This document shows, piece after piece, positions 1 to 64,000 of a stretch of DNA of 64,000 nucleotides. The stretch comes from Candidatus Terasakiella magnetica (GTDB lineage Bacteria > Pseudomonadota > Alphaproteobacteria > Rhodospirillales > Terasakiellaceae). Positions within the stretch are counted from its first letter, which is position 1. Each line of letters starts with the position of its first letter. Under the pieces are notes generated by a model. It was not told the origin of the DNA. It saw only the letters and a list, made by a program, of their open reading frames with translations, and made no database searches. The DNA is taken from the NCBI RefSeq assembly GCF_900093605.1, contig NZ_FLYE01000046.1, positions 124,001 to 188,000 on the forward strand, read 5' to 3'. The position numbers and the translations under genes are program-made.

Positions 1-45
1 GCTTGCTGTTGAAGCGGCACCAATTCCTGAAACTGCATCAGCCAT
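1..45 (-). CDS. flgD: FlgD hook-capping protein, N-terminal fragment
   Basis: An ATG at base 45 on the complement is preceded by AAGGAAAG with an eight-base spacer and reads MADAVSGIGAASTAS before the window ends. It starts 32 bases after the fliK stop on the same strand. In many alphaproteobacteria fliK is followed directly by flgD, the scaffold that caps the growing hook and is needed for its assembly. Only 15 residues are visible, so the identification rests on gene order and the good ribosome binding site, not on homology. Confidence 0.5.
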   Translation of the reverse strand, partial: MADAVSGIGAASTAS

Positions 46-76
46 TGTTCAATCTTTCCTTCAAATCGTTACTTTT

Positions 77-1861
77 TTACGCACTAATATCCACACCGCC
101 CCGAGAGGCTGCGCGTTCTTGAGCACGTTGGGCCAGCACTTCCATATCTGATGCCAGAAGAAGTTCTTCGTCATCATCCATAGAGTCCGCATCACCACCG
201 TTTCCACCATTGGAGGAACCGTTGGCTTGTTCACCCTGTTCGTTTTGTTTTTGCAAATCGAAGTTCATATCACCCATGTTGAGGCCCGCTTCGCTCAGTG
301 CTTTTTCAAGGTTTGAGGAGTCGTTCTTCAGCATTTGCAATGTTTCTGGACGTTCGGCAACGATGGAGGCCATCACTTTACCTGTTGAAAAGTCCAGTTG
401 AACTTCAATGCGGCCCATTTCCAGTGGCTTAAGCTGAATGTTGATACGGTCCGCACCGGCTTTTGCCGCTTTGGAAATCTCAACATGAATTTCTTCAGGT
501 TTTGCCGTTGTCTGGACAGCCGGCTTTTGTTGAGCCGCCTGTTTTGCCTGAGCTGCTTGCTGTGTTTGTTGTGCCTGTTGGGTCGTGTTCTGAGTATTGG
601 TTTGCGCCATCTCAGGGTTTACGCCTTGGGGCTGTTGGACCATGGCGGTTTTCGCCGCACCACCAGCAGCACCTTTCACATCACCAACCATATTTTGGAA
701 ATTCTGGTTTTGTGTGTTCTGGTTGTTATTTTGCTGGTTTACCTGGGCTTGTGCATTCGCCATCGCAGCCTGAGGGTTTGGCCCTTGGTTTGCGTTGGTT
801 TGCCCTGTTGTCTGCTGCTTGGTTGCGGCCAATGGATTATTGGCATCTGCGGCAACTTGGGCTGCATTGGACAGGTTTTGTGATTGTGTTGATGTCAATT
901 CAGCCGATTGGTTGGTGACATTCACATTCAGGTTTGCACGTTGGTTTGGTCCAAGTTTCTTTGAAAGGTCGCTTGCTTGGCGCTGGGCTTCTGACATCAA
1001 CTGACCTTGTAATTGCGGATCAGTATTTTGTTGATTAGCCATAGCGTTCTGATTTTGCTGAATGCCTTGCATTTGACCCTGTCCTTGAGTGGCTGCTTTA
1101 TTTTGAGCCGCACCGGATTGCCAACCTTGGGAGAACAAGTCTTTATTGTTACCCGCATTAACATCGATGTTCTGGACAGTTTGAGTTGTTTGTTTGGCAG
1201 TCGTATCGGTCATACCCGCTTTCTTTGGGTCGACCATTGCAACGATTGCCGGGTCAGCTGCCATTTGTGCAGCCGCAGCTGCGCCTTGAGCAAAGGCATT
1301 GCTGGCAGCTTGATCAGATACATTATCGCTATTGGTTGTCTGAGCAGCGCTACTTTCTGTATCGTTGCTATTTTGGTTTTGCGATCCTGTATCAGATTGA
1401 ACCTGTTCATTTGCACCTTGATCACCTGTATCGTGATCATCGCGTGAGGTATGTTGTTCACGCGGTGCAGTATCGTCTTGACGATGATCATCACGACCAT
1501 CATGGGATGCTTCCTGACGGTTATCATCAGAACGCGAATGGCGTGGTTCATCGTCACGACTATAGTCTCGATCGTCAGAACGGCTGTGGGCCGGTTCATC
1601 ATCGCGTCGCTGGGAACCCCCGGCTTCACGTTCGTCACGATAAGACTGATCATATCCACTATCGCCACCTTGGTCATAGACACCTTCGTTCTGTGACTGG
1701 TTGGCTGACATGGACATGGAGGTATTCATATTGTCAGTTCCGAACATCAAGAAGCTGGAGAACTGCGGGCCTGCAGAGCTTTGGGCTTTACCCGCGCTCT
1801 TGGCAGCCCCGGCAGCAGCGGCAGCGACGCTGTTTCGGGCTCTTACATTTAAATCATCCAT
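77..1861 (-). CDS. fliK: Flagellar hook-length control protein FliK
   Basis: FliK is the secreted ruler that stops hook growth and switches the export gate from hook to filament substrates. The C-terminal Flg_hook domain is visible at about residues 455-545 (IHVEISKAAKAG, then LKPLEMGRIEVQL, a beta-rich core ending near NMGDMNFDL). The rest is the low-complexity ruler: an Asp/Arg/His-rich stretch around residues 70-150 and a Gln/Asn-rich stretch around 220-450. At 594 residues it is somewhat longer than enterobacterial FliK, as is common in this class. It is the first gene of a minus-strand unit with a sigma-54 promoter 40 bases upstream, and flgD follows. Confidence 0.93.
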   Translation of the reverse strand: MDDLNVRARNSVAAAAAGAAKSAGKAQSSAGPQFSSFLMFGTDNMNTSMSMSANQSQNEGVYDQGGDSGYDQSYRDEREAGGSQRRDDEPAHSRSDDRDYSRDDEPRHSRSDDNRQEASHDGRDDHRQDDTAPREQHTSRDDHDTGDQGANEQVQSDTGSQNQNSNDTESSAAQTTNSDNVSDQAASNAFAQGAAAAAQMAADPAIVAMVDPKKAGMTDTTAKQTTQTVQNIDVNAGNNKDLFSQGWQSGAAQNKAATQGQGQMQGIQQNQNAMANQQNTDPQLQGQLMSEAQRQASDLSKKLGPNQRANLNVNVTNQSAELTSTQSQNLSNAAQVAADANNPLAATKQQTTGQTNANQGPNPQAAMANAQAQVNQQNNNQNTQNQNFQNMVGDVKGAAGGAAKTAMVQQPQGVNPEMAQTNTQNTTQQAQQTQQAAQAKQAAQQKPAVQTTAKPEEIHVEISKAAKAGADRINIQLKPLEMGRIEVQLDFSTGKVMASIVAERPETLQMLKNDSSNLEKALSEAGLNMGDMNFDLQKQNEQGEQANGSSNGGNGGDADSMDDDEELLLASDMEVLAQRAQERAASRGGVDISA

Positions 1862-1900
1862 GATTGCTTCCTCGCATATTCCACATGTCAGCCCTTATTT

Positions 1901-1916
1901 TGCAAGGGTCGTGCCA
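1901..1916 (-). promoter_or_regulatory. Sigma-54 (-24/-12) promoter of fliK-flgD
   Basis: The minus strand reads TGGCACG-ACCC-TTGCA, a full match to the sigma-54 consensus TGGCAC-N5-TTGCW with the required ten bases between GG and GC. It lies about 40 bases upstream of the fliK ATG. Late and middle flagellar genes in many alphaproteobacteria use RpoN with a FlbD-type activator. The activator gene is not in this window. Confidence 0.85.
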
Positions 1917-2097
1917 AAAATGATATTTTTAACTAAGTGGTTGTTTTTTAATAGTTAAAGTGGTTTTTAGGATGATGGGGATAGGGAAAAATATGCTTGT
2001 CTGAAGGCGAAGGGAAAGGATGACTAGGCAAAAAATACCAAGTCTTTTTGTAAGGAGCATGTTAGAACAAAATAGTCATTAAAGCGGGAGATGGATA

Positions 2098-2952
2098 ATG
2101 AGTGAAACACTCTTGGTGCATTTGGGCATTGTGAGAACGGGCAGTTCAAGTGTGCGCCGACTTGTGCGTGATTATTGTCAGATTAAGGGTGAAACCTGTA
2201 GCCATTTTCCTGAAACAGAGGATGAGCCTGTAACGGAGCAAACCCGTTATCTCTTCACTGAATGTCCTTATCCCTATCATCTTGATACGGATCGACACTG
2301 TCAGTATTTCACCACCATCCGCAATCCGGTTGACTCCGTTATTTCAGAGTATTTTTTCTATCTGGAACGTGAAAAACTGGATGCGAGTGTCAGTCTTGAT
2401 GACTTTATTGCTGCTTTGCCAAAGTCCTATAATAAGCAAGCGCGCTGGATTGCGGCAATTAACAGTCCTGATAAAAAACTCCATACGCTTGAGCAGCCAC
2501 GCAATATGTTTGAGCATGGTTTTTATGAGGATATTTCTGATCAGGACTTACTGATGCAGGTTCAGGCCAGTGCGGGAAAATATTTTCCATGCATCGGGCT
2601 TTTAGAGCGTATGGAAGAAAGCGCTTTTCAGATTGCGGCTAAATTTGGTTGGAGTACGGTTCCCATTTTATCGCGCATGAATGCGAGCTTTAAAGATGAA
2701 GCCTTGAAGCGGGAAAAACCGACTGAACTGCAGATTGCCAAGATCAAGGAATGTAACCGCGCTGATGACATGCTGTATCAGGCGGTGGAGCATAATTTTA
2801 ATCAGGAAATTTCGCAGATTAGAAGCACATTGGCTGAACAAATGGATTTCTATAAACAGGAATGCAAACGCCGCGATGAAGAGTTACTAAAAAAACGCAG
2901 AGAAGTGTTTGAGAAGGTCATGGATATTCCAACAGAAGGTGGCATACATTAA
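2098..2952 (+). CDS. Sulfotransferase family protein
   Basis: The protein has the two PAPS-binding signatures of carbohydrate sulfotransferases. One is a P-loop-like 5'-phosphosulfate loop near residues 8-22 (HLGIVRTGSSSVRRL). The other is a 3'-phosphate loop near residues 75-90 (FTTIRNPVDSVISEY), where Arg and Ser fit the usual RxP...S pattern. The C-terminal 50 residues are charged and probably coiled. At 284 residues it matches the Sulfotransfer_2/heparan-sulfate 2-O type. A ribosome site GGGAG precedes the ATG, and the stop overlaps the next start (TAATG), so the two genes are translationally coupled. Its place at the edge of a flagellin-glycan island suggests sulfation of a surface glycan; the substrate is inference. 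Confidence 0.7.
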   Translation: MSETLLVHLGIVRTGSSSVRRLVRDYCQIKGETCSHFPETEDEPVTEQTRYLFTECPYPYHLDTDRHCQYFTTIRNPVDSVISEYFFYLEREKLDASVSLDDFIAALPKSYNKQARWIAAINSPDKKLHTLEQPRNMFEHGFYEDISDQDLLMQVQASAGKYFPCIGLLERMEESAFQIAAKFGWSTVPILSRMNASFKDEALKREKPTELQIAKIKECNRADDMLYQAVEHNFNQEISQIRSTLAEQMDFYKQECKRRDEELLKKRREVFEKVMDIPTEGGIH

Positions 2953-4118
2953 TGATCAGGAAATGTGTCTTTCTTTCAAACGGCTTTATGGATAGCTGTA
3001 CGGGCATTCAACATAACCAGTTTGCTCAGGCCATGAAGCATAATGGTGTTGAGTTTGAATTCGTTAATGCAGCCGAACTAGGTGGCCCGCAGCTTTCTGC
3101 CTTGCTCAATGAATTGACTGAGCCACGAGATGACCATCTCTTGGTAACCTTTAATGGGCGGATTGATTTTCCAAAGCAAAAACCGGGTGGGGAGCCTTAT
3201 GAAATCCGCTGGCATCATTTGTGTTGGTTAGTGGATGATCCTGTACAGCATTTTGCCTCCCTAATTAGTCTGCCTGCCAATACGGTCATGGGGGTTGTAG
3301 AACCGTTTCATGCAGATATCTTAAAGCAGTTGGGCTGTGCGTTTAAATCGGTTCAGGTGCCTCATAGCAATCTTGATCCGCTGAATGAGATTATTCCCAT
3401 TGCCAAAAGACAGCGCCGTGTCTTATTTGCAGGCTCCATTGCGCCGCTGCCAGATTGGGCGGATATGAAACGGATAAACCCTCCACAAATCCATCCTTTT
3501 TTAGAAGCAAGCGAACAATGCGGGCAGGATCAGGCAGCTCGCCCGCAATCTGTTTTTGATGCTTTTGATCAAGCCTGTAAAGAACGCTCAATCGACCATA
3601 ATCAGTTGCCCAAACAGGTGCTTTCCGGTTTGTTGATGTTGGGCGAAATGGCTTCAAACAGTTTGGCGCGCCGCCGTGTTTTAAGAATTTTGCAAAAACA
3701 TATGCCGATTGATTTAATCGGTAATATTGATGATCCTGAACTCTTGGCTATGGATGATGTCACTTTTTTAGGGCGCAAGGACTTTCAAGAGGTTTTGGAA
3801 ATCTCTTCTCACCTAAAAGCCAATATTTGCCTGACCCCTAAATTCCCATCAGCCATAACCGAACGTATCTGGGGGGCGATTGCCTCAGGTACCCCGGCTT
3901 TTTGTAGTCTTTCAACGGGGCTGGATGAATTTGAAGAGAGTGTCTGTCAGCTGGATTTGAGCCAAAGTGATGCGACGCTGGAAGAAAAATTATTGTCCGT
4001 TTTAGAAGATGATGTGGCTTTACAAATGATGCAGGAGGGAGCCTTGGCAAAGGTTGCACCTCACCACCATTACATCCATCATGTGGCTAAAATTCTCGAT
4101 TTTTTTAATCAGGCTTAA
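2952..4118 (+). CDS. CgeB-like glycosyltransferase (GT-B type)
   Basis: This 388-residue protein resembles the spore-maturation CgeB/DUF3880 glycosyltransferases. It has an N-terminal Rossmann half with the motif WHHLCWLVDDPVQHF near residue 95, a middle region giving VLFAGSI, and a C-terminal half with FLGRKDFQEV and then a stretch ending near AITERIWGAIASGTPAF. That last stretch corresponds to the family's nucleotide-sugar-binding Glyco_trans_1_2 segment. It is coupled to the sulfotransferase gene by a one-base overlap. Its stop overlaps the stop of the convergent flagellin-like gene by three bases. It probably adds a sugar to the flagellar or surface glycan; donor and acceptor are unknown. 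Confidence 0.6.
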   Translation: MIRKCVFLSNGFMDSCTGIQHNQFAQAMKHNGVEFEFVNAAELGGPQLSALLNELTEPRDDHLLVTFNGRIDFPKQKPGGEPYEIRWHHLCWLVDDPVQHFASLISLPANTVMGVVEPFHADILKQLGCAFKSVQVPHSNLDPLNEIIPIAKRQRRVLFAGSIAPLPDWADMKRINPPQIHPFLEASEQCGQDQAARPQSVFDAFDQACKERSIDHNQLPKQVLSGLLMLGEMASNSLARRRVLRILQKHMPIDLIGNIDDPELLAMDDVTFLGRKDFQEVLEISSHLKANICLTPKFPSAITERIWGAIASGTPAFCSLSTGLDEFEESVCQLDLSQSDATLEEKLLSVLEDDVALQMMQEGALAKVAPHHHYIHHVAKILDFFNQA

Positions 4119-4858
4119 CCTTGCAAGTCAACGAAACTACCGCGCTCAAAAAAACGGGCGTTATATTGGCCGCTTGATTGGGTCTGATATTGCACAGGCG
4201 GATTGTAACTGCCTGAGGAGGCATAGTTTGAGGCTACATTGGTTGCCAGTGAGGCATTGTTACTGACATTTGTCAGGCTGCCAAAATCAATCTCGTTTCT
4301 TAAGGCTTTATCCAGTTGTTCAAGGCGATTGACCCGTTCATTGACCACATAAAGGGCATTTTCAACCCGGCGCGACGCATCTTTAATCCCCAGCTCAGAC
4401 AGCACATTGATATTGGAAAGGCCAAGGGCTTGGGCGTCAATAGCAACGCCTTTGACCTCAATCTTGCCGCCATATTCAGAAGATTGCAATTTGATGGTGC
4501 GCTCTTCTGTGCGCAACAGGCTAACAGAACCCACCTCGGCAGAATTCACAAGCCGTTCAATATTACCAAGAATAGTTGTGATCTCGGCTTGCAGGTTTAC
4601 CCGTGAGGTTTCTGGGAAACTGTTGGGTAGCGTTGTTTTATCAGCCTGTTTGACCAAGGCGTCTAAGCCTTTAACCAAGGACTGAATGACAGCGCCTTTA
4701 ACACGGGCAATTTGAGACAGGGCCTTGCTGCGACTGGGGGCGATTTGGGTTTCAAATGGCTGGCGCTGGGCAAGCGCTTTGGGCTGGCTTTTCGGTGCAG
4801 CCGTCGCGCTTGGCACATAAAGTGCGGCAGATAAATTGTCAATCGATGGGATTGCCAT
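4115..4858 (-). CDS. Flagellin-like protein lacking terminal D0 helices
   Basis: The protein is not a normal flagellin but shares its pattern. Residues about 85-120 (LQAEITTILGNIERLV, then AEVGSVSLL) mirror the D1 segment of the flagellin in this window (Q-N-D-L-R-T-Q-I then AEYQGLNLV). They are followed by a short beta segment (KIEVKGVAIDAQALGL) and a C-terminal helix (RRVENALYVVNERVNRL). The hydrophobic D0 ends needed for polymerisation are not evident, and the last 50 residues are Ser/Asn/Gln-rich. I start at ATG 4858: an in-frame GTG at 4894 lies at the expected transcription start of the TGCTATAAT promoter. Possible roles are a minor filament component, an export decoy or a glycosylation cofactor. 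Confidence 0.55.
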   Translation of the reverse strand: MAIPSIDNLSAALYVPSATAAPKSQPKALAQRQPFETQIAPSRSKALSQIARVKGAVIQSLVKGLDALVKQADKTTLPNSFPETSRVNLQAEITTILGNIERLVNSAEVGSVSLLRTEERTIKLQSSEYGGKIEVKGVAIDAQALGLSNINVLSELGIKDASRRVENALYVVNERVNRLEQLDKALRNEIDFGSLTNVSNNASLATNVASNYASSGSYNPPVQYQTQSSGQYNARFFERGSFVDLQG

Positions 4859-4896
4859 TTTAAAACAAACATCATTTATGATTTCTAGATGCACAT

Positions 4897-4905
4897 ATTA
4901 TAGCA
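4897..4905 (-). promoter_or_regulatory. Extended -10 promoter of the flagellin-like gene
   Basis: The minus strand reads TGC-TATAAT, a perfect extended -10 element, about 40 bases upstream of the ATG at 4858. No good -35 hexamer is visible at 17 bases, which is usual for extended -10 promoters. Confidence 0.5.
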
Positions 4906-4952
4906 GAAAAACGCATCTATTGGGATGTTAATCAGCAATGCTAACTTTTTCT

Positions 4953-4981
4953 TTAGAAGTTGGTGATAGTTATCTTATAGT
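4953..4981 (+). promoter_or_regulatory. Possible sigma-70 promoter of the sugar operon
   Basis: TTAGAA at 4953-4958 and TATAGT at 4976-4981 are separated by 17 bases and lie about 70 bases upstream of the first gene of the 14-gene operon. The -10 matches five of six consensus bases, the -35 only three. Confidence 0.35.
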
Positions 4982-5051
4982 GAAATGAAACACATCCGTT
5001 TCTTTAGAGGTGGCATGTGGTTTAAAAGATAAAAACAGGTAGGGTTTATAC

Positions 5052-5966
5052 GTGTATCAGGACCTATACAAAGAAGCGCTTCGCATTAGGCTTGTCGAAG
5101 AGAAAATTATCGAGCTTTACCCTTCTGACAAAATTCAAAGCCCGGTTCATATGTCTATTGGTCAAGAGGCTGTGGCAGTGGGCTGTTGTGCCGCCCTTGA
5201 AAAAGACGATCTGGTTTTTGCCACTTATCGCAGCCATGCGTTTTATTTGGCAAAAGGTGGCGATATGCCCAAAATGTTTGCTGAACTTTACGGGCGCATT
5301 GGCGGTGGTTGTAAAGGCAAGGCCGGATCCATGCATTTAGCCGCACCTGAAGCCGGCTTTATGGGTGCCTCTGCCGTTGTTGCAAGCTCAATCCCCCATG
5401 CAGCGGGCGCAGCACTGGCTGCCAAGCGCCGTGACACGGGCCAAGTTATTATGTCTGTCTTTGGGGATGGGGCAACAGAAGAAGGTGTCTGTCACGAGAC
5501 GCTAAACTTTACAGCACTACATAGCCTGCCTGTTGTTTTTATCTGCGAAGATAATGGCCTTGCGGTCCATTCTCACATTAAGGATCGCCAAGCCTATAAG
5601 CTGGAAGAACTTGCGGCTAATTACGGTATTGAAACGGTCGTGATTGAAAACGGTATGGATTTTGTCGGTGTTTATGAAACCGTTAAAAAACATGTTGATG
5701 ATGTGCGTGAAAATGCAAAGCCCGTCTTTATCGTGATCAAGACCTATCGCTATAAAGAGCATGTGGGTCCTGGTGATGATTTTAATGCAGGCTATCGCGA
5801 TGTTTGTGACTATGAAAAATGGTCAGCCCTTGACCCGTTAGTAACAGACAAAGAAACCTATATCGCCCTAAAACCTGAAGTGGATGAAGAAGTTGATGCT
5901 GCTGTACAGTTTGCTGAAAATAGCCCATGGCCGGGCCGTGATGAACTTCTAACGGATGTTTGGTAA
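5052..5966 (+). CDS. TPP-dependent dehydrogenase/acyltransferase, E1 alpha subunit
   Basis: This is a homologue of the alpha subunit of pyruvate/acetoin dehydrogenase E1. It has the phosphate-loop region YRSHAFYLAKG, the family block GKGGSMH-like GCKGKAGSMHL, and the thiamine-diphosphate motif GDGATEEG followed about 27 residues later by EDN (usually ENN). At 304 residues it is a little short of the 320-360 typical of the family. It starts at GTG 5052 behind AGGTAGGG. The beta subunit follows after 15 bases. No lipoyl E2 or E3 gene is near, so ordinary oxidative decarboxylation is unlikely. In a sugar operon a two-carbon acyl transfer to a nucleotide ketosugar is a reasonable inference, as proposed for the AviB1/AviB2 pair of avilamycin. 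Confidence 0.85.
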   Translation: MYQDLYKEALRIRLVEEKIIELYPSDKIQSPVHMSIGQEAVAVGCCAALEKDDLVFATYRSHAFYLAKGGDMPKMFAELYGRIGGGCKGKAGSMHLAAPEAGFMGASAVVASSIPHAAGAALAAKRRDTGQVIMSVFGDGATEEGVCHETLNFTALHSLPVVFICEDNGLAVHSHIKDRQAYKLEELAANYGIETVVIENGMDFVGVYETVKKHVDDVRENAKPVFIVIKTYRYKEHVGPGDDFNAGYRDVCDYEKWSALDPLVTDKETYIALKPEVDEEVDAAVQFAENSPWPGRDELLTDVW

Positions 5967-5981
5967 GGATTAAAAAAAACA

Positions 5982-7046
5982 ATGAGAACAGTTTCTTATC
6001 AGGATGCGCTTTTAGAAGCGATGAACCAAGGTTTAGATGAAAACCCCAATGCCTTTATCATGGGCCAAGGTGCAGATGATCATAAAGGTCTGTTTGGTTC
6101 CACCACAGGTATGGTTGATAAATTTGGCCCAGAGCGTGTGTTTGACACACCTTTGGCCGAAGAAGGCATTACGGGGATTGCGGTTGGCGCTGCCATGAAC
6201 GGCATGTATCCCATTACAACCCATATCCGGTCTGACTTTATGTTATTGGCGACCAACCAGATTATTAATATGGCGGCAAAATATCGCTATATGTTTGGCG
6301 GCACGACCGAGGTGCCTATGTTGATCCGCGCCATTGTCGGGCGCAGTTGGGGCCAAGGCGCACAGCATTCACAAAGCCTGCAATCGCTTTTTGCCCATAT
6401 CCCGGGTTTACATGTGATTATGCCATCAAGTTCTGAGACCATCTTGGATACTTATGCCTATGTGATGAAAAATGTAAAAGGTCCGGTGATCAGTTTTGAA
6501 CACCGCCTGCTGTATACGTTGAATTTTGAAGTTGATGATCAGGCGGTTGCCAATCAGGCTGACCCGCTTCGTGCACGCTTGTTGCGCAAAGGTAAGGATA
6601 TCACCATCGTTTCAACTTCCATCATGACATTGGAAGCCTCACGGGCGGCAAAATATCTGGCTGAAGAAGCAGGTATTGAGTGCGAGTTGATTGATCTTCA
6701 TTGCTTATCAAAAATCGATATTGATTTGATTTGTGAAAGTGTGAAAAAGACCGGGCGCTTGTTAATTGCAGATACCAGCTGGGCACCTTTTGGGGTTTGT
6801 GCAGAGATTTGTCGCCTTGTGTGTGAGCGCGATCCCTCATTGTTAAAACAAAAAGTGGAAAGCCTTTCTATGGCGCCTGCGCCTTGCCCAACAGCTAAGA
6901 CACTTGAAGATATGTATTACCCGCATTTGGGTGATTTCTGTGATACGGTTTCACGTTTGGTGAAAGGTTCACAAGATCATGGGGTGAAATTGCCGGATGA
7001 GAAATCTATGGCGGATGTGTACAAACGCTTCCGTGGACCATTTTAA
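5982..7046 (+). CDS. TPP-dependent dehydrogenase/acyltransferase, E1 beta subunit
   Basis: Residues 1-180 form the transketolase-like pyrimidine-binding domain with the catalytic glutamate region (PLAEEGITGIAVGAA) that activates thiamine diphosphate in the alpha subunit. The HSQSLQSLFAHIPGL segment is typical of E1 beta. Residues about 200-325 form the transketolase C-terminal domain (GKDITIVSTSIMTLEA). At 354 residues it is full length. It sits 15 bases behind the alpha gene and must form an alpha2beta2 enzyme with it. Everything around it is nucleotide-sugar chemistry, so the acyl acceptor is probably a sugar rather than lipoamide. Confidence 0.88.
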   Translation: MRTVSYQDALLEAMNQGLDENPNAFIMGQGADDHKGLFGSTTGMVDKFGPERVFDTPLAEEGITGIAVGAAMNGMYPITTHIRSDFMLLATNQIINMAAKYRYMFGGTTEVPMLIRAIVGRSWGQGAQHSQSLQSLFAHIPGLHVIMPSSSETILDTYAYVMKNVKGPVISFEHRLLYTLNFEVDDQAVANQADPLRARLLRKGKDITIVSTSIMTLEASRAAKYLAEEAGIECELIDLHCLSKIDIDLICESVKKTGRLLIADTSWAPFGVCAEICRLVCERDPSLLKQKVESLSMAPAPCPTAKTLEDMYYPHLGDFCDTVSRLVKGSQDHGVKLPDEKSMADVYKRFRGPF

Positions 7047-7065
7047 GAAATAAGGATTAAACAAA

Positions 7066-8037
7066 ATGCGCGTCTTAATCACAGGAATTACCGGAATGGT
7101 CGGCAGCCACTTGGCTGAATATATTCTTGAAAACCATCCTGAGGCAGAAGTCTATGGCATGGTGCGCTGGCGTAGTCCCTTGGATAATATCCAAGGTATT
7201 CTTGAGAAAGTGACTTTGGTAAATGGCGATTTGCGCGACCTAAATTCTCTTATCAAGATTATGACGGATATTAAGCCGGACCGTATTTTCCATTTAGCGG
7301 CACAATCTTATGTCACCGTGAGTTTTGATCAGCCCGCTGACACATTGGAAACCAACGTGATTGGCACGACAAACCTGATGGATGCGGTGCGTTGGGCAAA
7401 GATTGATCCGCGCATTCATATTTGTTCTTCTTCAGAAGTTTATGGTCAGGTTAAAGAAGACGAAGTGCCGATTACTGAACATAACCCCCTGCGCCCGGCA
7501 AGCCCTTATGCGGTTTCCAAAGTGGGGGAGGATATGATCTCGCTACAATATTTCCTGTCTTATGGCATCAAAACCATCCGCACGCGCATGTTTACCCATA
7601 CAGGGCCGCGCCGTGGTGATGTATTTGCTGAAAGTACATTTGCCAAACAGGTTGCAGAAATTGAAGCGGGTCTTAAGCCAAACCCTGTAAAAGTGGGCAA
7701 TCTTGATAGTGTGCGCACCATTGCAGATGTGCGCGATGCGGTGCGTGCTTATTGGTTGTTGTTAGAACATGGCGAGCCCGGTGAGGTTTATAACATCGGT
7801 GGTGAAGAGACTATGACCGTAGGCGATATTTTAGATATCTATAAGGACATGGCAACTTGTGAGATCAAACATGAAGTTGATCCCGCCCGCCTGCGTCCAT
7901 CTGATGTGACCTTACAAATTCCTGATATTTCAAAATTCCAAGAAGTTACGGGCTGGAAAGCAAAAATCCCACCGCGTAAAACCTTTGAAGATTTGTTGAA
8001 CTATCACCGCCATCTGATCAAAAAACAGAGTGTGTAA
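7066..8037 (+). CDS. GDP-mannose/GDP-heptose 4,6-dehydratase family enzyme
   Basis: This extended SDR has the nucleotide loop TGITGMVGSHL, the catalytic set CSSSEVYG (with the Glu used by 4,6-dehydratases) and YAVSK, and the GDP-binding end RLRPSDV followed by the KxxxVTGW-like FQEVTGWKA. These fit GDP-mannose 4,6-dehydratase or its GDP-heptose relatives (DmhA/WcbK). The next gene is a heptose-type sugar kinase and a matching guanylyltransferase-like gene lies at 21038, so GDP-D-glycero-D-manno-heptose is as likely a substrate as GDP-mannose. The product would be a 4-keto-6-deoxy sugar. It ends directly at the next start codon. Confidence 0.8.
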   Translation: MRVLITGITGMVGSHLAEYILENHPEAEVYGMVRWRSPLDNIQGILEKVTLVNGDLRDLNSLIKIMTDIKPDRIFHLAAQSYVTVSFDQPADTLETNVIGTTNLMDAVRWAKIDPRIHICSSSEVYGQVKEDEVPITEHNPLRPASPYAVSKVGEDMISLQYFLSYGIKTIRTRMFTHTGPRRGDVFAESTFAKQVAEIEAGLKPNPVKVGNLDSVRTIADVRDAVRAYWLLLEHGEPGEVYNIGGEETMTVGDILDIYKDMATCEIKHEVDPARLRPSDVTLQIPDISKFQEVTGWKAKIPPRKTFEDLLNYHRHLIKKQSV

Positions 8038-9102
8038 ATGAGCCTTGTCATCACCAGAACACCGTTTCGTGTTTCCTTCTTTGGCGGCGGAACAGATTAC
8101 CCTGAATGGTACTTAAAAGAAGGTGGCTCGGTTCTTTCAGCCGCCATTGATAAATATTGCTATATCACGGCGCGTTATCGCCCGCCGTTTTTCCCAACTG
8201 CACACCGTGTGGTTTGGGCTCATATCGAAAGTGTTCAAAGCATTTCTGAAATCCTTCATCCTGCGGTGCGTGAAGGATTGCGCATGCTTGATTTTGATGA
8301 TAGCCACGGTATTGAAATTCTCCACCAAGGTGATCTTCCTGCCCGCACGGGCATGGGCTCAAGCTCAGCCTTTGCTGTTGGCTTGATCTTGGCGCTTAAA
8401 ATGATGCGTGGTCAGGCAGTGAGCCAAGAAGACCTTTATTTAAAAGCGATTGAGCTGGAACAAGATTGGTTAAAAGACTCCGTTGGCTCTCAAGACCAAG
8501 TGGCCTGTGCCATGGGTGGGGTCAATGTCATTGACTTTAATACCGATGGGGCCATTAACGTAAAACCCATCCAAGCCTCAAAACAGCGCTTAAATGGGCT
8601 GAATAGCCGTTTGATGATGTTTTATACGGGCACAAGTCGCCTATCTTCAGAAGTGGCACGCGATGTGATTTCAAATATTGCGGATCGTTCAACGGTGTTG
8701 CGTGAAATGAAAGCCATGGTGCCCGTTGCGCAGGCCATTTTGGAAGAAACGGCAAGTGATCTGGATGATTTTGGGCGCATGATGAATGAGACATGGCAGC
8801 TTAAGAAAAGCCTGAGTGGGAAAATCAGCAACAGCAATATTGATGATATTTACGAAGCGTCGCAAAAAGCAGGTGCCTTGGGCGGTAAGCTTTTGGGGGC
8901 GGGGCATTCCGGTTTCATGATGCTTTATGTGCCGCTTGATAAACGCGAAGCGGTGCGCCAAGCGTTACATGAATTGATGGAAGTGCCGTTTAACTTTGAA
9001 ATGAAGGGCAGCCGGGTCTTAAACGATCATGGCTGGATGTCGGAGTTAAGCGCGAGCATTATCAAACGAAAAATCGGGCAGGTGAGTAATGGCGTCCAAT
9101 AA
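8038..9102 (+). CDS. GHMP kinase, heptose-7-phosphate kinase (HddA) type
   Basis: The protein opens with ITRTPFRVSFFGGGTDYP, the hallmark of the HddA/fucokinase branch of GHMP kinases. It has the ATP-binding motif GMGSSSA near residue 106, GSQDQ further on, and the third motif GAGHSGF near residue 290. HddA phosphorylates D-glycero-D-manno-heptose 7-phosphate at C1 for GDP-heptose synthesis. It starts immediately after the preceding stop (TAA-ATG) and overlaps the next gene by 14 bases, so the unit is tightly coupled. A hexose or 7-carbon analogue as substrate cannot be excluded. Confidence 0.8.
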   Translation: MSLVITRTPFRVSFFGGGTDYPEWYLKEGGSVLSAAIDKYCYITARYRPPFFPTAHRVVWAHIESVQSISEILHPAVREGLRMLDFDDSHGIEILHQGDLPARTGMGSSSAFAVGLILALKMMRGQAVSQEDLYLKAIELEQDWLKDSVGSQDQVACAMGGVNVIDFNTDGAINVKPIQASKQRLNGLNSRLMMFYTGTSRLSSEVARDVISNIADRSTVLREMKAMVPVAQAILEETASDLDDFGRMMNETWQLKKSLSGKISNSNIDDIYEASQKAGALGGKLLGAGHSGFMMLYVPLDKREAVRQALHELMEVPFNFEMKGSRVLNDHGWMSELSASIIKRKIGQVSNGVQ

Positions 9103-9928
9103 TGAACTGGCTCTTATCGCCGCAAAGATGCGCCTGCGTGCCTTAAAAGCTGCTCTTAAAGCCAAAAAAGGCCATGTACCACCTGCTTTTTCCTGTATGG
9201 ATGTGGTGGTCTCTCTTTTTGAAGATGGCTTGCTCAATGTTAATCCTGATGAGCCCAAAGCGCCTACGCGAGATCGCTTTATCCTCTCAAAAGGTCATGC
9301 GTGCCTTGCCCTTTATACCATCATGTCCCATCGTGGTTTCTTTGGGGATGAGGAACTAGACGATTTTGCCGGACATGGCTCATTCTTGCCCGGTCACCCC
9401 GATCTGGAAATCCCCGGGGTAGAGGCTATTTCAGGCTCGCTTGGACATGGTCTGGGCTTGGGCTCAGGCATGGCTTTGGCAGCGCGTATGAATGGTGAAG
9501 ACTGGAAGACGACTGTTATTCTTGGTGATGGCGAATGTCAGGAAGGCTCGATTTGGGAAGCAGCTATGTTTGCAGGCCAGCAGAAACTTTCAAACCTCAC
9601 AGCGATTGTAGATTACAACAAGCTGGGGGCGACGAATTTTACTGACAATGTGATTTCACTGGAACCTTTTGCTGATCGCTGGACAAGCTTTGGCTGGAAC
9701 TGTGTTGAGATTGACGGGCATGATTATAACGCGATCCGCAAGGCTTACACGCAAGGGCGAGATGAGCGCCCACGTGCCATTATCGCCCATACGACCAAGG
9801 GCAAGGGTGTAGACTTTATGGAAAACTCACCAAAATGGCACCATGCGTTGCCACAGGGTGAACAGGTTGAAGAGGCACTTGCACAGCTTCAAGGTCAAAT
9901 TGATGCGTTATCGGATATGAGTGAGTAG
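9089..9928 (+). CDS. Transketolase, N-terminal (TPP-binding) subunit
   Basis: The 279-residue protein covers only the first domain of transketolase. It has SKGHACLALYT with the substrate-phase His, SGSLGHGLGLGSGMA, and the TPP motif GDGECQEG with the pairing Asn about 30 residues on (VDYNKLG). The C-terminal subunit follows after 11 bases. Such split transketolases occur in archaea and in sugar clusters. They may transfer a ketol unit between dedicated sugars rather than serve the pentose pathway. The start overlaps the kinase gene by 14 bases and has AGGTGAG as ribosome site. Confidence 0.87.
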   Translation: MASNNELALIAAKMRLRALKAALKAKKGHVPPAFSCMDVVVSLFEDGLLNVNPDEPKAPTRDRFILSKGHACLALYTIMSHRGFFGDEELDDFAGHGSFLPGHPDLEIPGVEAISGSLGHGLGLGSGMALAARMNGEDWKTTVILGDGECQEGSIWEAAMFAGQQKLSNLTAIVDYNKLGATNFTDNVISLEPFADRWTSFGWNCVEIDGHDYNAIRKAYTQGRDERPRAIIAHTTKGKGVDFMENSPKWHHALPQGEQVEEALAQLQGQIDALSDMSE

Positions 9929-9939
9929 GGGAAGATAAA

Positions 9940-10839
9940 ATGGATTTTAGAGACGCCCTATTTAACGAAATTCACGCGCTCATGCGCCGTGATAAAGATG
10001 TGGTTGTTATCACCAATGATATGGGGGCTTTTGGCTTTGATCTAATCGCCAAAGAATTCCCCGAGCGTGCCGTAAACCTTGGTATTGCTGAGCAGAATTT
10101 AATCAGTGTGTCAGCAGGTCTTGCTTTTGCAGGTAAAAAGGTTTTTGCCTTTGGTATTGCCTCTCACGTGGCTTTTCGCTGTTTTGAACAGATTAAGCTT
10201 GATATGTGCGTGGGCAACCTGCCAATCGTTTTAATCGGTATGGGACCGGGGCTGACATACGGTAATGACGGGCCAACCCACCATGCAACTGAAGATGTGG
10301 GCGCACTGGGGTGTATCCCCAATCTGACCATTTATAACCCATGTGATGTGGTGGCGGTTGGTAAGTCGGTTCAGCTGGCTTTTGAAACGGGTGGTCCCTG
10401 TTTTATCCGCCTTGATAAAGAAAAGAATGAACCTGTCTGGCAAGAAGATGAAGCTGCTTTTAAAGCAGGTGTGAAGCTGGTGAAAGAAGGCTCTGAGACC
10501 TTGATTTTATCAACGGGCATTCCAACCTATCGCGCGCTTCATGCTGCTGAGGGAGCAAAGGCGGCTGTGGCTGATGTGCTTCAATTAAAACCAGCGCCTA
10601 AAGAGGCTCTGCTTGACCTGATAAAAGGGTTTGAGCGTATCATCGTTGTGGATGAACATGTCAAAACAGGCAGCCTTTATAGCAGCGTCTGTGAAGTCAT
10701 TGCTGAAAACGCTTTGGTGAAAAAGCTTGAAGCCGTCACTTTACCTGATGAATTTCTGCTGGGTTCAGCCAGTCGTGATTGGGCGCATGAAAAATTCGGT
10801 TTCAGTGTTGAGGCACTGAAGCAACGTATTGGAGAATAA
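9940..10839 (+). CDS. Transketolase, C-terminal subunit
   Basis: The protein carries the pyrimidine-binding domain with the catalytic Glu (RAVNLGIAEQNLISVSAGL) and the C-terminal transketolase domain (ETLILSTGIPTYRAL, then IIVVDEHVKTGSLYSSV). The GNDGPTHHATEDVGAL segment is typical of transketolase/DXPS proteins. At 299 residues it completes the 279-residue subunit encoded just upstream. The operon therefore has two separate two-subunit TPP enzymes, which argues for two distinct carbon-chain steps in one glycan pathway. Confidence 0.87.
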   Translation: MDFRDALFNEIHALMRRDKDVVVITNDMGAFGFDLIAKEFPERAVNLGIAEQNLISVSAGLAFAGKKVFAFGIASHVAFRCFEQIKLDMCVGNLPIVLIGMGPGLTYGNDGPTHHATEDVGALGCIPNLTIYNPCDVVAVGKSVQLAFETGGPCFIRLDKEKNEPVWQEDEAAFKAGVKLVKEGSETLILSTGIPTYRALHAAEGAKAAVADVLQLKPAPKEALLDLIKGFERIIVVDEHVKTGSLYSSVCEVIAENALVKKLEAVTLPDEFLLGSASRDWAHEKFGFSVEALKQRIGE

Positions 10840-10842
10840 AGA

Positions 10843-11781
10843 ATGTCTGCTGAATTTGACCAAAAACTGTCCTTGGATGATTTTGCCCAGCAGTTTGGCA
10901 TGGATGTCTCTGATATTTCTGAGGAAATGAAAGAGTTTATTGCCTCAAAAGATTTCTCCTATCGTTTTCTTGATGGTAAAGAACGCGATAAAACAGCCAT
11001 TGAAATTTTGGAACGCCGCGCGTGGGAAAAATCCATTGCGGGTGAGGGTAAAGTTGATCGCTGGAATAAAGGCTGGGGGGAAAACCTGCAGGCTTTTTTA
11101 GACAGTAAATGTGATCTGGAAACCCTGATCCCGAAATATATCCGCCCCGGTCAGCCCGTGCGTTTATTTAAGCATTTTGCCAAAGTTGCCGATGATGAGT
11201 TTGAGCTCAATTGGTATCGGATTTTCCGCGACAGCTTCTTTAGAAAATATCTGTCCGGTTTTAATGAAATTTACGAATTTGGCTCAGGTTCAGGCCATAA
11301 TGTGGCTGTTTTGGCAAAGATGTATCCTGAAAGTAAGATCAATGCCTTTGATTGGGCAGAGCCCTCTGTGGATATTGTTAATCATATGCGCGATGAGCTG
11401 GGCCTAAATGTCTGTGGGCGTCACTTTGATTTCTTTAATCCAGATACATCAGTGAAGATCGCGCCGAATTCTGCGGTTTTGACCATGGGGGCGCTGGAAC
11501 AGACAGGTGATAAGTTCCATACCTTCCTTGAATATATTCTCGATCAAAAACCAACCATGTGTTTTCATGAAGAGCCGATTGTAGAAGTGCATGATGATGA
11601 TAATATGGTGGATTACACCTCCTTAAAAACCATGGAACGGCGCAATTTCCTCAATGGTTTGGTCAAGACCCTTCGCGAATATGAAGAAAAAGGCTGGATT
11701 GAGATCAAGAAGGTTCATCGTTCCCAGTTTGGTAGCTTGATGTTTGAAAGCTACGCACAGGTTATCTGGCAACCCAAATAA
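10843..11781 (+). CDS. Class I SAM-dependent methyltransferase
   Basis: A Rossmann methyltransferase motif I is visible near residue 145 (YEFGSGSGHNVAVLA), followed by motif II with an acidic ribose-binding position (NAFDWAEPS). The N-terminal 130 residues are helical and have no motif I recognise. In the middle of the sugar operon, three bases after the transketolase C-subunit, it most likely O- or N-methylates a sugar intermediate or the finished glycan. The substrate cannot be read from the sequence. Confidence 0.7.
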   Translation: MSAEFDQKLSLDDFAQQFGMDVSDISEEMKEFIASKDFSYRFLDGKERDKTAIEILERRAWEKSIAGEGKVDRWNKGWGENLQAFLDSKCDLETLIPKYIRPGQPVRLFKHFAKVADDEFELNWYRIFRDSFFRKYLSGFNEIYEFGSGSGHNVAVLAKMYPESKINAFDWAEPSVDIVNHMRDELGLNVCGRHFDFFNPDTSVKIAPNSAVLTMGALEQTGDKFHTFLEYILDQKPTMCFHEEPIVEVHDDDNMVDYTSLKTMERRNFLNGLVKTLREYEEKGWIEIKKVHRSQFGSLMFESYAQVIWQPK

Positions 11782-11804
11782 GTAATAAAAGGTAAGAGGT
11801 CCCC

Positions 11805-12587
11805 ATGGATTTAGGGCTTAAAGGTAAAAAGGCACTCATCACAGGGGGGAGCCACGGGATCGGTCTGGCAACGGCCCTTCGTTTGGCAAGTGAGGGCTGT
11901 GACGTTGCCATTTGTTCGCGCACCCAAGAACGCCTTGATGAAGCCAGTGCATTGTTAAAACCACGGGGCACAAAGGTTCTCGCCTTTAGGTGTGATGTCT
12001 TGGAAAATGATGAGATTGATGAAGGCATTGCCCTGATTAAAAAAGAATGGGGCAGTCTTGATATTATCGTTAATAACGTTGGTGGTGGCGGGCGTTGGGG
12101 AAAACCCAATATTGTGGAAAGCCCCGATATCGTTTGGTATGAGGTCATGCAGAAAAATGCCATGGCAGCAGCGCGTTTTACCCGTGCATTTCTTGATGAT
12201 ATGAAAGCCCAAAAATGGGGCCGTGTGGTCACGGTTTCTTCCATTGTGGGTAAAGAAGGCGGCGGGCGTCCTTGGTTTAATATGGCAAAGGCGGCTGAGA
12301 TTAGTTTTTCAAAAACCATGGCCTTGATGCCTGAATACGGCCAAGCAGGCATTACCTTCAATACGGTTTGCCCCGGTGCGATCATGATCCCGGGGACAGG
12401 CTGGGAAGATGAGCAGAAAAAAGACCCTGAGGCCTTTGCCAAAATGACGGCAGAGAAAAACCCCATGGGGCGTTTGGGCAAACCCGAAGAAGCAGGCGAT
12501 GTGATCGCCTTTGTGTGTTCTGAGCGTGCAAGTTATATGTCGGGTGCTTTGATTACGGTGGATGGCTGTGAAACAAAATCATTCTGA
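11805..12587 (+). CDS. SDR oxidoreductase with Phe in place of the catalytic Tyr
   Basis: This is a classical short-chain dehydrogenase of 260 residues. It has the cofactor loop GGSHGIGLA, the NNVG motif, the catalytic Ser at 145/146 (TVSSIVG) and the family ending GALITVDGC. The active-site motif reads F158-N-M-A-K162 instead of YxxxK, so the general acid tyrosine is missing. The enzyme may bind NAD(P) without normal carbonyl reduction, or use a different proton donor. It overlaps the next gene by 26 bases, which couples their translation. Confidence 0.8.
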   Translation: MDLGLKGKKALITGGSHGIGLATALRLASEGCDVAICSRTQERLDEASALLKPRGTKVLAFRCDVLENDEIDEGIALIKKEWGSLDIIVNNVGGGGRWGKPNIVESPDIVWYEVMQKNAMAAARFTRAFLDDMKAQKWGRVVTVSSIVGKEGGGRPWFNMAKAAEISFSKTMALMPEYGQAGITFNTVCPGAIMIPGTGWEDEQKKDPEAFAKMTAEKNPMGRLGKPEEAGDVIAFVCSERASYMSGALITVDGCETKSF

Positions 12588-13545
12588 TCACTGGCCTAAA
12601 GGCCGTTATGTTTTATTTGGTGCCAGCGGCCTTGCCGGCACTCATGCGCTTAATCTGTTAAAAGACCAAGATGGTATTTCTGTTCTTGCGGTTTCAAACT
12701 CGCGCCTACCCAGTGTGACAGGGGAAAATATCGAGGTTGCGCAAGCGGATTTAACCGATAGTGAGAAATGCCTAGAGCTTTCAAAAGAGGCGGATTATGT
12801 GCTGGCTTTTGCAGGTGTGGTGGCAAGTGCGCCTGTGTTAGCTGCTGATCCCATTGCGCCTATTCAGACAAATTTAAAAGTGGCGGTTAATTGTATTGAA
12901 GCCGCATGGCGCAATGGGGTGAAACATTGTGTCTGGCTCTCAAGTACAACGGGCTATCCCGCCCTTGAAGGCGATATTATTGAAGAACAGATGTTTGATG
13001 ATAACCCACCGGGCAATTGGTTTGGCCTTGGCTGGATGACCCGCTATGTGGAAAAATTTGCCAAACATATTAGTGAGAATGTGCCAAACCCCATCCCTGT
13101 GACCTGCCTGCGCCCCAGTTTGATCTATGGGGAAAATGACCATTTTGATGATGAGAACGCCCATTTCCTACCCGCCCTTATTCGCCGTGTGATCTTGCGT
13201 GAAAAGCCCATTGAAGTATGGGGGACAGGCGAGCAGGAACGCGATGTTATCCATGCAGAAGACGTGGCGCGCGCAGCCTTTTTAGCGCTCAATCGTGCGC
13301 AAGGTTTTCGTGATTACAATATAGCGTTTGGAAAAAGCTATAACGTTAACCATATGCTAAGCTTGATATGTTCCAATGATAACTTCGATGATGCCGAGAT
13401 TGTTCATCTGCTGGATAAACCCCAGAGTTTGGCCAAACGGGCTTTTTCAATAGAAAAGGCGCAAAAGGAACTGGGGTTTGAAGCAAAAGTGTCGCTTAAT
13501 GAAGGGCTAAAAAGAACAATCGACTGGTATCGAGAGACTATCTAA
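12562..13545 (+). CDS. NAD-dependent epimerase/dehydratase-like protein, degenerate active site
   Basis: An extended SDR with nucleotide loop FGASGLAGTHA and C-terminal features of sugar epimerases (CLRPSLIYG, then EVWGTGEQERDVIHAEDVARA). Aligned with GDP-fucose synthase-type enzymes (Y-x-x-x-K-R-M), the active site reads L156-G-W-M-T160-R, so both Tyr and Lys are replaced. It is paralogous to the two epimerase-like genes at 14900 and 15906, which share the layout but differ in substitutions. Start ATG 12562 has GGTGG upstream and lies inside the SDR gene. It may be a binding or non-redox enzyme. Confidence 0.75.
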   Translation: MAVKQNHSDHWPKGRYVLFGASGLAGTHALNLLKDQDGISVLAVSNSRLPSVTGENIEVAQADLTDSEKCLELSKEADYVLAFAGVVASAPVLAADPIAPIQTNLKVAVNCIEAAWRNGVKHCVWLSSTTGYPALEGDIIEEQMFDDNPPGNWFGLGWMTRYVEKFAKHISENVPNPIPVTCLRPSLIYGENDHFDDENAHFLPALIRRVILREKPIEVWGTGEQERDVIHAEDVARAAFLALNRAQGFRDYNIAFGKSYNVNHMLSLICSNDNFDDAEIVHLLDKPQSLAKRAFSIEKAQKELGFEAKVSLNEGLKRTIDWYRETI

Positions 13546-13575
13546 AAGGGCAGAAGCCCTAGAAAGTGAGTGATT

Positions 13576-14868
13576 ATGACTCTTCAAGTCGGTGTCGTTG
13601 TGCCTACATGGCATTACTGGATTGATCCCATTAAGCTACAGCCGTTATGGGAACTCTATTATGCCACTTTGATTGAAGATCATATTGACGATGTTTCCGT
13701 GCAAATTATTGATCGACGCGGCAATAAAGACCAGCCTTATCCAGAATGCGATGTATATTTCTATTGGGTGATGAAATCGGCTGATGCGTTTGAGATTTAT
13801 GACATCATCAAGGATTTGCGCCAACTCAATCCAAAATCCATCCACCTTGGTGGTGGTAACCATGTGGACCATCTGACAGACCAAGCCGCAGAGCATTTTG
13901 ATGCCTGCCTTCTTGGCACGGCTGAAGGGCTGATCGTTGAGGCCTTTAAAGATTTGCGCACAGGCAAGCTTGAAAAAGTCTATAAGGCGAATGGGCCGTT
14001 TAAATTTTGTGAATACGGTCATAGCCGTCGCGAGTTTTTGCCGCCTGAGCGCGTGGTTAATGACAAGCATTTCTCCCAATATGGCGGCGTACCGGGAACG
14101 GGTGTTTATTTCTCGCGCGGTTGTAGCTTTAAATGTAGTTTTTGCGTTTATAATAATCCGGGCAAATTTGAATATCGTGAAGCCAGCCAAATCACAGCTG
14201 AGATTGAATATCTGAAAAAGAATTTTGGCGTTAAAGGGGTCAACCTTCGCGATGAAGTTTGCATTCCGGTGAACCGGAAACTTGCACAAAATTATCTGGA
14301 AGCCATTGGTAAAGGTGATGTGATTTGGCGCGGTCAGACGGTTCCCTTTGGTGATGAAGATATGGTCAAACTGGCGGCTGAATCTGGTTGTCAGGAAGTC
14401 GCCTTGGGTATGGAAAGTGCGGATTCAGATGAGGTGCTGATCCTTGCCAACAAGCCGTCTAAAAGCATTGATCGCAATAAAAAATATGTTGAGATGCTGA
14501 AGAAATACGGCATTAAGGTGAAAGTTTGCCTCATCTTTGGTCTACCCGGTGAGACTGAAAATGTGGTGGAGCGCACCATCAAGTTTATTGAAGAGATTGA
14601 GCCTGATTATGTGGCGCTTTCCGGTTTTGATCCGGTGCCCGGTTCTCCTTTTTATAACGAGCCTGAAAAATACGGCTTGAAGTTTATTGATAAAGACCTC
14701 TCAAAACATGCCCATCTTGTGTATCGCTTTGGTGATGAAGAAGATGTCGGCTTGCCGTTTGAATATGACGAAAAAGCCCCATGGGGGACACCGCTCACCC
14801 GGGATCAAATCGTCAATAATATCAAAACTCTCCAAGGCTGGCTGCGCGAGCGCGGCATGAGCTATTAA
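13576..14868 (+). CDS. B12-binding-type radical SAM enzyme
   Basis: The first 130 residues have the shape of the cobalamin-binding domain found in class B radical SAM enzymes (alternating beta/alpha ending LGGGNHVDHL and LLGTAEG), without a DxHxxG motif, which many of these enzymes lack. The radical SAM cluster motif is Cys183-xxx-Cys187-xx-Cys190 (SRGCSFKCSFCVY). A later IFGLPGET segment is typical of the family. Possible reactions are C-methylation at an unactivated carbon, or another radical rearrangement of the sugar. I prefer ATG 13576 to the in-frame GTG at 13570 because of the spacing to AAGTGAG. Confidence 0.8.
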   Translation: MTLQVGVVVPTWHYWIDPIKLQPLWELYYATLIEDHIDDVSVQIIDRRGNKDQPYPECDVYFYWVMKSADAFEIYDIIKDLRQLNPKSIHLGGGNHVDHLTDQAAEHFDACLLGTAEGLIVEAFKDLRTGKLEKVYKANGPFKFCEYGHSRREFLPPERVVNDKHFSQYGGVPGTGVYFSRGCSFKCSFCVYNNPGKFEYREASQITAEIEYLKKNFGVKGVNLRDEVCIPVNRKLAQNYLEAIGKGDVIWRGQTVPFGDEDMVKLAAESGCQEVALGMESADSDEVLILANKPSKSIDRNKKYVEMLKKYGIKVKVCLIFGLPGETENVVERTIKFIEEIEPDYVALSGFDPVPGSPFYNEPEKYGLKFIDKDLSKHAHLVYRFGDEEDVGLPFEYDEKAPWGTPLTRDQIVNNIKTLQGWLRERGMSY

Positions 14869-14899
14869 GAAAATCAGTTAAAGATCAAGGAACAAGACA

Positions 14900-15892
14900 G
14901 TGATTGAAGATAAAGTCCTCAAAGCAATGGATGGTGCCAACTGTGTGGTCACAGGTGGGACAGGGATGATCGGGGCGGAAGTTGTCCGTTTGTTATGTGA
15001 TGCAGGCGCTAATGTAAAAAGTGCCTCGCTTGATGATATCAGTGCTGATGCGCGTGCAGAAACGGTAAAAGCCGATTTGACAGATATCTCAACCTGTATG
15101 GACCTGTGTCAGGACATGGATTACGTTTTTCATGTGGCAGGTATTAAGGGCTCAATTGAAGTGACTAAGTCCAAACCGGCAAGCTTTTTTACCAATTTGT
15201 TGATGATGAATACCAACATGTTGGAAGCAGCGCGTCGCGTTGGTGCAAAAAAGACGGTGTATACAAGCTCTATTGGGGCTTATTCCTCTGCTGAAGTGTT
15301 TGTAGAAGATGATGATGATCCGTCAAAACCTCCGATGGATATGTTTCCCGGCTGGGCAAAACGTATGGCGGAAATGCAGGTAGAAGCCTATAAAATCCAG
15401 TATGATCTAGATAATTTTGCCATTGTGCGCCCGTGTAATGTTTATGGGCCCGGTGATAATTTTGATCCGGCAAATGCCATGGTGATCCCGTCTTTAATGG
15501 CGCGCATTGATGGTGGGGAAAACCCGCTTTTGGTTTGGGGGGATGGCTCAGCCGTTCGTGATTTTGCCTATACAACAGATTGTGCAGAAGGCGTTATTCA
15601 GGCCCTTTATCATGGGACACGCGGCTCATACGTGAATTTGGGTTCCGGTGTGGGCGTGACCATTCGTGAGCTTGTGGAAACATTGGCAAAAGTAATTGAT
15701 TTCGAATTTGAATTTGATACATCCAAACCAGCGGGTTTCCCGCGCCGTGTGATGGATTTAACCCGTGCGCGTGACTGGATTAATTATGATCCGAACACTT
15801 CTCTAGAAGAAGGTCTGCGCAACACATGGGAATGGTATTTAAAGAACAAGAATGCCAGCGATAAACGCCATAATTACTTCACACAGGACTAA
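14900..15892 (+). CDS. GDP-fucose synthase-like SDR lacking the catalytic Tyr
   Basis: An extended SDR with TGGTGMIGAEV at residues 18-28, TSSIGAY in place of the usual SS-V/C block, and a segment FPGWAKRMAE that aligns with the YxxxK-R-M block of GDP-L-fucose synthases. Here Tyr is replaced by Pro150 while Lys154 remains. The following NVYGPGDNFDP is typical of fucose-synthase-like enzymes. It starts with GTG 14900 behind AAGGAA. The three neighbouring paralogues each changed the Tyr differently (Leu, Pro, Val), which suggests relaxed need for proton donation at this position. Confidence 0.78.
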   Translation: MIEDKVLKAMDGANCVVTGGTGMIGAEVVRLLCDAGANVKSASLDDISADARAETVKADLTDISTCMDLCQDMDYVFHVAGIKGSIEVTKSKPASFFTNLLMMNTNMLEAARRVGAKKTVYTSSIGAYSSAEVFVEDDDDPSKPPMDMFPGWAKRMAEMQVEAYKIQYDLDNFAIVRPCNVYGPGDNFDPANAMVIPSLMARIDGGENPLLVWGDGSAVRDFAYTTDCAEGVIQALYHGTRGSYVNLGSGVGVTIRELVETLAKVIDFEFEFDTSKPAGFPRRVMDLTRARDWINYDPNTSLEEGLRNTWEWYLKNKNASDKRHNYFTQD

Positions 15893-15905
15893 GGGGGAAA
15901 GACAG

Positions 15906-16883
15906 ATGACTGTAGATTTAAAAGGGGCCAATGTCCTTGTAACGGGCGGTGCTGGTTTTTTAGCCACCAATTATATTTTGAATCTGGTTGAAAAAGGCGC
16001 AAATGTGCGCGCAACCCTTCATAATAAAGAGCCCAAGACGATTGTTGAGGGTGTGGAATATATCAAAACGGACCTGCGCGATCTGGCAAATTGTGAAGCT
16101 GCGGTTAAGGGTATGGATTATGTCTTTCATTGCGCAGCCAATACCCAAGGCGCAGGCGTTATTGCCACAACCCCGATGGTACATGTGACGCCCAATGTGG
16201 TGATGAACACCCATTTGATGGAAGCGGCCTACGTTGAAGGCATTAAAAAGTTTGTCTTTATTGGCTCTGGCGCTTCTTATCCTGATACGGGTGATCGCCC
16301 CGTGACAGAACCAGAAATGCTGGATGAACATCCCTCAACTGTATATCACGCGGTTGCATGGATGAAGCGTTATGCTGAAATCCTGTGTGAGACCTACGCA
16401 ACGCATCTTAAAAAGCCAATGCCATGCTTGGTCATTCGCCCTTCAAATGTGTATGGCCCATGGGATAAGTATGATCCAAAATCCTCTCACGTAACAGCAG
16501 CCATGATCCGCAAAGTGTTTGAGCGTCAAACACCGATTGAGGTGTGGGGCACAGGTGAAGATATCCGCGATCTGATCTATATTGATGACTTCATGGAAGG
16601 CTCATTTAAGGCGTTTGATTGTGAAGATGAGTATCTGGCGGTGAATGTCTGTTCTGGTTATGGGGTAACGGTAAAAGATATCCTTAATACGGCGATTGAG
16701 GCGGAAAGCTTTGATAATAACGATGTGCGCTTTGACCCATCCAAGCCTTCCACCGTGCCGATCCGTTTGATCTCGAATGAATATGCCAAAGAGAAAATCA
16801 ACTTTGAAGCCAAGACGAGCCTGCTTGATGGGATCAAAAAGACTTGTGACTGGCTACGTGCAAACCCCAAAGCATTAGGTTAA
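15906..16883 (+). CDS. NAD-dependent epimerase/dehydratase-like protein, Val at the Tyr position
   Basis: An extended SDR with TGGAGFLATNY at its N-terminus (the third Gly of the loop is Ala), VFIGSGASYP, RPSNVYGPWDKYDP and EVWGTGEDIRDLIYIDDF. The expected YxxxK reads V150-A-W-M-K154, so Lys is kept and Tyr is lost, although a Tyr sits three residues earlier. I start at ATG 15906 behind AAGGGGGAAAG; a longer reading frame from 15852 would overlap the previous gene without a ribosome site. It is the third of three tandem-type paralogues in this operon. Confidence 0.78.
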   Translation: MTVDLKGANVLVTGGAGFLATNYILNLVEKGANVRATLHNKEPKTIVEGVEYIKTDLRDLANCEAAVKGMDYVFHCAANTQGAGVIATTPMVHVTPNVVMNTHLMEAAYVEGIKKFVFIGSGASYPDTGDRPVTEPEMLDEHPSTVYHAVAWMKRYAEILCETYATHLKKPMPCLVIRPSNVYGPWDKYDPKSSHVTAAMIRKVFERQTPIEVWGTGEDIRDLIYIDDFMEGSFKAFDCEDEYLAVNVCSGYGVTVKDILNTAIEAESFDNNDVRFDPSKPSTVPIRLISNEYAKEKINFEAKTSLLDGIKKTCDWLRANPKALG

Positions 16884-16898
16884 GGCGAGCGTGTAACA

Positions 16899-18449
16899 AT
16901 GCAGATTGTGTTTCCAGACAGTATTGAAGGTATTCCCGCTTTTTATCAAAGCTGTCAGGGTGATGAAGAGAAGATCAAGTTTATTGTCAAAGGACTGATT
17001 GAGCATGATCTTTTAGATTATGCAGAAAGCTTTACCCGCTTGGCATGTTCTGAATTTCATACTTCTTTTTGGCCTTTTATCAATCTGCTTTGTATTTTGA
17101 CCAAAGCTGGCAAGAAAGTTGAGTCTATCAGCGTTGCAGCGAACATCATGAAAACCAGCCGTATGTCTGGTGATGTGATGTGTGATCAGGTGGTGTTTGA
17201 AATCTATTCAATCATGCGTGATTTCATGCAGGCCAATCAAAAAGATGTGGTGCAGGCCTTGATGGAGTTGGCTGCAAGATTGCGCCCCTATGGCAAGCGA
17301 CTGATCAGTTCTTCAGGTGAGCTTGCCCCATTAAGCCAAGATGAATTTAAAGCTAAAATTACCAAGGCTATTGAAGAGTTTAAGCAGGGTAAAACGGCAC
17401 TGCCTTTTGTATTGGATCATTTTAACAAATGTGAGCTTAAGGATATTTCGGCCTTTAAGGGGAAAAAGGTTTTAGGTGTTTTTCGCCAACGGGCCTATTC
17501 CTCAAAAGAAGCACGCGATGTGGAGTTTTTGGAGTTTTACCCCAAAACTGCTTTGCCATTGGGGCTGGATTATCGCACTTTTTATCATGATGCTTTTGTT
17601 CATACCAAACATTACAGTGCTGAAGACTATATAGAGCAGATTGATCGTTTAGAAAAAGAGGTGCGCGAGTGGCGCCCTGATTACATCTATATTGATAACC
17701 TGCTGTCGCATCATGAGCCGGAGATTACCGAGCGTGTACAGGCGCGCTTGGCGGCGTGGAAGGCAGAATACGGTTTTAAAGTCATTGGTTTCTTTGCAGA
17801 TGCATGGGGTAATAAGCAGAAAAAAGCCATTGGTCAAACCATGGAATTGGCAGATGCTTTTCATCACAGCCATTCAACCTATATCGGCACATTACCTGAA
17901 GATGTTGAAAAGAAAACGCTTTGTTTTCCATGCCCTTATCCACGCTCGATCTTTGATTGTCCAGATGTCGAAAAAGATATTTTTACCCTTTTTCATGGAA
18001 CGTTAAATCCCATGCGGGTGCCGTGGGCGACAAAAATTCTTGAGAGTGACCTCAATGTGAAAATGCATTTTTCCAACCATCATGTAAAAGGCGAAGTCGC
18101 CACCATGGATGCATATGCGCGTGCTTTATCACGTGCAAAAGTTTCCTTGATCCTGACGGCGCGCACAACCATGCAAACCGCCATGACGGGGACGGTTTGG
18201 GAAGCCATTTTGACCAATAGTATGATCTTGGAAGAAGAGAGTGTGGAAGCACCGCATTATCTGGTGCCTTTTGTGCATTACGTTCCATTTTGTAGCTATG
18301 CGCAATTAAAGCACTATATAAAATATTTAGAGCAGGACGAAGAACTGGTATCCTTAATTCGCCAGAATGCTTCAGACTTTTATGATCAATATTATTCTCC
18401 AGATCATTTCTGGAGCGGTATTCTCAGTTTAGCAGATGCAAACCATTAA
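16899..18449 (+). CDS. CgeB-like glycosyltransferase with extra N-terminal domain
   Basis: The C-terminal 300 residues resemble the CgeB glycosyltransferases: GKKVLGVFRQRA, then a Rossmann half with YIYIDNLLSHHEPE, a hinge (FTLFHGTLNPMRVPW), and a final nucleotide-sugar half with TGTVWEAILTNSMILEE and HYIKYL-type helices. The first 160 residues are helical with no motif I know. It lies in the sugar operon after the last epimerase-like gene and before the SPASM radical SAM gene, so it probably transfers the operon's sugar. The acceptor, protein or growing glycan, is unknown. Confidence 0.6.
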   Translation: MQIVFPDSIEGIPAFYQSCQGDEEKIKFIVKGLIEHDLLDYAESFTRLACSEFHTSFWPFINLLCILTKAGKKVESISVAANIMKTSRMSGDVMCDQVVFEIYSIMRDFMQANQKDVVQALMELAARLRPYGKRLISSSGELAPLSQDEFKAKITKAIEEFKQGKTALPFVLDHFNKCELKDISAFKGKKVLGVFRQRAYSSKEARDVEFLEFYPKTALPLGLDYRTFYHDAFVHTKHYSAEDYIEQIDRLEKEVREWRPDYIYIDNLLSHHEPEITERVQARLAAWKAEYGFKVIGFFADAWGNKQKKAIGQTMELADAFHHSHSTYIGTLPEDVEKKTLCFPCPYPRSIFDCPDVEKDIFTLFHGTLNPMRVPWATKILESDLNVKMHFSNHHVKGEVATMDAYARALSRAKVSLILTARTTMQTAMTGTVWEAILTNSMILEEESVEAPHYLVPFVHYVPFCSYAQLKHYIKYLEQDEELVSLIRQNASDFYDQYYSPDHFWSGILSLADANH

Positions 18450-18472
18450 TAATCAAGGCAATAGGTGTTCAA

Positions 18473-19630
18473 ATGGGTGACGTGAAAAATAGCAATATTG
18501 AAAAAGCATTGTCGAAAGTTCCGGCAAAGCTGTTGCGCAATTGGACGCTGGAGCTGACAAGCCGCTGTAACCTGCGTTGTACGTATTGCAGTGTGCCCCA
18601 TGCTGAGGAATATGGCATGGTGGATATGTCTGCTGAGCGCATTGAAAAGCTTAAAAGCCTGATGAAAAACAGTGGGGTTGATTTTATTAGCCTGTCTGGA
18701 CGTGGTGAGTTGACCTATATTGATGGTTGGGAAGAAATTGTCACACCGTTTTTTGAAATGGGTTTGCCTACCCATACGGTGACGAATTTCCAAAAACCAC
18801 TGACATGGGAACAAGCCCGACTGATGGCGTGTTTTTCCATGTTGACCTTCAGTATTGATAATGTTGATCGCGAGATGACCAGAAAGGTCCGCAAAGGGGG
18901 CGACCTGCGCAATGTGATCTATAACGTCAATATGGTTAAAGCTGCCGGCCTTGCCATGGGGCGCAAGCAGATGAATATGCATGTGATTGCTGTTGTGACC
19001 AAATCAAGTCTGGGTGGTTTTAAAGACCTTGCGGCCTTGATGGTTTCTTTGGGTGTGCAGCACCTTAAGTTACAGGATTTGGTGATGGATTATTCTGATC
19101 GTGTTGATACGGTCGATATCAGTCATATTTCTGAGCTCCCTGACGATGAGCTGGTAGATGCAGCACAGGACCTTGTTGATGCGCGCCAGATTTGTCTGGA
19201 AAATGGGGTTGGTTTTTATATGCACCCAAGTCTGGAAACAATCATCAATAAAGCATTGGGCCATAGCCAGAAAGATGAAATCGTTGCTGATCGTGTGACC
19301 ACAACCAATGTGGGTGACCATATGCGCCATGGTTGTCGCCTAGAAGAGGGTGAGACACGTGATTGTATCCAGCCATGGCAGTTGGCGATCTTATTAGCCG
19401 ATGGTGGTGTGGAGCCTTGTACGGGCTCTTACGGCCCTATTGGAAATTATGACTTTGCTGAAAAACCGGATGAGTTCTTTAACTCACCCGATATGGTCGA
19501 ACTTCGTAAATCTTTGCTCACAGGTAATCTGGGGCAAGCCTGTAAGTTCTGCGGGACGGCAAAAGCCATTAAAGTTGAGGACTTCCAAAAGAAAGTCCAA
19601 AACTATATTCGTGAGCGTCTAACGACTTAA
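18473..19630 (+). CDS. Radical SAM/SPASM enzyme
   Basis: The N-terminal barrel has Cys32-xxx-Cys36-xx-Cys39 (SRCNLRCTYCSVPH), the site of the SAM-binding iron-sulfur cluster. The C-terminus has the cysteine arrangement of a SPASM domain binding extra clusters: Cys in GCRLEEG, CIQPWQL, VEPCTGS and CKFCGTA. SPASM enzymes in glycan and antibiotic clusters act as radical dehydrogenases or epimerases, or modify peptides. As last gene of the operon it is a candidate for epimerisation or oxidation of the sugar. Its stop overlaps the convergent RmlC-like gene by four bases. Confidence 0.8.
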   Translation: MGDVKNSNIEKALSKVPAKLLRNWTLELTSRCNLRCTYCSVPHAEEYGMVDMSAERIEKLKSLMKNSGVDFISLSGRGELTYIDGWEEIVTPFFEMGLPTHTVTNFQKPLTWEQARLMACFSMLTFSIDNVDREMTRKVRKGGDLRNVIYNVNMVKAAGLAMGRKQMNMHVIAVVTKSSLGGFKDLAALMVSLGVQHLKLQDLVMDYSDRVDTVDISHISELPDDELVDAAQDLVDARQICLENGVGFYMHPSLETIINKALGHSQKDEIVADRVTTTNVGDHMRHGCRLEEGETRDCIQPWQLAILLADGGVEPCTGSYGPIGNYDFAEKPDEFFNSPDMVELRKSLLTGNLGQACKFCGTAKAIKVEDFQKKVQNYIRERLTT

Positions 19631-20145
19631 GTTAGATACTGCGCATCACTATCACGCGGTGAGACAATCGGGTTATTAATGGGCCAGTAAAGGTCTAGTT
19701 TCGGGTCATTCCACAGCAAGGTGAATTGGCCTGCGCGGTTATATTCGCTTGTCTGTTTATAATGAAAAATGGCTTCATCTGTCAGGACCACATGCCCATT
19801 GCCATGCTTGGGCGGGATGAGAAGCTGGTGACGGTTTTTTGCCGATAAAGTATGGCCTTCCCACTGCCCAAATTGTGGGGAATCTTTATCCCAGTTGATG
19901 ACGAGAATATAGAATTTTCCATGCAGGCAGCTGATCAGCTTCCATGTCTCTGCATCGCCATGGATGCCGCGCAGGACATGCTGGGAGGAAACTGAGATAT
20001 CATCTTGAATGAAAGGCTGGTCAATGCCAGCTTCATGATAGAGGCGCTCGTTATAGGTTTCGATATATTCGCCACGGAAATCTTCAAAGATGGTTGGCGG
20101 GGTAATTTTCAACACGCCATCGAGTTTGGTTTCTTCAACTTTCAT
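19627..20145 (-). CDS. RmlC-like dTDP-sugar 3,5-epimerase family protein
   Basis: A cupin-fold protein of 172 residues with the RmlC signatures: FRGEYIETYN near residue 23, the QDDISVSSQHVLRGIHGD block carrying the catalytic His, and LIPPKHGNGHVVL corresponding to the family PxGxAHGF segment. It would invert sugar stereocentres next to a keto group. RmlA, RmlB and RmlD are not nearby, so the substrate may be a keto sugar made by the operon at 5052 rather than dTDP-4-keto-rhamnose. It is the last gene of the minus-strand maf operon. Confidence 0.75.
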   Translation of the reverse strand: MKVEETKLDGVLKITPPTIFEDFRGEYIETYNERLYHEAGIDQPFIQDDISVSSQHVLRGIHGDAETWKLISCLHGKFYILVINWDKDSPQFGQWEGHTLSAKNRHQLLIPPKHGNGHVVLTDEAIFHYKQTSEYNRAGQFTLLWNDPKLDLYWPINNPIVSPRDSDAQYLT

Positions 20146-20163
20146 TTTCTTCTACCTGTCTGG

Positions 20164-21018
20164 TTATTTCACAGCTGTCCATGAAACAAAGGAGGAGGGG
20201 TTGTCATCTTGTAGGGCGGATATGTGATAATCGCGCTCTGTTTCAGTGATGACGTTATTGGCAAGTGACTTTTCATAAACTTCAAGGAAGTTCATATTGT
20301 ATTTTTGGTGTTCCATATACTGCCTGTGGGCTTCTTTACCTTCGAGCACTTCATCAGACTGAAAGCCAAAGGGTTCAATATTGGCACCCGTATGCCCAAT
20401 GGTGGTGAGGAACTCGAAATAATGCTCAGGAATATGGGCAATTTGTTCGAGCGAGTGGCAGGTGAAAACAAAGGTCTTTTGCGGGTCAAACTGCAAAGCT
20501 TCAGGTATTTCCGGTTCTTGATGATCAATGAAGCTGACCTTCATTTTGAGCTGTTCATCAATCTTGGCAATTTTTGCGCACAGCTCTCGTCCGGAATTAC
20601 TAAACTCCATCCCGACAAAATTGTAATGTTTGTCCTTGTTAATGAGTTTATCCAGCAAAAACAGGTTAATGCCGTAGCCACAGCCAAGCTCAACAATGGT
20701 GTCAATCTCACCCTTAATCAGTTTTCGAATACGCTGGAGCAAGGCAAGGCGCATAGCAACTAGAAGACGGGCTTTTTGTGTCACTAAGGCATCAGGAACA
20801 TCATTTTTGGTAAAAACACCTTTACCGGTGAGATGATAATTATTCGGATCATCTTCTGGATAGGATGTGGCAAGTTTGAGTGTATGCCCCACTTCAAACT
20901 GGTTATATTTTTCCACAGCATCAAAAATGGATTTAGGACCATCCTGAATAATACGATCAAAGACTTGCGAGCGCAGGCTCCAGGCAATTTCGTAAAAAAG
21001 TTCGTTATTTCTTTCCAT
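20164..21018 (-). CDS. Class I SAM-dependent methyltransferase
   Basis: Motif I is visible near residue 112 (IVELGCGYGINLFLL), followed by an acidic residue for ribose binding (NFVGMEFSNSG) and a motif IV-like region (FVFTCHSLEQIAHIPEHYFEFL). The N-terminal 100 residues are helical. It lies between the nucleotidyltransferase and the RmlC-like epimerase with short gaps, so it probably methylates the same nucleotide sugar or glycan. It differs clearly from the methyltransferases at 10843 and 31654. Confidence 0.72.
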   Translation of the reverse strand: MERNNELFYEIAWSLRSQVFDRIIQDGPKSIFDAVEKYNQFEVGHTLKLATSYPEDDPNNYHLTGKGVFTKNDVPDALVTQKARLLVAMRLALLQRIRKLIKGEIDTIVELGCGYGINLFLLDKLINKDKHYNFVGMEFSNSGRELCAKIAKIDEQLKMKVSFIDHQEPEIPEALQFDPQKTFVFTCHSLEQIAHIPEHYFEFLTTIGHTGANIEPFGFQSDEVLEGKEAHRQYMEHQKYNMNFLEVYEKSLANNVITETERDYHISALQDDNPSSFVSWTAVK

Positions 21019-21037
21019 CAGATTTACCTTATGCCAG

Positions 21038-21763
21038 CTACTTTTCAGGCTCTAAAAACATATTAAATTCTTGGGAAAATTCATTATCAGCAAGGGAGTA
21101 ATTTAAAGGTGTGCCAATATCAATAAAGTAGCCATCATGGGCAAGGCCTGAAATTTTACCTTTTTGAGCGATGGTTTGGAAAATATCACTTTCCAAGGAG
21201 AGCTTTTGCACGCTTGCTCGGTGAGCTTCAAAGAGCTCTTTCTTCATGAAATAGATACCTGCATTGATCAGGCCCGGCTTGGCCTCCCCACGCTCAGCAA
21301 AGCTCAGCACAGTGCCATTGTCATCAAGTTTAACCACACCGGATGAGGATGTATCTGCAATTTTGCGCAACGCCATGGAAACAAGCTGTTTGGGATTGTT
21401 TTGGCTTAAGGAGATAAGCGCACGGGGATCACATGCAAGCCATGAATCACCGTTTGAGGCAATGAAACTATCTTCAAGATGGGGATAGGCGTGGATTAAT
21501 GAACCGCCTGTACCAAGAGGTTCAGTTTCATGAACCACTTTAATTACGACATCATCTGTGCTGTAGGTTTGGGCAAATTCATCAATCTGTTGACCAAGAT
21601 AGCCACTTAGCAACAGAATTTCATGCGCACCTGCCCATCTGGCCCATTGGACCAGATAGAGGAGGAAGGGCTGCCCCCCAATGGGAAGCAGCGGTTTGGG
21701 TGTCTGTTTTGTCTTCTCGCCAAGGCGTGTGCCAAAACCACCAACCAGAAAAACGAATTGCAA
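21038..21763 (-). CDS. Sugar-1-phosphate nucleotidyltransferase, HddC-like
   Basis: The N-terminus FLVGGFGTRLGEK and PKPLLPIGGQPFL is the pyrophosphorylase signature, followed by VVHETEPLGTGGSL and NGDSW with the metal-binding Asp. At 241 residues it matches the short HddC-type guanylyltransferases that make GDP-D-glycero-D-manno-heptose. Together with the HddA-type kinase at 8038 and the GDP-mannose dehydratase-like enzyme at 7066 it suggests a GDP-heptose branch. It starts with TTG at 21763 behind AGAGG. It follows flaF in the maf operon. Confidence 0.75.
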   Translation of the reverse strand: MQFVFLVGGFGTRLGEKTKQTPKPLLPIGGQPFLLYLVQWARWAGAHEILLLSGYLGQQIDEFAQTYSTDDVVIKVVHETEPLGTGGSLIHAYPHLEDSFIASNGDSWLACDPRALISLSQNNPKQLVSMALRKIADTSSSGVVKLDDNGTVLSFAERGEAKPGLINAGIYFMKKELFEAHRASVQKLSLESDIFQTIAQKGKISGLAHDGYFIDIGTPLNYSLADNEFSQEFNMFLEPEK

Positions 21764-21802
21764 GAAAACCTCTAGAGAAACTTATCTGAAAAGTTACGTA
21801 GC

Positions 21803-22324
21803 TTAGGCTTCTTCATTCAAGCCGCTTGGTACGGTTACCGGTGGTGTTTCTGCATTTGCCTCAGGTGCTGCGGGCTGTGCCGGATAGCCTTGTTGAGGGG
21901 GGGCTGCAGCGGCTGCTTCTGGTGCAGGTGCTGCATCAGCATTTTGTGCACCTTCAAGAAGGCCGTTGGCGATATTACGGTTAATATCAACCAGAACCAT
22001 GACGCGTTCTGCCTGTGGGTCTGAAAGCTGTTGTACAGTGTGGTTATCAACAAATTTTGCCAAGGTCAGCATGTTGATACGTACATCTTCAGGAACCGGG
22101 GTTTCTTCAGCAATCGCAAGTTCCGCCTGGAAAATCGTCCAGAGTTTCCAGTTTTTACGCAAGGCAGCCTGCATAGCCGTTTTGCGTTCTTTCTCGTCTT
22201 CGATTTGCGTACTTTCAACAAGGTTACGTGCAGCAGCAATCAGGGCCCATGCTTCACTGTACGTGGGCTGACCGCCTGTCGGCGCGCTTTGGTAACCCGT
22301 GTCCGGTTTGTCTGTATATGCCAT
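21803..22324 (-). CDS. flaF: Flagellin regulator/chaperone FlaF (long form)
   Basis: The middle of this 173-residue protein is a FlaF domain: YSEAWALIAAARNLVEST, then ALRKNWKLWTIFQAEL, PVPEDVRINMLTLAKFV and LVDINRNIANGLLEG. In Caulobacter FlaF promotes flagellin synthesis and opposes FlbT. The last 50 residues are Ala/Pro-rich and not part of the domain. It sits in the maf glycosylation operon between the OGT-like transferase and the nucleotidyltransferase. A shorter paralogue is encoded at 35938. Confidence 0.85.
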   Translation of the reverse strand: MAYTDKPDTGYQSAPTGGQPTYSEAWALIAAARNLVESTQIEDEKERKTAMQAALRKNWKLWTIFQAELAIAEETPVPEDVRINMLTLAKFVDNHTVQQLSDPQAERVMVLVDINRNIANGLLEGAQNADAAPAPEAAAAAPPQQGYPAQPAAPEANAETPPVTVPSGLNEEA

Positions 22325-22403
22325 TTTGTTCTGTCTCCAGTGTAATTCTTTCTTGGCCCTAATGCATCCTATAGGGTCACATTAATGGGTTCAACTTCTT
22401 TAT

Positions 22404-24308
22404 TTAGTCGTTGAGACATCCCTTGTCTTTTAAGGCTTCGATAACATTGCGTTCAATCTCTTGTGCCAGGTTTTTCTGGTTGAACAAGTTGGTTGATTGC
22501 ATGTCATCGGCGAGTTTTTTCTTACCATTTGTGACGTTAAGCTTGGCAAGTTCAATGGCTTTATTTGCATAAGCCTCAATGTCGCTGGCAATCCAGTCTT
22601 CCTTACCTGCTGCCTTTAAGACATTTACAGCTGATTGAATGGATGTTTGCTCCGTTTGAAGCGCCACAACAGGCGTACCCGTTGATAAAGCCATAGCAGC
22701 TGTGCGTGCATTGGACTGTGGTGCCGTACATAACAGAACATCAGAGGTGTTCATCAGCGCAGAGGTTTCAGCTTCTTCACTTGAAAGGTTTTGGAAGAAG
22801 ATACGGTTGGCAATGCCGCTGTTCATGAAAATTTCACTATAGCGTTGGCGCACAGCACGCTGGTTACAGCCTTTGCCACCAACAAGGATGTTGGCAGATG
22901 TATCTTTTGTGAGGATTTCGTTCCATGCCATGATGACATCGGTTGTCACATTAGCAAGGTCACAATGGGTTGCATAAACAAAGGCACGTTCGGCTTCTTG
23001 CTTGTCCACGTGGGTGTGGTTCATATCAAAGAGCAGACCACCAAAGTCATAACAAATTCCGCCATTATTCATGGTCTCGTTATTGAGTGTACGGTCTGTT
23101 TCAACCAGTTGATCACTTGGCAGGTCATTAAGCCAGGAAAGTACAACTGGTGCCGGTTTTTGCGCAACAAGGTTGAGACGCTGGTTCTCACTAATGCCAA
23201 TACAATCAATCAGAATATCAATACCGTCACAGGTGATCAGATAGGCTGCTGTCAGGTCATCAAGATCGCGGATTTCGCGCCAATCATCAGAGACATTGCG
23301 CATCTTGCCTGTGGTGGCATCGTTTTGGCTATTTTGCTGATAGCAGAAGATTTCAAATTTGCTTTTATCATGATTGCTAAGTGCAGATAAAATAATCTCG
23401 CCTTTTTCACAATCAAAAAATGAATCAGATAGATAAGCGACACGGATTTTACGACCATCAAGGTCTTCACCACCGCCCATCAAAATGGCTTCTTCAATAT
23501 CAGCAAGTGTCAGCTCATTTAAGCGCGCGACAATGGCTTTGCTTTGAGCGTGATCAAGGCGATCGATTTTGCTTAATGAAACCATAATACGGCTAAGTAA
23601 AATAGTTTCTTCCTCGTGGCCTTTGGCTGCTTTTGCAGCACTTAGATAACTGTTAAAGGCATCATCAAGATGGCCCAGACCTGTCCAGCTGTCACCGACT
23701 TCGATTTGCCATTCAGGCTTGGCAATCATGTTTCCGGCAAGGCCAGTGTGAAGAGATGTTAGCGCATCGTCATAGGAATGCAGGCCCCGAAATGCACGGG
23801 CCATGATGTAATACATGTCCCAGTCATTGGGGTTGGTTTTGATGTGGTTTTTACACAGTCTGATACATTCCTGATAACGCCCTTTATCAAGTTCAAGAGC
23901 TGGTGAAATAAACAGAGCTTCATTGGAGGAACTGTTAAGGGCGGCTGCGTAATCTTTGAACATTACCGGGATGAGGTCGGCATGTTTTTGATCTGTTTCA
24001 AGCACGGTTGCAAGTTTTGCATAATACAGGCTGTCATTGACGTTGCCTGAACGTCCCAAAATGACCGCAAGTGTATCCACAACTTCGCGACAATCAGGAA
24101 AAGTCTCATGAAGTTTTTCAAGCAGGTTCAGCGCTTTATGGTTATCCCCCATAAGGAAGGCGATAATAGCCAGAAGGTGGATACCGTAGGGGTGGTCCGG
24201 GTTTGCTTCAAGAAATTCAGCACAAGGTACCAGCGCATCTTGATATTGGGATTGATGGATGAAATTGCGGGCTTGTTCAAGCTGTTGAATATTAATGGCG
24301 TCGGTCAT
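22404..24308 (-). CDS. TPR protein with OGT-like (GT41) glycosyltransferase domain
   Basis: Residues 1-260 contain TPR-like helical repeats (YQDALVPCAEFLEANPDHPYG is one such unit in outline). From about residue 285 the protein follows bacterial O-GlcNAc transferase-like enzymes: KIRVAYLSDSFF, FEIFCYQQN, DDWREIRDLDD, IDILIDCIG, QKPAPVVLSWL and the nucleotide-binding half with GVPVVAL-like GTPVVALQTE. The family motif with His (HTxxNR) reads GISENQR here, so the His is missing. TPR-glycosyltransferases such as FlmG modify flagellin in Caulobacter, and maf lies just upstream, so flagellin is the likely acceptor. Confidence 0.75.
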   Translation of the reverse strand: MTDAINIQQLEQARNFIHQSQYQDALVPCAEFLEANPDHPYGIHLLAIIAFLMGDNHKALNLLEKLHETFPDCREVVDTLAVILGRSGNVNDSLYYAKLATVLETDQKHADLIPVMFKDYAAALNSSSNEALFISPALELDKGRYQECIRLCKNHIKTNPNDWDMYYIMARAFRGLHSYDDALTSLHTGLAGNMIAKPEWQIEVGDSWTGLGHLDDAFNSYLSAAKAAKGHEEETILLSRIMVSLSKIDRLDHAQSKAIVARLNELTLADIEEAILMGGGEDLDGRKIRVAYLSDSFFDCEKGEIILSALSNHDKSKFEIFCYQQNSQNDATTGKMRNVSDDWREIRDLDDLTAAYLITCDGIDILIDCIGISENQRLNLVAQKPAPVVLSWLNDLPSDQLVETDRTLNNETMNNGGICYDFGGLLFDMNHTHVDKQEAERAFVYATHCDLANVTTDVIMAWNEILTKDTSANILVGGKGCNQRAVRQRYSEIFMNSGIANRIFFQNLSSEEAETSALMNTSDVLLCTAPQSNARTAAMALSTGTPVVALQTEQTSIQSAVNVLKAAGKEDWIASDIEAYANKAIELAKLNVTNGKKKLADDMQSTNLFNQKNLAQEIERNVIEALKDKGCLND

Positions 24309-24313
24309 TTCTA

Positions 24314-26302
24314 TTACCCATTCTCGCTGTTAGACTTGGATGAAATTTCAAAGGGCTGTTCTGACTCTGGGTCCAGCTCATCAAAGAAAGTTTCAACTTT
24401 TTTACGTAGATCCTCAATTGATTTTTTCAGTTCTTCAATCACAATTATTTCCACTTTCTTTCGCGTATCAGGATCAGTCACACGCGGTGGATAAAAGACG
24501 GCAGTCATGAACATCATGAAAATGGAACCACGCATCATGAGCATTTCTGGTGAGCATTGTTCTTCCGGTGCAATAATGGCGCGGGCGATCTTTTCAAGAT
24601 ATCGAGCCCAATAGCTTCTTTCTTCTTTGTTTTCTAATTCATCATCTAGAATTTTGATAATGTCATTACACAAATTTGACGCTTCTTGCTTCCAGTCCTT
24701 TGCAAACCAAGCTCTTTTGAAATGTTCAGGCGAGTAAACACCAAAATTAGCCAAAATTTGTTCTACAGCTTTTTGTTTATCTACTGCGGGGAGTGGTTTT
24801 AAGCTTCTGGGTAGACGTGGAATGGTGTTTTCAATAAAACTCCCATCACTACAGTTATAGTATGTATGTCCACGTTGATAGCGGCGAATGCTTCTTTCTG
24901 TAATAATGCGGGCCCATCGCATGATATGATCCACATAGACATGCCCCCCAAAATTGCCTTTGTATTTCTGATCAAAGCGACGTTTAAAGGCCACGCCATC
25001 ATCATAGGCAGAGCCTTTTACATGCATTTGTTCAGCTTGGCGTGCTCCATAATCAAGACCAAAGAAATAAAACTCTCTGCCGCCGATTTGCTGGGCAAAA
25101 GAAACAGCCGCATTGCCAACCGTTGGGCTGACCTCACGTAACTGGTGATTGGTTCCCCAGCTAAAGATTGGTGTTGTTGAAAGGCTATTTCTAAAGAAGA
25201 AAACTTTCTTATCAAAGCAGTTCGCGGCATCTGGCTGGATGGAGTTTGAGGTCACAAGCGTGGTGCCCTCAGTGCCAAAATTTTCTTTAATATCAGTAAG
25301 CACACCAATAACAGCTTCAACGTTTTCAATTTCAATTTGAAAATCGGAGCGAATGCCATTGGCCAAAAGAGGTTTTAAGGCCGTGCCACCTGAAACAATA
25401 ATAGCTTTGTCTTGGTTTTCGCGAAGAAAGTCAAAAGACATGGATAAAGAGGGGCCACTGCCAATGACGAAAATAGGCAAGTCACAGCGTTTGCCTGAAT
25501 CTTTAAAGATATAATCCGTGCTGTCTTTAAAGTTACGATAGGTGTTTTCGATCATGATTTTTTCATCATCAAAGAAACCTAAGCCTGTTACAGCCATTGA
25601 GGCTTCGCGCACGAAGCTTTTCTTGGTGGCATCCAGAATTGTATTTGGGTAATGGGTATAAATCTGCAGGCCATCACAAAAAGACGGGTTAATGCCACGT
25701 ATAAAATTCAGAAGTAAGGAGGTGTTATATTCCGGCTCATTGTCACAATAAATATTGGCGTAGCGTCCGGTTTCAGGGCCTTTGAAGGGCTCAAATATCT
25801 CTACCCAATCGGTGATATAGAGAGAGTGGTAGATAAATTCTAGATTGGGCTCAAGCATGAGGAGGCCACAGCATTTACTGCGTTTGGCAATCTCTGGAAT
25901 ATGTTTACCAAGTCCGATCCCCATAACCACAATATAAAAGGCTTCTTCTGTATTTTCCGGTTCAGCAGAAAAGGTTGCCTCGACCTCTTCAACGGAACGT
26001 TTAAGGACATTGTAATTAAACTCCTGACCGATGGAGTCCATATTTGATGTTTGGGGTGGGGCGAGATGAATCCCTTGTGGGGCGGCGTAATAAGCCTCAA
26101 GCTGCTCTTCAACAAACTCATCAATGGGTTTGTCGTACAGCTTTTGCCCGCGAAACTCGATGTCAGGGTTACCGTCTTCATCAAAAATGAGTTGAGAGCT
26201 GGTTTCTTCTATTTCAGATAAGTGCTGATGGAGATCGGGCATGGCTTTTTTGAAAAAATCGAGATTTTTCTCAAAAAGTTCAGTGTTCTTAAGCTCGGTC
26301 AT
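24314..26302 (-). CDS. maf: Motility-associated factor (Maf) flagellin glycosyltransferase
   Basis: A 662-residue DUF115 protein. The central domain has PIFVIGSGPSLSMS and VSGGTALKPLLANGI, the sialyltransferase-like core of Maf proteins. This is followed by YFFGLDYG and a helical C-terminus. Maf enzymes transfer nonulosonic acids (pseudaminic or legionaminic acid) onto Ser/Thr of flagellin in the cytoplasm. The pse genes of this window would supply CMP-pseudaminic acid. It lies directly downstream of the flagellin terminator and six bases before the OGT-like gene. Confidence 0.9.
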   Translation of the reverse strand: MTELKNTELFEKNLDFFKKAMPDLHQHLSEIEETSSQLIFDEDGNPDIEFRGQKLYDKPIDEFVEEQLEAYYAAPQGIHLAPPQTSNMDSIGQEFNYNVLKRSVEEVEATFSAEPENTEEAFYIVVMGIGLGKHIPEIAKRSKCCGLLMLEPNLEFIYHSLYITDWVEIFEPFKGPETGRYANIYCDNEPEYNTSLLLNFIRGINPSFCDGLQIYTHYPNTILDATKKSFVREASMAVTGLGFFDDEKIMIENTYRNFKDSTDYIFKDSGKRCDLPIFVIGSGPSLSMSFDFLRENQDKAIIVSGGTALKPLLANGIRSDFQIEIENVEAVIGVLTDIKENFGTEGTTLVTSNSIQPDAANCFDKKVFFFRNSLSTTPIFSWGTNHQLREVSPTVGNAAVSFAQQIGGREFYFFGLDYGARQAEQMHVKGSAYDDGVAFKRRFDQKYKGNFGGHVYVDHIMRWARIITERSIRRYQRGHTYYNCSDGSFIENTIPRLPRSLKPLPAVDKQKAVEQILANFGVYSPEHFKRAWFAKDWKQEASNLCNDIIKILDDELENKEERSYWARYLEKIARAIIAPEEQCSPEMLMMRGSIFMMFMTAVFYPPRVTDPDTRKKVEIIVIEELKKSIEDLRKKVETFFDELDPESEQPFEISSKSNSENG

Positions 26303-26366
26303 TTTATCCCACTCGCCATATATTATGTTTAACCGTCTGAGACTATAAGGGATGATCTTTCAACAG

Positions 26367-26374
26367 AAGGTTAA
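26367..26374 (-). promoter_or_regulatory. CtrA-like half site upstream of maf
   Basis: The minus strand reads TTAACCTT, seven of eight bases of the alphaproteobacterial CtrA box TTAACCAT, about 65 bases upstream of the maf start. A single half site carries little weight. Confidence 0.2.
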
Positions 26375-26395
26375 TTTTGCTTAAAAAGAATAAAA

Positions 26396-26423
26396 AAAAA
26401 GAGGGTATGAATACCCTCTTTTT
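26396..26423 (-). terminator. Rho-independent terminator of flagellin
   Basis: A perfect 13-base inverted repeat (AAAAAGAGGGTAT with ATACCCTCTTTTT) with a two-base centre is flanked by A and T runs. It lies 22 bases after the flagellin stop and precedes the maf operon. The stem and a run of nine T on the minus strand make it a strong intrinsic terminator. Confidence 0.92.
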
Positions 26424-26444
26424 CTCAAAGTAACGTCATGGATC

Positions 26445-27641
26445 TTAACGGAAGAGACCCAAGATACCTTGTTCAGCTTGACCGGCGAAGGACAGAGCTT
26501 GAATACCAAGCTGTTGACGAGTTTGCAGAGCCAAGAGGTTAGCACCCTCTTCGTTCAGATCAGCAAGTGTCAACTTGTCACCACCAGATTGTAGCGTGTT
26601 CACATATTCTTCTGTGAATTCCAAGCGAGTTTGTAGCAAGGCTACGTTAGAACCAAGGTTCTGTGCTTTAGAACGCAGAGTAGTCAATGCAGAGTCAAGG
26701 TCAGTCAACATTGCGTTGATCTGAGTAGTGAGCTCTTTATCGAGAATACGAACACCTGCGGTGTCTGTCAGAGAAATTGCTGCAGCGTCAGAGTCAGCAC
26801 CAATTTTAACAGTGTTTGCCAGTGTTGATTCTGTAGCAGAAGCTGTACCGTTAACGGTCAGTGTTACAGCACCACCAGCAGACAATACGTGGCCACCTTG
26901 GAATGAAGCAGTTGTTTCCAAAGTACCAGCAGATGCCATTGTCAGTGTCAATGTTTTACCACCGAAGGACACTGTATAGTCACTAGAACTTGTGAGTGTG
27001 TAGTTCGTCTCACCCGCATAAGTCAGAGTAATCTTATCGCCTACTGAAATCGAAGATTCAGTTTGGAAAGCGTAAGAGAAGTTCAAGCTTGTTGCGTTTG
27101 TTGTGATAGCTAGTGCAGTTTGAGCTTTTTCAATGTTTAGACCGTTACGCTCAGTCGTGATATCTACTGAGTTTACAGTCAGAGTTGAAGAAGTCTCGTT
27201 AGAGAACTGAACAGTCAAAGTACTGCCAGTACCGTTTACGAGGTTCAAACCTTGGTATTCGGCATCAGTTGTCAGGTTACTGATTTGTGTACGAAGGTCG
27301 TTAAACTGGCTTACCAAGTCACCGATTTGTGTAGAAGTCGCGGATTTAGCAGAAAGGGCAAGACCTTTCAGCTGGTTTACGATGTCTTCAACAGCTTCGG
27401 TTGCATCCATAGCGGCAGTAACGGTAGAGATACCTTGGTCGATATCATCTTTTTTACTGTCAAAGTCAGACGCGCGGTCAGTCAGTGATTTAGCCTGGAA
27501 GAACTTAACTGGATCATCGATTGCAGATGCAACTTCAAGACCAGTGGACAGGCGTCCCTGTGTACGTTCAATAAGACCAGTTGTATTTTGAAGTGATAAT
27601 AGGCTGTCGCGTACAGCAGCTGATAGAGTTACGTCGCTCAT
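26445..27641 (-). CDS. fliC: Flagellin
   Basis: The 398-residue protein has the conserved flagellin ends: LSAAVRDSLLSLQNT, RLSTGLEVASAIDDP and GISTVTAAMDATEAVEDIV at the N-terminus, and LQTRQQLGIQALSFAG ending ILGLFR at the C-terminus. The middle (about residues 140-300) is Ser/Thr-rich beta structure and should carry O-glycans. It has AAAGGAG as ribosome site, its own promoter, a hairpin leader and a terminator, so it is a monocistronic unit. It is the only full flagellin in the window and lies among Maf, TPR-glycosyltransferase and FlaF genes. Confidence 0.97.
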   Translation of the reverse strand: MSDVTLSAAVRDSLLSLQNTTGLIERTQGRLSTGLEVASAIDDPVKFFQAKSLTDRASDFDSKKDDIDQGISTVTAAMDATEAVEDIVNQLKGLALSAKSATSTQIGDLVSQFNDLRTQISNLTTDAEYQGLNLVNGTGSTLTVQFSNETSSTLTVNSVDITTERNGLNIEKAQTALAITTNATSLNFSYAFQTESSISVGDKITLTYAGETNYTLTSSSDYTVSFGGKTLTLTMASAGTLETTASFQGGHVLSAGGAVTLTVNGTASATESTLANTVKIGADSDAAAISLTDTAGVRILDKELTTQINAMLTDLDSALTTLRSKAQNLGSNVALLQTRLEFTEEYVNTLQSGGDKLTLADLNEEGANLLALQTRQQLGIQALSFAGQAEQGILGLFR

Positions 27642-27672
27642 AGCTAATACTCCTTTCTAGAGTGTAAAGTGT

Positions 27673-27709
27673 CGGAGATTCTTCTCCGGCGTTCCGAATC
27701 TATTTCGGA
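27673..27709 (-). promoter_or_regulatory. Two hairpins in the flagellin mRNA leader
   Basis: Between the predicted transcription start (about 27711) and the ribosome site the minus strand has TCCGAA-ATAGA-TTCGGA (27693-27709), then CGGAGA-AGAA-TCTCCG (27673-27688). Both stems are perfect six-base repeats. In Caulobacter FlbT binds the flagellin leader and shortens mRNA life, and flbT and flaF are encoded in this window, so this leader is a candidate target. Confidence 0.6.
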
Positions 27710-27717
27710 TACCATGC

Positions 27718-27746
27718 ATTCTCTTATAAGTCGGCCTCAGAGTCAA
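27718..27746 (-). promoter_or_regulatory. Sigma-70-like flagellin promoter
   Basis: The minus strand has TTGACT (27741-27746), a 17-base spacer and GAGAAT (27718-27723). No -24/-12 element or clear sigma-28 motif is seen upstream of flagellin, unlike the hook and rod operons. Confidence 0.45.
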
Positions 27747-27763
27747 TGGGAAAATCATGCCCA

Positions 27764-29245
27764 TTACAGCTTTCTAATAAACTCTTCTAACTCAGGCAGC
27801 TTCTGGCTTACGACCTGTTCCCAGCTATGGTTTTTCGGGGCGCGAATGAGCCTCATGCAAGGGTATAAGCTTGTGCTGTTTCCGTGCAGTTTCCAACGCC
27901 AGTCTGGAATGGTCGGAATGAACAGCCATGTGGGCTTGTTTAAAGCGCCTGCGAGATGGGCAATTGCTGAATCGCAACAGATAACCATATCGACATTTTC
28001 AATAACAGCAGCAATGCGCGAGAGGCCGCGATTGCCTTCAAGAATGTCATCTTCAAGGTCTAAAAGAGGATGGGGGAAGTCTTTAATCTGGTCTGTGCCA
28101 TGCAGGCATTGCAAGCTGACCAAATCGACCCCGTCAATTGTTGCCAGAGGGCTGAGGTCTTTTAAGGGGATGGACCTTGCCACATCACGTGGATAGTTGG
28201 GGTTGCCCTGCCATGAGAGGCCGATTTTTTTGCCTTTAAGCCCGGCCATGCTCTTTGCGAAATGCTCAATGAGGTCAACAGGTGCCTGAAGGTAAGGTGT
28301 TTGGATAGGTGGGGTTTCAATGTTGCTATGGGTGCAAATGAAGGGAATATCCATCAGGGAAATCAGATAATCCGCCTCAGGCTGTGGCTGAGCCGTATCA
28401 TGGATGCGTATCGGGTTTTCTGCGCTATGGGGCAGGCTGCTGAGCAGTTCAATCAAATGGGCCTGAATATCCAAAATAACCTCAGCGCCCATTTCGTTTA
28501 AAGCTGTGGCATATCGGGCAAATTGGATGGTGTCGCCAATGCCTTGTTCCCATGTGAGCAACATTTTTTTACCAGCCACATCTTGGCCCTGCCATGTGGC
28601 ATAGTTGTTTTTAAAACGCTTGAAATGTGGCGGGTTATAGACATGTCGCCATGCATAATGGGGCCAGGCTTCTTTTTGGCGATCAAGCGACAGAAGCAAC
28701 AGGCCATAGTAAAAATGCTGTTCTGCGTTTTTGGGTTCTTTTTCCAGCAGTTTCTCAAAAACATCTACAGCCTCTTCTTGGGGTCCATGAAACATATAGG
28801 CAAAAGCAAGCCGCTTCATATATTCGGTTTCATCAGGAAAAGCGGTATGTAGGAGCTTATATTGATCAATCGCTTCATCAAGTTCACCTGCAAACCATTG
28901 CTCATTTGCTAAAAGCAGACGTGTTTCTGCATGGTTTGGATTTAACCGGCTGGTGATTTTTAGATGTTTAAGTTCTTCACTTCGCTTGCCAATAGCCCCA
29001 AGTGTTCTCGCATATAATAAGTGATAGGCAGTGTTCTTCGGCTCATGACGAATGGCGAGTTTGGCAAACTCATTTGCTTCTTGGGGGTGATTAAGGCGGA
29101 AGTAGCAGCTTGAAAGATGGGCATAGGCAAAGGCATTTTTGGGCTCAAGCGTGATTACGTCTTTATAAAGGGCAATCGCATCTCCCATTTTCTGTAGGCC
29201 TTCAAAGTGAAGGGCCTGATCCAATAACATTTTTGCATCTGCCAT
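27764..29245 (-). CDS. TPR-domain glycosyltransferase (GT9-like C-terminus)
   Basis: Residues 1-220 are TPR repeats (for example NAFAYAHLSSCYFRLNHP and its repeats at 34-residue spacing). The second half is a GT-B fold like ADP-heptosyltransferases: KMLLTWEQGIGDTIQFARY with the GDT motif, GLSWQGNP, and the donor-site block CCDSAIAHLAGALNKPTWLF ending PDWRW. This architecture matches FlmG-type flagellin glycosyltransferases, in which the TPR half docks on flagellin. It is encoded just upstream of flagellin on the same strand, with a homologue directly before it. Confidence 0.8.
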   Translation of the reverse strand: MADAKMLLDQALHFEGLQKMGDAIALYKDVITLEPKNAFAYAHLSSCYFRLNHPQEANEFAKLAIRHEPKNTAYHLLYARTLGAIGKRSEELKHLKITSRLNPNHAETRLLLANEQWFAGELDEAIDQYKLLHTAFPDETEYMKRLAFAYMFHGPQEEAVDVFEKLLEKEPKNAEQHFYYGLLLLSLDRQKEAWPHYAWRHVYNPPHFKRFKNNYATWQGQDVAGKKMLLTWEQGIGDTIQFARYATALNEMGAEVILDIQAHLIELLSSLPHSAENPIRIHDTAQPQPEADYLISLMDIPFICTHSNIETPPIQTPYLQAPVDLIEHFAKSMAGLKGKKIGLSWQGNPNYPRDVARSIPLKDLSPLATIDGVDLVSLQCLHGTDQIKDFPHPLLDLEDDILEGNRGLSRIAAVIENVDMVICCDSAIAHLAGALNKPTWLFIPTIPDWRWKLHGNSTSLYPCMRLIRAPKNHSWEQVVSQKLPELEEFIRKL

Positions 29246-29264
29246 AATCGTCTTTGCCCCCTTT

Positions 29265-30728
29265 TTAGCGCGCGTTCAACTCTTTTAATGCATGTTGCAC
29301 ATTTAGGAAGGTGTTTGTCCAGTCTCGCGGCGTTTTTTGTTTAAAAATCCGAATGTTAGGATACAGGCTTGATCTTTCTTCATCATGAAACCATCGCCAG
29401 TCTGGTGGTCTATGCAAGATCAACCATGTGGGAATATTTAACTGGCCGCAAAGATGGGCAACCGAGGTATCCACCGTAATCACCAGATCAAGACTTTTGA
29501 TCAGGTGAGCTGTATCAAGATAGTCGCTTTGAGGTGTAAGCACATGTTTTACATTTAGGTCTGCATCTAAATGGTCGGGGACAAGGTTGGTCCATTCAAA
29601 AGTTTGATTGTCTTTGATCAGTTTTTCAAAATGGTTAAAACCCGGTGTCCTTAAATGATTGTTGGCAAAACTTGGTGAACCTGTCCAGCAAAGACCAATA
29701 TGTTTGGCGCTTTTTATATAAGGCGAGAGACTGGTGTTTTGAGTAGGGTCGTCAAGCTTGAGGCGGTGGGGGAGGCTCAGTAAGGGGCATTGGCGCCAAT
29801 AACTTGCAAGGGGCTGGTTAAACCCAATTGCAGAAATGTTATAGGATTTGAAATAACGTACCAAGGAGGGATGGCATAACAGGTCATACTCAATATGTTG
29901 TTCATCTAAGATTTTCAGATAGCTTGAAAAATGGAGTGTATCGCCTGCACCTTGTTCACTGTAAATCAAGATTTTGCCACCTTTTGGATTTTCACCGATA
30001 GAAAGCTCAGGGGCAATATTATAAGATGGGGCACCTGTACGTTTTAAGCGCCATTCAAAGGTCGCAAAGCCTTTGGTGTTTTCGTGTTCTCTCAAGAGAA
30101 GCTGGGCATATTCATATTGGGCTTCAATATGGGTAGGCTCTTTGTGAAGGGCCCTTTCCAAGGCACGGCGACATATATCAAGCTGATCAAGGTCGCGGGC
30201 CACAAGGGCTAGCTGATAGAGGTCTTGCACGCTTTCTTGTTGTGATTTTTCTATATCAATATAGCATTCAAGTGCTTTTTTATTTTCATCAAGCTGGACG
30301 TAAGCAAGGGCAAGCGCGCGTTTGGGCGCAGGGGCTGTAGGGTCCAGTTTTAAAACATCTACAAAACACTCAGCGGCGGTTTGAAACTGGTTTGATTTCA
30401 GGGCTGTAGTGCCCAGATTATGCAGGAAAACAGGATCGTTTTTATGGACTTCCTTGCAAGAAATCCAAGCCTTGAGAGCCTGTTCTGGCTGTTGGCTCAG
30501 GGCGTAAAAGGTGCCAAGGTTTTTATAGAAACGCGGATCATTCGAGCTGAGTGAGACAGCCTTTTTTTGCTGGATAATCGCCTCATCCATTTTGCCCATG
30601 GAGGACAAGCAGATGGCATAAGATTCACAAAGATCGGCACTATCCAAAGGGCTGCTTTTACAGAGTTGGGCAGCCTTGCCTATTTCACCGTTGCGAATAT
30701 GGCTTTGGATGGTGCGGATCAGGTTCAT
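29265..30728 (-). CDS. TPR-domain glycosyltransferase (GT9-like), paralogue
   Basis: The layout repeats that of the next gene: TPR units over residues 1-225 (SNDPRFYKNLGTFYALSQQP is one), then KILIYSEQGAGDTLHFSSYL with GDT, IGLCWTGSP, and TVDTSVAHLCGQLNIPTWLI ending PDWRW. The two proteins are about the same length (487 and 493 residues) but clearly diverged, so they probably use different donors or acceptors. It starts six bases after the upstream GT-A gene ends and is followed by the paralogue after 19 bases. Confidence 0.78.
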   Translation of the reverse strand: MNLIRTIQSHIRNGEIGKAAQLCKSSPLDSADLCESYAICLSSMGKMDEAIIQQKKAVSLSSNDPRFYKNLGTFYALSQQPEQALKAWISCKEVHKNDPVFLHNLGTTALKSNQFQTAAECFVDVLKLDPTAPAPKRALALAYVQLDENKKALECYIDIEKSQQESVQDLYQLALVARDLDQLDICRRALERALHKEPTHIEAQYEYAQLLLREHENTKGFATFEWRLKRTGAPSYNIAPELSIGENPKGGKILIYSEQGAGDTLHFSSYLKILDEQHIEYDLLCHPSLVRYFKSYNISAIGFNQPLASYWRQCPLLSLPHRLKLDDPTQNTSLSPYIKSAKHIGLCWTGSPSFANNHLRTPGFNHFEKLIKDNQTFEWTNLVPDHLDADLNVKHVLTPQSDYLDTAHLIKSLDLVITVDTSVAHLCGQLNIPTWLILHRPPDWRWFHDEERSSLYPNIRIFKQKTPRDWTNTFLNVQHALKELNAR

Positions 30729-30734
30729 TCGTTC

Positions 30735-31625
30735 TTATAGGTTGGCTTTATGTTTACCAATGATAAATTCCTGACGTGGTGCGTCTCTTTCAATCTGCAC
30801 AGTCACGTCTGGGTGCTTAGCCCCCGGGATAACCATTTGCATATAGCCACGTGTTTCACCTTCAATAAAATGAAGGAAGAAGGAATTGATGAAGATGGAG
30901 TTCACCATATGGAAGAGTTGTTTGGTATCCATCACCGTACCTGTGACATACATGTAAGGTGCGCTGTGGATGAGTTCCAGATCAAATAGCTTGTTAAAGC
31001 GACCGTCAATGCCATGGCAGAGATCGTTTTTCAGCAGGTGATAAGAAAGCGGAATATTTTCTTTGGCGCTGAACGGGTTCTCTTCATATGTGTCATAGAC
31101 TTCACGAAGAATTTTGCCATGTTCCGGTTTAAGAACCATGACACCTGTGTTGATCAGATCGTCTACATCACCGGGAAGGCCTGCGCGCTCATAGCGTTCA
31201 CTAAAGGAAATATTTCCAGCTTGGCGAATGGTCTGGCTAGCGTTTTGTCTTAAGGTGCGCGCAAAGCCGCCATCAAGCATTTCAGGTGAGTAGGTTTCAT
31301 TATATCGAACAACACCGATTTTATCGGAATTGTTTGAGTCAACAATACAAGGGGCGGTCACAAAGTTAATGGCAATGTCTGTATCAATCCACACAAGGTC
31401 TTCATAGCCTTGGGTTTCTTCAGCCTCAAGGATCAAAAGCTTTTGCCAGTGCGGTGTGCGAGGGATTTCGCGTGGGGTTTCATCAAGCCAGCGTTTGATG
31501 ACGATGATGTCATAGCCATGTTTTTCAGCGTAAGGTCCCCATGTGTTTTTACAATATTTGTCCCAAAGTTGTTCGTAACGCTCACCAATTGCCAATGTGA
31601 CAAGGGCTTTTTTATTCTTAGGCAT
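30735..31625 (-). CDS. GT-A fold glycosyltransferase-like protein
   Basis: A 296-residue protein with a probable DxD metal site in DLVWIDTDIAI near residue 80. The preceding WQKLLILEAEE and the later NTGVMVLKPEH follow the order of GMA12/MNN10-type (GT34) and related enzymes. DxD glycosyltransferases use a metal-bound nucleotide sugar. It sits between a methyltransferase and two TPR-glycosyltransferases, consistent with extending or capping the flagellin glycan. Family assignment is tentative. Confidence 0.6.
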   Translation of the reverse strand: MPKNKKALVTLAIGERYEQLWDKYCKNTWGPYAEKHGYDIIVIKRWLDETPREIPRTPHWQKLLILEAEETQGYEDLVWIDTDIAINFVTAPCIVDSNNSDKIGVVRYNETYSPEMLDGGFARTLRQNASQTIRQAGNISFSERYERAGLPGDVDDLINTGVMVLKPEHGKILREVYDTYEENPFSAKENIPLSYHLLKNDLCHGIDGRFNKLFDLELIHSAPYMYVTGTVMDTKQLFHMVNSIFINSFFLHFIEGETRGYMQMVIPGAKHPDVTVQIERDAPRQEFIIGKHKANL

Positions 31626-31653
31626 AATCAGATCCTATCTTTGAAGAAACGGC

Positions 31654-32388
31654 TTAATCGTCATCTTTTAAGGTGAATGTGGGAATGGCACGGGCTTGGT
31701 CATTCATAAAGACAGTGCGGTGCTCAAACTTCATTTTATCTGGGAAATCCGGCAGGTTGATTGCGCTGGAGGCTGTCATAAAACAAGATCCAAGCAAATG
31801 CTGGACAACAGGGCTATCGGGCGTGCGTGATAACACATACGTCGGATAATTTTCCCACGTCATTAAAACGAATTGGTAGTTATATTTTTCAACAAACTCA
31901 TTTACGGCTTCAACCACACCAAATTTCATTCTTCTTGCTTCTGCATGGTTGGTGAAATCGTGACCAAGGATAAGGCCATCATCCTTAATTTTCATGTGAA
32001 AGGCTTCAAGGTCTGCTTTGACGCCTTCATAGCTGTGTAACCCATCAATGAAAATCCAGTCACAGCTTTTATCTTCAAACTGGTCAGCTACATTGGTTGA
32101 ATAATCTCGGTGCATATGGACGCGCCCGGCATTGATCATGCTTTGAAAGCGTTTCTGCACATCCTGAAAACGCTGTTCTTGTTCATTATCTTCAACATTA
32201 TTGGCATCTGTTGAATAATCGTCGCGCTGTTGGAATTCCCAAGGATCAATCAGATGGAGTTCTTTGGGATTATTCTGTAGGAGAATTTCATGGGAAAACT
32301 CACCCTTGGCGACACCAATTTCGATGACGCGGCCATTTTGTGGCAAAAAAGGGAGAATTTGTTTTCGATTGTTGGGAACGAGATGCAT
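31654..32388 (-). CDS. Methyltransf_24-type SAM methyltransferase
   Basis: Motif I is RVIEIGVAKGEFSHEIL near residue 20, with LHLIDPW as the acidic motif II. A DWIFIDGLHSYEGVKADLEAF block is characteristic of Methyltransf_24 enzymes of surface-glycan clusters, with GHDF following. I start at ATG 32388 behind GGGG; an upstream TTG at 32415 has no ribosome site. It is probably a glycan O-methyltransferase, the third methyltransferase of the window. It begins the unit that runs through the GT-A and TPR-glycosyltransferase genes. Confidence 0.78.
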   Translation of the reverse strand: MHLVPNNRKQILPFLPQNGRVIEIGVAKGEFSHEILLQNNPKELHLIDPWEFQQRDDYSTDANNVEDNEQEQRFQDVQKRFQSMINAGRVHMHRDYSTNVADQFEDKSCDWIFIDGLHSYEGVKADLEAFHMKIKDDGLILGHDFTNHAEARRMKFGVVEAVNEFVEKYNYQFVLMTWENYPTYVLSRTPDSPVVQHLLGSCFMTASSAINLPDFPDKMKFEHRTVFMNDQARAIPTFTLKDDD

Positions 32389-32475
32389 GAAAACCCCAAA
32401 ATATAAGAACAGCAAAAAATATCTTTATGCCCCGCATAGAAAGAGGCATTTCGCAGTCTTACATGGAAAGGTTAA

Positions 32476-33282
32476 TTAAGAGATAATATCAATAACAGTA
32501 CCTTTTTGACTGTTATTTTGCTGGATGCTATCAGCGAGTTGCTGGGCCGCACTTGCGCCAACCTCAAAGGCAACCGAGAGATAGGTCAGGAAGTGACCAT
32601 AATCTTTTTGCAAATCTTCAATTTCCTGAATGGCTTCTGTACGTTCAGCCATTTGATCAGCATTCACTTGAATGTCGATACTGGTCAGGCGTGATTGCAA
32701 TTCCGTACTCACGCTATAGGCCGTATCACGGTTGATTTCCATGACAGTAAAGGTGGCAAGCAGTGAGTTTTGTAAATCCAAAACCGCATCACTGCGGGTG
32801 CTATCATCAGCATAATCGGCATAATCTGTTAGACCGGAGCCATTTTCACGATACTGGTAAAAACCGTCCTTAACGTTAAGGCCAGCCGCAGCGCCATTTA
32901 CATCTTTAATGGAGTTGAGCATGAGGTCGTCAAGCTCTTCCTTATATTTGTTGAAGTCTGTTGCATTGTTGTTTTCATCGGCTTCAACAAGCTTTTCAAC
33001 AAGGGCAAGGGATTCGTTAAGCACATCGGCATTATGCTGTGTATCTTTACCAAACTTACCCACATGCTGGAGCGCACGTCCAAGTTTGTTATGTTCTAAT
33101 GTAAGGAAAGCATCAACTTTGTTGATGTCACGGTCCATGACCTCGTTGATTTTAACATCAAGTTGATCCAGCAACGCATTTTGCAGCATTGCAAAGCCCA
33201 TCTCAAATTGGGGGCGAGCCGCAGCACTTTGGACTGCTGAAAACGATTTTGCAAAATCGCCGGGACCTAGGATACCAGTCAT
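32476..33282 (-). CDS. Uncharacterised flagellar-locus protein, possibly flagellin-like
   Basis: I do not recognise this 268-residue protein as a named family. It is almost entirely helical, with no signal peptide. The order of segments recalls flagellin: an N-terminal helix pair with FNKYKEELDDLMLNSI, then AAAGLNVKDGF, and a C-terminal pair with LQSRLTSIDIQVNADQ and HFLTYLSVAFEVGASA. It lies next to flbT and glycosylation genes. A minor filament or export-related protein is a guess; remote-homology search would decide. Confidence 0.5.
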   Translation of the reverse strand: MTGILGPGDFAKSFSAVQSAAARPQFEMGFAMLQNALLDQLDVKINEVMDRDINKVDAFLTLEHNKLGRALQHVGKFGKDTQHNADVLNESLALVEKLVEADENNNATDFNKYKEELDDLMLNSIKDVNGAAAGLNVKDGFYQYRENGSGLTDYADYADDSTRSDAVLDLQNSLLATFTVMEINRDTAYSVSTELQSRLTSIDIQVNADQMAERTEAIQEIEDLQKDYGHFLTYLSVAFEVGASAAQQLADSIQQNNSQKGTVIDIIS

Positions 33283-33406
33283 GATCTTATCCTAACTTTC
33301 TGTTTTCAAGAGATCACATTAAACACGATGGGATACTTCCCACAGACAATAATACTATCATGCAGGTTAACAAAAGGCTAGGGATATTGCGCTTTCAGGT
33401 GTTTTT

Positions 33407-33808
33407 TTAGCCCAGTGAAATACCAGCTGATTTGAGCACTTTTTCTTCATGTTCAATCAGGTGTGCGGCCTCTTTCAAGGCTTTATAAATCTGGTCACCC
33501 TCTACTAACTCTTTGATTTTTTGGACAATTTCTAAAGAGCTTGGTGTGGCTTGTAAAAAATCAGCAAGGTATTTATCAAAAGCGTGCAGGAATTCGCCTT
33601 CTTTTTCCTTGAAAATATATGCCCCTTGTAGGGAGAAATAAACGCGTTTTGCCGGCGTTTTTGCATCGGCTTGCTGCATAATTTCCTTGCCACGGAGAAT
33701 CGCAGCTTCATTATGGATAATGATTTTCGAGTTCGGGCTGGCCATTTCGATCACAGCGCCGTTGATAATCATGCGGTCACCGTGTTTAAGGTCAATCGTT
33801 AAGGGCAC
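33407..33808 (-). CDS. flbT: Flagellin mRNA regulator FlbT
   Basis: The 133-residue protein follows FlbT closely: MPLTIDLKHGDRMIINGAV, then KIIIHNEAAILRGKEIM, AKRVYFSLQGAYIF and helices at the C-terminus. FlbT binds the 5' leader of flagellin mRNA in Caulobacter and limits its translation until the hook is complete. It starts with GTG 33808 behind AAGAAGGA. It lies downstream of pseB-pseF and is accompanied in this window by two FlaF proteins, its usual functional partner. Confidence 0.9.
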   Translation of the reverse strand: MPLTIDLKHGDRMIINGAVIEMASPNSKIIIHNEAAILRGKEIMQQADAKTPAKRVYFSLQGAYIFKEKEGEFLHAFDKYLADFLQATPSSLEIVQKIKELVEGDQIYKALKEAAHLIEHEEKVLKSAGISLG

Positions 33809-33908
33809 TTTTAAATTCCTTCTTTAAAATAGTCAGCCTGTAAAAAACGCAGGTAATGGTAAAGAAAACGGGCTTGAAGAACAACAGTTAGAAACGAGTT
33901 TATTGTCT

Positions 33909-34637
33909 TTATCTCGATTTATCGTGTAAGTGATGATTGATTTCACTGATTTCTGGCTGCTTTTCAAGGAGTTTCAGTATGTCATCTGTTGTTGCATTGA
34001 CCAAATCGGGAAGCTTTTGAGCCAAGGCTCTAAAAAACTCGAGGTCTTCAGGGTAGTCTAATGTCCAGCGATGCTGACGTAAATCTGTTGGGCTGGGTAG
34101 ATTTACAAGTTTGATATCTGAGTGCGTGCGAATAAAGGGCATGACATGTTCACGGTGAAAAGGCTCTGTTGCCTCATCATCTGCGCGTCTTAGCCATTCA
34201 TAAGAGGTCACTTCCGTATCAAAACCATGGGGCCAGCTTGGTGGGGCATTGTTACAGGCAAAGTCTGCACCGGATTGTTCAAAAAGTTTTAAGGTCTGGC
34301 TTGAAATATCGGGATCAACCAACGGGCAGTCACTGGTGATGCGGATGATGGTTTTGGCTTGTGTTGCATCAGCAGCCATACGATAGCGTTTAAGCACATC
34401 ATCTTGGGGGCCGCGCACAACCGTTGTGCCACATTTTTCAGCTTCACGTGCAATGGCGTCATCTTGGGCAAGGTCTGGGATTGCACAGCAGACATCATCA
34501 ATACCTTTAATGCGCTGACAGCGTGCAATCGCATGATGAAGGGCGCTTATGGGGCCGATTTTTTCAAGCGTCTTGCCCGGCAGGCGGGTAGAGCCAAACC
34601 GGGCTTGAATGATAACAACTGTGCGCATATGGGCCAT
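33909..34637 (-). CDS. pseF: Cytidylyltransferase, PseF/SpsF-like
   Basis: IIQARFGSTRLPGK at the N-terminus is the nucleotide-binding signature of the SpsF/CMP-nonulosonate synthetase group (CTP_transf_3), followed by ITSDCPLVDPDI with the metal-binding Asp. It begins six bases after the pseB stop. In a pseudaminic acid pathway it would activate the sugar as CMP-Pse for Maf or FlmG-type transferases. The SpsF group is broader than PseF, so the symbol rests on the pseB neighbour. Confidence 0.72.
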   Translation of the reverse strand: MAHMRTVVIIQARFGSTRLPGKTLEKIGPISALHHAIARCQRIKGIDDVCCAIPDLAQDDAIAREAEKCGTTVVRGPQDDVLKRYRMAADATQAKTIIRITSDCPLVDPDISSQTLKLFEQSGADFACNNAPPSWPHGFDTEVTSYEWLRRADDEATEPFHREHVMPFIRTHSDIKLVNLPSPTDLRQHRWTLDYPEDLEFFRALAQKLPDLVNATTDDILKLLEKQPEISEINHHLHDKSR

Positions 34638-34643
34638 GGCTTT

Positions 34644-35693
34644 TTAGGTAGCTGGTTCTTTTAACAACAGATCAAGGCGGTCATTATCCAGCCAGTCATC
34701 ATTGATGTTACTGGCATAACGGAACCCTTTTTGTGCTGCGACTGCGTCATTATAAATTTGGGCAATTTCTTTACTGCCTGCTTCGCGCTCAGACCAGAAA
34801 CTAAAGGCTGGTTTGACCACATAGCGATCACCGAGGTCATCTGTGTAAGGAGCATCATCTTCAGAAACCATCATTTCATGAAGTTTTTCGCCCGGGCGAA
34901 TGCCAATGACTTTTTGTGGCAGTTCTGGCGCGATATAGGTCGCCATTTCCGTGATTTTCATACTTGGCATTTTAGGTACAAAAATTTCACCACCGCGCAT
35001 ATAGCGCAGGTTGGAAATTACAAAATCCACACCTTGTTGCAGCGTAATCCAAAAACGGGTCATGTCCGGATCGGTAATGGGCAGATGGTCTGTGCCTTCT
35101 GCAACCAGTTTTTTGAAAAACGGCAACACACTGCCGCGTGATCCCACAACATTACCATAACGCACGACACTAAAGACCGTTCCGTCTGTGCCAGAAAGGT
35201 TGTTGGCGGCGACAAAGATTTTATCCGCTGCCAGTTTACTTGCGCCATAAAGGTTAATCGGGTTGACCGCTTTGTCTGTTGAAAGGGCCAGAACATGCTT
35301 TACATCGTTGGCAAGGGCAGCGCGCACAACATTTTCAGCGCCATTTACATTGGTGCGAATACATTCTGTTGGGTTATATTCCGCAACTGGTACATGTTTG
35401 AGGGCCGCGGCATGAATGACGATATCAATATCTTTCATTGCCATTTCAAGGCGGGTCTCATCACGCACATCACCGATGAAATAGCGCATGCATGGATATT
35501 CAGTTGTGGAGAACTGCTGTTGCATTTCAAACTGCTTGAGCTCATCACGAGAAAAAATCACAAGACGTTTGAGTTTGTATCTTTCTAAAACAGTTTTAAC
35601 AAAACGTTTGCCGAAGGACCCTGTGCCTCCGGTTACAAGGATGGATTTGCCATCGAGATTGACGTTCAAATCATAATAATTAGATAACCACAC
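34644..35693 (-). CDS. pseB: UDP-GlcNAc 4,6-dehydratase (inverting), PseB
   Basis: A 349-residue extended SDR with TGGTGSFGKRF, the block HAAALKHVPVAEYNP, STDKAVNPINLYGASK (YxxxK present) and the family ending GIRPGEKLHE. PseB makes UDP-2-acetamido-2,6-dideoxy-beta-L-arabino-hexos-4-ulose, the first step to pseudaminic acid. The start is GTG 35693 behind AAGGAG with an eight-base spacer. pseF follows on the same strand, while pseI and pseC are encoded elsewhere in the window. Confidence 0.93.
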   Translation of the reverse strand: MWLSNYYDLNVNLDGKSILVTGGTGSFGKRFVKTVLERYKLKRLVIFSRDELKQFEMQQQFSTTEYPCMRYFIGDVRDETRLEMAMKDIDIVIHAAALKHVPVAEYNPTECIRTNVNGAENVVRAALANDVKHVLALSTDKAVNPINLYGASKLAADKIFVAANNLSGTDGTVFSVVRYGNVVGSRGSVLPFFKKLVAEGTDHLPITDPDMTRFWITLQQGVDFVISNLRYMRGGEIFVPKMPSMKITEMATYIAPELPQKVIGIRPGEKLHEMMVSEDDAPYTDDLGDRYVVKPAFSFWSEREAGSKEIAQIYNDAVAAQKGFRYASNINDDWLDNDRLDLLLKEPAT

Positions 35694-35872
35694 AGTGCAG
35701 ACTCCTTGATATGCGCATTTTGTCCAATTTTATATTACTATTGGGGATAACAGTTATTTTTTCATTAATAGAACAGCTTTTGTAGAAAAAAACGTCAAGT
35801 TATAAAAAGGGGCTAAAAATAGTGATGATTATGAAAATATTAGCTTTTCTTCCGGTGCCAAAACAATATTGA

Positions 35873-35901
35873 TTGACAGGATTCCTATCATCATCCACTA
35901 T
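35873..35901 (+). promoter_or_regulatory. Possible sigma-70 promoter of the short flaF gene
   Basis: TTGACA at 35873-35878 is a full -35 match, followed after 17 bases by CACTAT, a poor -10. It lies about 40 bases before the start codon of the short FlaF gene. Confidence 0.35.
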
Positions 35902-35937
35902 CGTAGTAGCGCTTATTGATGAAGGAGGAAATGTACC

Positions 35938-36282
35938 ATGGCTGAAGCCGATTTTGACAATCTATCAAGTCTCGAGAAAGATGCATTTGGATTGTCCCGT
36001 GCGGCCGTTTTGTTGGATCAGGCTCGTGAAAATGATGATGCGGCTGCATTAACAAATGCGCTTAATCATAATTTAGAAATCTGGGTGGCTATTCGTACAT
36101 TCGTTAGTAAAGAAGATAATGCAGTTCCTGCTGATGTGCGTGATAACTTGCTAAAGCTCGGCCAGTATGTGGCTGAAGTCACGTTCAAAAGTGCAGAAGG
36201 TTTATCTGCGAGTGATATTGCTTCTTTGGTTAATATCAATCTACAGATTTCAGAAGGTCTTCTTGAAGGCGCAGCAAGCTAA
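35938..36282 (+). CDS. FlaF-domain protein (short form)
   Basis: The 114-residue protein consists of just the FlaF domain: LSRAAVLLDQAREN, ALNHNLEIWVAIRTFV, AVPADVRDNLLKLGQYV and LVNINLQISEGLLEG, each corresponding to a segment of the long FlaF at 21803. It has AAGGAGG nine bases before the ATG, its own promoter and a terminator, so it is monocistronic and probably well expressed. Two FlaF proteins beside one FlbT suggest divided roles, for example for different flagellins or growth phases. Confidence 0.75.
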   Translation: MAEADFDNLSSLEKDAFGLSRAAVLLDQARENDDAAALTNALNHNLEIWVAIRTFVSKEDNAVPADVRDNLLKLGQYVAEVTFKSAEGLSASDIASLVNINLQISEGLLEGAAS

Positions 36283-36304
36283 GTTTTCTTAAATTAAGAA
36301 TTCT

Positions 36305-36338
36305 AAAAAAACGGGATGCCTGAGGTATCCCGTTTTTT
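36305..36338 (+). terminator. Bidirectional terminator between flaF paralogue and HAD gene
   Basis: ACGGGATGCC-TGA-GGTATCCCGT forms a ten-base stem with one G-T pair, flanked by six A and six T. It ends the short flaF gene on the plus strand and the pseI operon on the minus strand. Confidence 0.88.
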
Positions 36339-36341
36339 GTT

Positions 36342-36980
36342 TTAGAGTTTTGTTGCCATCTCATCAAAGCTGGTAAGCAGGCCCTTAAAATGTATGTCTG
36401 AGGCAAAGCTTTCCGGTCTATCCGGTGAAATCAGATAGGTTGGGATTTCGGCCTTTAGCGCGGCACTTGCACCTTGCTCACTATCTTCCACCGCATAAGA
36501 ATGGGCTGCTTCTACTGAAAGCTTTTCCAGTGCTGTTGTGTAAGGTAGCGGATCAGGTTTCCCCTTTGCCACCATATCTCCGCCAATCACACAAGAGAAA
36601 TAGCCAGACAGATTAAACTGCTCTAACCAATGTTCAGCTTGGTCTTGCTTGCTGGAGGTGACCAAGGCGATGAGATAGTCTTTTTCTTTAGCTTTTTCTA
36701 AAACGGTTTTTGCCCCGCGTGCAGGTTGTGAACTTGCATGGGCAATAACGGTTTTTTCAACATAATAGTCATAAAGATCAGGCAATTCACCGGGGAGCTG
36801 ATGGGTATGTTTTAAGGTTTTAACCACCTCCAGCAAGGGTGGGCCGTTTAGGGATTGAAATTCTTGATCAGTGCCGCGCACGCCAAAGGTATCAAGAAAC
36901 CCCAGATAGGCTTTTTTTAAGCCCGTGACGCTATCACAAAGGGTGCCGTCTAAATCTAGAAAAAGCCCACGTTTTGCCAT
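36342..36980 (-). CDS. HAD-family phosphatase
   Basis: The four HAD motifs are visible: FLDLDGTLCDS with nucleophile Asp9 and Asp11, VTSSKQD for motif II, KGKPDPLPY with the Lys, and VEDSEQG. The insert after motif I is a helical cap, as in phosphoglycolate-phosphatase-like enzymes. It is the last gene of the pseI operon. PseI does not leave a 9-phosphate, so its role is unclear; a housekeeping phosphatase for sugar phosphates or the missing heptose phosphatase step are possibilities. Confidence 0.75.
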   Translation of the reverse strand: MAKRGLFLDLDGTLCDSVTGLKKAYLGFLDTFGVRGTDQEFQSLNGPPLLEVVKTLKHTHQLPGELPDLYDYYVEKTVIAHASSQPARGAKTVLEKAKEKDYLIALVTSSKQDQAEHWLEQFNLSGYFSCVIGGDMVAKGKPDPLPYTTALEKLSVEAAHSYAVEDSEQGASAALKAEIPTYLISPDRPESFASDIHFKGLLTSFDEMATKL

Positions 36981-36981
36981 A

Positions 36982-37593
36982 TCAGCCTCTTGCCAGCCAT
37001 GACTTGATGGCGAGATTACATAGATCAGGATAAAGCGGTTCGAGCTGTTTTTTCACCACTTCGGCATAATCGCTTGGGCTTTGCTCAGATGGGCAGGGGG
37101 CAATGGGCAGGTGAACCTCAGCCAGTTTATCCCCGCCATCAATTTCAATGGTCATTTCATGAGCGGTAATGCTCACCGATGTTTCGCCCGCTTCAATGGC
37201 GCGGCGCACAGGCTCGGCCCCGCCATAGGTGGGTAGGTAGCCACGATGAAGATTGGTTGTGCCGACTTTAAAACGGTCCAATACATGTTGCGGTACGAGG
37301 TATCTCCATGAAAGGGACACCATCATGTCGATTTCATCCTCGGGTAAATAGGGGGAAATATCTTTTGCTTCTGGGTAATCCACAGCGTGAAGCGGGATGT
37401 TGTGGGCTTTGCAGAGGTCCTGAAACACCTCAAAATCATCACGGGTTTCTCCGCCCTCAGCCTTTGGGAGTTTGCCGTGGGTGAAGACGCATTTTAGATC
37501 AATATCTTTTGAGTGAAGCAGGTAGTCTTTCAAGACATTCAAGCCCGGTTGGCGGGCGAGCAGCGCAACGGTTTTAAGTGGTTTTGTTCTCAT
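36982..37593 (-). CDS. Formyltransferase-like enzyme of the nonulosonate pathway
   Basis: The catalytic triad of N10-formyltetrahydrofolate-dependent formyltransferases can be read as Asn114 and His116 (TNLHRGYLPTYGG) with Asp152 (EIDGG), and GETSVSITAHEM between them matches the family. The N-terminal half replaces the usual folate-binding start but keeps a Rossmann layout. At 203 residues it is shorter than methionyl-tRNA formyltransferase. It overlaps pseI by four bases, so it very likely formylates an amino group of the pseudaminic acid intermediate or product. Confidence 0.72.
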   Translation of the reverse strand: MRTKPLKTVALLARQPGLNVLKDYLLHSKDIDLKCVFTHGKLPKAEGGETRDDFEVFQDLCKAHNIPLHAVDYPEAKDISPYLPEDEIDMMVSLSWRYLVPQHVLDRFKVGTTNLHRGYLPTYGGAEPVRRAIEAGETSVSITAHEMTIEIDGGDKLAEVHLPIAPCPSEQSPSDYAEVVKKQLEPLYPDLCNLAIKSWLARG

Positions 37594-38639
37594 TCAACCA
37601 CATCCCATGATACAGGCGTTCCCGCCACAAGGTCTTGCGTGGCTTTGCCTTTAAGGACATTTTCAAGATGTTTGGGCGCAAGGCCATAGCCCGGGCGCAC
37701 AGAGCGCACGTTTTCTTTGCTAAAAGCTTCCCCCTGTTTGATGTCTTTGCACACATAAAGGGAGCGGCGAAATTTAATGGAACCTTTTTCATGTTCTGTC
37801 GGGCCGTAAGAGATTTCCCCGCGTGCATGAAAGGCCGCAAGGCAGCTGTCGCACAATTCTAAAAACTGTTCAGGTAAAGAGGAAAAGGCTGAGTCCGCCG
37901 TTGCAGGTTCGCGCGCATCAATCACATGTTTTTCAATAACCGTGGCACCAAGGGCGACTGCGGCAATGGCTTGCACAGATGTGGTGGTATGGTCTGAATA
38001 ACCAATGGGCACATTAAAATGCTTTGCCATATCCGGGATATTAACCAGATGACTTTCTTTGGGGTTAGCGGGATATGAGCTGTTACATTGCAGGAGGATC
38101 AGCTCTGTACCGCCTGCATCATGAAAAGCATCAACCGCATCTTGAATATCTTCTAGGGTACACAGCCCTGTTGAGATGATCAGCGGTTTGCCCGTTTTAG
38201 CACAAGCTGAAATAAGGCCGAGATCAACGGTTTCAAAAGAAGCGATTTTATAAGCTTCAGCGCCTAAATTTTCCATAAACTCAATGCCCGCCTCATCAAA
38301 GACAGAGGCAAAAGGCGTTACATTATGTTTTCTTGCATGAGCAAAGAGTTCTTCAAACCACTCATAAGGTGTGGCGGCTTCTTCATAAAGCTCATAAAGG
38401 CGACGGCCTTTCCACAGGCTTTCCCCTGTGATGAGGAAATCTTCTTGTGGGCAATTTAAGGTAAGAGAGTCTGCCGTATAAAGCTGGAATTTAACCGCAT
38501 CTGCACCGGATTTGGCGCTTTGTTCGATGATGCGTTTCGCGCGTTCAATATCACCACCATGGTTGGCGGAAATTTCGGCGATCATGTACGGAGGCTGTCC
38601 CTGTCCGATCGGGCGATTTGAAATATTAATGGTCCGCAC
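37590..38639 (-). CDS. pseI: Pseudaminic acid synthase PseI (NeuB family)
   Basis: A NeuB-type enzyme that condenses the 6-deoxy-altrose intermediate with phosphoenolpyruvate. Visible features are YMIAEISANHGG, ADAVKFQLYTADS, LLQCNSSYPA, GYSDHT, VIEKHVID and a C-terminal SAF domain (KFRRSLYVCKDIKQGE onward). YTADS and the SDHT context favour PseI over sialic acid synthase. I take GTG 38639, which has GGAG six bases upstream; an ATG at 38651 gives four more residues but has no ribosome site. The formyltransferase gene follows with overlap. Confidence 0.9.
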   Translation of the reverse strand: MRTINISNRPIGQGQPPYMIAEISANHGGDIERAKRIIEQSAKSGADAVKFQLYTADSLTLNCPQEDFLITGESLWKGRRLYELYEEAATPYEWFEELFAHARKHNVTPFASVFDEAGIEFMENLGAEAYKIASFETVDLGLISACAKTGKPLIISTGLCTLEDIQDAVDAFHDAGGTELILLQCNSSYPANPKESHLVNIPDMAKHFNVPIGYSDHTTTSVQAIAAVALGATVIEKHVIDAREPATADSAFSSLPEQFLELCDSCLAAFHARGEISYGPTEHEKGSIKFRRSLYVCKDIKQGEAFSKENVRSVRPGYGLAPKHLENVLKGKATQDLVAGTPVSWDVVE

Positions 38640-38703
38640 AAGTCTCTCCATGGTATGAAAGTTTATTAGGAATTTATAACAATCTTTTGAAGGTGGGGGC
38701 AAC

Positions 38704-39375
38704 ATGATTGAATGGTATGATCTAAATGAAGATGTCGCCCTTGCCCTTGTTGATCCCCCTGAAATAGATGAGGAAACCCAGACCCAAGTGGGTTTGAACT
38801 GGGAAGGGGAGCTAAAAGCAAATCCCAACCTGACAAAAGGGCCAATCTATGCGCTGGATAAGATAACGCCTGAGGTCATTCGTCTTTATCAAACAGATTA
38901 TAGTTATGTGTTGGCAGCGCGCAAAATTCCCAAGCTTGATATTTCTGCCATGGCCGTAACGGGTTTGACCATTTGTCCTGAAGGATTGGTCCTTGGTAGG
39001 CGGAGTTCCTTAGTCGTGAATACGCCAAACTTGTGGGAGCCTGCTCCGGCGGGCGGCTTATCCCAACTTGATCTTCATGCCCAGCTGTTTGAAGAATTGG
39101 AAGAAGAACTCGGTCTCACATCAAAAGACTGTGCAAGGCCAAAAGTTATTGGTGGTGTTTATGATGGCTCAACCTTTGATGTGGTGCTGAGCTTAAAAAC
39201 CGCTTTATCTTTTTCTGCCCTTGAAGGTATTTTCCAGTCTTCATCGCGTGATGAATATGATGCAATCAGGCTTTTGCCTTTTGATCAGTTTGATGCGTTT
39301 TTGCAAAAAGAAACCGACAGTTCCCTTGAGATACTGCCGGTTATCTTGAAAGAGTTTCAAAAGCTCAATAATTAG
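38704..39375 (+). CDS. Nudix-like protein
   Basis: The 223-residue protein has a Nudix-like block near residues 118-140 ending EELEEELGL, which keeps the paired Glu of the motif REUxEExGU but has Glu in place of Arg, and the Gly/Glu spacing before it is imperfect. A PAGG segment precedes it as in many Nudix proteins. The gene diverges from pseI with a 64-base gap and ends convergently with flgL, overlapping by four bases. A nucleotide-sugar hydrolase or a non-catalytic Nudix fold are both possible. Confidence 0.6.
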   Translation: MIEWYDLNEDVALALVDPPEIDEETQTQVGLNWEGELKANPNLTKGPIYALDKITPEVIRLYQTDYSYVLAARKIPKLDISAMAVTGLTICPEGLVLGRRSSLVVNTPNLWEPAPAGGLSQLDLHAQLFEELEEELGLTSKDCARPKVIGGVYDGSTFDVVLSLKTALSFSALEGIFQSSSRDEYDAIRLLPFDQFDAFLQKETDSSLEILPVILKEFQKLNN

Positions 39376-41201
39376 AGATATTTGTTGAGCGATAGTTCTT
39401 GGAAGCGTGAGAAAACCTGATAGGACGCTTCCAATGTGCGGGCATGATCCTGCATGGTGGTGATGGCTTCCAACAAGTTGACATTCTCGATGTTACCAAT
39501 GTTTTTATCAAGGAAGCCTACGTATGACTCATGAGATTCATTGGCTGTATTCACACGCACTTGCATGAAGCCCACATCAAAAGCGATTTGCTCGAAACTA
39601 CCTGTTTGTTCTGCGCCAAAAGGTGGTGTGCCTGATGTTGGGAAGGATAACGAATCTTCCAGCAGATACATGGCATCATCAAGGCGGTCCGTATTTTGGT
39701 CCAATCCACCCGCAGTGCCATAAACACCTTGGGCGATAATACCCATGGCACGAATGGCTTTTTCAATCGCTGGATCAATGGCATTGAAATCCATGTCAAT
39801 TGAGCGGTTTTCATTTAAGCGATGTTCCACATTCTGGTCATTGCCCTGATACCACGTCGCGGATGAAATATCCCAATCATTAACTCTCAGCGTCGTGCCA
39901 TCATTTGAGGCAACCGTGTAGGTTTTATTGTTTCCTGTGGAGCCTGATACAGTAAATGTCTCACCAACAGCCAGCCCAGAAAGGCTACCTGTTGTACCTG
40001 CAACTAAAGTGCCCGGAGGCCCTGCTGTAAAGGTAATGTTACCCGTTGCAGCCGGCAGGTATGTTGTGCCGCCACTTTCCGTTAGGGTTGCAGCCTCTGC
40101 GCCACCACTATCAACAACGCCGCCTGTTGTTTCATCTTCAAAGCGTTTAGTATCCAGTGTGATAACTGTACCTGCGGCATCAATGGAGCCAATGGTAAAT
40201 GTTTTATCGTTTTCACCACTGTTGCCGGAACCTTCGATGGTAATGATATCGCCCGCACTGAGTTCAGAGAAACCGCCAGCGGTTCTTGCCGTTATTGTAT
40301 CAGAAGCTGCCCCTGTGCCAATCGCCATGGTGACACCGCCACTGGTTGCCCAATCGATTTTAGTGCCGTCATTCTTAACAATATAGACATTTTCCGGTTG
40401 TGCGTTTGTCGGGGTGACAAGCTGGGTGCTTTCAATGGTGATTTGTGTGTTACTGTCAATTGATTTGATCGTGTAGTTACCATCGTTATAGCCCGTATCG
40501 GCAATGGTAATTGTTGAGCCGGGTTCCAAGTTTGCAAAACTCTGTGTTGAACCAGTGCCTGGTGCAATGGTCAGGGTGCTTGTACCGGCTGTATCATCGC
40601 GATCAAATGTCAACGCATCGGTAATGGCAGAAATACCCTCGCCATTATTTGACATGGTGAATTCTTGTAAATGGGCATCACGCGTTGTTGGGTATTTGAT
40701 TTTTTGACCATCATATTCAGCCTGAAAAGCATCAATGGTTGAAAGCCCCAAATCAACAGGTTGGGTTGTTGTTTTGGTTCCAGAAAAGAGATATTGACCG
40801 TCCACGTCAAGATTGAGGTAAGATTGTAAATCTTTCAGGCTGGACAGAGCCCATTTTTGCAGCTCTTGCGTATCATCTTGAACCGGAGGGTTCGAGAGAT
40901 TGGATTTATAAGACTGCAAGCGGCGGTGAAATTCACTAACGCTTTTTTCAATGGCTTCAAGAGAGGTTGAGGCTGAATCAAGGCGTAGTTCAGCCGTCTG
41001 GTTGTTTTGTACATATCGTTCAGATAGAGTCTTGCTCACCTCAAGGCTGACAAGACGGTGCGATTGGGCAACGATACCAGAATAAACTTGGGTCTTTTTC
41101 TCGGTTGTGACCTGAATTTCGGCTTCAGTGAGGTTCTGCTGAGTGCGCATCATTTGGCGCACGAGCAATTGCTGTGTTGAGAGGTCTGTTACGCGTGACA
41201 T
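39372..41201 (-). CDS. flgL: Hook-filament junction protein FlgL, enlarged
   Basis: The N-terminus (STQQLLVRQMMRTQQNLTEA, then LDVDGQYLFSGTKT near residue 135) and the C-terminus (ITTMQDHARTLEASYQVFSR) are those of FlgL/HAP3, which joins hook and filament. At 609 residues it is about twice the usual length. The extra part, about residues 200-450, contains three related beta-rich units (near 222-262, 310-355 and 407-447), each with a GSTITI-like strand, an N-D/N-K turn and a YTI or FTI strand. It follows flgK on the minus strand after 12 bases. Confidence 0.9.
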   Translation of the reverse strand: MSRVTDLSTQQLLVRQMMRTQQNLTEAEIQVTTEKKTQVYSGIVAQSHRLVSLEVSKTLSERYVQNNQTAELRLDSASTSLEAIEKSVSEFHRRLQSYKSNLSNPPVQDDTQELQKWALSSLKDLQSYLNLDVDGQYLFSGTKTTTQPVDLGLSTIDAFQAEYDGQKIKYPTTRDAHLQEFTMSNNGEGISAITDALTFDRDDTAGTSTLTIAPGTGSTQSFANLEPGSTITIADTGYNDGNYTIKSIDSNTQITIESTQLVTPTNAQPENVYIVKNDGTKIDWATSGGVTMAIGTGAASDTITARTAGGFSELSAGDIITIEGSGNSGENDKTFTIGSIDAAGTVITLDTKRFEDETTGGVVDSGGAEAATLTESGGTTYLPAATGNITFTAGPPGTLVAGTTGSLSGLAVGETFTVSGSTGNNKTYTVASNDGTTLRVNDWDISSATWYQGNDQNVEHRLNENRSIDMDFNAIDPAIEKAIRAMGIIAQGVYGTAGGLDQNTDRLDDAMYLLEDSLSFPTSGTPPFGAEQTGSFEQIAFDVGFMQVRVNTANESHESYVGFLDKNIGNIENVNLLEAITTMQDHARTLEASYQVFSRFQELSLNKYL

Positions 41202-41213
41202 TTTCTACTCTCC

Positions 41214-43508
41214 TTAACCTACAGCTCGATCAAGCACATCGAACATTTCGTTAATTACACTCACAACCCGTGCACTCGCTGCATAAGCTTGTTCATATAA
41301 TATCAGTTGGGATAGCTCTTCGTCCAGATTTACCCCTTTAAAGGTATCGGATTTATTTTTGAGGCTATCGACCAGTACCTGTTGTGTATCGCGATCAGAT
41401 GAATTATTTGCCGATAAACTGGCGCTGGAGGCCAAGACATCAATGGAATAATCCATCAAGGATTTACTACCGACAATAAAGCTACCAGCAGCATCAAAAT
41501 CATGTGAGGTGGTCATGGCCTCTGCCATACCAACCGCGTTTGAGTTATCACTGGCAGCAGTATAATATTCGCCGCCCGCAATCCCGATTGTACTGTCAAA
41601 TTGAACGCGCTGGGCTGCCACGAGACTTGGTGTAGATTGCAAAGATGTGCGAACATTGATTTCCTGAGCAAGCCCAATATTGGATTCTGCTATGCCCAAG
41701 TCTGAGAGCATGGTGCCGCCATTGACTTCGGCAATTACAAGTTCTTTACCCTCGGTATGGGTGATGCGCAGGCGCTCGCCTGAGCCCTCAGGTACAACAA
41801 CGGCTTCCAGCTCCCCATTTAGGGTCGCATCATTGTTGATCTCGGTTGCCAGTTCTTCCAGTGTTAAGCCTGCTTGAACGGTAAAGCCTGCACCACTATG
41901 CTTATCATTACCTGAGCCAACACCACTGTCTTGATCATAAAAGAACAGCGTGGTAGCTGAAGTCGTTGAAGTGGTTGGAACGACTTTACTCTCATATGTA
42001 TCAGCAACCTGATTGTCGACGAAAAAGTCGTTTAACCCCATGAAGTTTGCAAAGCCGCTGTGACTTTCAGTCGTGTGGCTATAGTTGCCCGAGCCGTCCG
42101 ATTCACCAGAGGCATCAAAGGTAATAGACGCATTTTGATGGGTCAGGCCGAGGTCACCAATACTTTCCCCAACCGTTGTGTCGGCATATTCATCGCGAAA
42201 AGCCAGATACATGCTGCTGTCACCAATGGTGATGTTCATGAAGCCGTGATCTGTCTCACTAAAGGAGATTGTTGCTGTGGCCCCTTCGCCATCCAGCCAT
42301 TCTTCCATACGGGTGGCAACTTCTTCGATATTGATGATCTGGGTGCCGTTGTTACCCGTGGCGCCATAATCAATACCATCATCATTTGACCCGGTTGTAT
42401 CTTGAAACAGGGTTGCCAGTGTGGTTGTAGCTTGTTGTTCGCCATCACTGTTAAATAGGACCATACGGGTATCACTGCCGCTGCCAAATTCCATGGTCTG
42501 GGCACTGACATCGGCAAAATAATTCTGGCCTTCATAGCTTTGGTTACCGGGAAAGGACATACCCATATTATGGATATCATTTACCGCTTCTTGCATTTCT
42601 TCTGATAGCTCATCAAGGGTGCGCTGCATATCGTTAAGCGCGCCATCGCGTAAGTCAACCAGACCTTTCATCTTACCGCCAAGCAAATCATTGGTGATAT
42701 CGTAACTGTTGACCTTGATCCCGGTAAAGCCGCCTTGGGCGTGGGAAATGGTCGGGCCACTGGCTGCTGCGCGGGTGTGAGAGATGGTTTGGGCATCAGA
42801 ATCCACAAGGACCGTACCGCCTCTGGAGAAAACGGCAACTTCCCCGTTGGTGCGCTGGAAATATTGAATGTCCATCAGTGTTGAGAGCTCATCCAAAGCC
42901 ATGTCGCGTTTGTCTTTTAAGTCCGATACATCGTTAGAGACAGCTTGGTTACGAATGATTTTATCATTCATGTCGGCAATGGCATGGATCAACTCATTGG
43001 CTTCAGTTGCAGCTTCTGCCAAATCCACATCGGCTTGGAGGCGCAAATCCTGAATTTCAGTTGCCATATCCTGAATTTTATCCACACTATTCATGGCCCA
43101 GCGGATGGTTTCCTGCTTATTAAGCGTGCTGTTCGGGCTGGTGGAGAGCATTTCTAAAGAGCCGACAAGCTCAGACATGATATGACTGATTGAGGTGTTA
43201 TCGCCAGGGGACCCAAACAGTTCTTCCATGCGCTGATAATAGCTGTCTTTCACATCATATTGATAAAGGGCGGCATTTTCTTCGCGCACATCGCGCATGA
43301 GCCCTTCATCAACGGTACGTGTGACCTCGGAGATCTGAACACCAGCACCATTGCCTTCAACCACGCGTGTTTCAAGGTTCACGATCTTTCGTGAATAACC
43401 TTCCGTGTTGGCGTTGGAAACGTTCTCAGCAACAGTTCCGAGCGCTGATTGCATGGCGAGCAATCCGTCCTTTGCCGTATGTAGTGCGAGCGTAATTGAG
43501 CCTGCCAT
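41214..43508 (-). CDS. flgK: Hook-associated protein FlgK
   Basis: The protein starts ITLALHTAKDGLLAMQSAL with ENVSNANTEGYSRK, the FlgK N-terminal signature, and ends with EELSQLILYEQAYAASARVV followed by INEMFDVLDRAVG. At 764 residues it has a large central insert of Ser/Asp-rich beta structure. FlgK is the first hook-filament junction protein. It has GGAGG before the ATG and lies between flgN, its likely chaperone, and flgL, within the sigma-54-driven flgI unit. Confidence 0.95.
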   Translation of the reverse strand: MAGSITLALHTAKDGLLAMQSALGTVAENVSNANTEGYSRKIVNLETRVVEGNGAGVQISEVTRTVDEGLMRDVREENAALYQYDVKDSYYQRMEELFGSPGDNTSISHIMSELVGSLEMLSTSPNSTLNKQETIRWAMNSVDKIQDMATEIQDLRLQADVDLAEAATEANELIHAIADMNDKIIRNQAVSNDVSDLKDKRDMALDELSTLMDIQYFQRTNGEVAVFSRGGTVLVDSDAQTISHTRAAASGPTISHAQGGFTGIKVNSYDITNDLLGGKMKGLVDLRDGALNDMQRTLDELSEEMQEAVNDIHNMGMSFPGNQSYEGQNYFADVSAQTMEFGSGSDTRMVLFNSDGEQQATTTLATLFQDTTGSNDDGIDYGATGNNGTQIINIEEVATRMEEWLDGEGATATISFSETDHGFMNITIGDSSMYLAFRDEYADTTVGESIGDLGLTHQNASITFDASGESDGSGNYSHTTESHSGFANFMGLNDFFVDNQVADTYESKVVPTTSTTSATTLFFYDQDSGVGSGNDKHSGAGFTVQAGLTLEELATEINNDATLNGELEAVVVPEGSGERLRITHTEGKELVIAEVNGGTMLSDLGIAESNIGLAQEINVRTSLQSTPSLVAAQRVQFDSTIGIAGGEYYTAASDNSNAVGMAEAMTTSHDFDAAGSFIVGSKSLMDYSIDVLASSASLSANNSSDRDTQQVLVDSLKNKSDTFKGVNLDEELSQLILYEQAYAASARVVSVINEMFDVLDRAVG

Positions 43509-43529
43509 AATAGACCTCCGACTCTCTTC

Positions 43530-43961
43530 TTAGAGTTCTTGGTTTAGGGAAACAGATGCACTGTGCGGAGCTTGAGAGCCGACCCGCGCGTTATTTGCAT
43601 AGGTTCCACTATGGGGTGTGTGTTCTTGTGCAGCTTCTGCCACACGGCGCATGAATTTACGATTGGTGTCCATGGCGATTTTGAGCAAACGGCCATTTTC
43701 ATCAAGGAGCTCCTGCATTTCCTCACCAAGCTCACGCAAATTTTTCCGGGTATCTTCATCAATACCCTTGAAAGCGTCGGGCTTGCGTTGCAGGGATTTC
43801 ATGTGGCGTTCATAAAACAGGCTGAGCTGGGTTTTCTCATCCAGCCGATCTTGGACTTTATTGCCACCATGGCTGCGCAAGGCGTCATTTTCAGCACTTA
43901 AGATTTCGATCATGCGTTCGCAGATGAAAATCAGATCGTTCACGCGTTCCATCATATCCAT
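43530..43961 (-). CDS. flgN: FlgN-like chaperone for FlgK/FlgL
   Basis: A 143-residue helical protein. The region from residue 10 to about 100 is a long coiled hairpin (LIFICERMIEILSAENDAL, then QLSLFYERHMKSLQ and LLDENGRLLKIAMDTN), as in FlgN. It lies immediately before flgK and flgL, its substrates in other bacteria. The sequence match is mainly pattern and context. The ribosome site is GGAAGGAT. Confidence 0.7.
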   Translation of the reverse strand: MDMMERVNDLIFICERMIEILSAENDALRSHGGNKVQDRLDEKTQLSLFYERHMKSLQRKPDAFKGIDEDTRKNLRELGEEMQELLDENGRLLKIAMDTNRKFMRRVAEAAQEHTPHSGTYANNARVGSQAPHSASVSLNQEL

Positions 43962-43963
43962 AA

Positions 43964-44365
43964 TTATAATCCTTCCTGTGCGCGCAAGAGTTGGCGTTCA
44001 ACTTCATCGGCAAGACCGATGCCGCCGGACTTGGCAAGCGAGCTGCCATATTCATTAACCAACATGCCTTGCCACATTTTTTCAGCATGACCGCCGCCAA
44101 AAGGCTCAGTCGCATTGAGCCCTTCAAACATGGGCTGGAGCATTTGGCTTAAAAACTGGGCTTCAAAATCAACAGCGGTTTCACGGATTTTGCGACGCTG
44201 GTGGGCTTCCATGAAAGACGGGTCTTTCATTTGCTGAGAGCTCAGTGCTTTTGCAAAACTATCTGCATCTTGTTTTTTAGGTTGATCAAGGCCCGCCATA
44301 GCTTGCTGGGATTGTGCTTGTTGCAAGGCCATTTGGGCTTGGCTCATGATTGATAAATCGCTCAT
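43964..44365 (-). CDS. flgJ: Rod-binding protein FlgJ (N-terminal domain only)
   Basis: The 133 residues correspond to the rod-binding domain of FlgJ: RKIRETAVDFEAQFLSQML with MFEGLNATEPFGGGHAE and MLVNEYGSSLAKSGGIG. The muramidase half present in enterobacteria is absent, as in most alphaproteobacteria, so a separate hydrolase must open the peptidoglycan. Its ATG overlaps the flgI stop (TAATG) and flgN follows two bases after its stop. Confidence 0.88.
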   Translation of the reverse strand: MSDLSIMSQAQMALQQAQSQQAMAGLDQPKKQDADSFAKALSSQQMKDPSFMEAHQRRKIRETAVDFEAQFLSQMLQPMFEGLNATEPFGGGHAEKMWQGMLVNEYGSSLAKSGGIGLADEVERQLLRAQEGL

Positions 44366-45549
44366 TACATCACCTCGATTTTGGCTTGCAGGGCACCTGC
44401 GGCCTTAATGGCTTGCAAGATGGTGATCATGTCACGCGGGCCGATGCCCAACGCGTTTAGACCATTAACCAGTTCTTGAAGTGACACACCATCATCCAGA
44501 ACCGTCAGCTTTTTTTCGTCGCCTTCATCAACATCAACGGCTGTACGATCAACGGTTTCTGTTGTGCCTGTTTCTGCAAACGGGCCGGGCTGGGAGACTT
44601 GCTGGTTTTCTGTAATGCGGATGGTCAGGCTACCTTGGGCGATGGCGACAGTACTGATGCGTACATTTTCCCCCATCACGATGGTGCCCGTTGTTTCATC
44701 AATGACCACACGGGCCATTTGGTCAGGCTCCACACGGAGCTGTTCAATATCTGTGAGTAGGTTGACCACATTGCCATCGTAATGATCAGGGATGTCCAGT
44801 TGTACTGTACCCGGGTCAGTTGGGCGTGAAGAACTTGATCCCAAAAATGCATTGATGGCTTGAGAGACGCGGCGCGCGGTTGTGAAATCTGGATTGCGCA
44901 GGGAAAGTTTTACATTTTCCATCTGCGCCATTTCAAACTGAAGCTCGCGCTCAATAATGGCACCACTGGCAATACGACCAGATGTTGGCACACCTTTGGT
45001 CACGGTTTCAGCGGCCCCACCAGCGGTGAAGCCGCCAACAGCCAGTTGACCTTGGGCAACAGCGTAAACTTCACCATCAGCACCGATCAGCGGTGTTACG
45101 AGCAGGGTTCCGCCCATAAGGCTATCAGAATCACCAAGGGCACTGACGGTTACATCAATGCGTGAGCCTTGGCGGGCAAAGGGTTTAAGTGCTGCTGTGA
45201 CCATAACGGCGGCAACGTTTTTACTATCAAGGCCAGACTCGGTCGGTTTTACACCCAGGCGCTCTAACATGGAGTGCAAGCTCTGTTTGGTGAAATGACC
45301 ATCGGCAAGACCGTCACCTGTGCCGTTGAGACCAACGACAAGACCGTAACCGACAAGCATGTTGTCGCGCACGCCTTCAAAGGTGACGATGTCTTTAATG
45401 CGTGAAGATGCATTTGCATGATTAGCGTTTAACAAAAGAATGGTACCTGCAACAATGAAGATACCCAGCAACCAAGTCAGCGCGAGCTTCTTGGTTGTTT
45501 CTAATGCGCTCTTAAACGCTGGTGTGGTTCTCTTTGTGACGGCAGTCAT
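44365..45549 (-). CDS. flgI: P-ring protein FlgI
   Basis: A 394-residue protein with a membrane segment near residues 22-40 acting as signal peptide. The mature start SSRIKDIVTFEGVRDNMLVGYGLVVGLNGTGDG is the FlgI signature, and it ends NALGIGPRDMITILQAIKAAGAL. FlgI forms the periplasmic P ring around the rod. The N-terminal part before the membrane segment is rather long, so the true start may be internal. It is the first gene of the flgI-flgJ-flgN-flgK-flgL unit, 72 bases behind a sigma-54 promoter. Confidence 0.95.
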   Translation of the reverse strand: MTAVTKRTTPAFKSALETTKKLALTWLLGIFIVAGTILLLNANHANASSRIKDIVTFEGVRDNMLVGYGLVVGLNGTGDGLADGHFTKQSLHSMLERLGVKPTESGLDSKNVAAVMVTAALKPFARQGSRIDVTVSALGDSDSLMGGTLLVTPLIGADGEVYAVAQGQLAVGGFTAGGAAETVTKGVPTSGRIASGAIIERELQFEMAQMENVKLSLRNPDFTTARRVSQAINAFLGSSSSRPTDPGTVQLDIPDHYDGNVVNLLTDIEQLRVEPDQMARVVIDETTGTIVMGENVRISTVAIAQGSLTIRITENQQVSQPGPFAETGTTETVDRTAVDVDEGDEKKLTVLDDGVSLQELVNGLNALGIGPRDMITILQAIKAAGALQAKIEVM

Positions 45550-45620
45550 GGTTTTCTCATCTGTTAGCCGTTAAAAAAACTTGGCCTACATTGAAGCCGA
45601 TTATTCTTATTAATTTATTA

Positions 45621-45636
45621 AGCAAAGGCTGTGCCA
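45621..45636 (-). promoter_or_regulatory. Sigma-54 promoter of the flgI-flgJ-flgN-flgK-flgL unit
   Basis: The minus strand reads TGGCACA-GCCT-TTGCT, matching TGGCAC-N5-TTGCW, 72 bases upstream of the flgI start. The stretch between flgI and the flgE-like gene holds only this promoter and a terminator. Confidence 0.85.
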
Positions 45637-45753
45637 GAATATAAATGTTTAAAAAATTAATAAAAACAACGTGTTATGTATTGTTATTATGGGGTGTTTC
45701 TTGGGGTGAAGGCTTCTTTACCTACCTATGGGTAAAAACTGCCGGGTAAAAGA

Positions 45754-45791
45754 CTATGGGGACACCCGCTTTATAGATGGTGTCCCCATAG
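45754..45791 (-). terminator. Terminator of the flgE-like gene
   Basis: CTATGGGGACACC pairs perfectly with GGTGTCCCCATAG over 13 bases with a 12-base loop, and the minus strand continues TCTTTT. It lies 38 bases after the flgE-like stop. Confidence 0.82.
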
Positions 45792-45828
45792 GCAAAGAAC
45801 AGTGTTAATTGGTGCTTAATGAGCCAAG

Positions 45829-47496
45829 CTAAGCTTTCAAGTCACGGGCAACCTCGGTCATTTCATCAATGGTTTTGACAACCGTTGAGGCCGTGTTATA
45901 GGCATTTTGAGTGATGATCATTCTGGTGAATTCATCACTGAGCTCAACGTTTGAGGTTTCGCGTGCATTTGGCACAAAGGTTCCGGCCCCTTGACCATTG
46001 GCGGTTCGCACAACGGCTGTCCCCGCATTGGGGTCATAGCGATAAACGTTCCCGTTAATGGGCTCTAACCCATCAGGGTTGGTAAAGGTCACAAGCGGAA
46101 GCTTATAGATCGGACGTTGGGTTGCATCTGAGAAACGCCCAACGATTTCACCAGCCGCGTTGAACTCAAAACTCGTGAGTGTTGCATCGGAGCGACCGTT
46201 ATAATCATAAGAGACTTCAGCAATTTGACCGGAGGCATAGTTGGTCATATTGGTCATGTCCAAGGCAAAGCTCCCGCTTGAGCCTGGAATAGTCACAGAT
46301 GTGGGCGTGCTGAGAGAACCATCAGGATTGAAAGTTAATTGTAAACGATTGGGGGTGGTATCTGTATCAATACTCAGGGCCGTCCCATCGGATTCAAAAA
46401 TTTCAAGCGTCCAGTTGTTATTGACTTGCTGGGCTTTCACACCGTCAATTGTTGTGCTGGTCTGGGTGATTGCCGCACCTGCATTTTGCGTGAGTGAGGC
46501 AATATCCAATGTGAACGTCGCGCCAAGAGTAGGGCTTGTATCAACCGTGATTGATGTTGGTGTTGAGGTGATGGCCCCGGTTGTGGGGTCAAACGTCACG
46601 CTGATGGCATTGGGTGTACCATCAACTGTGCCATCGACATCCAGCTCACTTGAACCCTCAAAGATGCGCAAATCCCATGTGTCTGCTGCCGTTTTTGTAA
46701 ATTGGAGGTCAACGTCCTGTTCAAAACCTTCTGTGTTATAGAGGGTCGTGGTTGCTGTTTCTGAAAATCCAATAGCTGCTGAGGCTGGAATATTCCAGTT
46801 GGGCGTCATGGTATTGGTTTGATTACCCAAGACAAAGTTGGTGAATTTCAGCTGATAAGACTGTAAGTCCCCATTGGCATCATAAGCTTTGATGAAAGTG
46901 GATTCATCATAGTTCGCAGCCGAATCTGAAGGTAGGTTCAGCCCAATGGAGGCCGCAGTTGTGGCTTCGCCATTTGAGGTGAAGGCTTCTGGATCAATCC
47001 TTAAAGATTGTAGTGAGCCTTCATCAGTGGGGAAAGTTTCTCCATCGGCGTTGACCGGCCAGCCCTGAACGAAATAGCCGTTTTTATCAACTAGATACCC
47101 TTCATAGGAAGTCACATCGGTGCCGTTTATATTGATGGTGATCTCGTCACCAAGTTTTTGTTCGAGCATCCCGTCGCGACCATAAACAGTCGTACCGCTC
47201 CCATCAATTTCGGAATTTAGCTGGAAAAAACCAGAACCATTGATGGCAACATCATAGTTGCTATCACTGGAAATCATCGACCCTTGCTGGGAAATCATCG
47301 AGCGTGAAATCGACCGAACGCCACCTATATCCTTATTATGGTCATAGGTTTGGGCAAGCATCGTAGAGAAATTGGTCTCACTACGTTTATAGCCGCCTGT
47401 GTTCAGGTTAGCGATGTTCAAGCCAATGACTTCCATCTTTTCGCTTTGCGCCATCATAGCGCCGACAGGGGCCGCGAATGATCCTAATATACTCAT
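45829..47496 (-). CDS. flgE: FlgE-family flagellar hook protein
   Basis: The N-terminus (MSILGSFAAPVGAMMAQSEK, then IGLNIANLNTGGYKRSE) and the C-terminus (VELSDEFTRMIITQNAYNTAS) are those of FlgE/F/G proteins, and the length of about 555 residues fits a hook protein with added surface domains. The middle contains two similar units (NTWDL-like starts near residues 280 and 375, each with a VTFDP/LTFNP strand). I start at ATG 47496 behind TGAGGA; ATG 47508 lacks a ribosome site. A second flgE may follow flgD outside the window, so this could be the main or an additional hook subunit. Confidence 0.82.
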   Translation of the reverse strand: MSILGSFAAPVGAMMAQSEKMEVIGLNIANLNTGGYKRSETNFSTMLAQTYDHNKDIGGVRSISRSMISQQGSMISSDSNYDVAINGSGFFQLNSEIDGSGTTVYGRDGMLEQKLGDEITININGTDVTSYEGYLVDKNGYFVQGWPVNADGETFPTDEGSLQSLRIDPEAFTSNGEATTAASIGLNLPSDSAANYDESTFIKAYDANGDLQSYQLKFTNFVLGNQTNTMTPNWNIPASAAIGFSETATTTLYNTEGFEQDVDLQFTKTAADTWDLRIFEGSSELDVDGTVDGTPNAISVTFDPTTGAITSTPTSITVDTSPTLGATFTLDIASLTQNAGAAITQTSTTIDGVKAQQVNNNWTLEIFESDGTALSIDTDTTPNRLQLTFNPDGSLSTPTSVTIPGSSGSFALDMTNMTNYASGQIAEVSYDYNGRSDATLTSFEFNAAGEIVGRFSDATQRPIYKLPLVTFTNPDGLEPINGNVYRYDPNAGTAVVRTANGQGAGTFVPNARETSNVELSDEFTRMIITQNAYNTASTVVKTIDEMTEVARDLKA

Positions 47497-47552
47497 CGCA
47501 TTCCTCATTAGTTAAATTAACACTGTGGGTACAATGACCCGCAAATCTATAC

Positions 47553-47567
47553 GCAAACCCTGTGCCA
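47553..47567 (-). promoter_or_regulatory. Sigma-54 promoter of the flgE-like gene
   Basis: The minus strand reads TGGCACA-GGGT-TTGC, with ten bases between GG and GC, 57 bases upstream of the chosen start at 47496. Confidence 0.82.
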
Positions 47568-47659
47568 CAATTTAATCTATTGAAATTAAAGGAAAAAATG
47601 TTATCTATTAAGGATTGTTAAGGGAAAGTGGAAAATCTTGCCGGGCAGAGTTTCCCCAC

Positions 47660-47688
47660 TTGGGAAGCGCTTAAAATTGGTCTATAAT
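47660..47688 (+). promoter_or_regulatory. Sigma-70 promoter of fliX
   Basis: TTGGGA at 47660-47665 and a perfect TATAAT at 47683-47688 are 17 bases apart, 34 bases upstream of the fliX ATG. It points away from the sigma-54 promoter of the flgE-like gene. Confidence 0.65.
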
Positions 47689-47721
47689 AAAGACTAGAGA
47701 TAAATTGAACTGGATGTTGAG

Positions 47722-48153
47722 ATGAAGATTTCAAACGTAGGGCCAAGTAAGCCAGCGGTGAAAAGCACAAAGAAAGAGGGAACTGGTAAATCCGGTGGTT
47801 TTTCTACTCATCTCAACCGTGCCACAGGGGGCAACGAGGGGCAGGTCGAATTTCAAGAGGTTAATCCCGTGGCCTCTATGGACTCCATTCTTTCCATTCA
47901 AGAAGTCGGTGATGCTACTGAAGAAGAAAACCGTCGTGCCCTTTTCCAACGCGGGGAAGATATTCTGGAGCGTTTAAGTGAGATACAGCGCGAAATTTTA
48001 GCTGGTGGTATCTCGGTTGAACGTTTGCAAAATCTTGCTCATTTACTGCGTAGTCGGCGTGAAACGGTCGAAGATCCGGCCTTACAGCAGATTATTGATG
48101 AGATTGAGCTGCGCGCAGAGGTTGAAATTGCGAAGTGGGGACGCAACAAATAA
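47722..48153 (+). CDS. fliX: Flagellar assembly regulator FliX
   Basis: The 143-residue protein ends like FliX: SILSIQEVGDATEEENRRAL, RGEDILERLSEIQREIL, and QQIIDEIELRAEVEIAKW. In Caulobacter FliX couples early basal-body assembly to the sigma-54 activator FlbD. The N-terminus is basic and Gly/Ser-rich, as in the family. It diverges from the flgE-like gene, which has the type of promoter FliX-FlbD would control, and uses a sigma-70 promoter itself. Confidence 0.85.
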   Translation: MKISNVGPSKPAVKSTKKEGTGKSGGFSTHLNRATGGNEGQVEFQEVNPVASMDSILSIQEVGDATEEENRRALFQRGEDILERLSEIQREILAGGISVERLQNLAHLLRSRRETVEDPALQQIIDEIELRAEVEIAKWGRNK

Positions 48154-48232
48154 CCTGTAGGTTATGTAGGTATTCCCTAAGTTATTGTGTTTTCACAAAA
48201 AAATAAACTTGCAACTCTATGAAGAAAAATTC

Positions 48233-48261
48233 TTGCGATATTGCGAGACTCTCCTTATATT
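48233..48261 (+). promoter_or_regulatory. Sigma-70 promoter of dksA
   Basis: TTGCGA at 48233-48238 and TATATT at 48256-48261 are separated by 17 bases. The expected transcript starts near 48268, which rules out a translation start at 48241. Confidence 0.6.
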
Positions 48262-48306
48262 GCGCCCAAAATTAGCAGGATGGGCACGCAAGTAAGGGGC
48301 ACTGGG

Positions 48307-48723
48307 ATGACCGTCACATTGGCACAAGATTATAAGCCGACAAATGAAGAAGAGTTCATGAATGAAAATATGCAACAGTATTTTCGTGAAAAACTCTTGG
48401 CATGGAAAGAAGAGCTGATTCGTGAATCAAACGAAACGCTTGAGCATCTCCAACAAGAAAACAACCAAGCACCTGATTTGGCTGATCGTGCGTCTATGGA
48501 AACAGACCGCGCACTTGAGCTTCGTACACGTGATCGTGCGCGCAAGCTGATCAGCAAAATTGATGCGGCCATGATCCGCATTGATGAAGGGACATATGGC
48601 TATTGCGAAGAAACGGACGAGCCTATTGGTATTCGCCGTTTGGAAGCGCGCCCAATTGCGACGCTGAGCATTGAAGCCCAAGAACGTCATGAACGTATGG
48701 AAAAAACCCATCGTGATGACTAA
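48307..48723 (+). CDS. dksA: RNA polymerase-binding factor DksA
   Basis: DksA enters the RNA polymerase secondary channel and works with ppGpp. The coiled-coil hairpin is visible (YFREKLLAWKEELIRES to LADRASMETDRALELR, including the tip Asp-x-x-Asp region), followed by the C4 region GTYGYCEETDEPIG and RLEARPIATLSIEAQ. Only the first of four zinc cysteines is kept (others are Thr, Ser and Ala), which is common in alphaproteobacterial DksA. I start at ATG 48307 behind AAGGGG, giving 138 residues. A terminator follows. Confidence 0.93.
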   Translation: MTVTLAQDYKPTNEEEFMNENMQQYFREKLLAWKEELIRESNETLEHLQQENNQAPDLADRASMETDRALELRTRDRARKLISKIDAAMIRIDEGTYGYCEETDEPIGIRRLEARPIATLSIEAQERHERMEKTHRDD

Positions 48724-48747
48724 GGTCGGTTGATCTTTGAAGAATTG

Positions 48748-48780
48748 AAAAGCGGTAATCGAAAGGTTGCCGCTTTTTTT
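48748..48780 (+). terminator. Terminator of dksA
   Basis: AAAGCGGTAA pairs with TTGCCGCTTT (one wobble or mismatch) around an eight-base loop, followed by seven T, 25 bases after the dksA stop. Confidence 0.8.
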
Positions 48781-48824
48781 ATTCCATGTCATGTTTTATG
48801 AGAAATCAGACAAAAGGAAAGCGA

Positions 48825-49964
48825 ATGTCTTTCAAGCCCTATGCGCGACCTGATGTACGCGAAAGTGATATTGATGCTGTTGTTGATGTGCTCAAAAGCC
48901 AGTTTTTAACAACCGGACCAAAAGTGCCGGAACTGGAAAAACAGTTTACAGCTTTGGTTCAGGCAAAAGAAGCTGTGGCTTGTTCCAATGGTACAACAGC
49001 CTTGCATCTTGCCTCTCTCGCAATTGGATTGAAGCCGGGGGATAAGGTGGTCGTGCCTGCTTTGACTTTTTTAGCCACAGCAAATGCGGTGCGTATGTGC
49101 GGGGCTGATGTGGTTTTTTGTGATGTTGATCCTGACACAGCCATTATGACGCTGGAGAATTTAAAAGCGGCTGAAGAAAAAGCAGGGGAGGGGATTGTTG
49201 CGATCTATCCCGTACATATCGGTGGACATTGCGCCGATATGAAAAGCCTTTCAGACTATGCAAGGTCTAAGGGCTGGAAGATTGTGGAAGATGCCTGCCA
49301 TGCTTTGGGCGGCACCAACCAAGCTTATCCTGTTGGGGCATGCGCTTATAGTGATTTGGCGTGTTTTTCCCTTCATGCGACGAAAAGCTTTACGTCTTGT
49401 GAAGGCGGGATGGTCACAACAAATGATGCGCAAATGGCTGAGCGCATGCGCATTTTGCGCAATCACGGTATGCTGCGCGATGAAAAAACTGGGCCATGGG
49501 CTTATGAGATGAATGAGCTTGGTTATAACCACCGTTTATCAGATGTTCACGCAGCCCTTGCCATTTGCCAATTAAGCCGCCTTCAAGAGGTTGGGCAGCG
49601 CCGTATGGAGATTGTCCAGAAATACCGTGAGGAGCTGGATGGTCTTTCGCCTTATATCAAATCGGTCTCGCCAACTGAAAATGGGGAGCCATTGCTGCAT
49701 CTTTTTCAGTTGTTGATTGATTTTGATAAACTAGGCAAAAAACGCCCTGAGGTTTGTAAGGCCTTAATGGAAAAAGGGGTCGGCACACAGGTGCATTATA
49801 TTCCGGTGGCTAATCAGCCCTATTATGTTGAGCTTTACGGTGAGCCAAACCTGCCCGGTGCACAGCTTTTTTATGAACGGGTTCTGGCCCTGCCGCTTTA
49901 TTCCTCCCTGAGTGAGGCTGAGGTGAATGAAGTGATCAGCGCTGTTAAAGACGTTCTTTTATAA
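48825..49964 (+). CDS. pseC: UDP-sugar 4-aminotransferase PseC
   Basis: A DegT/DnrJ/EryC1 PLP aminotransferase. It has ACSNGTTALHLASLAIGL, VPALTFLATANAV, VEDACHALGG and the PLP lysine in SLHATKSFTSCEGG. The GYNHRLSDVHAALA segment and VGTQVHYIPVANQPYY are typical of PseC, which converts the PseB product to UDP-4-amino-4,6-dideoxy-L-AltNAc. I start at ATG 48825 behind AGGAAAG. It lies alone between dksA and the flgH operon, about 13 kb from pseB, and may depend on read-through or a weak promoter in the dksA terminator region. Confidence 0.88.
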   Translation: MSFKPYARPDVRESDIDAVVDVLKSQFLTTGPKVPELEKQFTALVQAKEAVACSNGTTALHLASLAIGLKPGDKVVVPALTFLATANAVRMCGADVVFCDVDPDTAIMTLENLKAAEEKAGEGIVAIYPVHIGGHCADMKSLSDYARSKGWKIVEDACHALGGTNQAYPVGACAYSDLACFSLHATKSFTSCEGGMVTTNDAQMAERMRILRNHGMLRDEKTGPWAYEMNELGYNHRLSDVHAALAICQLSRLQEVGQRRMEIVQKYREELDGLSPYIKSVSPTENGEPLLHLFQLLIDFDKLGKKRPEVCKALMEKGVGTQVHYIPVANQPYYVELYGEPNLPGAQLFYERVLALPLYSSLSEAEVNEVISAVKDVLL

Positions 49965-49970
49965 TCACAA

Positions 49971-50001
49971 AAAAAAGGCCGAAGTCAGATGACTTCGGCC
50001 T
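49971..50001 (-). terminator. Terminator of the flgF-flgG-flgA-flgH operon
   Basis: AGGCCGAAGTC and GACTTCGGCCT form a perfect 11-base stem with loop AGAT. The minus strand continues with eight T, so it ends the flgH transcript. It can also slow plus-strand transcripts from pseC. Confidence 0.9.
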
Positions 50002-50048
50002 GTGAGTTTCCTAGTGTCTTAGAGCGATAAGAGCTAGGGCATAGAAAC

Positions 50049-50804
50049 TTAGAATGGTGCGATGATATCGAGGACCTGCATACCCCAACGTGGTTGTTGC
50101 AGTTCAGATACGTTACCGCGCCCACCGTATGTCACACGCATTTCAGCAATTTTTGTGTGGTCGATGGTGTTGGCAGAAGTGATATCTTCGCGACGAATAA
50201 TTCCTGTAATATTGAGTTCACGCAGCTCGTAGTTCACCAATGTCTCTTGGCGACCGTTGATCACAAGATTGCCGTTTGGCAGGATTTGGGTGATCACAGC
50301 GGCCACTGTCATGGTGATGCTTTCATCTCGTGCGATCTTGCCTTCACCTGATGTGGTGTGGTCTGTGTTCAAGCTTACAGTTGAAGCGTTATCCACATTG
50401 GAGGAGACGATTTTGGCAAGGCCGGCTTCAAAGCCGAAAAGGTTGGTTAAATTACCTGTCTCGCCGTCAGCGCGTGTGCGTTCTGTTTTATTGTTGATGC
50501 TTGCGTTATCAGAAATAGCGATGCTGACTGTCAGGATATCGCCCACTTCGTTGGCACGATTGTCTTTAAAGAAAGCGCGTGCCCCGCTGCGCCAAAGTGA
50601 ATTTGGGTTGATATGGGCGGCTTTTGGTGCGGGCATCGGCATGCTGACAGGCTGATAATCCGGGCGTTTTGTCGGGTTGACGATTTCTGTTGTTTTTGGG
50701 CCGTCACCAACATGGGACAGGCGGGTAAAGAGACCGCAGGCAGAAAGTGTGGACATTAAGGTCACAATGGCTGCAAGGCGGAGAATATTTTTAAATTGTA
50801 ACAT
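50049..50804 (-). CDS. flgH: L-ring lipoprotein FlgH
   Basis: FlgH forms the outer-membrane L ring. The lipoprotein signal ends LMSTLSACGL with the lipid-bearing Cys at about residue 23, and the body follows the family (SLWRSGARAFFKDNRANEVGD, ESITMTVAAVITQILPNGNL, VNGR-like INGRQETLVNYE). The end AEMRVTYGGRGNVS and WGMQVLDIIAPF is typical. I start at ATG 50804 behind AGGAGA; the ATG six codons upstream lacks a ribosome site. It is the last gene of the operon. Confidence 0.95.
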   Translation of the reverse strand: MLQFKNILRLAAIVTLMSTLSACGLFTRLSHVGDGPKTTEIVNPTKRPDYQPVSMPMPAPKAAHINPNSLWRSGARAFFKDNRANEVGDILTVSIAISDNASINNKTERTRADGETGNLTNLFGFEAGLAKIVSSNVDNASTVSLNTDHTTSGEGKIARDESITMTVAAVITQILPNGNLVINGRQETLVNYELRELNITGIIRREDITSANTIDHTKIAEMRVTYGGRGNVSELQQPRWGMQVLDIIAPF

Positions 50805-50858
50805 GTCTAGTCTCCTATACATATGCTCTAAGAACGGGGCTCAAGTTCGCTTTTAAAA

Positions 50859-51869
50859 TTAATTGATTGATGCGAGTTGAGCTGGTTGGTCAAGGATCGG
50901 AAGAACCGTGACCATGGAGCTACCGATAACGATAGCGTCAATTGTGCGTTTTGTTTTTGTGTTGTTGATGCGGATGGTGTCACCATCAGCGCCATTTTCC
51001 ATAGCGCGCCCTTTTGAAGTGAGGGTCATGCCGGGTTTTTTCAAAATGATTGTAACAACACTGCCTTTAGGGACGATCACAGGGCGCTGAATGTCCATTG
51101 TGCGAATAGGCTGTTCTGGTCGCAAAGAGCGTTTCGGTGTCATGCCGACCACATCTTGCAACTCAGTGATCACGCCGCGTTGGGCACGATCTGCACGAAG
51201 CTTGACCCAAGTAATATCATTTTGGGCAATCACTTCACCTTTACTAAGGCGACGTGCCAATGTTGGGATTTCAATCATCTGATGAACTTGGCCTGTTACA
51301 CGAACACGTTGGCTGGCGTTCATGTTTTTCTCACCCACGCTGAGCATAGCGGCAAAGCGGTTGGTGCGGCGGTTATAGCTCACATCTTCAACAGAAACTT
51401 CTGCCATGATCTCACTTGGCACATGAATGCGCAGGTGCTTGTTGCTCAGCTCAATATGTGGGTTAGATGGCAGATCATAGTCATTAAGGGAGGCCATCAA
51501 GGCATCAATGATTTCGTCTTTTTGAATTTGGATGCTGTCACGCGTAACCATGGTGCGCAGGTCTGAAGAAAGCGGACGCCATTTCAAGCCATAGGCACGC
51601 GCCACACGGTATAACCAACGGGCATCGAAAGAAGCGCGACGACCTGGTTTTGGCGCATAAGCCACCGCTGTTTCGGCTTTGTCGATCGGTGCGTTTGCAA
51701 ACAGATCGCCCAAACGGATATAGGCACCAGAGACCACAATGTTTTCGCGCAAAGCAATCGGGCCAGTTTCGCCTGTTGCCATTGTGTCGAGGGTATCGGT
51801 TGTGGCATTGCCAGCAGGGGCAAACAACAAAGTACCAAGTAAACTTGCAAGAAAAATAAAGTGTTTCAT
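50859..51869 (-). CDS. flgA: P-ring chaperone FlgA
   Basis: A 336-residue periplasmic protein with signal peptide (KHFIFLASLLGTLLFAPAGNA). The C-terminal SAF-like half runs from about residue 195 (MIEIPTLARRLSKGEVI) and contains GMTPKRSLRPEQPIR and PKGSVVTIILKKPGM, as in FlgA. FlgA assists P-ring assembly by FlgI. It lies between flgG and flgH. Confidence 0.92.
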   Translation of the reverse strand: MKHFIFLASLLGTLLFAPAGNATTDTLDTMATGETGPIALRENIVVSGAYIRLGDLFANAPIDKAETAVAYAPKPGRRASFDARWLYRVARAYGLKWRPLSSDLRTMVTRDSIQIQKDEIIDALMASLNDYDLPSNPHIELSNKHLRIHVPSEIMAEVSVEDVSYNRRTNRFAAMLSVGEKNMNASQRVRVTGQVHQMIEIPTLARRLSKGEVIAQNDITWVKLRADRAQRGVITELQDVVGMTPKRSLRPEQPIRTMDIQRPVIVPKGSVVTIILKKPGMTLTSKGRAMENGADGDTIRINNTKTKRTIDAIVIGSSMVTVLPILDQPAQLASIN

Positions 51870-51883
51870 GACTTAGTTCCTTC

Positions 51884-52669
51884 CTAGCGCATCTGCGACA
51901 AGGTGCCCATCATCTCATCAGAAGTCGAGATCACCTTGGAGTTCATTTCGTAAGCACGTTGGGCTGAGATCAGGTTGGTTACTTCTGAAACAGCATTTAC
52001 GTTTGATGTTTCAAGAAAACCTTGCAGGATTGACCCATAACCTGTTGAGCCCGGAACGGCCGTTGCAGGCTGACCAGAAGCTGGCGTTTGCAGGTAATAG
52101 TTAGAGCCTTGTGCGCTCAAGCCCGCTGTGTTTGGGAAGTTTGCCAATGTCAATTGACCAACATTTTGCAGATCAACTTGACCATCGATTTTTGCAAGAA
52201 CTTCACCAGAAGAGTTAACCGTTACATCAACAGCGTTTGCTGGAATAGTCAGGCCCGGTTGAACGAGGTAGCCATCATGTGTGACAAGCTCGCCATCACC
52301 GTTAAGCTGGAATGTACCATCACGTGTGTAAGCTGTTTGACCATCTGGCAGAGTGATCTGGAAGAAGCCGTTACCTTGGATAGCAAGATCAAACGTGTTG
52401 TCGGTTGCCGTCAGGTTGCCTTGTTCGTGAATACGATAAACAGAAGCAAGTTTCACACCCAAGCCAAGCTGTACACCAGCAGGAACGACTGAGCCGTCAT
52501 CTGCAGAGGTGGAACCCACACGACGGATGTTTTGATACAAAAGATCGTGGAACTCTGTACGACGACGTTGGAAAGCCGTTGTGTTCATGTTTGCCAGGTT
52601 GTTTGAGATGACTTCAACATTTTGTTGTTGAGCCAGCATTCCTGTAGCACCGATACTTAATGATCTCAT
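51884..52669 (-). CDS. flgG: Distal rod protein FlgG
   Basis: The protein has the rod signature MLAQQQNVEVISNNLANMN, the FlgG-typical RAEFHDLLYQ-like FQRRRTEFHDLLYQNIRR, and GVQLGLGVKLASVYRIHEQG. The C-terminus has QGFLETSNVNAVSEVTNLI. At 261 residues it is standard length. It is encoded between flgF and flgA with a 14-base gap to flgA. Confidence 0.96.
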   Translation of the reverse strand: MRSLSIGATGMLAQQQNVEVISNNLANMNTTAFQRRRTEFHDLLYQNIRRVGSTSADDGSVVPAGVQLGLGVKLASVYRIHEQGNLTATDNTFDLAIQGNGFFQITLPDGQTAYTRDGTFQLNGDGELVTHDGYLVQPGLTIPANAVDVTVNSSGEVLAKIDGQVDLQNVGQLTLANFPNTAGLSAQGSNYYLQTPASGQPATAVPGSTGYGSILQGFLETSNVNAVSEVTNLISAQRAYEMNSKVISTSDEMMGTLSQMR

Positions 52670-52722
52670 TTTCTTTACTCCTAAACTTCTTCGCTCTAGC
52701 TAGCCGTTTGATCGGCGCTTAC

Positions 52723-53454
52723 TTATTGGTCTCTAACTAATGAAAGGGCTTTGCGCATACGTTCATCTTCTTTGGTGACAAGGTTCTTTGCCTTTTCGTA
52801 TGAACGGTGTACCTCAATCATGCGGGTCATTTCGATGATTGGCTGTACGTTGGAAAGCTCAAGTTTGCCCTGAATAACGTGTGGCATTTCAACCTGTGTG
52901 CCCGCATCAGCTGAGCTATACAGGGTGTTGGATACCTTTTTCATGAACTGTGGGTTTTCAAATTGAACAATACCCAGTTTGCCGATTTCGCCTGCATCTG
53001 TGTAAATCTGACCCGTGCGGCTGATTTCGATGCGGGTGTCGGTTGGGTTTGTCTGGATTTGCTCACCATCTTCAGTCAGAACCGGGTTGCCATCAGAAGT
53101 CACAACCACGCCTTCGTCATTGAGTTGGAAGTGGCCGTTACGTGTGTAGCGGTTGCCACCTTCTGTTTCCACAACGAAAAAACCTTCACCGTGAACCGCA
53201 ACATCAAGAGGGTTGCCTGTTTCTTCTAGGCTTCCTTCTGACATGTCGCGATATTGGGAAACGTCACGAACGAACATCAATTTGTCGCCCATGATGGCGT
53301 CGCCACCTTTACTACGCATCAGGTAATCATCAAACATCATGGACTCACGCTTATAAGCATGTGTGTTCATGTTGGCGATGTTGTTAGCCACAGATGCCAT
53401 TTCACGCTTGAGTGTCGTTTGTCTCGACAGTGCAATGAGTAATGAATTTTCCAT
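52723..53454 (-). CDS. flgF: Proximal rod protein FlgF
   Basis: A rod protein of 243 residues with MASVANNIANMNTHAYKRE, DVAVHGEGFFVVETEGGNRYTRNGHF in the typical order, and IEMTRMIEVHRSYEKAKNL at the C-terminus. FlgF forms part of the proximal rod. It is the first gene of flgF-flgG-flgA-flgH, about 70 bases behind a sigma-54 promoter. Confidence 0.93.
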   Translation of the reverse strand: MENSLLIALSRQTTLKREMASVANNIANMNTHAYKRESMMFDDYLMRSKGGDAIMGDKLMFVRDVSQYRDMSEGSLEETGNPLDVAVHGEGFFVVETEGGNRYTRNGHFQLNDEGVVVTSDGNPVLTEDGEQIQTNPTDTRIEISRTGQIYTDAGEIGKLGIVQFENPQFMKKVSNTLYSSADAGTQVEMPHVIQGKLELSNVQPIIEMTRMIEVHRSYEKAKNLVTKEDERMRKALSLVRDQ

Positions 53455-53522
53455 TTGGCTATGCCTCTTAAACTTAATTCGCTCTAGTGTGCGACATTTT
53501 GCCGCGTTGTTGCGAGTATATA

Positions 53523-53538
53523 TGCAGAGACCGTGCCA
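53523..53538 (-). promoter_or_regulatory. Sigma-54 promoter of flgF-flgG-flgA-flgH
   Basis: The minus strand reads TGGCACG-GTCT-CTGCA, one base off the consensus (C for T in TTGC) with correct ten-base spacing between GG and GC, about 70 bases upstream of flgF. Confidence 0.75.
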
Positions 53539-53590
53539 GTTTTAAAATATGATTAAAATCAATAAGTTATGTCTTTGTGAGGGTGGAGGT

Positions 53591-53630
53591 GGAACAAAAT
53601 GTTCCGGTAATTTTTGTTGCCGGGCGGCAA
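53591..53630. repeat. Two adjacent inverted repeats between flgF and fliL
   Basis: GGAAC-AAAAT-GTTCC (53591-53605) and TTGCC-GGGC-GGCAA (53617-53630) lie in the 340-base gap between flgF and fliL. Neither is followed by a T run, so they look like operators rather than terminators. The rest of the gap holds the flgF sigma-54 promoter and a weak promoter for fliL. Confidence 0.4.
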
Positions 53631-53703
53631 TAAATTCCATGTCAATCTGGCCTCTAAGGGACTATTTTTGCCTTTAAAGAAAAAAAACTCTTTAAACCTG
53701 TTG

Positions 53704-53732
53704 TTAACCACTTGCTAATTATGGTGTAAATA
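53704..53732 (+). promoter_or_regulatory. Weak promoter or CtrA-like box upstream of fliL
   Basis: TTAACC at 53704-53709 and TAAATA at 53727-53732 are 17 bases apart. TTAACCAC also matches seven of eight bases of the CtrA box TTAACCAT. Both readings are tentative. Confidence 0.3.
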
Positions 53733-53794
53733 AGGGTAGCCATGTATAGTGGCGACCAATGAATGTATTTGACTATAAGTGTGAGTATTAAGAC

Positions 53795-54343
53795 ATGGCT
53801 GATGATGATCTCGACGACGACATGGATGACGACGAAGATCTGGATGATGAGGAAGGCGGCTCCGGCGGGGGCGGGGGGAAAAAGAAAATCCTCATGTTGG
53901 CCATTCCTCTGGTTCTGATTATTGGTGGTGCGGCAGGTGCTTATTTTACGGGCTTGCTTGACCCGTTGATCGGTGCGGAAGAAAGCGCAGAAGGCGAAGG
54001 TGGTGAAGGCGGCGAAGGTGGCGGTGAAGCTGCTGGACCTGTTGCTTTTACAGACTTGCCTGAAATTTTGGTGAACCTGAATACAACAGGGCGTAAATCC
54101 AGCTTCTTGAAAATCCGTGTAAGCCTTGAAGTGCCCAATGCCTTGGAAGTTGATAAGGTTGTTGCTGTGCAGGATCGTGTTGTTGATGCTTTTCAGGTAT
54201 ACTTACGTGAGTTACGTGTTGAAGACTTAAAAGGCTCAGCAGGCATGTATCGTTTGCGCGAGGAGCTTTTGGCGCGTGTAAATGCGGCCGTGGCTCCGGT
54301 TAAAGTCAATGACGTGCTTTTTAAAGAAATGCTGGTACAATAA
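53795..54343 (+). CDS. fliL: Flagellar protein FliL
   Basis: A 182-residue single-pass membrane protein: an acidic cytoplasmic start (Asp-rich, then Gly-rich), a membrane helix at about residues 31-53 (KILMLAIPLVLIIGGAAGAY), and a periplasmic domain with LPEILVNLNTTGRKSSFLKI and VVDAFQVYLRELRVEDL. FliL surrounds the stator units and stabilises torque. It heads the plus-strand fliL-fliM unit. Confidence 0.93.
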   Translation: MADDDLDDDMDDDEDLDDEEGGSGGGGGKKKILMLAIPLVLIIGGAAGAYFTGLLDPLIGAEESAEGEGGEGGEGGGEAAGPVAFTDLPEILVNLNTTGRKSSFLKIRVSLEVPNALEVDKVVAVQDRVVDAFQVYLRELRVEDLKGSAGMYRLREELLARVNAAVAPVKVNDVLFKEMLVQ

Positions 54344-54404
54344 TTGCGAAGATTATTATCGGTAGTTTTGAGACTGTAAGAGAAGATAGTGAAGGACAGG
54401 GTTT

Positions 54405-55538
54405 ATGACTGTCGCCGATGACGAAGGTGAAGATCTCGCTGCAGAATGGGAAGCAGCCCTCGGTGATGACGAGGCGGAAGGTGAAGACGACGATCTCGCC
54501 GCAGAATGGGAGTCCATGGTCGGTGACGATGGTGGTGGCGGTGCTGACCTCTTAGGGGCGGTTGGCGGTCGTGAATCTACGCGTGTCCTAAACCAGGATG
54601 AGATTGATAGCCTTCTTGGTTTTGACGAAGACCATGATGAAGAAGGCGGGCAAAGCGGTATTCAGGCAATCCTGAACTCTGCCCTTGTTTCTTACGAACG
54701 TCTGCCCATGCTGGAGGTGGTTTTTGACCGCCTTGTACGTATGATGTCCACATCCATGCGTAACTTTACATCCGATAACGTAGAAGTTTCGCTGGATAAC
54801 ATTGTATCTATCCGTTTTGGTGACTATCTTAACTCTATCCCTCTGCCGGCCATGCTTGGTGTATTTAAGGCGGAAGAATGGGATAACTACGGTCTTTTGA
54901 CCATTGACAGTTCCATGATCTATTCCATCGTGGACGTGTTGCTTGGTGGGCGCCGTGGTACGGCGGCCATGCGTATTGAGGGGCGGCCCTATACGACCAT
55001 TGAACGTAACCTAGTTGAACGAATGGTTCACGTGGTGTTGAATGATTTGTCCGCCGCCTTTGACCCGCTGTCACCTGTGTCGTTCCGCTTTGATCGTTTG
55101 GAAACAAACCCACGCTTTGCAACCATTTCACGCCCAAGTAACGCCGCGATTGTTGCCAAGCTGCGTATTGATATGGAAGACCGTGGTGGTCGTGTGGAAA
55201 TGCTCTTGCCATATGCGACCTTGGAACCTGTTCGTGAACTTCTCTTGCAGATGTTCATGGGTGAGAAATTCGGTCGTGACAGTATTTGGGAAACCCACTT
55301 GGCGCGTGAGCTCTGGCAGACCGATGTGGATCTGGAAGCCGTGCTGGATGAGCAATATATGGAACTGACCGATATCATTAATTTGAAGATCGGTTCACAA
55401 ATTATGTTTAATGCCACACCGGATTCCGATATTGAGATTCGCTGTGGCGGCGTTTCCATGTATACTGGTAAGATGGGGCGCAAAGGCAATAATATTGCCG
55501 TGCGTATTGACGACGAAATTACGAAGCAGAAAGGATAA
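54405..55538 (+). CDS. fliM: Flagellar switch protein FliM with acidic N-terminal repeats
   Basis: The middle domain (RLPMLEVVFDRLVRMMSTSMRNF, then VSLDNIVSIRFGDYLNSIP) and the C-terminal SpoA domain are standard FliM. The CheY-binding peptide is at residues 62-71 (LNQDEIDSLL). It is preceded by about 50 extra residues with two copies of DLAAEWE plus acidic tails (residues 10-22 and 30-42), not found in enteric FliM. It follows fliL after 61 bases. The motif places the switch under the control of the CheY encoded downstream. Confidence 0.94.
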   Translation: MTVADDEGEDLAAEWEAALGDDEAEGEDDDLAAEWESMVGDDGGGGADLLGAVGGRESTRVLNQDEIDSLLGFDEDHDEEGGQSGIQAILNSALVSYERLPMLEVVFDRLVRMMSTSMRNFTSDNVEVSLDNIVSIRFGDYLNSIPLPAMLGVFKAEEWDNYGLLTIDSSMIYSIVDVLLGGRRGTAAMRIEGRPYTTIERNLVERMVHVVLNDLSAAFDPLSPVSFRFDRLETNPRFATISRPSNAAIVAKLRIDMEDRGGRVEMLLPYATLEPVRELLLQMFMGEKFGRDSIWETHLARELWQTDVDLEAVLDEQYMELTDIINLKIGSQIMFNATPDSDIEIRCGGVSMYTGKMGRKGNNIAVRIDDEITKQKG

Positions 55539-55543
55539 AGGCA

Positions 55544-56038
55544 GTGCCATTTGCATTAATTTTGGACATGCTGATTGCGATCTTGTTAATCGCGACAATT
55601 GCCTACGCGGTCATGTTAAACCGTCGCCTTTCTGATTTGCGCAAGGATCAGTCTGAGCTGGAAGAATTGGCCAATCAATTTAATGATGCCACCATCCGTG
55701 CAGAAGAAAGTATTCATAAGCTGACCGGATCAGCCGATGATATGAAACGCGATGTTCAAGAGACCTTGCGAAAAGCAGAAGCCTTGCGCGATGATTTGAA
55801 CTTCCTGATTGATCGCGCTGGTGCATCGGCTGATAAACTGGAAGATAGCGTGCGCAACAATCGCCCTGAGACTCCTTCTTATGCAGGTAAAAAGGTCAAG
55901 GATACGGTTGCACCACCTGAGCCTGCCGCTGCTGCCCAGCCTAAAGCAGCTCAGCCAGCAGCGCCGCAAGAAGATGATTTTAAACCGAAGTCTGATGCAG
56001 AACGTGAATTGTTAAAAGCATTGGAGTCGGTCCGTTAA
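55544..56038 (+). CDS. Small membrane-anchored flagellar operon protein (DUF6468-like)
   Basis: A 164-residue protein with one N-terminal membrane helix (FALILDMLIAILLIATIAYAV), a coiled-coil region to about residue 105, and an Ala/Pro-rich tail. It begins with GTG 55544 behind AAAGGCA, six bases after fliM. Similar small proteins follow fliM in Rhodospirillales and are, as I recall, annotated DUF6468. Its function is not known; the position between FliM and MotE suggests a role at the C-ring or stator. Confidence 0.6.
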   Translation: MPFALILDMLIAILLIATIAYAVMLNRRLSDLRKDQSELEELANQFNDATIRAEESIHKLTGSADDMKRDVQETLRKAEALRDDLNFLIDRAGASADKLEDSVRNNRPETPSYAGKKVKDTVAPPEPAAAAQPKAAQPAAPQEDDFKPKSDAERELLKALESVR

Positions 56039-56056
56039 GGGCGGGGAGACACAATT

Positions 56057-56830
56057 ATGATGTCCATGTTGAATAAATTACGCGTCTTACCCGTGACAAT
56101 CTTTGTTGCGGCCTTTTTGCTGACCATTAAAGTCAATGCCATCTGGGAAGGTATGGGCGATTGGATGGATGGTGTATCAGTGACAAAAGCTGAAGCCGTT
56201 CAAAAGACCCCGCAGGAACGCCCCAAATCAGCCTCTGAAATTATGAAAAGCCGCCATCCGGCACCGCCTAAGGTGCTTGAGCTGGCCCAAGCTGATACTG
56301 AAGAGTTAAGCGAAGAAGAAAAACAGGCCATAGCTGAGGAAGAAGCGGCTGAAGAAGCAGATGATGAGGAGACATCTTCTGTGGATGATCCGACATTTTA
56401 TACTCAAGCAGAAGTTGACTTGTTGCAGAAGCTTGCTGAGCGCCGCGAAGAAATTGAAGCCCAAGCCCGCGAGCTTGATGTGCGAGAGAATCTACTTAAG
56501 GCAGCTGAAGGCCGAATTGATAAAAAAGTACAATCCCTCAAGGCACTGCAACGAACCATTGAAGACAAGATGATCAAATATGATGACGAGCAAGATGAAA
56601 AGCTGGTCAATCTGATCAAAATTTATGAGAATATGAAGCCGAAAGATGCTGGGCGAATCTTTGAAGAACTTGAGATGGATGTACTCTTAGAAGTCGCAGA
56701 AAAGATGAACAAACGTCGTCTTGCCCCTATTTTGGCGAAAATGGACCCGAAAAAAGCACGTGATGTGACAGAAGAATTGTTTAGATTACGCAGATTGCCT
56801 AAGCCGGGCGAGCTCGAAGGCGGTCAATAA
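56057..56830 (+). CDS. motE: MotE-family flagellar chaperone
   Basis: A 257-residue protein with an N-terminal membrane helix (PVTIFVAAFLLTIKVNAIW), an acidic linker, a long coiled coil (residues 110-175) and a C-terminal MgtE_N-like domain (YENMKPKDAGRIFEELEM, VLLEVAEKMNKRRLAPILAKMD). In Rhizobiales MotE is a chaperone that stabilises the periplasmic protein MotC. The gene belongs to the fliL-fliM unit. The large periplasmic protein encoded at 59783 is a possible client. Confidence 0.75.
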   Translation: MMSMLNKLRVLPVTIFVAAFLLTIKVNAIWEGMGDWMDGVSVTKAEAVQKTPQERPKSASEIMKSRHPAPPKVLELAQADTEELSEEEKQAIAEEEAAEEADDEETSSVDDPTFYTQAEVDLLQKLAERREEIEAQARELDVRENLLKAAEGRIDKKVQSLKALQRTIEDKMIKYDDEQDEKLVNLIKIYENMKPKDAGRIFEELEMDVLLEVAEKMNKRRLAPILAKMDPKKARDVTEELFRLRRLPKPGELEGGQ

Positions 56831-57004
56831 CCGCAGAAACATGTAAAAATGAAAAAAAATTGGGCTAATGCGTTGGTTTCTCTTTTAAAAAGGTTGCTTC
56901 CTGCGCTAAGCTCAAGTACTAAATCTAAAGAAGCCTTTTTTGCGGCCCGTTCGTGGGGAAGGTAAGCCGATTAAAAAAAAGATACTTTTATCTGGGAGTG
57001 CTAG

Positions 57005-57391
57005 ATGGCTGTCGATCCTAATATGCCCATCCTGATTGTGGATGACTATAAAACAATGTTGCGTATCATCCGCAACCTACTTCGTCAGTTGGGTTTCACC
57101 AACATTGATGAAGCAACTGATGGTAGCCAAGCGTTACAAAAACTTCGTCAGGCGAACTTTGATCTGATCATTTCTGATTGGAACATGGAACCAATGACGG
57201 GTTTGCAATTGTTGCGCGAAGTTCGTTCCGATGCAAAACTGAAGCACATTCCGTTCATCATGGTTACTGCGGAAAGTAAATCCGAGAACGTCATTGCTGC
57301 GAAAGAGGCGGGTGTATCTAACTACATCGTGAAGCCATTTAACGCAGAGACGCTCAAAGGTAAAATGGTGAGCGTGATTGGTGACTTCTAA
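57005..57391 (+). CDS. cheY: Chemotaxis response regulator CheY
   Basis: A single receiver domain of 128 residues. The acidic pocket is in ILIVDDYKT (Asp pair), the phosphoacceptor Asp in LIISDWNM, the Thr in IMVTAES and the Lys in YIVKPFN. The DWNMEPMTGLQLL and KEAGVSNYIVKP segments match flagellar CheY. Phospho-CheY would bind the FliM N-terminus encoded upstream, and the phosphatase CheZ follows after 41 bases. The ribosome site is GGGAG. Confidence 0.95.
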   Translation: MAVDPNMPILIVDDYKTMLRIIRNLLRQLGFTNIDEATDGSQALQKLRQANFDLIISDWNMEPMTGLQLLREVRSDAKLKHIPFIMVTAESKSENVIAAKEAGVSNYIVKPFNAETLKGKMVSVIGDF

Positions 57392-57432
57392 GTTCCCATT
57401 CGTAAGATTTGATTCGAGTTCATGAGCCGCTA

Positions 57433-58095
57433 ATGTCAGTACCTTCAAAAGTCGATCCCGACTTGACAGCACGATTAGACGAGCTTCGCGATACTTACGG
57501 CGATACCGTAAAAGTCGAAGAAGTGGTCGAAGTCGTAGACGGTCTCCTTTCTACCATGAAAGGTGACGTAACGTCTGCTGACATGGAGCTTTATAACGAA
57601 CTCGAATCCCTTGCGGATTATATCCATAGCGCCAAGGCTGAAATTGCCCAACTCCGGCCCGACGATGTGAAGGAAAAATACCTGACATCGGCGAGTGATG
57701 AGCTTGATGCAATTGTTGATGCCACTGCGGATGCGACCAATAATATTATGGACGCAACGGAGATGATTGAAGAAGCTATGGGGCATGTGGAGCAGGAAAT
57801 CAGTGATAAGCTGATGGATGCCACCACAAAAATTTACGAAGCCTGTTCGTTCCAAGACATTACAGGCCAGCGTATTACAAAAGTAGTCTCAGCACTGCAA
57901 CATATTGAAGAGAAGATCGATGCTCTGGTTGAGGCATTCGGGTCTGAAATCGATAAATATAAATCTGAAAACCCTGACACTGAAGATGATGCGCCTAAAG
58001 AAATCACGGATGAAGACCTGCTTGAAGGTCCTCAGCTTGATGGTCAAGGCAAGAGTCAGGAAGATATCGACGCCTTACTTGCCAGTTTCGATTAA
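57433..58095 (+). CDS. cheZ: CheY-P phosphatase CheZ
   Basis: The long helical hairpin ends in CSFQDITGQRITK, with Asp142 and Gln146 in the position of the E. coli catalytic residues Asp143 and Gln147. The last residues SQEDIDALLASFD form a CheY-binding tail resembling the FliM peptide LNQDEIDSLL. I start at ATG 57433; an in-frame TTG at 57409 gives eight more residues but has only a weak ribosome site. Confidence 0.9.
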   Translation: MSVPSKVDPDLTARLDELRDTYGDTVKVEEVVEVVDGLLSTMKGDVTSADMELYNELESLADYIHSAKAEIAQLRPDDVKEKYLTSASDELDAIVDATADATNNIMDATEMIEEAMGHVEQEISDKLMDATTKIYEACSFQDITGQRITKVVSALQHIEEKIDALVEAFGSEIDKYKSENPDTEDDAPKEITDEDLLEGPQLDGQGKSQEDIDALLASFD

Positions 58096-58114
58096 CAAAT
58101 TTTATTAGAAGGCC

Positions 58115-59029
58115 ATGAACCGAGTAAGGGCAAACTTTAATGGGGGCGATAGACCCAAAAGTGACGCCGGTCGGACGATTACGCTTTTCTTATCCCTTTA
58201 TCTGCTAGTTCTCGCCTTTTTTATCCTGCTCGTCAGTATTTCTTCCATGGAAGAAGTTAAGTCCAAAGCTTTGATGGAAAGTCTGAGCTCGACTTTTTCC
58301 TCTGTCTTGCCACCTCGTATGGACTTGACCGCTTTTAATGCCACAACAGGTGAGTTTCTTGCCGCTGATGAATTTCAGCGCCAAGTCACAGGACTGTTTT
58401 CTACTGTTATTGGGGTGGTGAAAGTTGATGCCATCCAGCCCGGTCGCCTTATGCGCATCGAACTTGATGGTGATGGGCTGTTTGAACTTGATCAGGATGT
58501 CATTCGCGAAGGCCAGTATGGCTTTATGGACCGTTTGGTGGCAGCACTAAGTGCCAACCCGCCGGGTTTGCGTTTTGAAATGGAATTTGTTGTGCCGACG
58601 GCTTGGTCGTCTCAACAGACTTTGCCCACAGACCAAAGCCTCGCCATTCGCCGTGCTGGTGCCTTTGCACGTGATTTGCTCAATCGGGGGGCACCTCCGG
58701 GCTCTGTCTCTATCGGGATGAAGGGGAGTAATGATAAAACGGTTGAAATTTGGTTCCATATCCGTGGACGAATGGAAAACCGTATTAAATTTGAAGAGTC
58801 GCCTCTCATCAAAATGCCGAAAAAGGTTGAGGCTCTTCCCGAGAAAGTTATTCCGGCACCCGTGACCCTTGCGCCCGTTCAAATGGATGATGGCGGGGTA
58901 AGTGCGATTTTACCTTTAGCGCCAGAACCTTTGCCTCAGACGATACCTGAAAGCGTTCCCCAAGAAACCAAGCCCGATGGGCTATTGGAAATCACCCCAC
59001 CTAAATTACGATTGGGGGTGCAGCAATGA
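58115..59029 (+). CDS. MotB-like protein without the membrane Asp
   Basis: The N-terminus has a MotB-like membrane helix (LSLYLLVLAFFILLVSIS) followed by a plug-like segment. Aligned on the FF pair with the next gene, the proton-carrying Asp is Ser here. The periplasmic half has OmpA/MotB-like features (residues about 100-230: RIELDGDGLFELDQDVI, RRAGAFARDLLNRGAPP) but ends in a long Pro-rich tail. It overlaps the next MotB-like gene by four bases. It may be a structural partner of the stator rather than a proton channel. Confidence 0.72.
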   Translation: MNRVRANFNGGDRPKSDAGRTITLFLSLYLLVLAFFILLVSISSMEEVKSKALMESLSSTFSSVLPPRMDLTAFNATTGEFLAADEFQRQVTGLFSTVIGVVKVDAIQPGRLMRIELDGDGLFELDQDVIREGQYGFMDRLVAALSANPPGLRFEMEFVVPTAWSSQQTLPTDQSLAIRRAGAFARDLLNRGAPPGSVSIGMKGSNDKTVEIWFHIRGRMENRIKFEESPLIKMPKKVEALPEKVIPAPVTLAPVQMDDGGVSAILPLAPEPLPQTIPESVPQETKPDGLLEITPPKLRLGVQQ

Positions 59030-59760
59030 GAAGGCAAACCCGTCAGGTTGGTTTAACGTCTTTTGTGACAAAAACGCAGGATGAAGGAAAAAAAGGCGCA
59101 TGGATGGTGACTTTCACCGATCTGGTGTCTTTGCTTCTCACCTTTTTTGTCATGCTCTTTTCCATGGCGACAGTGCAGATTGATAAATGGGATGCGATCA
59201 CAGATTCCCTTTCCACCACGCTTAACCCACAAAAAACACAAACGGTGGCGACTGCCACGGCGGATTACAATATCTCTACCGTTTTTAGAAAACGTGCGAT
59301 TAATCTGGAATATTTACAGGCTGTTTTAGCTGAAAAAGTAGAAAAAGATGATATTCTAGGGCGCTCAATGATCCAGCTCCTTGATGACCGATTACTCATT
59401 TCATTGCCCGGGGACCTACTTTTTACCAGTGGAAGTAAAAACTTAAGCACCCGTTCGCAAGAAACTATGTTAAAAATTGGTGATGTTTTACGACATGTTA
59501 GTAATCAGATTGTTATAACTGGACATACGGACCCACAGCCGTCTGAAGGTCAAGATTATGCCTCAAATTGGGAATTATCACTTTTTAGGGCAATTGCGGT
59601 GGGAAATGCGCTAAGAAAGTCTGGCTTCACGCAAGAATTCTTGGCATATGGATATGGGGATAGCGGTTATGACCAGTTACCTGCTATACCGGATGAACAA
59701 AAAGCGGCACTGGCCCGGCGTGTAGATATTATGGTTCTGCAAACCGGCGTGTTAAAATAG
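59026..59760 (+). CDS. motB: MotB-like stator protein
   Basis: The N-terminal helix has VTFTDLVSLLLTFFVMLFSM with the conserved Asp used for proton flow. The OmpA-like C-terminus includes IVITGHTDPQPSEGQ, NWELSLFRAIAVGNALRKSG and LAYGYGDSGY. At 244 residues it is a compact MotB. No motA is visible in the window, so it may pair with a MotA elsewhere. It overlaps the Asp-less homologue by four bases and is followed by the 1139-residue periplasmic protein after 22 bases. Confidence 0.85.
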   Translation: MRRQTRQVGLTSFVTKTQDEGKKGAWMVTFTDLVSLLLTFFVMLFSMATVQIDKWDAITDSLSTTLNPQKTQTVATATADYNISTVFRKRAINLEYLQAVLAEKVEKDDILGRSMIQLLDDRLLISLPGDLLFTSGSKNLSTRSQETMLKIGDVLRHVSNQIVITGHTDPQPSEGQDYASNWELSLFRAIAVGNALRKSGFTQEFLAYGYGDSGYDQLPAIPDEQKAALARRVDIMVLQTGVLK

Positions 59761-59782
59761 ACTAAGAGGTAAGACAAACCAT

Positions 59783-62700
59783 ATGGCGTTGCGCGCACTT
59801 ATAAGCTTGATGGTCTTTATGATCAGCATGTTCGCTGTTGAAGCGGCATGGGCTGAGCGTATTGCCGTGCGCGCAGGCGGGCATCCCGGTTATGGGCGGA
59901 TTGTCTTTAAATGGTCTATCCCGGTGCGCTACACAGCCAATGCTGAAAACGGTGTTTTAAAAATCACTTTGGGCGAGCCTGCTGAAACATCTTACAATGA
60001 TGTGCGCCGTAACCTTAAAAAATATATCTCACGCGTAACGCCATCAAATGGCGGGCGCACCATCACCATGCAGCTAACGGGTGATTATGGTGTGCGCAGC
60101 TTTTATAGCGGCAGTTACCTTGTTGTGGATATTATTGGGGAACCTGAGAAAAAGGCCCCAGCGCCACAGCCTCAACCTCAAGCACAACCCGCTCCCCAAC
60201 CTGTGGCCCAGCCCGCACCACAGCCTGCCCCGCAACCCGTTGCCCAACCACAGCCAACGCCTGCACCACAAGCAGCGCCTGCTCAAACGGTGCGCCCTGT
60301 GGCTGTGCAGCAGTCTGTCGTGCCCACCAGTGGGCCAAATGTGCGTGTGCGCAAAGGCGAAAAAGGTAACTTTACCCGTATCGTTTTTGATTGGCCGCGC
60401 AAGATCAATTATTCCATTGGGGATTATCAAGGTAAAACAATCGTTAATTTTGCCGAGCCTGCCAAATATAACCTTACTGCAGCCAAACGTAACCTAAGTG
60501 GTGAAGTACGTGGTTTGCGCCAAAATGGTAATAATGTGGAACTGGACGTGACGTCGGGCTCTCGCATTAAGCATTTCTATGTGGGCTCTAAAGTGGTGGT
60601 CGATGTCTATCGTGATCGCTTGGCGCAAAAACCTGCGCCACCTGCAACCACTCAAGTTGCACAAGCTCAGCCCCAGCCTGTTGCTGCACCAGCGCCAACA
60701 CCTGCACCGCAGCCACAAGCCGTTCAACCGCCAAAACCAAAAGCAGCCCCTGTTGTAAAAGTAGCTGAACCTCAACAGCTAGCCGCACCTGCGCAGGTGA
60801 CACCAGCCCCGGCCCCTGTTGTGAGCGAACCAGCACAAAATGCAAGTGGTTTGGCAGCAGCCTTTTCCTTGCGCTTTGAGTTTGGGGAGCCCGTTGCAGC
60901 CGCCGCCTTTAGGCGCGGGGGCAATGTCTGGCTGGTATTTGATAAGCAGACTGAACAAGACGTAAATGCCATGAAGGCCCTTGCTAAGGGTAGCATTGTT
61001 GATATTGAACAGATCGCCATTCCACGTGCCACGGTTTTGCGTATTGAAACGGTTGATGGCTTTAACCCACGCCCAAAACGCGAAGGTCTGGCTTGGGTGT
61101 TTGATTTTGGCAAGTTGCCTTTGCTGGCCTTGCAGGAAATTGATGTCCAGTCCCAGCCGCATTCACCTGCGGGCGCACGTATGTTTATGTCTGTCCAAGA
61201 AGGTGGCCTGCCTGTACCAATTCAGGACCCGGTTGTTGGCGATAACCTTGTCATCGTACCTGTCATTCCGTTGGGCCATGGTGTTAATACACCGCGCTCA
61301 TATCCACAGTTTGATATTTTGGCCTCTGCCCAAGGAGTGGTCTATCGCCCCTTAAGTGATGACTTGCGCATACGCACGTTGAAGTCCGGTATTGAGATGA
61401 CGGCGGCCTCAAGCCTGAAGCTTTCTGATACGGGTAAAAAGGCGGTTGCGCAGGCGAAAATGGGGGGCTTGCGTGGGGTCAGTCGGATTTTCCATTTTGA
61501 TAAATGGAAAGTCGGCGAGATGGATGAATATCGCAAAAACCGCCAAGACCTTGAAAAATCAGTTGCGGGCTTAAAAGGGCCACGTCGTGAAATTGCGCGT
61601 GAAAAGCTCGCCCAATATTACCTGTCTCATGGCATGGGACCAGAAGCGATAGGCGTGTTGAACGTCATTGCCAAATCCAACCCGCAAAAAGCCAAAGAAC
61701 CGGAATTTATTGCCAAACGTGGTGTGGCTAATTTCATCTTAAACCGCTTGGATGAAGCTGAAGAAGATTTATCAGGTGAGGAAATTTCCGCTAAGGATGA
61801 AGGCCAGTTCTGGCAAGCCGCTGTTCAAGCAGCAAAAGGGGACTATTCACAAAGTGCCTTGGATATGAAACGGCTGGGTGGGGTGATCCGTAACTATCCA
61901 CCACGCCTGAAATTCCCACTGGGTCTGTTATTAACAGAAGCCGCCCTTGAAACAGGTGATGTGCGCCAAGCTGAATCTTATCTTGAAGTGCTTGAAGCTG
62001 AAGGTTTGAATAACCGCCAAGATGATGCGGTTAAATACCTGCGTGCACGCAGTAAGGAAATCAGCGGCGACCCTGATGGGGCGGTTGTGGTATATGAAGA
62101 AGTTGAAGCGGGCAATCATCGTCCTTCACGTGCCAAGGCGGCCTTGGCCAAGAATGAGCTTCTCTATAAGCATGAGCGTATCGAAGATAAAGAGCTGATC
62201 GAGGCACTGGAAAAACTCCGCTTTGCATGGCGTGGGGATGACTTTGAGTTTGATCTGTTGCGTCGTCTTGGTGATATGTATGTGAAAACGACAAACTATC
62301 GCGATGGCCTGCGCACCATGCGTCAAGCCGCAACGTATTTCCGCAAACATCCAGAAGCGGAAAGCGTTACCCAAGAAATGATCCGTATCTTTGAAGAGCT
62401 TTATCTTGAAGGTAAGGCTGATGAGCTACCGCCTGTAACAGCAATTGCGCTTTATGATGAGTTCCGCGAGCTGACCCCAGCCGGGACAAAAGGTGACGAG
62501 ATGATCCGCAAGTTAGCGGACCGTTTGGCAGCTGTTGATTTGTTGCGCGAAGCCGCTGAGTTGTTAGAAAACCAAGTTCAGTTCCGCCTAAGCGGGGAGA
62601 AGAAATCTCAAGTCGGTACCCAGTTAGCGGTTGTTTACCTTGCTGCCAGCAGTCCGAAAAAAGCCATTCGGGCGCTCAAGAAAAGTAAACGCACAAAAAT

Positions 62701-63202
62701 GACACCGGAAGAGATTGTGCAACGTCGCCATCTTGAAGCGCGTGCCTTAATCGACATGGGGCAATCTGATAAAGGCATCAAGATGCTGGATGATGCGGAA
62801 GATGAAACCGTTGCAGCCGATCTCTTGCGCTCAGAAGTTTATTGGAATGCCAGTGATTGGCGCAATTCAGCCGCGACATTGAAACGCATTGCCCTTGCTA
62901 AAGGCGCGCGTCGCAACAAGCCGCTTAATGAAGAACAGGCCCGTTTGATCTTGAACCTTGCGGTCTCTTATACGCTGGGTAATAACGAGCGTGGGGTTGC
63001 GCGCATTCGTGCCGATTATGGCGGGGCGATGGAGCAAACTTCCTTGCGTGATGCCTTCCGTTTGATTGCCTCGCGTGAAAATGCCGGTATGTTAGACCCA
63101 CGCACCATCACCCAATTGGTGAAGCCTGCTGAGAACTTCACCAACTTTATGGGTGAATATAAAGAGCGCCTTAAAGCAGGTAAGTTGAGCGAGATTAACT
63201 AA
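59783..63202 (+). CDS. Large periplasmic protein with AMIN-like domains and TPR-like helices
   Basis: A 1139-residue exported protein with signal peptide (ALISLMVFMISMFAVEAAWA). It has three beta domains related to AMIN domains: residues about 24-115 (GRIVFKWSIPVRYTA), 182-275 (FTRIVFDWPRKINYS) and 355-455 (AFRRGGNVWLVFDK). They are joined by two Pro/Gln/Ala-rich linkers. From about residue 570 to the end it is repetitive helical structure of TPR/Sel1 type. Similar proteins occur next to motB in Rhodospirillales, but I know no function. It may bind peptidoglycan or anchor stators. It follows the MotB gene after 22 bases. Confidence 0.75.
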   Translation: MALRALISLMVFMISMFAVEAAWAERIAVRAGGHPGYGRIVFKWSIPVRYTANAENGVLKITLGEPAETSYNDVRRNLKKYISRVTPSNGGRTITMQLTGDYGVRSFYSGSYLVVDIIGEPEKKAPAPQPQPQAQPAPQPVAQPAPQPAPQPVAQPQPTPAPQAAPAQTVRPVAVQQSVVPTSGPNVRVRKGEKGNFTRIVFDWPRKINYSIGDYQGKTIVNFAEPAKYNLTAAKRNLSGEVRGLRQNGNNVELDVTSGSRIKHFYVGSKVVVDVYRDRLAQKPAPPATTQVAQAQPQPVAAPAPTPAPQPQAVQPPKPKAAPVVKVAEPQQLAAPAQVTPAPAPVVSEPAQNASGLAAAFSLRFEFGEPVAAAAFRRGGNVWLVFDKQTEQDVNAMKALAKGSIVDIEQIAIPRATVLRIETVDGFNPRPKREGLAWVFDFGKLPLLALQEIDVQSQPHSPAGARMFMSVQEGGLPVPIQDPVVGDNLVIVPVIPLGHGVNTPRSYPQFDILASAQGVVYRPLSDDLRIRTLKSGIEMTAASSLKLSDTGKKAVAQAKMGGLRGVSRIFHFDKWKVGEMDEYRKNRQDLEKSVAGLKGPRREIAREKLAQYYLSHGMGPEAIGVLNVIAKSNPQKAKEPEFIAKRGVANFILNRLDEAEEDLSGEEISAKDEGQFWQAAVQAAKGDYSQSALDMKRLGGVIRNYPPRLKFPLGLLLTEAALETGDVRQAESYLEVLEAEGLNNRQDDAVKYLRARSKEISGDPDGAVVVYEEVEAGNHRPSRAKAALAKNELLYKHERIEDKELIEALEKLRFAWRGDDFEFDLLRRLGDMYVKTTNYRDGLRTMRQAATYFRKHPEAESVTQEMIRIFEELYLEGKADELPPVTAIALYDEFRELTPAGTKGDEMIRKLADRLAAVDLLREAAELLENQVQFRLSGEKKSQVGTQLAVVYLAASSPKKAIRALKKSKRTKMTPEEIVQRRHLEARALIDMGQSDKGIKMLDDAEDETVAADLLRSEVYWNASDWRNSAATLKRIALAKGARRNKPLNEEQARLILNLAVSYTLGNNERGVARIRADYGGAMEQTSLRDAFRLIASRENAGMLDPRTITQLVKPAENFTNFMGEYKERLKAGKLSEIN

Positions 63203-63283
63203 AACCTATCGCTTTGTTCATGGTGCGAACATGCAACGGTTTTTGCGAAATATCTAAAAAATGTAACTTATGGATAAATTTGT

Positions 63284-63307
63284 CTTGAGTTTCACAGTAA
63301 ACTCAGG
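63284..63307 (+). promoter_or_regulatory. Inverted repeat upstream of speD
   Basis: CTTGAGTTT-CACAGT-AAACTCAGG forms a nine-base stem with one G-T pair about 75 bases before the speD start, not followed by a T run. It could be an operator or a leader hairpin. Confidence 0.35.
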
Positions 63308-63378
63308 CATTCACGTCGCCTTGTCCGCAGAGATTAATTTGCGGTGCCTCTATCTACTGGTTTGGAAAAGGGTTAGAA

Positions 63379-63867
63379 ATGGCTAAAACAGCTGCTCTTG
63401 CCGAACTGGGGATGGACTCGGGGACGACACCGAGCGAGACCCAGATCCGCGAAAATGAAGACACTCAATCAGGCTTTGCCGTGATTGAAAATAACAAAGA
63501 CTATTTTATCGAACGAAACGGCATACGTTATGCCGGAACCCACTTGCTGATTGACCTTTGGGGTGCAAGCAAGCTGGATGATATTGATTTGATTGAACGC
63601 ACGTTGCGCGCCGGTGCAGATGCAGCAGGGGCAACCATCCTGCATTGTCATCTCCATCATTTTGAGCCCAACGGTGGTGTCTCTGGCGTATTGGTGCTGG
63701 CTGAGTCTCATATCAGCATCCACACATGGCCTGAGGCGTCTTATGCGGCCTTGGATGTGTTTATGTGTGGTGATTGTGACCCGCATAAAGCCGTTCCTTT
63801 CCTTGAAGACGCCTTCACACCTGATCGTGTGGATGTGGATGAGCAACTGCGAGGAAAAGACGTATGA
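63379..63867 (+). CDS. speD: S-adenosylmethionine decarboxylase proenzyme
   Basis: SpeD makes decarboxylated SAM, the aminopropyl donor for spermidine. The pyruvoyl processing site is [12 protein letters not shown], with Ser110 as the residue converted to pyruvate after cleavage at Glu-Ser, and HLLIDLWGA precedes it. At 162 residues it is the bacterial class 1B type with about 35 extra N-terminal residues. Its TGA overlaps the ATG of speE. Confidence 0.93.
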
Positions 63868-64000
63868 GTCGCTGGATTTCAGAAACCCTTTATGCGGACT
63901 ATCAACAACGCTTTAAAGCCACGGATGTTTTGTTTGAAGAAAAGACAGAACATCAAGATCTGATCATTTTTGAAAATGATTTCTTTGGTCGGGTGATGAT
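63864..64000 (+). CDS. speE: Spermidine synthase, N-terminal fragment
   Basis: The frame starts at ATG 63864, overlapping the speD stop, and reads [20 protein letters not shown] and then [17 protein letters not shown], the start of SpeE-type aminopropyltransferases. It runs off the window. With speD it forms a spermidine operon. Confidence 0.88.

Follow-up and report, generated by a model that had tools for sequence, protein, structure and literature searches.

Two split thiamine-diphosphate enzyme pairs in a predicted GDP-heptose cassette of Candidatus Terasakiella magnetica

Gene content and sugar precursor

The window, a 64,000-nucleotide stretch of Candidatus Terasakiella magnetica DNA, harbors a sugar cassette located between flagellar genes and near Maf. 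Its genes are listed below with coordinates, strand, assignment and basis.

5052–5966, +, E1 alpha-like subunit (E1a), predicted stand-alone ThDP carboligase; Pfam E1_dh, 1.1e-54
5982–7046, +, E1 beta-like subunit (E1b) with a C-terminal extension ending FRGPF; Pfam Transket_pyr and Transketolase_C, clade motifs
7066–8037, +, GDP-heptose 4,6-dehydratase-like, DmhA type; GDP_Man_Dehyd, 1.5e-79, best PDB match 7us5
8038–9102, +, GHMP kinase, HddA-type (heptose-phosphate kinase); both N and C domains of GHMP kinases, best NCBIfam NF049969 HddA
9089–9928, +, N-terminal half of a split transketolase (TK), ThDP-binding domain (TKN); Transketolase_N, 1e-41, best PDB match split TK 6yak
9940–10839, +, C-terminal half of the split TK, pyrimidine and C-terminal domains (TKC); Transket_pyr and Transketolase_C, best PDB match split TK 6yaj
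10843–11781, +, class I SAM methyltransferase-like (MT1); model and Foldseek
11805–12587, +, classical SDR with Phe at the catalytic Tyr position; sequence
12562–13545, +, extended SDR (EPI1); GDP-fucose-synthase model best, under cut-off
13570–14868, +, radical SAM enzyme; B12-binding match sub-threshold
14900–15892, +, extended SDR (EPI2); GDP-fucose-synthase model best, under cut-off
15852–16883, +, extended SDR (EPI3); GDP-fucose-synthase model best, under cut-off
16899–18449, +, possible glycosyltransferase; Glyco_trans_1_2, 24.1 bits (cut-off 25)
18473–19630, +, radical SAM protein
19627–20145, −, RmlC-like epimerase, possibly GDP-4-keto-heptose 3,5-epimerase; PDB matches, TIGR01221 just under cut-off
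20164–21018, −, second methyltransferase-like protein, weak; best matches 19–20 bits, under cut-offs
21038–21763, −, HddC-like nucleotidyltransferase; best NCBIfam NF049965 HddC

The six ORFs from E1a to TKC (5052–10839) are open at these coordinates and, together with their Pfam domains, confirm the arrangement proposed in the first-pass annotation, with the E1 alpha and beta genes on one side of a sugar dehydratase and a kinase and the split TK genes on the other. Between E1a and the second radical SAM gene (5052–19630), neighboring genes are spaced by −41 to +31 bases, so that this stretch is likely a single operon. A promoter scan predicted 20 promoters compared with a mean of 25.4 in shuffled sequences, and terminator-like elements numbered 32 compared with 16.6.

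Judged by its best match and its residues, the dehydratase is assigned to the GDP-heptose type. It scores 285 bits against the GDP-heptose 4,6-dehydratase 7us5, 245 against 2pk3 and 154 against the GDP-mannose 4,6-dehydratase 1db3, and a GDP-mannose pathway was dropped on the difference between 285 and 154 bits. Since 2pk3 is a GDP-4-keto-hexulose reductase, a reductase reading was considered as well, but is disfavored by the motif HICSSSEVYG, identical in 7us5, and by THxGPRRxDVFxES, common to 7us5; 2pk3 differs at both. All matches to the HddA, HddC and gmd models lie under the curated cut-offs: the kinase reaches 117 bits with NF049969 (cut-off 600), and the nucleotidyltransferase 128 bits with NF049965 (cut-off 300), near the 126 bits of a mannose-1-phosphate guanylyltransferase model. 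The best PDB matches of the kinase are 4usm/4usk (‘sugar kinase’, 124 bits), followed by the heptose kinase 3k85 (120 bits). For the RmlC-like epimerase, the top two PDB chains are named dTDP-4-keto-rhamnose epimerase (121.7 bits), and the next three (120.3, 118.7 and 118.5 bits) include GDP-4-keto-heptose epimerases. A GmhA-like match was sought in the window without success (best E 0.07); the genome has one on contig C12 (200 bits, cut-off 209), with an HldE-like neighbor recognized by eye. The precursor, previously described only as a GDP-sugar, is probably GDP-heptose (C7), as suggested by the matches of dehydratase, kinase, transferase and epimerase.

MT1 had no match in Pfam or NCBIfam; its model (pLDDT 92) retrieves mostly small-molecule methyltransferases as top Foldseek matches, and with a TM of about 0.44 the fold match is only partial. 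MT1 is matched in 8 of the 17 close relatives (among the best 80 of 586 relatives). The order EPI2-RmlC-EPI3 occurs in 4/17 (same set) and differs from that of the window. In the classical SDR, the catalytic Tyr is replaced by Phe in the window, L073, L124 and L139, and is retained in L063 and L076. The replacement weakens a role as simple branch ketoreductase like Pau7. As a side observation, Pau7 is an AKR.

The two ThDP enzyme pairs and their distribution

Overall fold and ThDP motifs of the E1 pair are typical of E1, and the AlphaFold model of E1b has the fold of PDH E1 beta. Its last residues have a pLDDT of about 42, so that the placement of the C-terminal tail can not be read from the model. 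E1a is 35–49% identical to 13 clade members among the relatives and 39% identical to the PDH E1 alpha of its own genome. It carries EHVGP in place of the GHSMSD-like loop of PDH; the pattern GHS[MR][SA]D is found in 0/83 E1a copies of clade loci (best 80 of 586 relatives) and in 20/20 PDH controls. E1b is marked by HxRxDF, WGQGxxH and a C-terminal FxGP[FY] tail, the latter present in 79/83 E1b copies of clade loci (best 80 of 586 relatives) and in none of the 20 PDH controls; in a separate set of relatives mixing clade and other rows, 13/21 E1b rows possess it. Relatives were chosen with peptide patterns including WGQG, and a count of that motif is therefore not independent, whereas the tail count is. 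Glu60 and His129 of E1b, which we take to have catalytic roles, are invariant in the alignment. In a tree of 75 chosen rows, a subset of the loci, the window's E1b falls into a clade of 18 rows (SH-aLRT 100), apart from PDH. Accordingly placed by clade and motifs, the pair is best classified as not PDH-like.

The first-pass annotation had also noted that E2 and E3 are missing nearby, which was borne out: searches of the window's contig (C45) for E2 catalytic, biotin/lipoyl and E3 dimerisation domains found none. The only two E2 catalytic domains of the genome lie on contigs C1 and C33, within PDH-like and OGDH-like operons (ORFs judged by eye). An E2 gene is near none of the 93 clade loci (17+63+13, where 80 are the best 80 of 586 relatives), compared with 20/20 PDH controls. 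The 13 loci were drawn from 20 regions of a separate search for relatives, after exclusion of L021 (no E1b match), L036 (own PDH), L034, L037, L039 and L040 (outside the clade) and L038 (doubtful). A single-chain TPP_enzyme architecture, as in YerE-type decarboxylases, was sought by Pfam in the window's ThDP genes and not found.

The split TK consists of separate N and C chains and belongs to a supported cassette clade (99/98). ThDP and His positions are conserved in TKN, and TKC retains AEQN. The residues aligned to the phosphate-site Ser, His and Arg, whose positions and roles we take from human TKT, are Phe, Gly and Lys. The canonical triad is thus missing here and present in the ordinary full-length TK of the genome (G000:C4, open frame of 686 aa). 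Absence of the His is not specific to the cassette, as it is seen in 31/32 split TKC rows.

Among the best 80 of 586 relatives, 17 close relatives, belonging to at least six labelled phyla, have GDP-heptose genes in common with the window. At least one match to a GDP-heptose-type query was found in 63/80 clade loci (best 80 of 586) and in none of the 20 PDH controls. As low-identity GMD and NTP matches may be generic to their families, stricter counts were used: the HddA-like kinase is present at ≥44% identity in 40/80 loci, and the dehydratase at ≥45% in 27/80 and in 14 of the 17 closest (all within the best 80 of 586). Both ThDP pairs recur in 5/17 close relatives of this set (L062, L064, L066, L068 and L070; L066 has only TKN, at a contig end), and this recurrence in other genomes argues for more than a chance arrangement. 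L044 and L045 have the TK pair beside GDP-heptose genes and no E1 match. Neither TK nor a second E1 lies in the covered stretch of 9/17 close relatives, five of which have about 10 kb on either side, so that the TK step does not appear obligatory. Where the window has the order TKN-TKC-MT1-SDR-EPI1-radical SAM, L076 has SDR-EPI1-radical SAM preceded by a second E1 pair, and in L139 and L073 an E1 pair of this second type precedes MT1-SDR.

The first-pass annotation had suggested a search for the same pairs beside Maf in other genomes; the pairs recur, but a Maf-like match was found in the covered stretch of only L071 among the 80 loci (best 80 of 586). The same island encodes PseB, PseC and PseI, all above curated cut-offs, and Maf may therefore carry pseudaminic acid instead. 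Judged from position alone, the cassette sugar may be placed on flagellin.

Proposed pathway and alternatives

Homology suggests that heptose 7-phosphate would be supplied by a GmhA-like enzyme whose gene lies on another contig, activated to GDP-D-glycero-D-manno-heptose by the HddA-like kinase and HddC-like transferase, converted to GDP-6-deoxy-4-keto-heptose by the DmhA-like dehydratase, and then epimerised by the RmlC-like enzyme. Clade, context and antibiotic precedents make it likely that the E1 pair functions without E2/E3 in ThDP carboligation on a nucleotide sugar: pyruvate would be decarboxylated and the acetyl carbanion transferred to a ketone of the sugar, where a tertiary alcohol bearing an acetyl branch would result. 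The split TK may add a hydroxyacetyl (ketol) C2 unit to this keto-sugar intermediate or to a different one, whereupon SDRs, methyltransferases and radical SAM enzymes would finish the sugar. The earlier proposal of a branched sugar made by two TPP steps thus fares unevenly, as comparison supports the E1 pair as C2 carboligase well and the TK step less. For a branched high-carbon GDP-heptose sugar formed by two C2 carboligations, we consider the chances about even. More tentative, and with less in its favor, is a doubly branched sugar with a heptose core and roughly eleven carbons (acetyl by E1, hydroxyacetyl by split TK), made by a cassette in which TK and second E1 are interchangeable in one slot and which moves between phyla and here decorates the flagellum.

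A different division of labor, in which the TK pair only builds a C7/C8 backbone (sedoheptulose 7-phosphate or octulose phosphate for the kinase) and E1 alone branches, would suit L044 and L045, where TK lies by heptose-type kinase and dehydratase, and the conserved positions of TKN. However, the genome already has a full-length TK and a GmhA-like gene, and the altered phosphate site of TKC further makes this unlikely. The acceptor may also be no sugar at all, but an acyl thioester or aldehyde, with the decoration joined to the sugar later. Two Streptomyces plasmid clusters with no obvious sugar genes also carry tailed E1 pairs, so that non-sugar acceptors probably exist; in S. griseofuscus the pair has condensation-domain, acyl-carrier and ketosynthase genes around it. 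This row (L144) is not part of the 18-row clade of the window, however, and 16/17 close relatives (among the best 80 of 586) have at least one GDP-heptose-type match, which renders a non-sugar acceptor rather improbable here. Two uncharacterised Streptomyces homologues have tail and motifs in common with the window's pair. Four annotated plasmid records name E1 alpha only “thiamine-dependent dehydrogenase E1 subunit alpha” and its partner “transketolase C-terminal domain-containing protein”, and the available excerpts on KA57-A, a lead for the Streptomyces cluster, held no statement on ThDP.

ThDP enzymes accept aldehydes too, and the sequences do not dictate which carbon is the acceptor, so the C2 unit could lengthen the chain at the aldehyde end of the sugar rather than branch a ring ketone. 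One ThDP enzyme is described as accepting an aldehyde (PMC12247030, in part). Chain extension is equally improbable, as the dehydratase predicts a 4-keto intermediate and the E1-type sugar enzymes described so far place their branch at C3 or C4 (PMC12247030, in part). An ordinary 2-oxoacid dehydrogenase E1 using housekeeping E2/E3 agrees with fold and ThDP motifs, but is hardly credible given the separate clade, the 0/93 loci with E2, the different E1a loop and the added E1b tail; a PDH-type E1 borrowing E2 was rejected on the clade, motif and E2-neighbor tests. In dehydrogenase complexes, the C-terminal end of E1b contacts E2.

On the preferred reading of two C2 carboligations, the branching chemistry of E1-type and split-TK enzymes, so far published chiefly for antibiotics of actinomycetes (PMC12247030, in part), would extend to GDP-heptose cassettes of at least six labelled phyla. 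Searches among open-licence PMC papers turned up no account of such a cassette. The cassette makes it possible to test whether split TKs use keto-sugar acceptors, as has been proposed without proof; if the doubly branched reading is true, its split TK would be the first shown to act on a keto-sugar. In annotation, FxGP[FY], HxRxDF and WGQG separate these enzymes from PDH E1.

Comparison with known systems

The GDP-heptose genes resemble the Campylobacter jejuni pathway, as 7us5 is the best match of the dehydratase and the other three enzymes (kinase, nucleotidyltransferase and epimerase) agree with heptose models or structures; 7us5 and the other GDP-heptose structures are presumably of Campylobacter origin. 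We know of no ThDP carboligases in that pathway.

Like the window's enzymes, YerE/ErwE of LPS sugars join a 2-oxoacid unit to a nucleotide keto-sugar by ThDP carboligation in Gram-negative surface glycans (PMC12247030, in part), but they are single-chain and decarboxylase-type, whereas those of the window are of E1 and TK type. Split TKs have a proposed precedent of their own: they were suggested to add hydroxyacetyl branches in miharamycin and amipurimycin, a proposal given as untested in the excerpted source, which covers 13 sequences, all from Streptomycetes and none assayed (PMC12247030). Here, in contrast, the split TK belongs to a GDP-heptose cassette that occurs in several phyla.

For the E1 pair, the precedent AviB1/AviB2 named in the first-pass annotation holds as E1-type sugar branching, but is one of a wider class. 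The alpha-KADH2 enzymes, E1-type pairs that add acetyl branches to keto-sugars in actinomycete antibiotics, include those of aldgamycin, kosinostatin, kibdelomycin (KbDH) and paulomycin (Pau11/Pau12) (PMC12247030 and PMC4425429, both in part; see also PMC4753412, in part). The likeness is seen in the arrangement: E1-like alpha and beta subunits with no link to E2/E3 are encoded in a sugar cluster beside a keto-forming nucleotide-sugar dehydratase. Pau12, with 345 aa (PMC4425429, in part), is close in length to the window's E1b with 354. The alpha-KADH2 hosts are actinomycetes using TDP-hexose, whereas the present cassette is found mostly in Gram-negative or other non-actinomycete bacteria, is assigned to GDP-heptose, occupies a flagellar position in this genome and, at some loci, includes either a split TK or a further E1 pair.

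Organization of the cassette and its flagellar setting

The window (contig C45, 124001–188000) covers flagellar genes of a bacterium that its relatives point to as an alphaproteobacterium. The two enzyme pairs that depend on thiamine diphosphate (ThDP) are part of a run of fourteen + strand genes (5052–19630) with intergenic gaps of −41 to +31 bases. A check of open reading frames and domains confirmed the gene content and coordinates with which the first-pass annotation had placed both pairs in a sugar operon. The features, in order, are:

77–1861, FliK
5052–5966, + strand, E1 alpha subunit (E1a)
5982–7046, + strand, E1 beta subunit (E1b)
+ strand, dehydratase
+ strand, GHMP kinase
9089–9928, + strand, N-terminal transketolase half (TKN)
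9940–10839, + strand, C-terminal transketolase half (TKC)
+ strand, methyltransferase-like protein MT1
11805–12587, + strand, classical SDR
+ strand, extended SDR EPI1
+ strand, radical SAM protein
+ strand, extended SDR EPI2
+ strand, extended SDR EPI3
+ strand, possible glycosyltransferase
+ strand, second radical SAM protein
− strand, RmlC-like epimerase
− strand, methyltransferase-like protein MT2
− strand, nucleotidyltransferase
26445–27641, flagellin

FlbT and FlaF were also detected in the flagellar region (Pfam). From the position of the genes, flagellin would be the target of the cassette sugar. The same flagellar island encodes a Maf protein together with PseB, PseC and PseI (33909–38828 and 48786–49964, over curated cut-offs), accompanied by a cytidylyltransferase and a formyltransferase-like gene, and flagellin may therefore carry two unusual sugars. 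Beyond this genome, five loci combine the cassette with both ThDP pairs. Of the best 80 of 586 relatives, L071 alone shows a Maf-like match within the stretch of sequence analysed (L-numbers denote loci in other genomes).

Several neighboring genes are noted here. A TPR protein with a glycosyltransferase family 41 domain is encoded at 22404–24308, and a gene of this family also lies near the E1 pair on plasmid AZO_p6 of Azospirillum lipoferum (L171). The TPR protein at 27764–29245 has a short match to GT9, the heptosyltransferase family, making it a candidate transferase for a heptose-derived sugar. The product of 2098–2952 appears sulfotransferase-like by eye, has no match in Pfam or NCBIfam, and annotated sulfotransferase genes are located near the E1 pair of L171.

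A separate clade of E1 pairs without nearby E2 genes

Motifs derived by alignment were counted in 83 E1b copies of the 80 named loci (the best 80 of 586 relatives) and in the E1 proteins of 20 pyruvate dehydrogenase (PDH) loci. The clade is separate from PDH and has motifs of its own. A C-terminal FxGP[FY] tail is found in 79/83 clade E1b sequences and HxRx[DE][FL] in 82/83, each in 0/20 controls; a WGQG-type motif shows the same split (79/83 versus 0/20), which in part results from how the loci were selected. Conversely, the PDH loop GHS[MR][SA]D is present in the E1a of all 20 controls and in none of 83 clade copies, of which only 54 carry the replacement motif [EY]H[VCAI]GP.

In the E1b tree, the window groups with 17 loci at 53–66% identity in an 18-row clade (SH-aLRT 100). 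These loci are labelled Pseudomonadota, Thermodesulfobacteriota, Nitrospirota, Lentisphaerota, Kiritimatiellota, Myxococcota and, once, Saganbacteria, and since most are metagenome assemblies, an individual label may be incorrect. In the window's own genus, five genomes yielded one E1 match each, at PDH level (35–39%), which suggests that the pair was acquired by transfer. In L002 and L021, an inner TAG stop interrupts the E1a frame of a relative's sugar cluster, which may mean that the gene is broken or that the assembly is at fault.

That no E2 or E3 gene lies nearby, as first proposed from the sequence, was upheld at the level of the contig and, for E2, across the clade. Whole-genome searches located two E2 catalytic domains (contigs C1 and C33), E3 dimerisation domains (C33, C1, C47, C12 and C8) and biotin/lipoyl domains (C33, C1, C22 and C44), but none of the three on C45, the contig of the window. 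Read by eye, the E2 genes of C1 and C33 sit in PDH-like and OGDH-like operons. An E2 match was obtained in 20/20 PDH control loci of 20 kb, taken from genomes sharing the genus or order, versus 0/93 clade loci averaging about 15 kb (0/17 close relatives, 0/63 further loci and 0/13 in a separate set of relatives).

The cassette sugar and the second ThDP slot

The cassette sugar is probably a heptose. The best PDB match of the dehydratase is GDP-D-glycero-D-manno-heptose 4,6-dehydratase (7us5, 285 bits), ahead of a GDP-4-keto-hexulose reductase (2pk3, 245 bits), versus 154 bits with GDP-mannose 4,6-dehydratase (1db3). The dehydratase has the stretch HICSSSEVYG in common with 7us5, and most of the 14 close relatives possessing this gene retain it. 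Kinase and nucleotidyltransferase match best the NCBIfam models HddA and HddC, respectively, both well under the curated cut-offs; in the PDB, the kinase scores 124 bits with an entry named ‘sugar kinase’ and 120 bits with a heptose kinase. For the RmlC-like protein, two structures labelled as dTDP-sugar epimerases rank first, and GDP-4-keto-heptose epimerases are among the three that follow with nearly equal scores. No GmhA gene is present in the window; one match (200 bits, cut-off 209) was located on C12, adjoining an HldE-like gene by eye.

At least one match to four GDP-heptose-type queries occurs in 63 of the best 80 of 586 loci versus 0/20 controls (Fisher 3e-11, with loci that are not independent and weak matches that may be generic). 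In the same 80, 40 loci have an HddA-like kinase with at least 44% identity, and 27 have the dehydratase with at least 45%. Among the 17 close relatives, several on short contigs, the dehydratase was detected in 14, the kinase in 12, the nucleotidyltransferase in 11, EPI3 in 10, MT1 in 8, EPI2 in 7, RmlC in 5 and the SDR in 3; four (L061, L068, L070 and L071) share the order EPI2-RmlC-EPI3.

The transketolase (TK) pair is present in five of these 17 (L062, L064, L068, L070 and L066, where TKN alone is visible at a contig end) and a second type of E1 in three (L073, L076 and, by E1a only, L067); nine have neither and none has both. Matching neighbors indicate that the two seem to occupy the same slot, albeit with small counts: TKN-TKC-MT1-SDR-EPI1-radical SAM in the window corresponds to an arrangement in L076 where a second E1 pair precedes SDR-EPI1-radical SAM, while E1-MT1-SDR is found in L139 and, on the opposite strand, L073, and E1-SDR-MT1 in L124. 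Further TK matches were obtained in 3/63 loci (L088, L114 and L131), and L044 and L045 combine TK and GDP-heptose genes with no E1 match. In the TKN tree, the window, the five TK-bearing loci, L044, L045 and L041 form one clade (99/98).

The TK pair keeps the ThDP and His motifs in the alignment. Ser345, His416 and Arg474, the phosphate-site residues of human TK, align with Phe, Gly and Lys in TKC. As the phosphate-site His is absent in 31 of 32 split TKC sequences examined, these replacements are compatible with a non-phosphate acceptor but are no proof of one. A second split-TK group (100/99; L042, L043, L047, L048, L049, L050, L052, L054, L055 and L088) has YAPLG[PA]TH instead of GEDGP[ST]H; several members lie, by eye, beside HAD-like, RfaE-like and epimerase genes, and that of L043 adjoins a Maf-like gene.

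Among the accessory enzymes, the predicted model of MT1 (pLDDT 92) is nearest to methyltransferases (TM ~0.44). The SDR has Phe at the catalytic Tyr position (FNMAK), as in L073, L124 and L139; L063 and L076 have Tyr. EPI1–EPI3 (12562–13545, 14900–16883) show no plain YxxxK of the kind seen in the dehydratase, in a region where the alignment is rough.

Proposed reaction and comparison with known systems

With no E2 at hand, the E1 pair would be expected to act as a carboligase. It would decarboxylate pyruvate as donor, and its acceptor would be the 4-keto GDP-heptose made beside it; donor, acceptor and the ring position of the branch we infer. The TK pair may carry out a second C2 transfer. 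Acceptors need not be sugars throughout the clade. On linear plasmids of Streptomyces (L144 and L145), E1 pairs keep the tail (FAGPY and FIGPY), but their clusters, the second of them read by eye, contain ketosynthase, carrier-protein or adenylating genes and lack any obvious sugar gene. Carboligation on non-sugar acceptors is possible there. Solidesulfovibrio magneticus has a related E1 pair that lacks the tail, inside a sugar cluster.

No description of both ThDP pairs combined in a GDP-heptose cassette was found in the open-licence PMC literature. E. coli PDH E1 has been described as a promising carboligation biocatalyst (PMC7696235). In paulomycin biosynthesis, inactivation of pau11 is reported to abolish the paulomycins, and the AKR Pau7 to be the branch ketoreductase (PMC4425429, PMC4753412). 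The review PMC12247030 describes E1-type pairs that take an acetyl unit from pyruvate and attach it to C3 or C4 of keto-sugars, activity of KbDH on ketones having been demonstrated in vitro; for split-gene TKs in miharamycin and amipurimycin, hydroxyacetyl transfer is proposed there but unproven, and 13 further split-TK sequences are given, all from Streptomycetes. Both enzyme types, the E1-type pair and the split TK, thus already have a precedent class.
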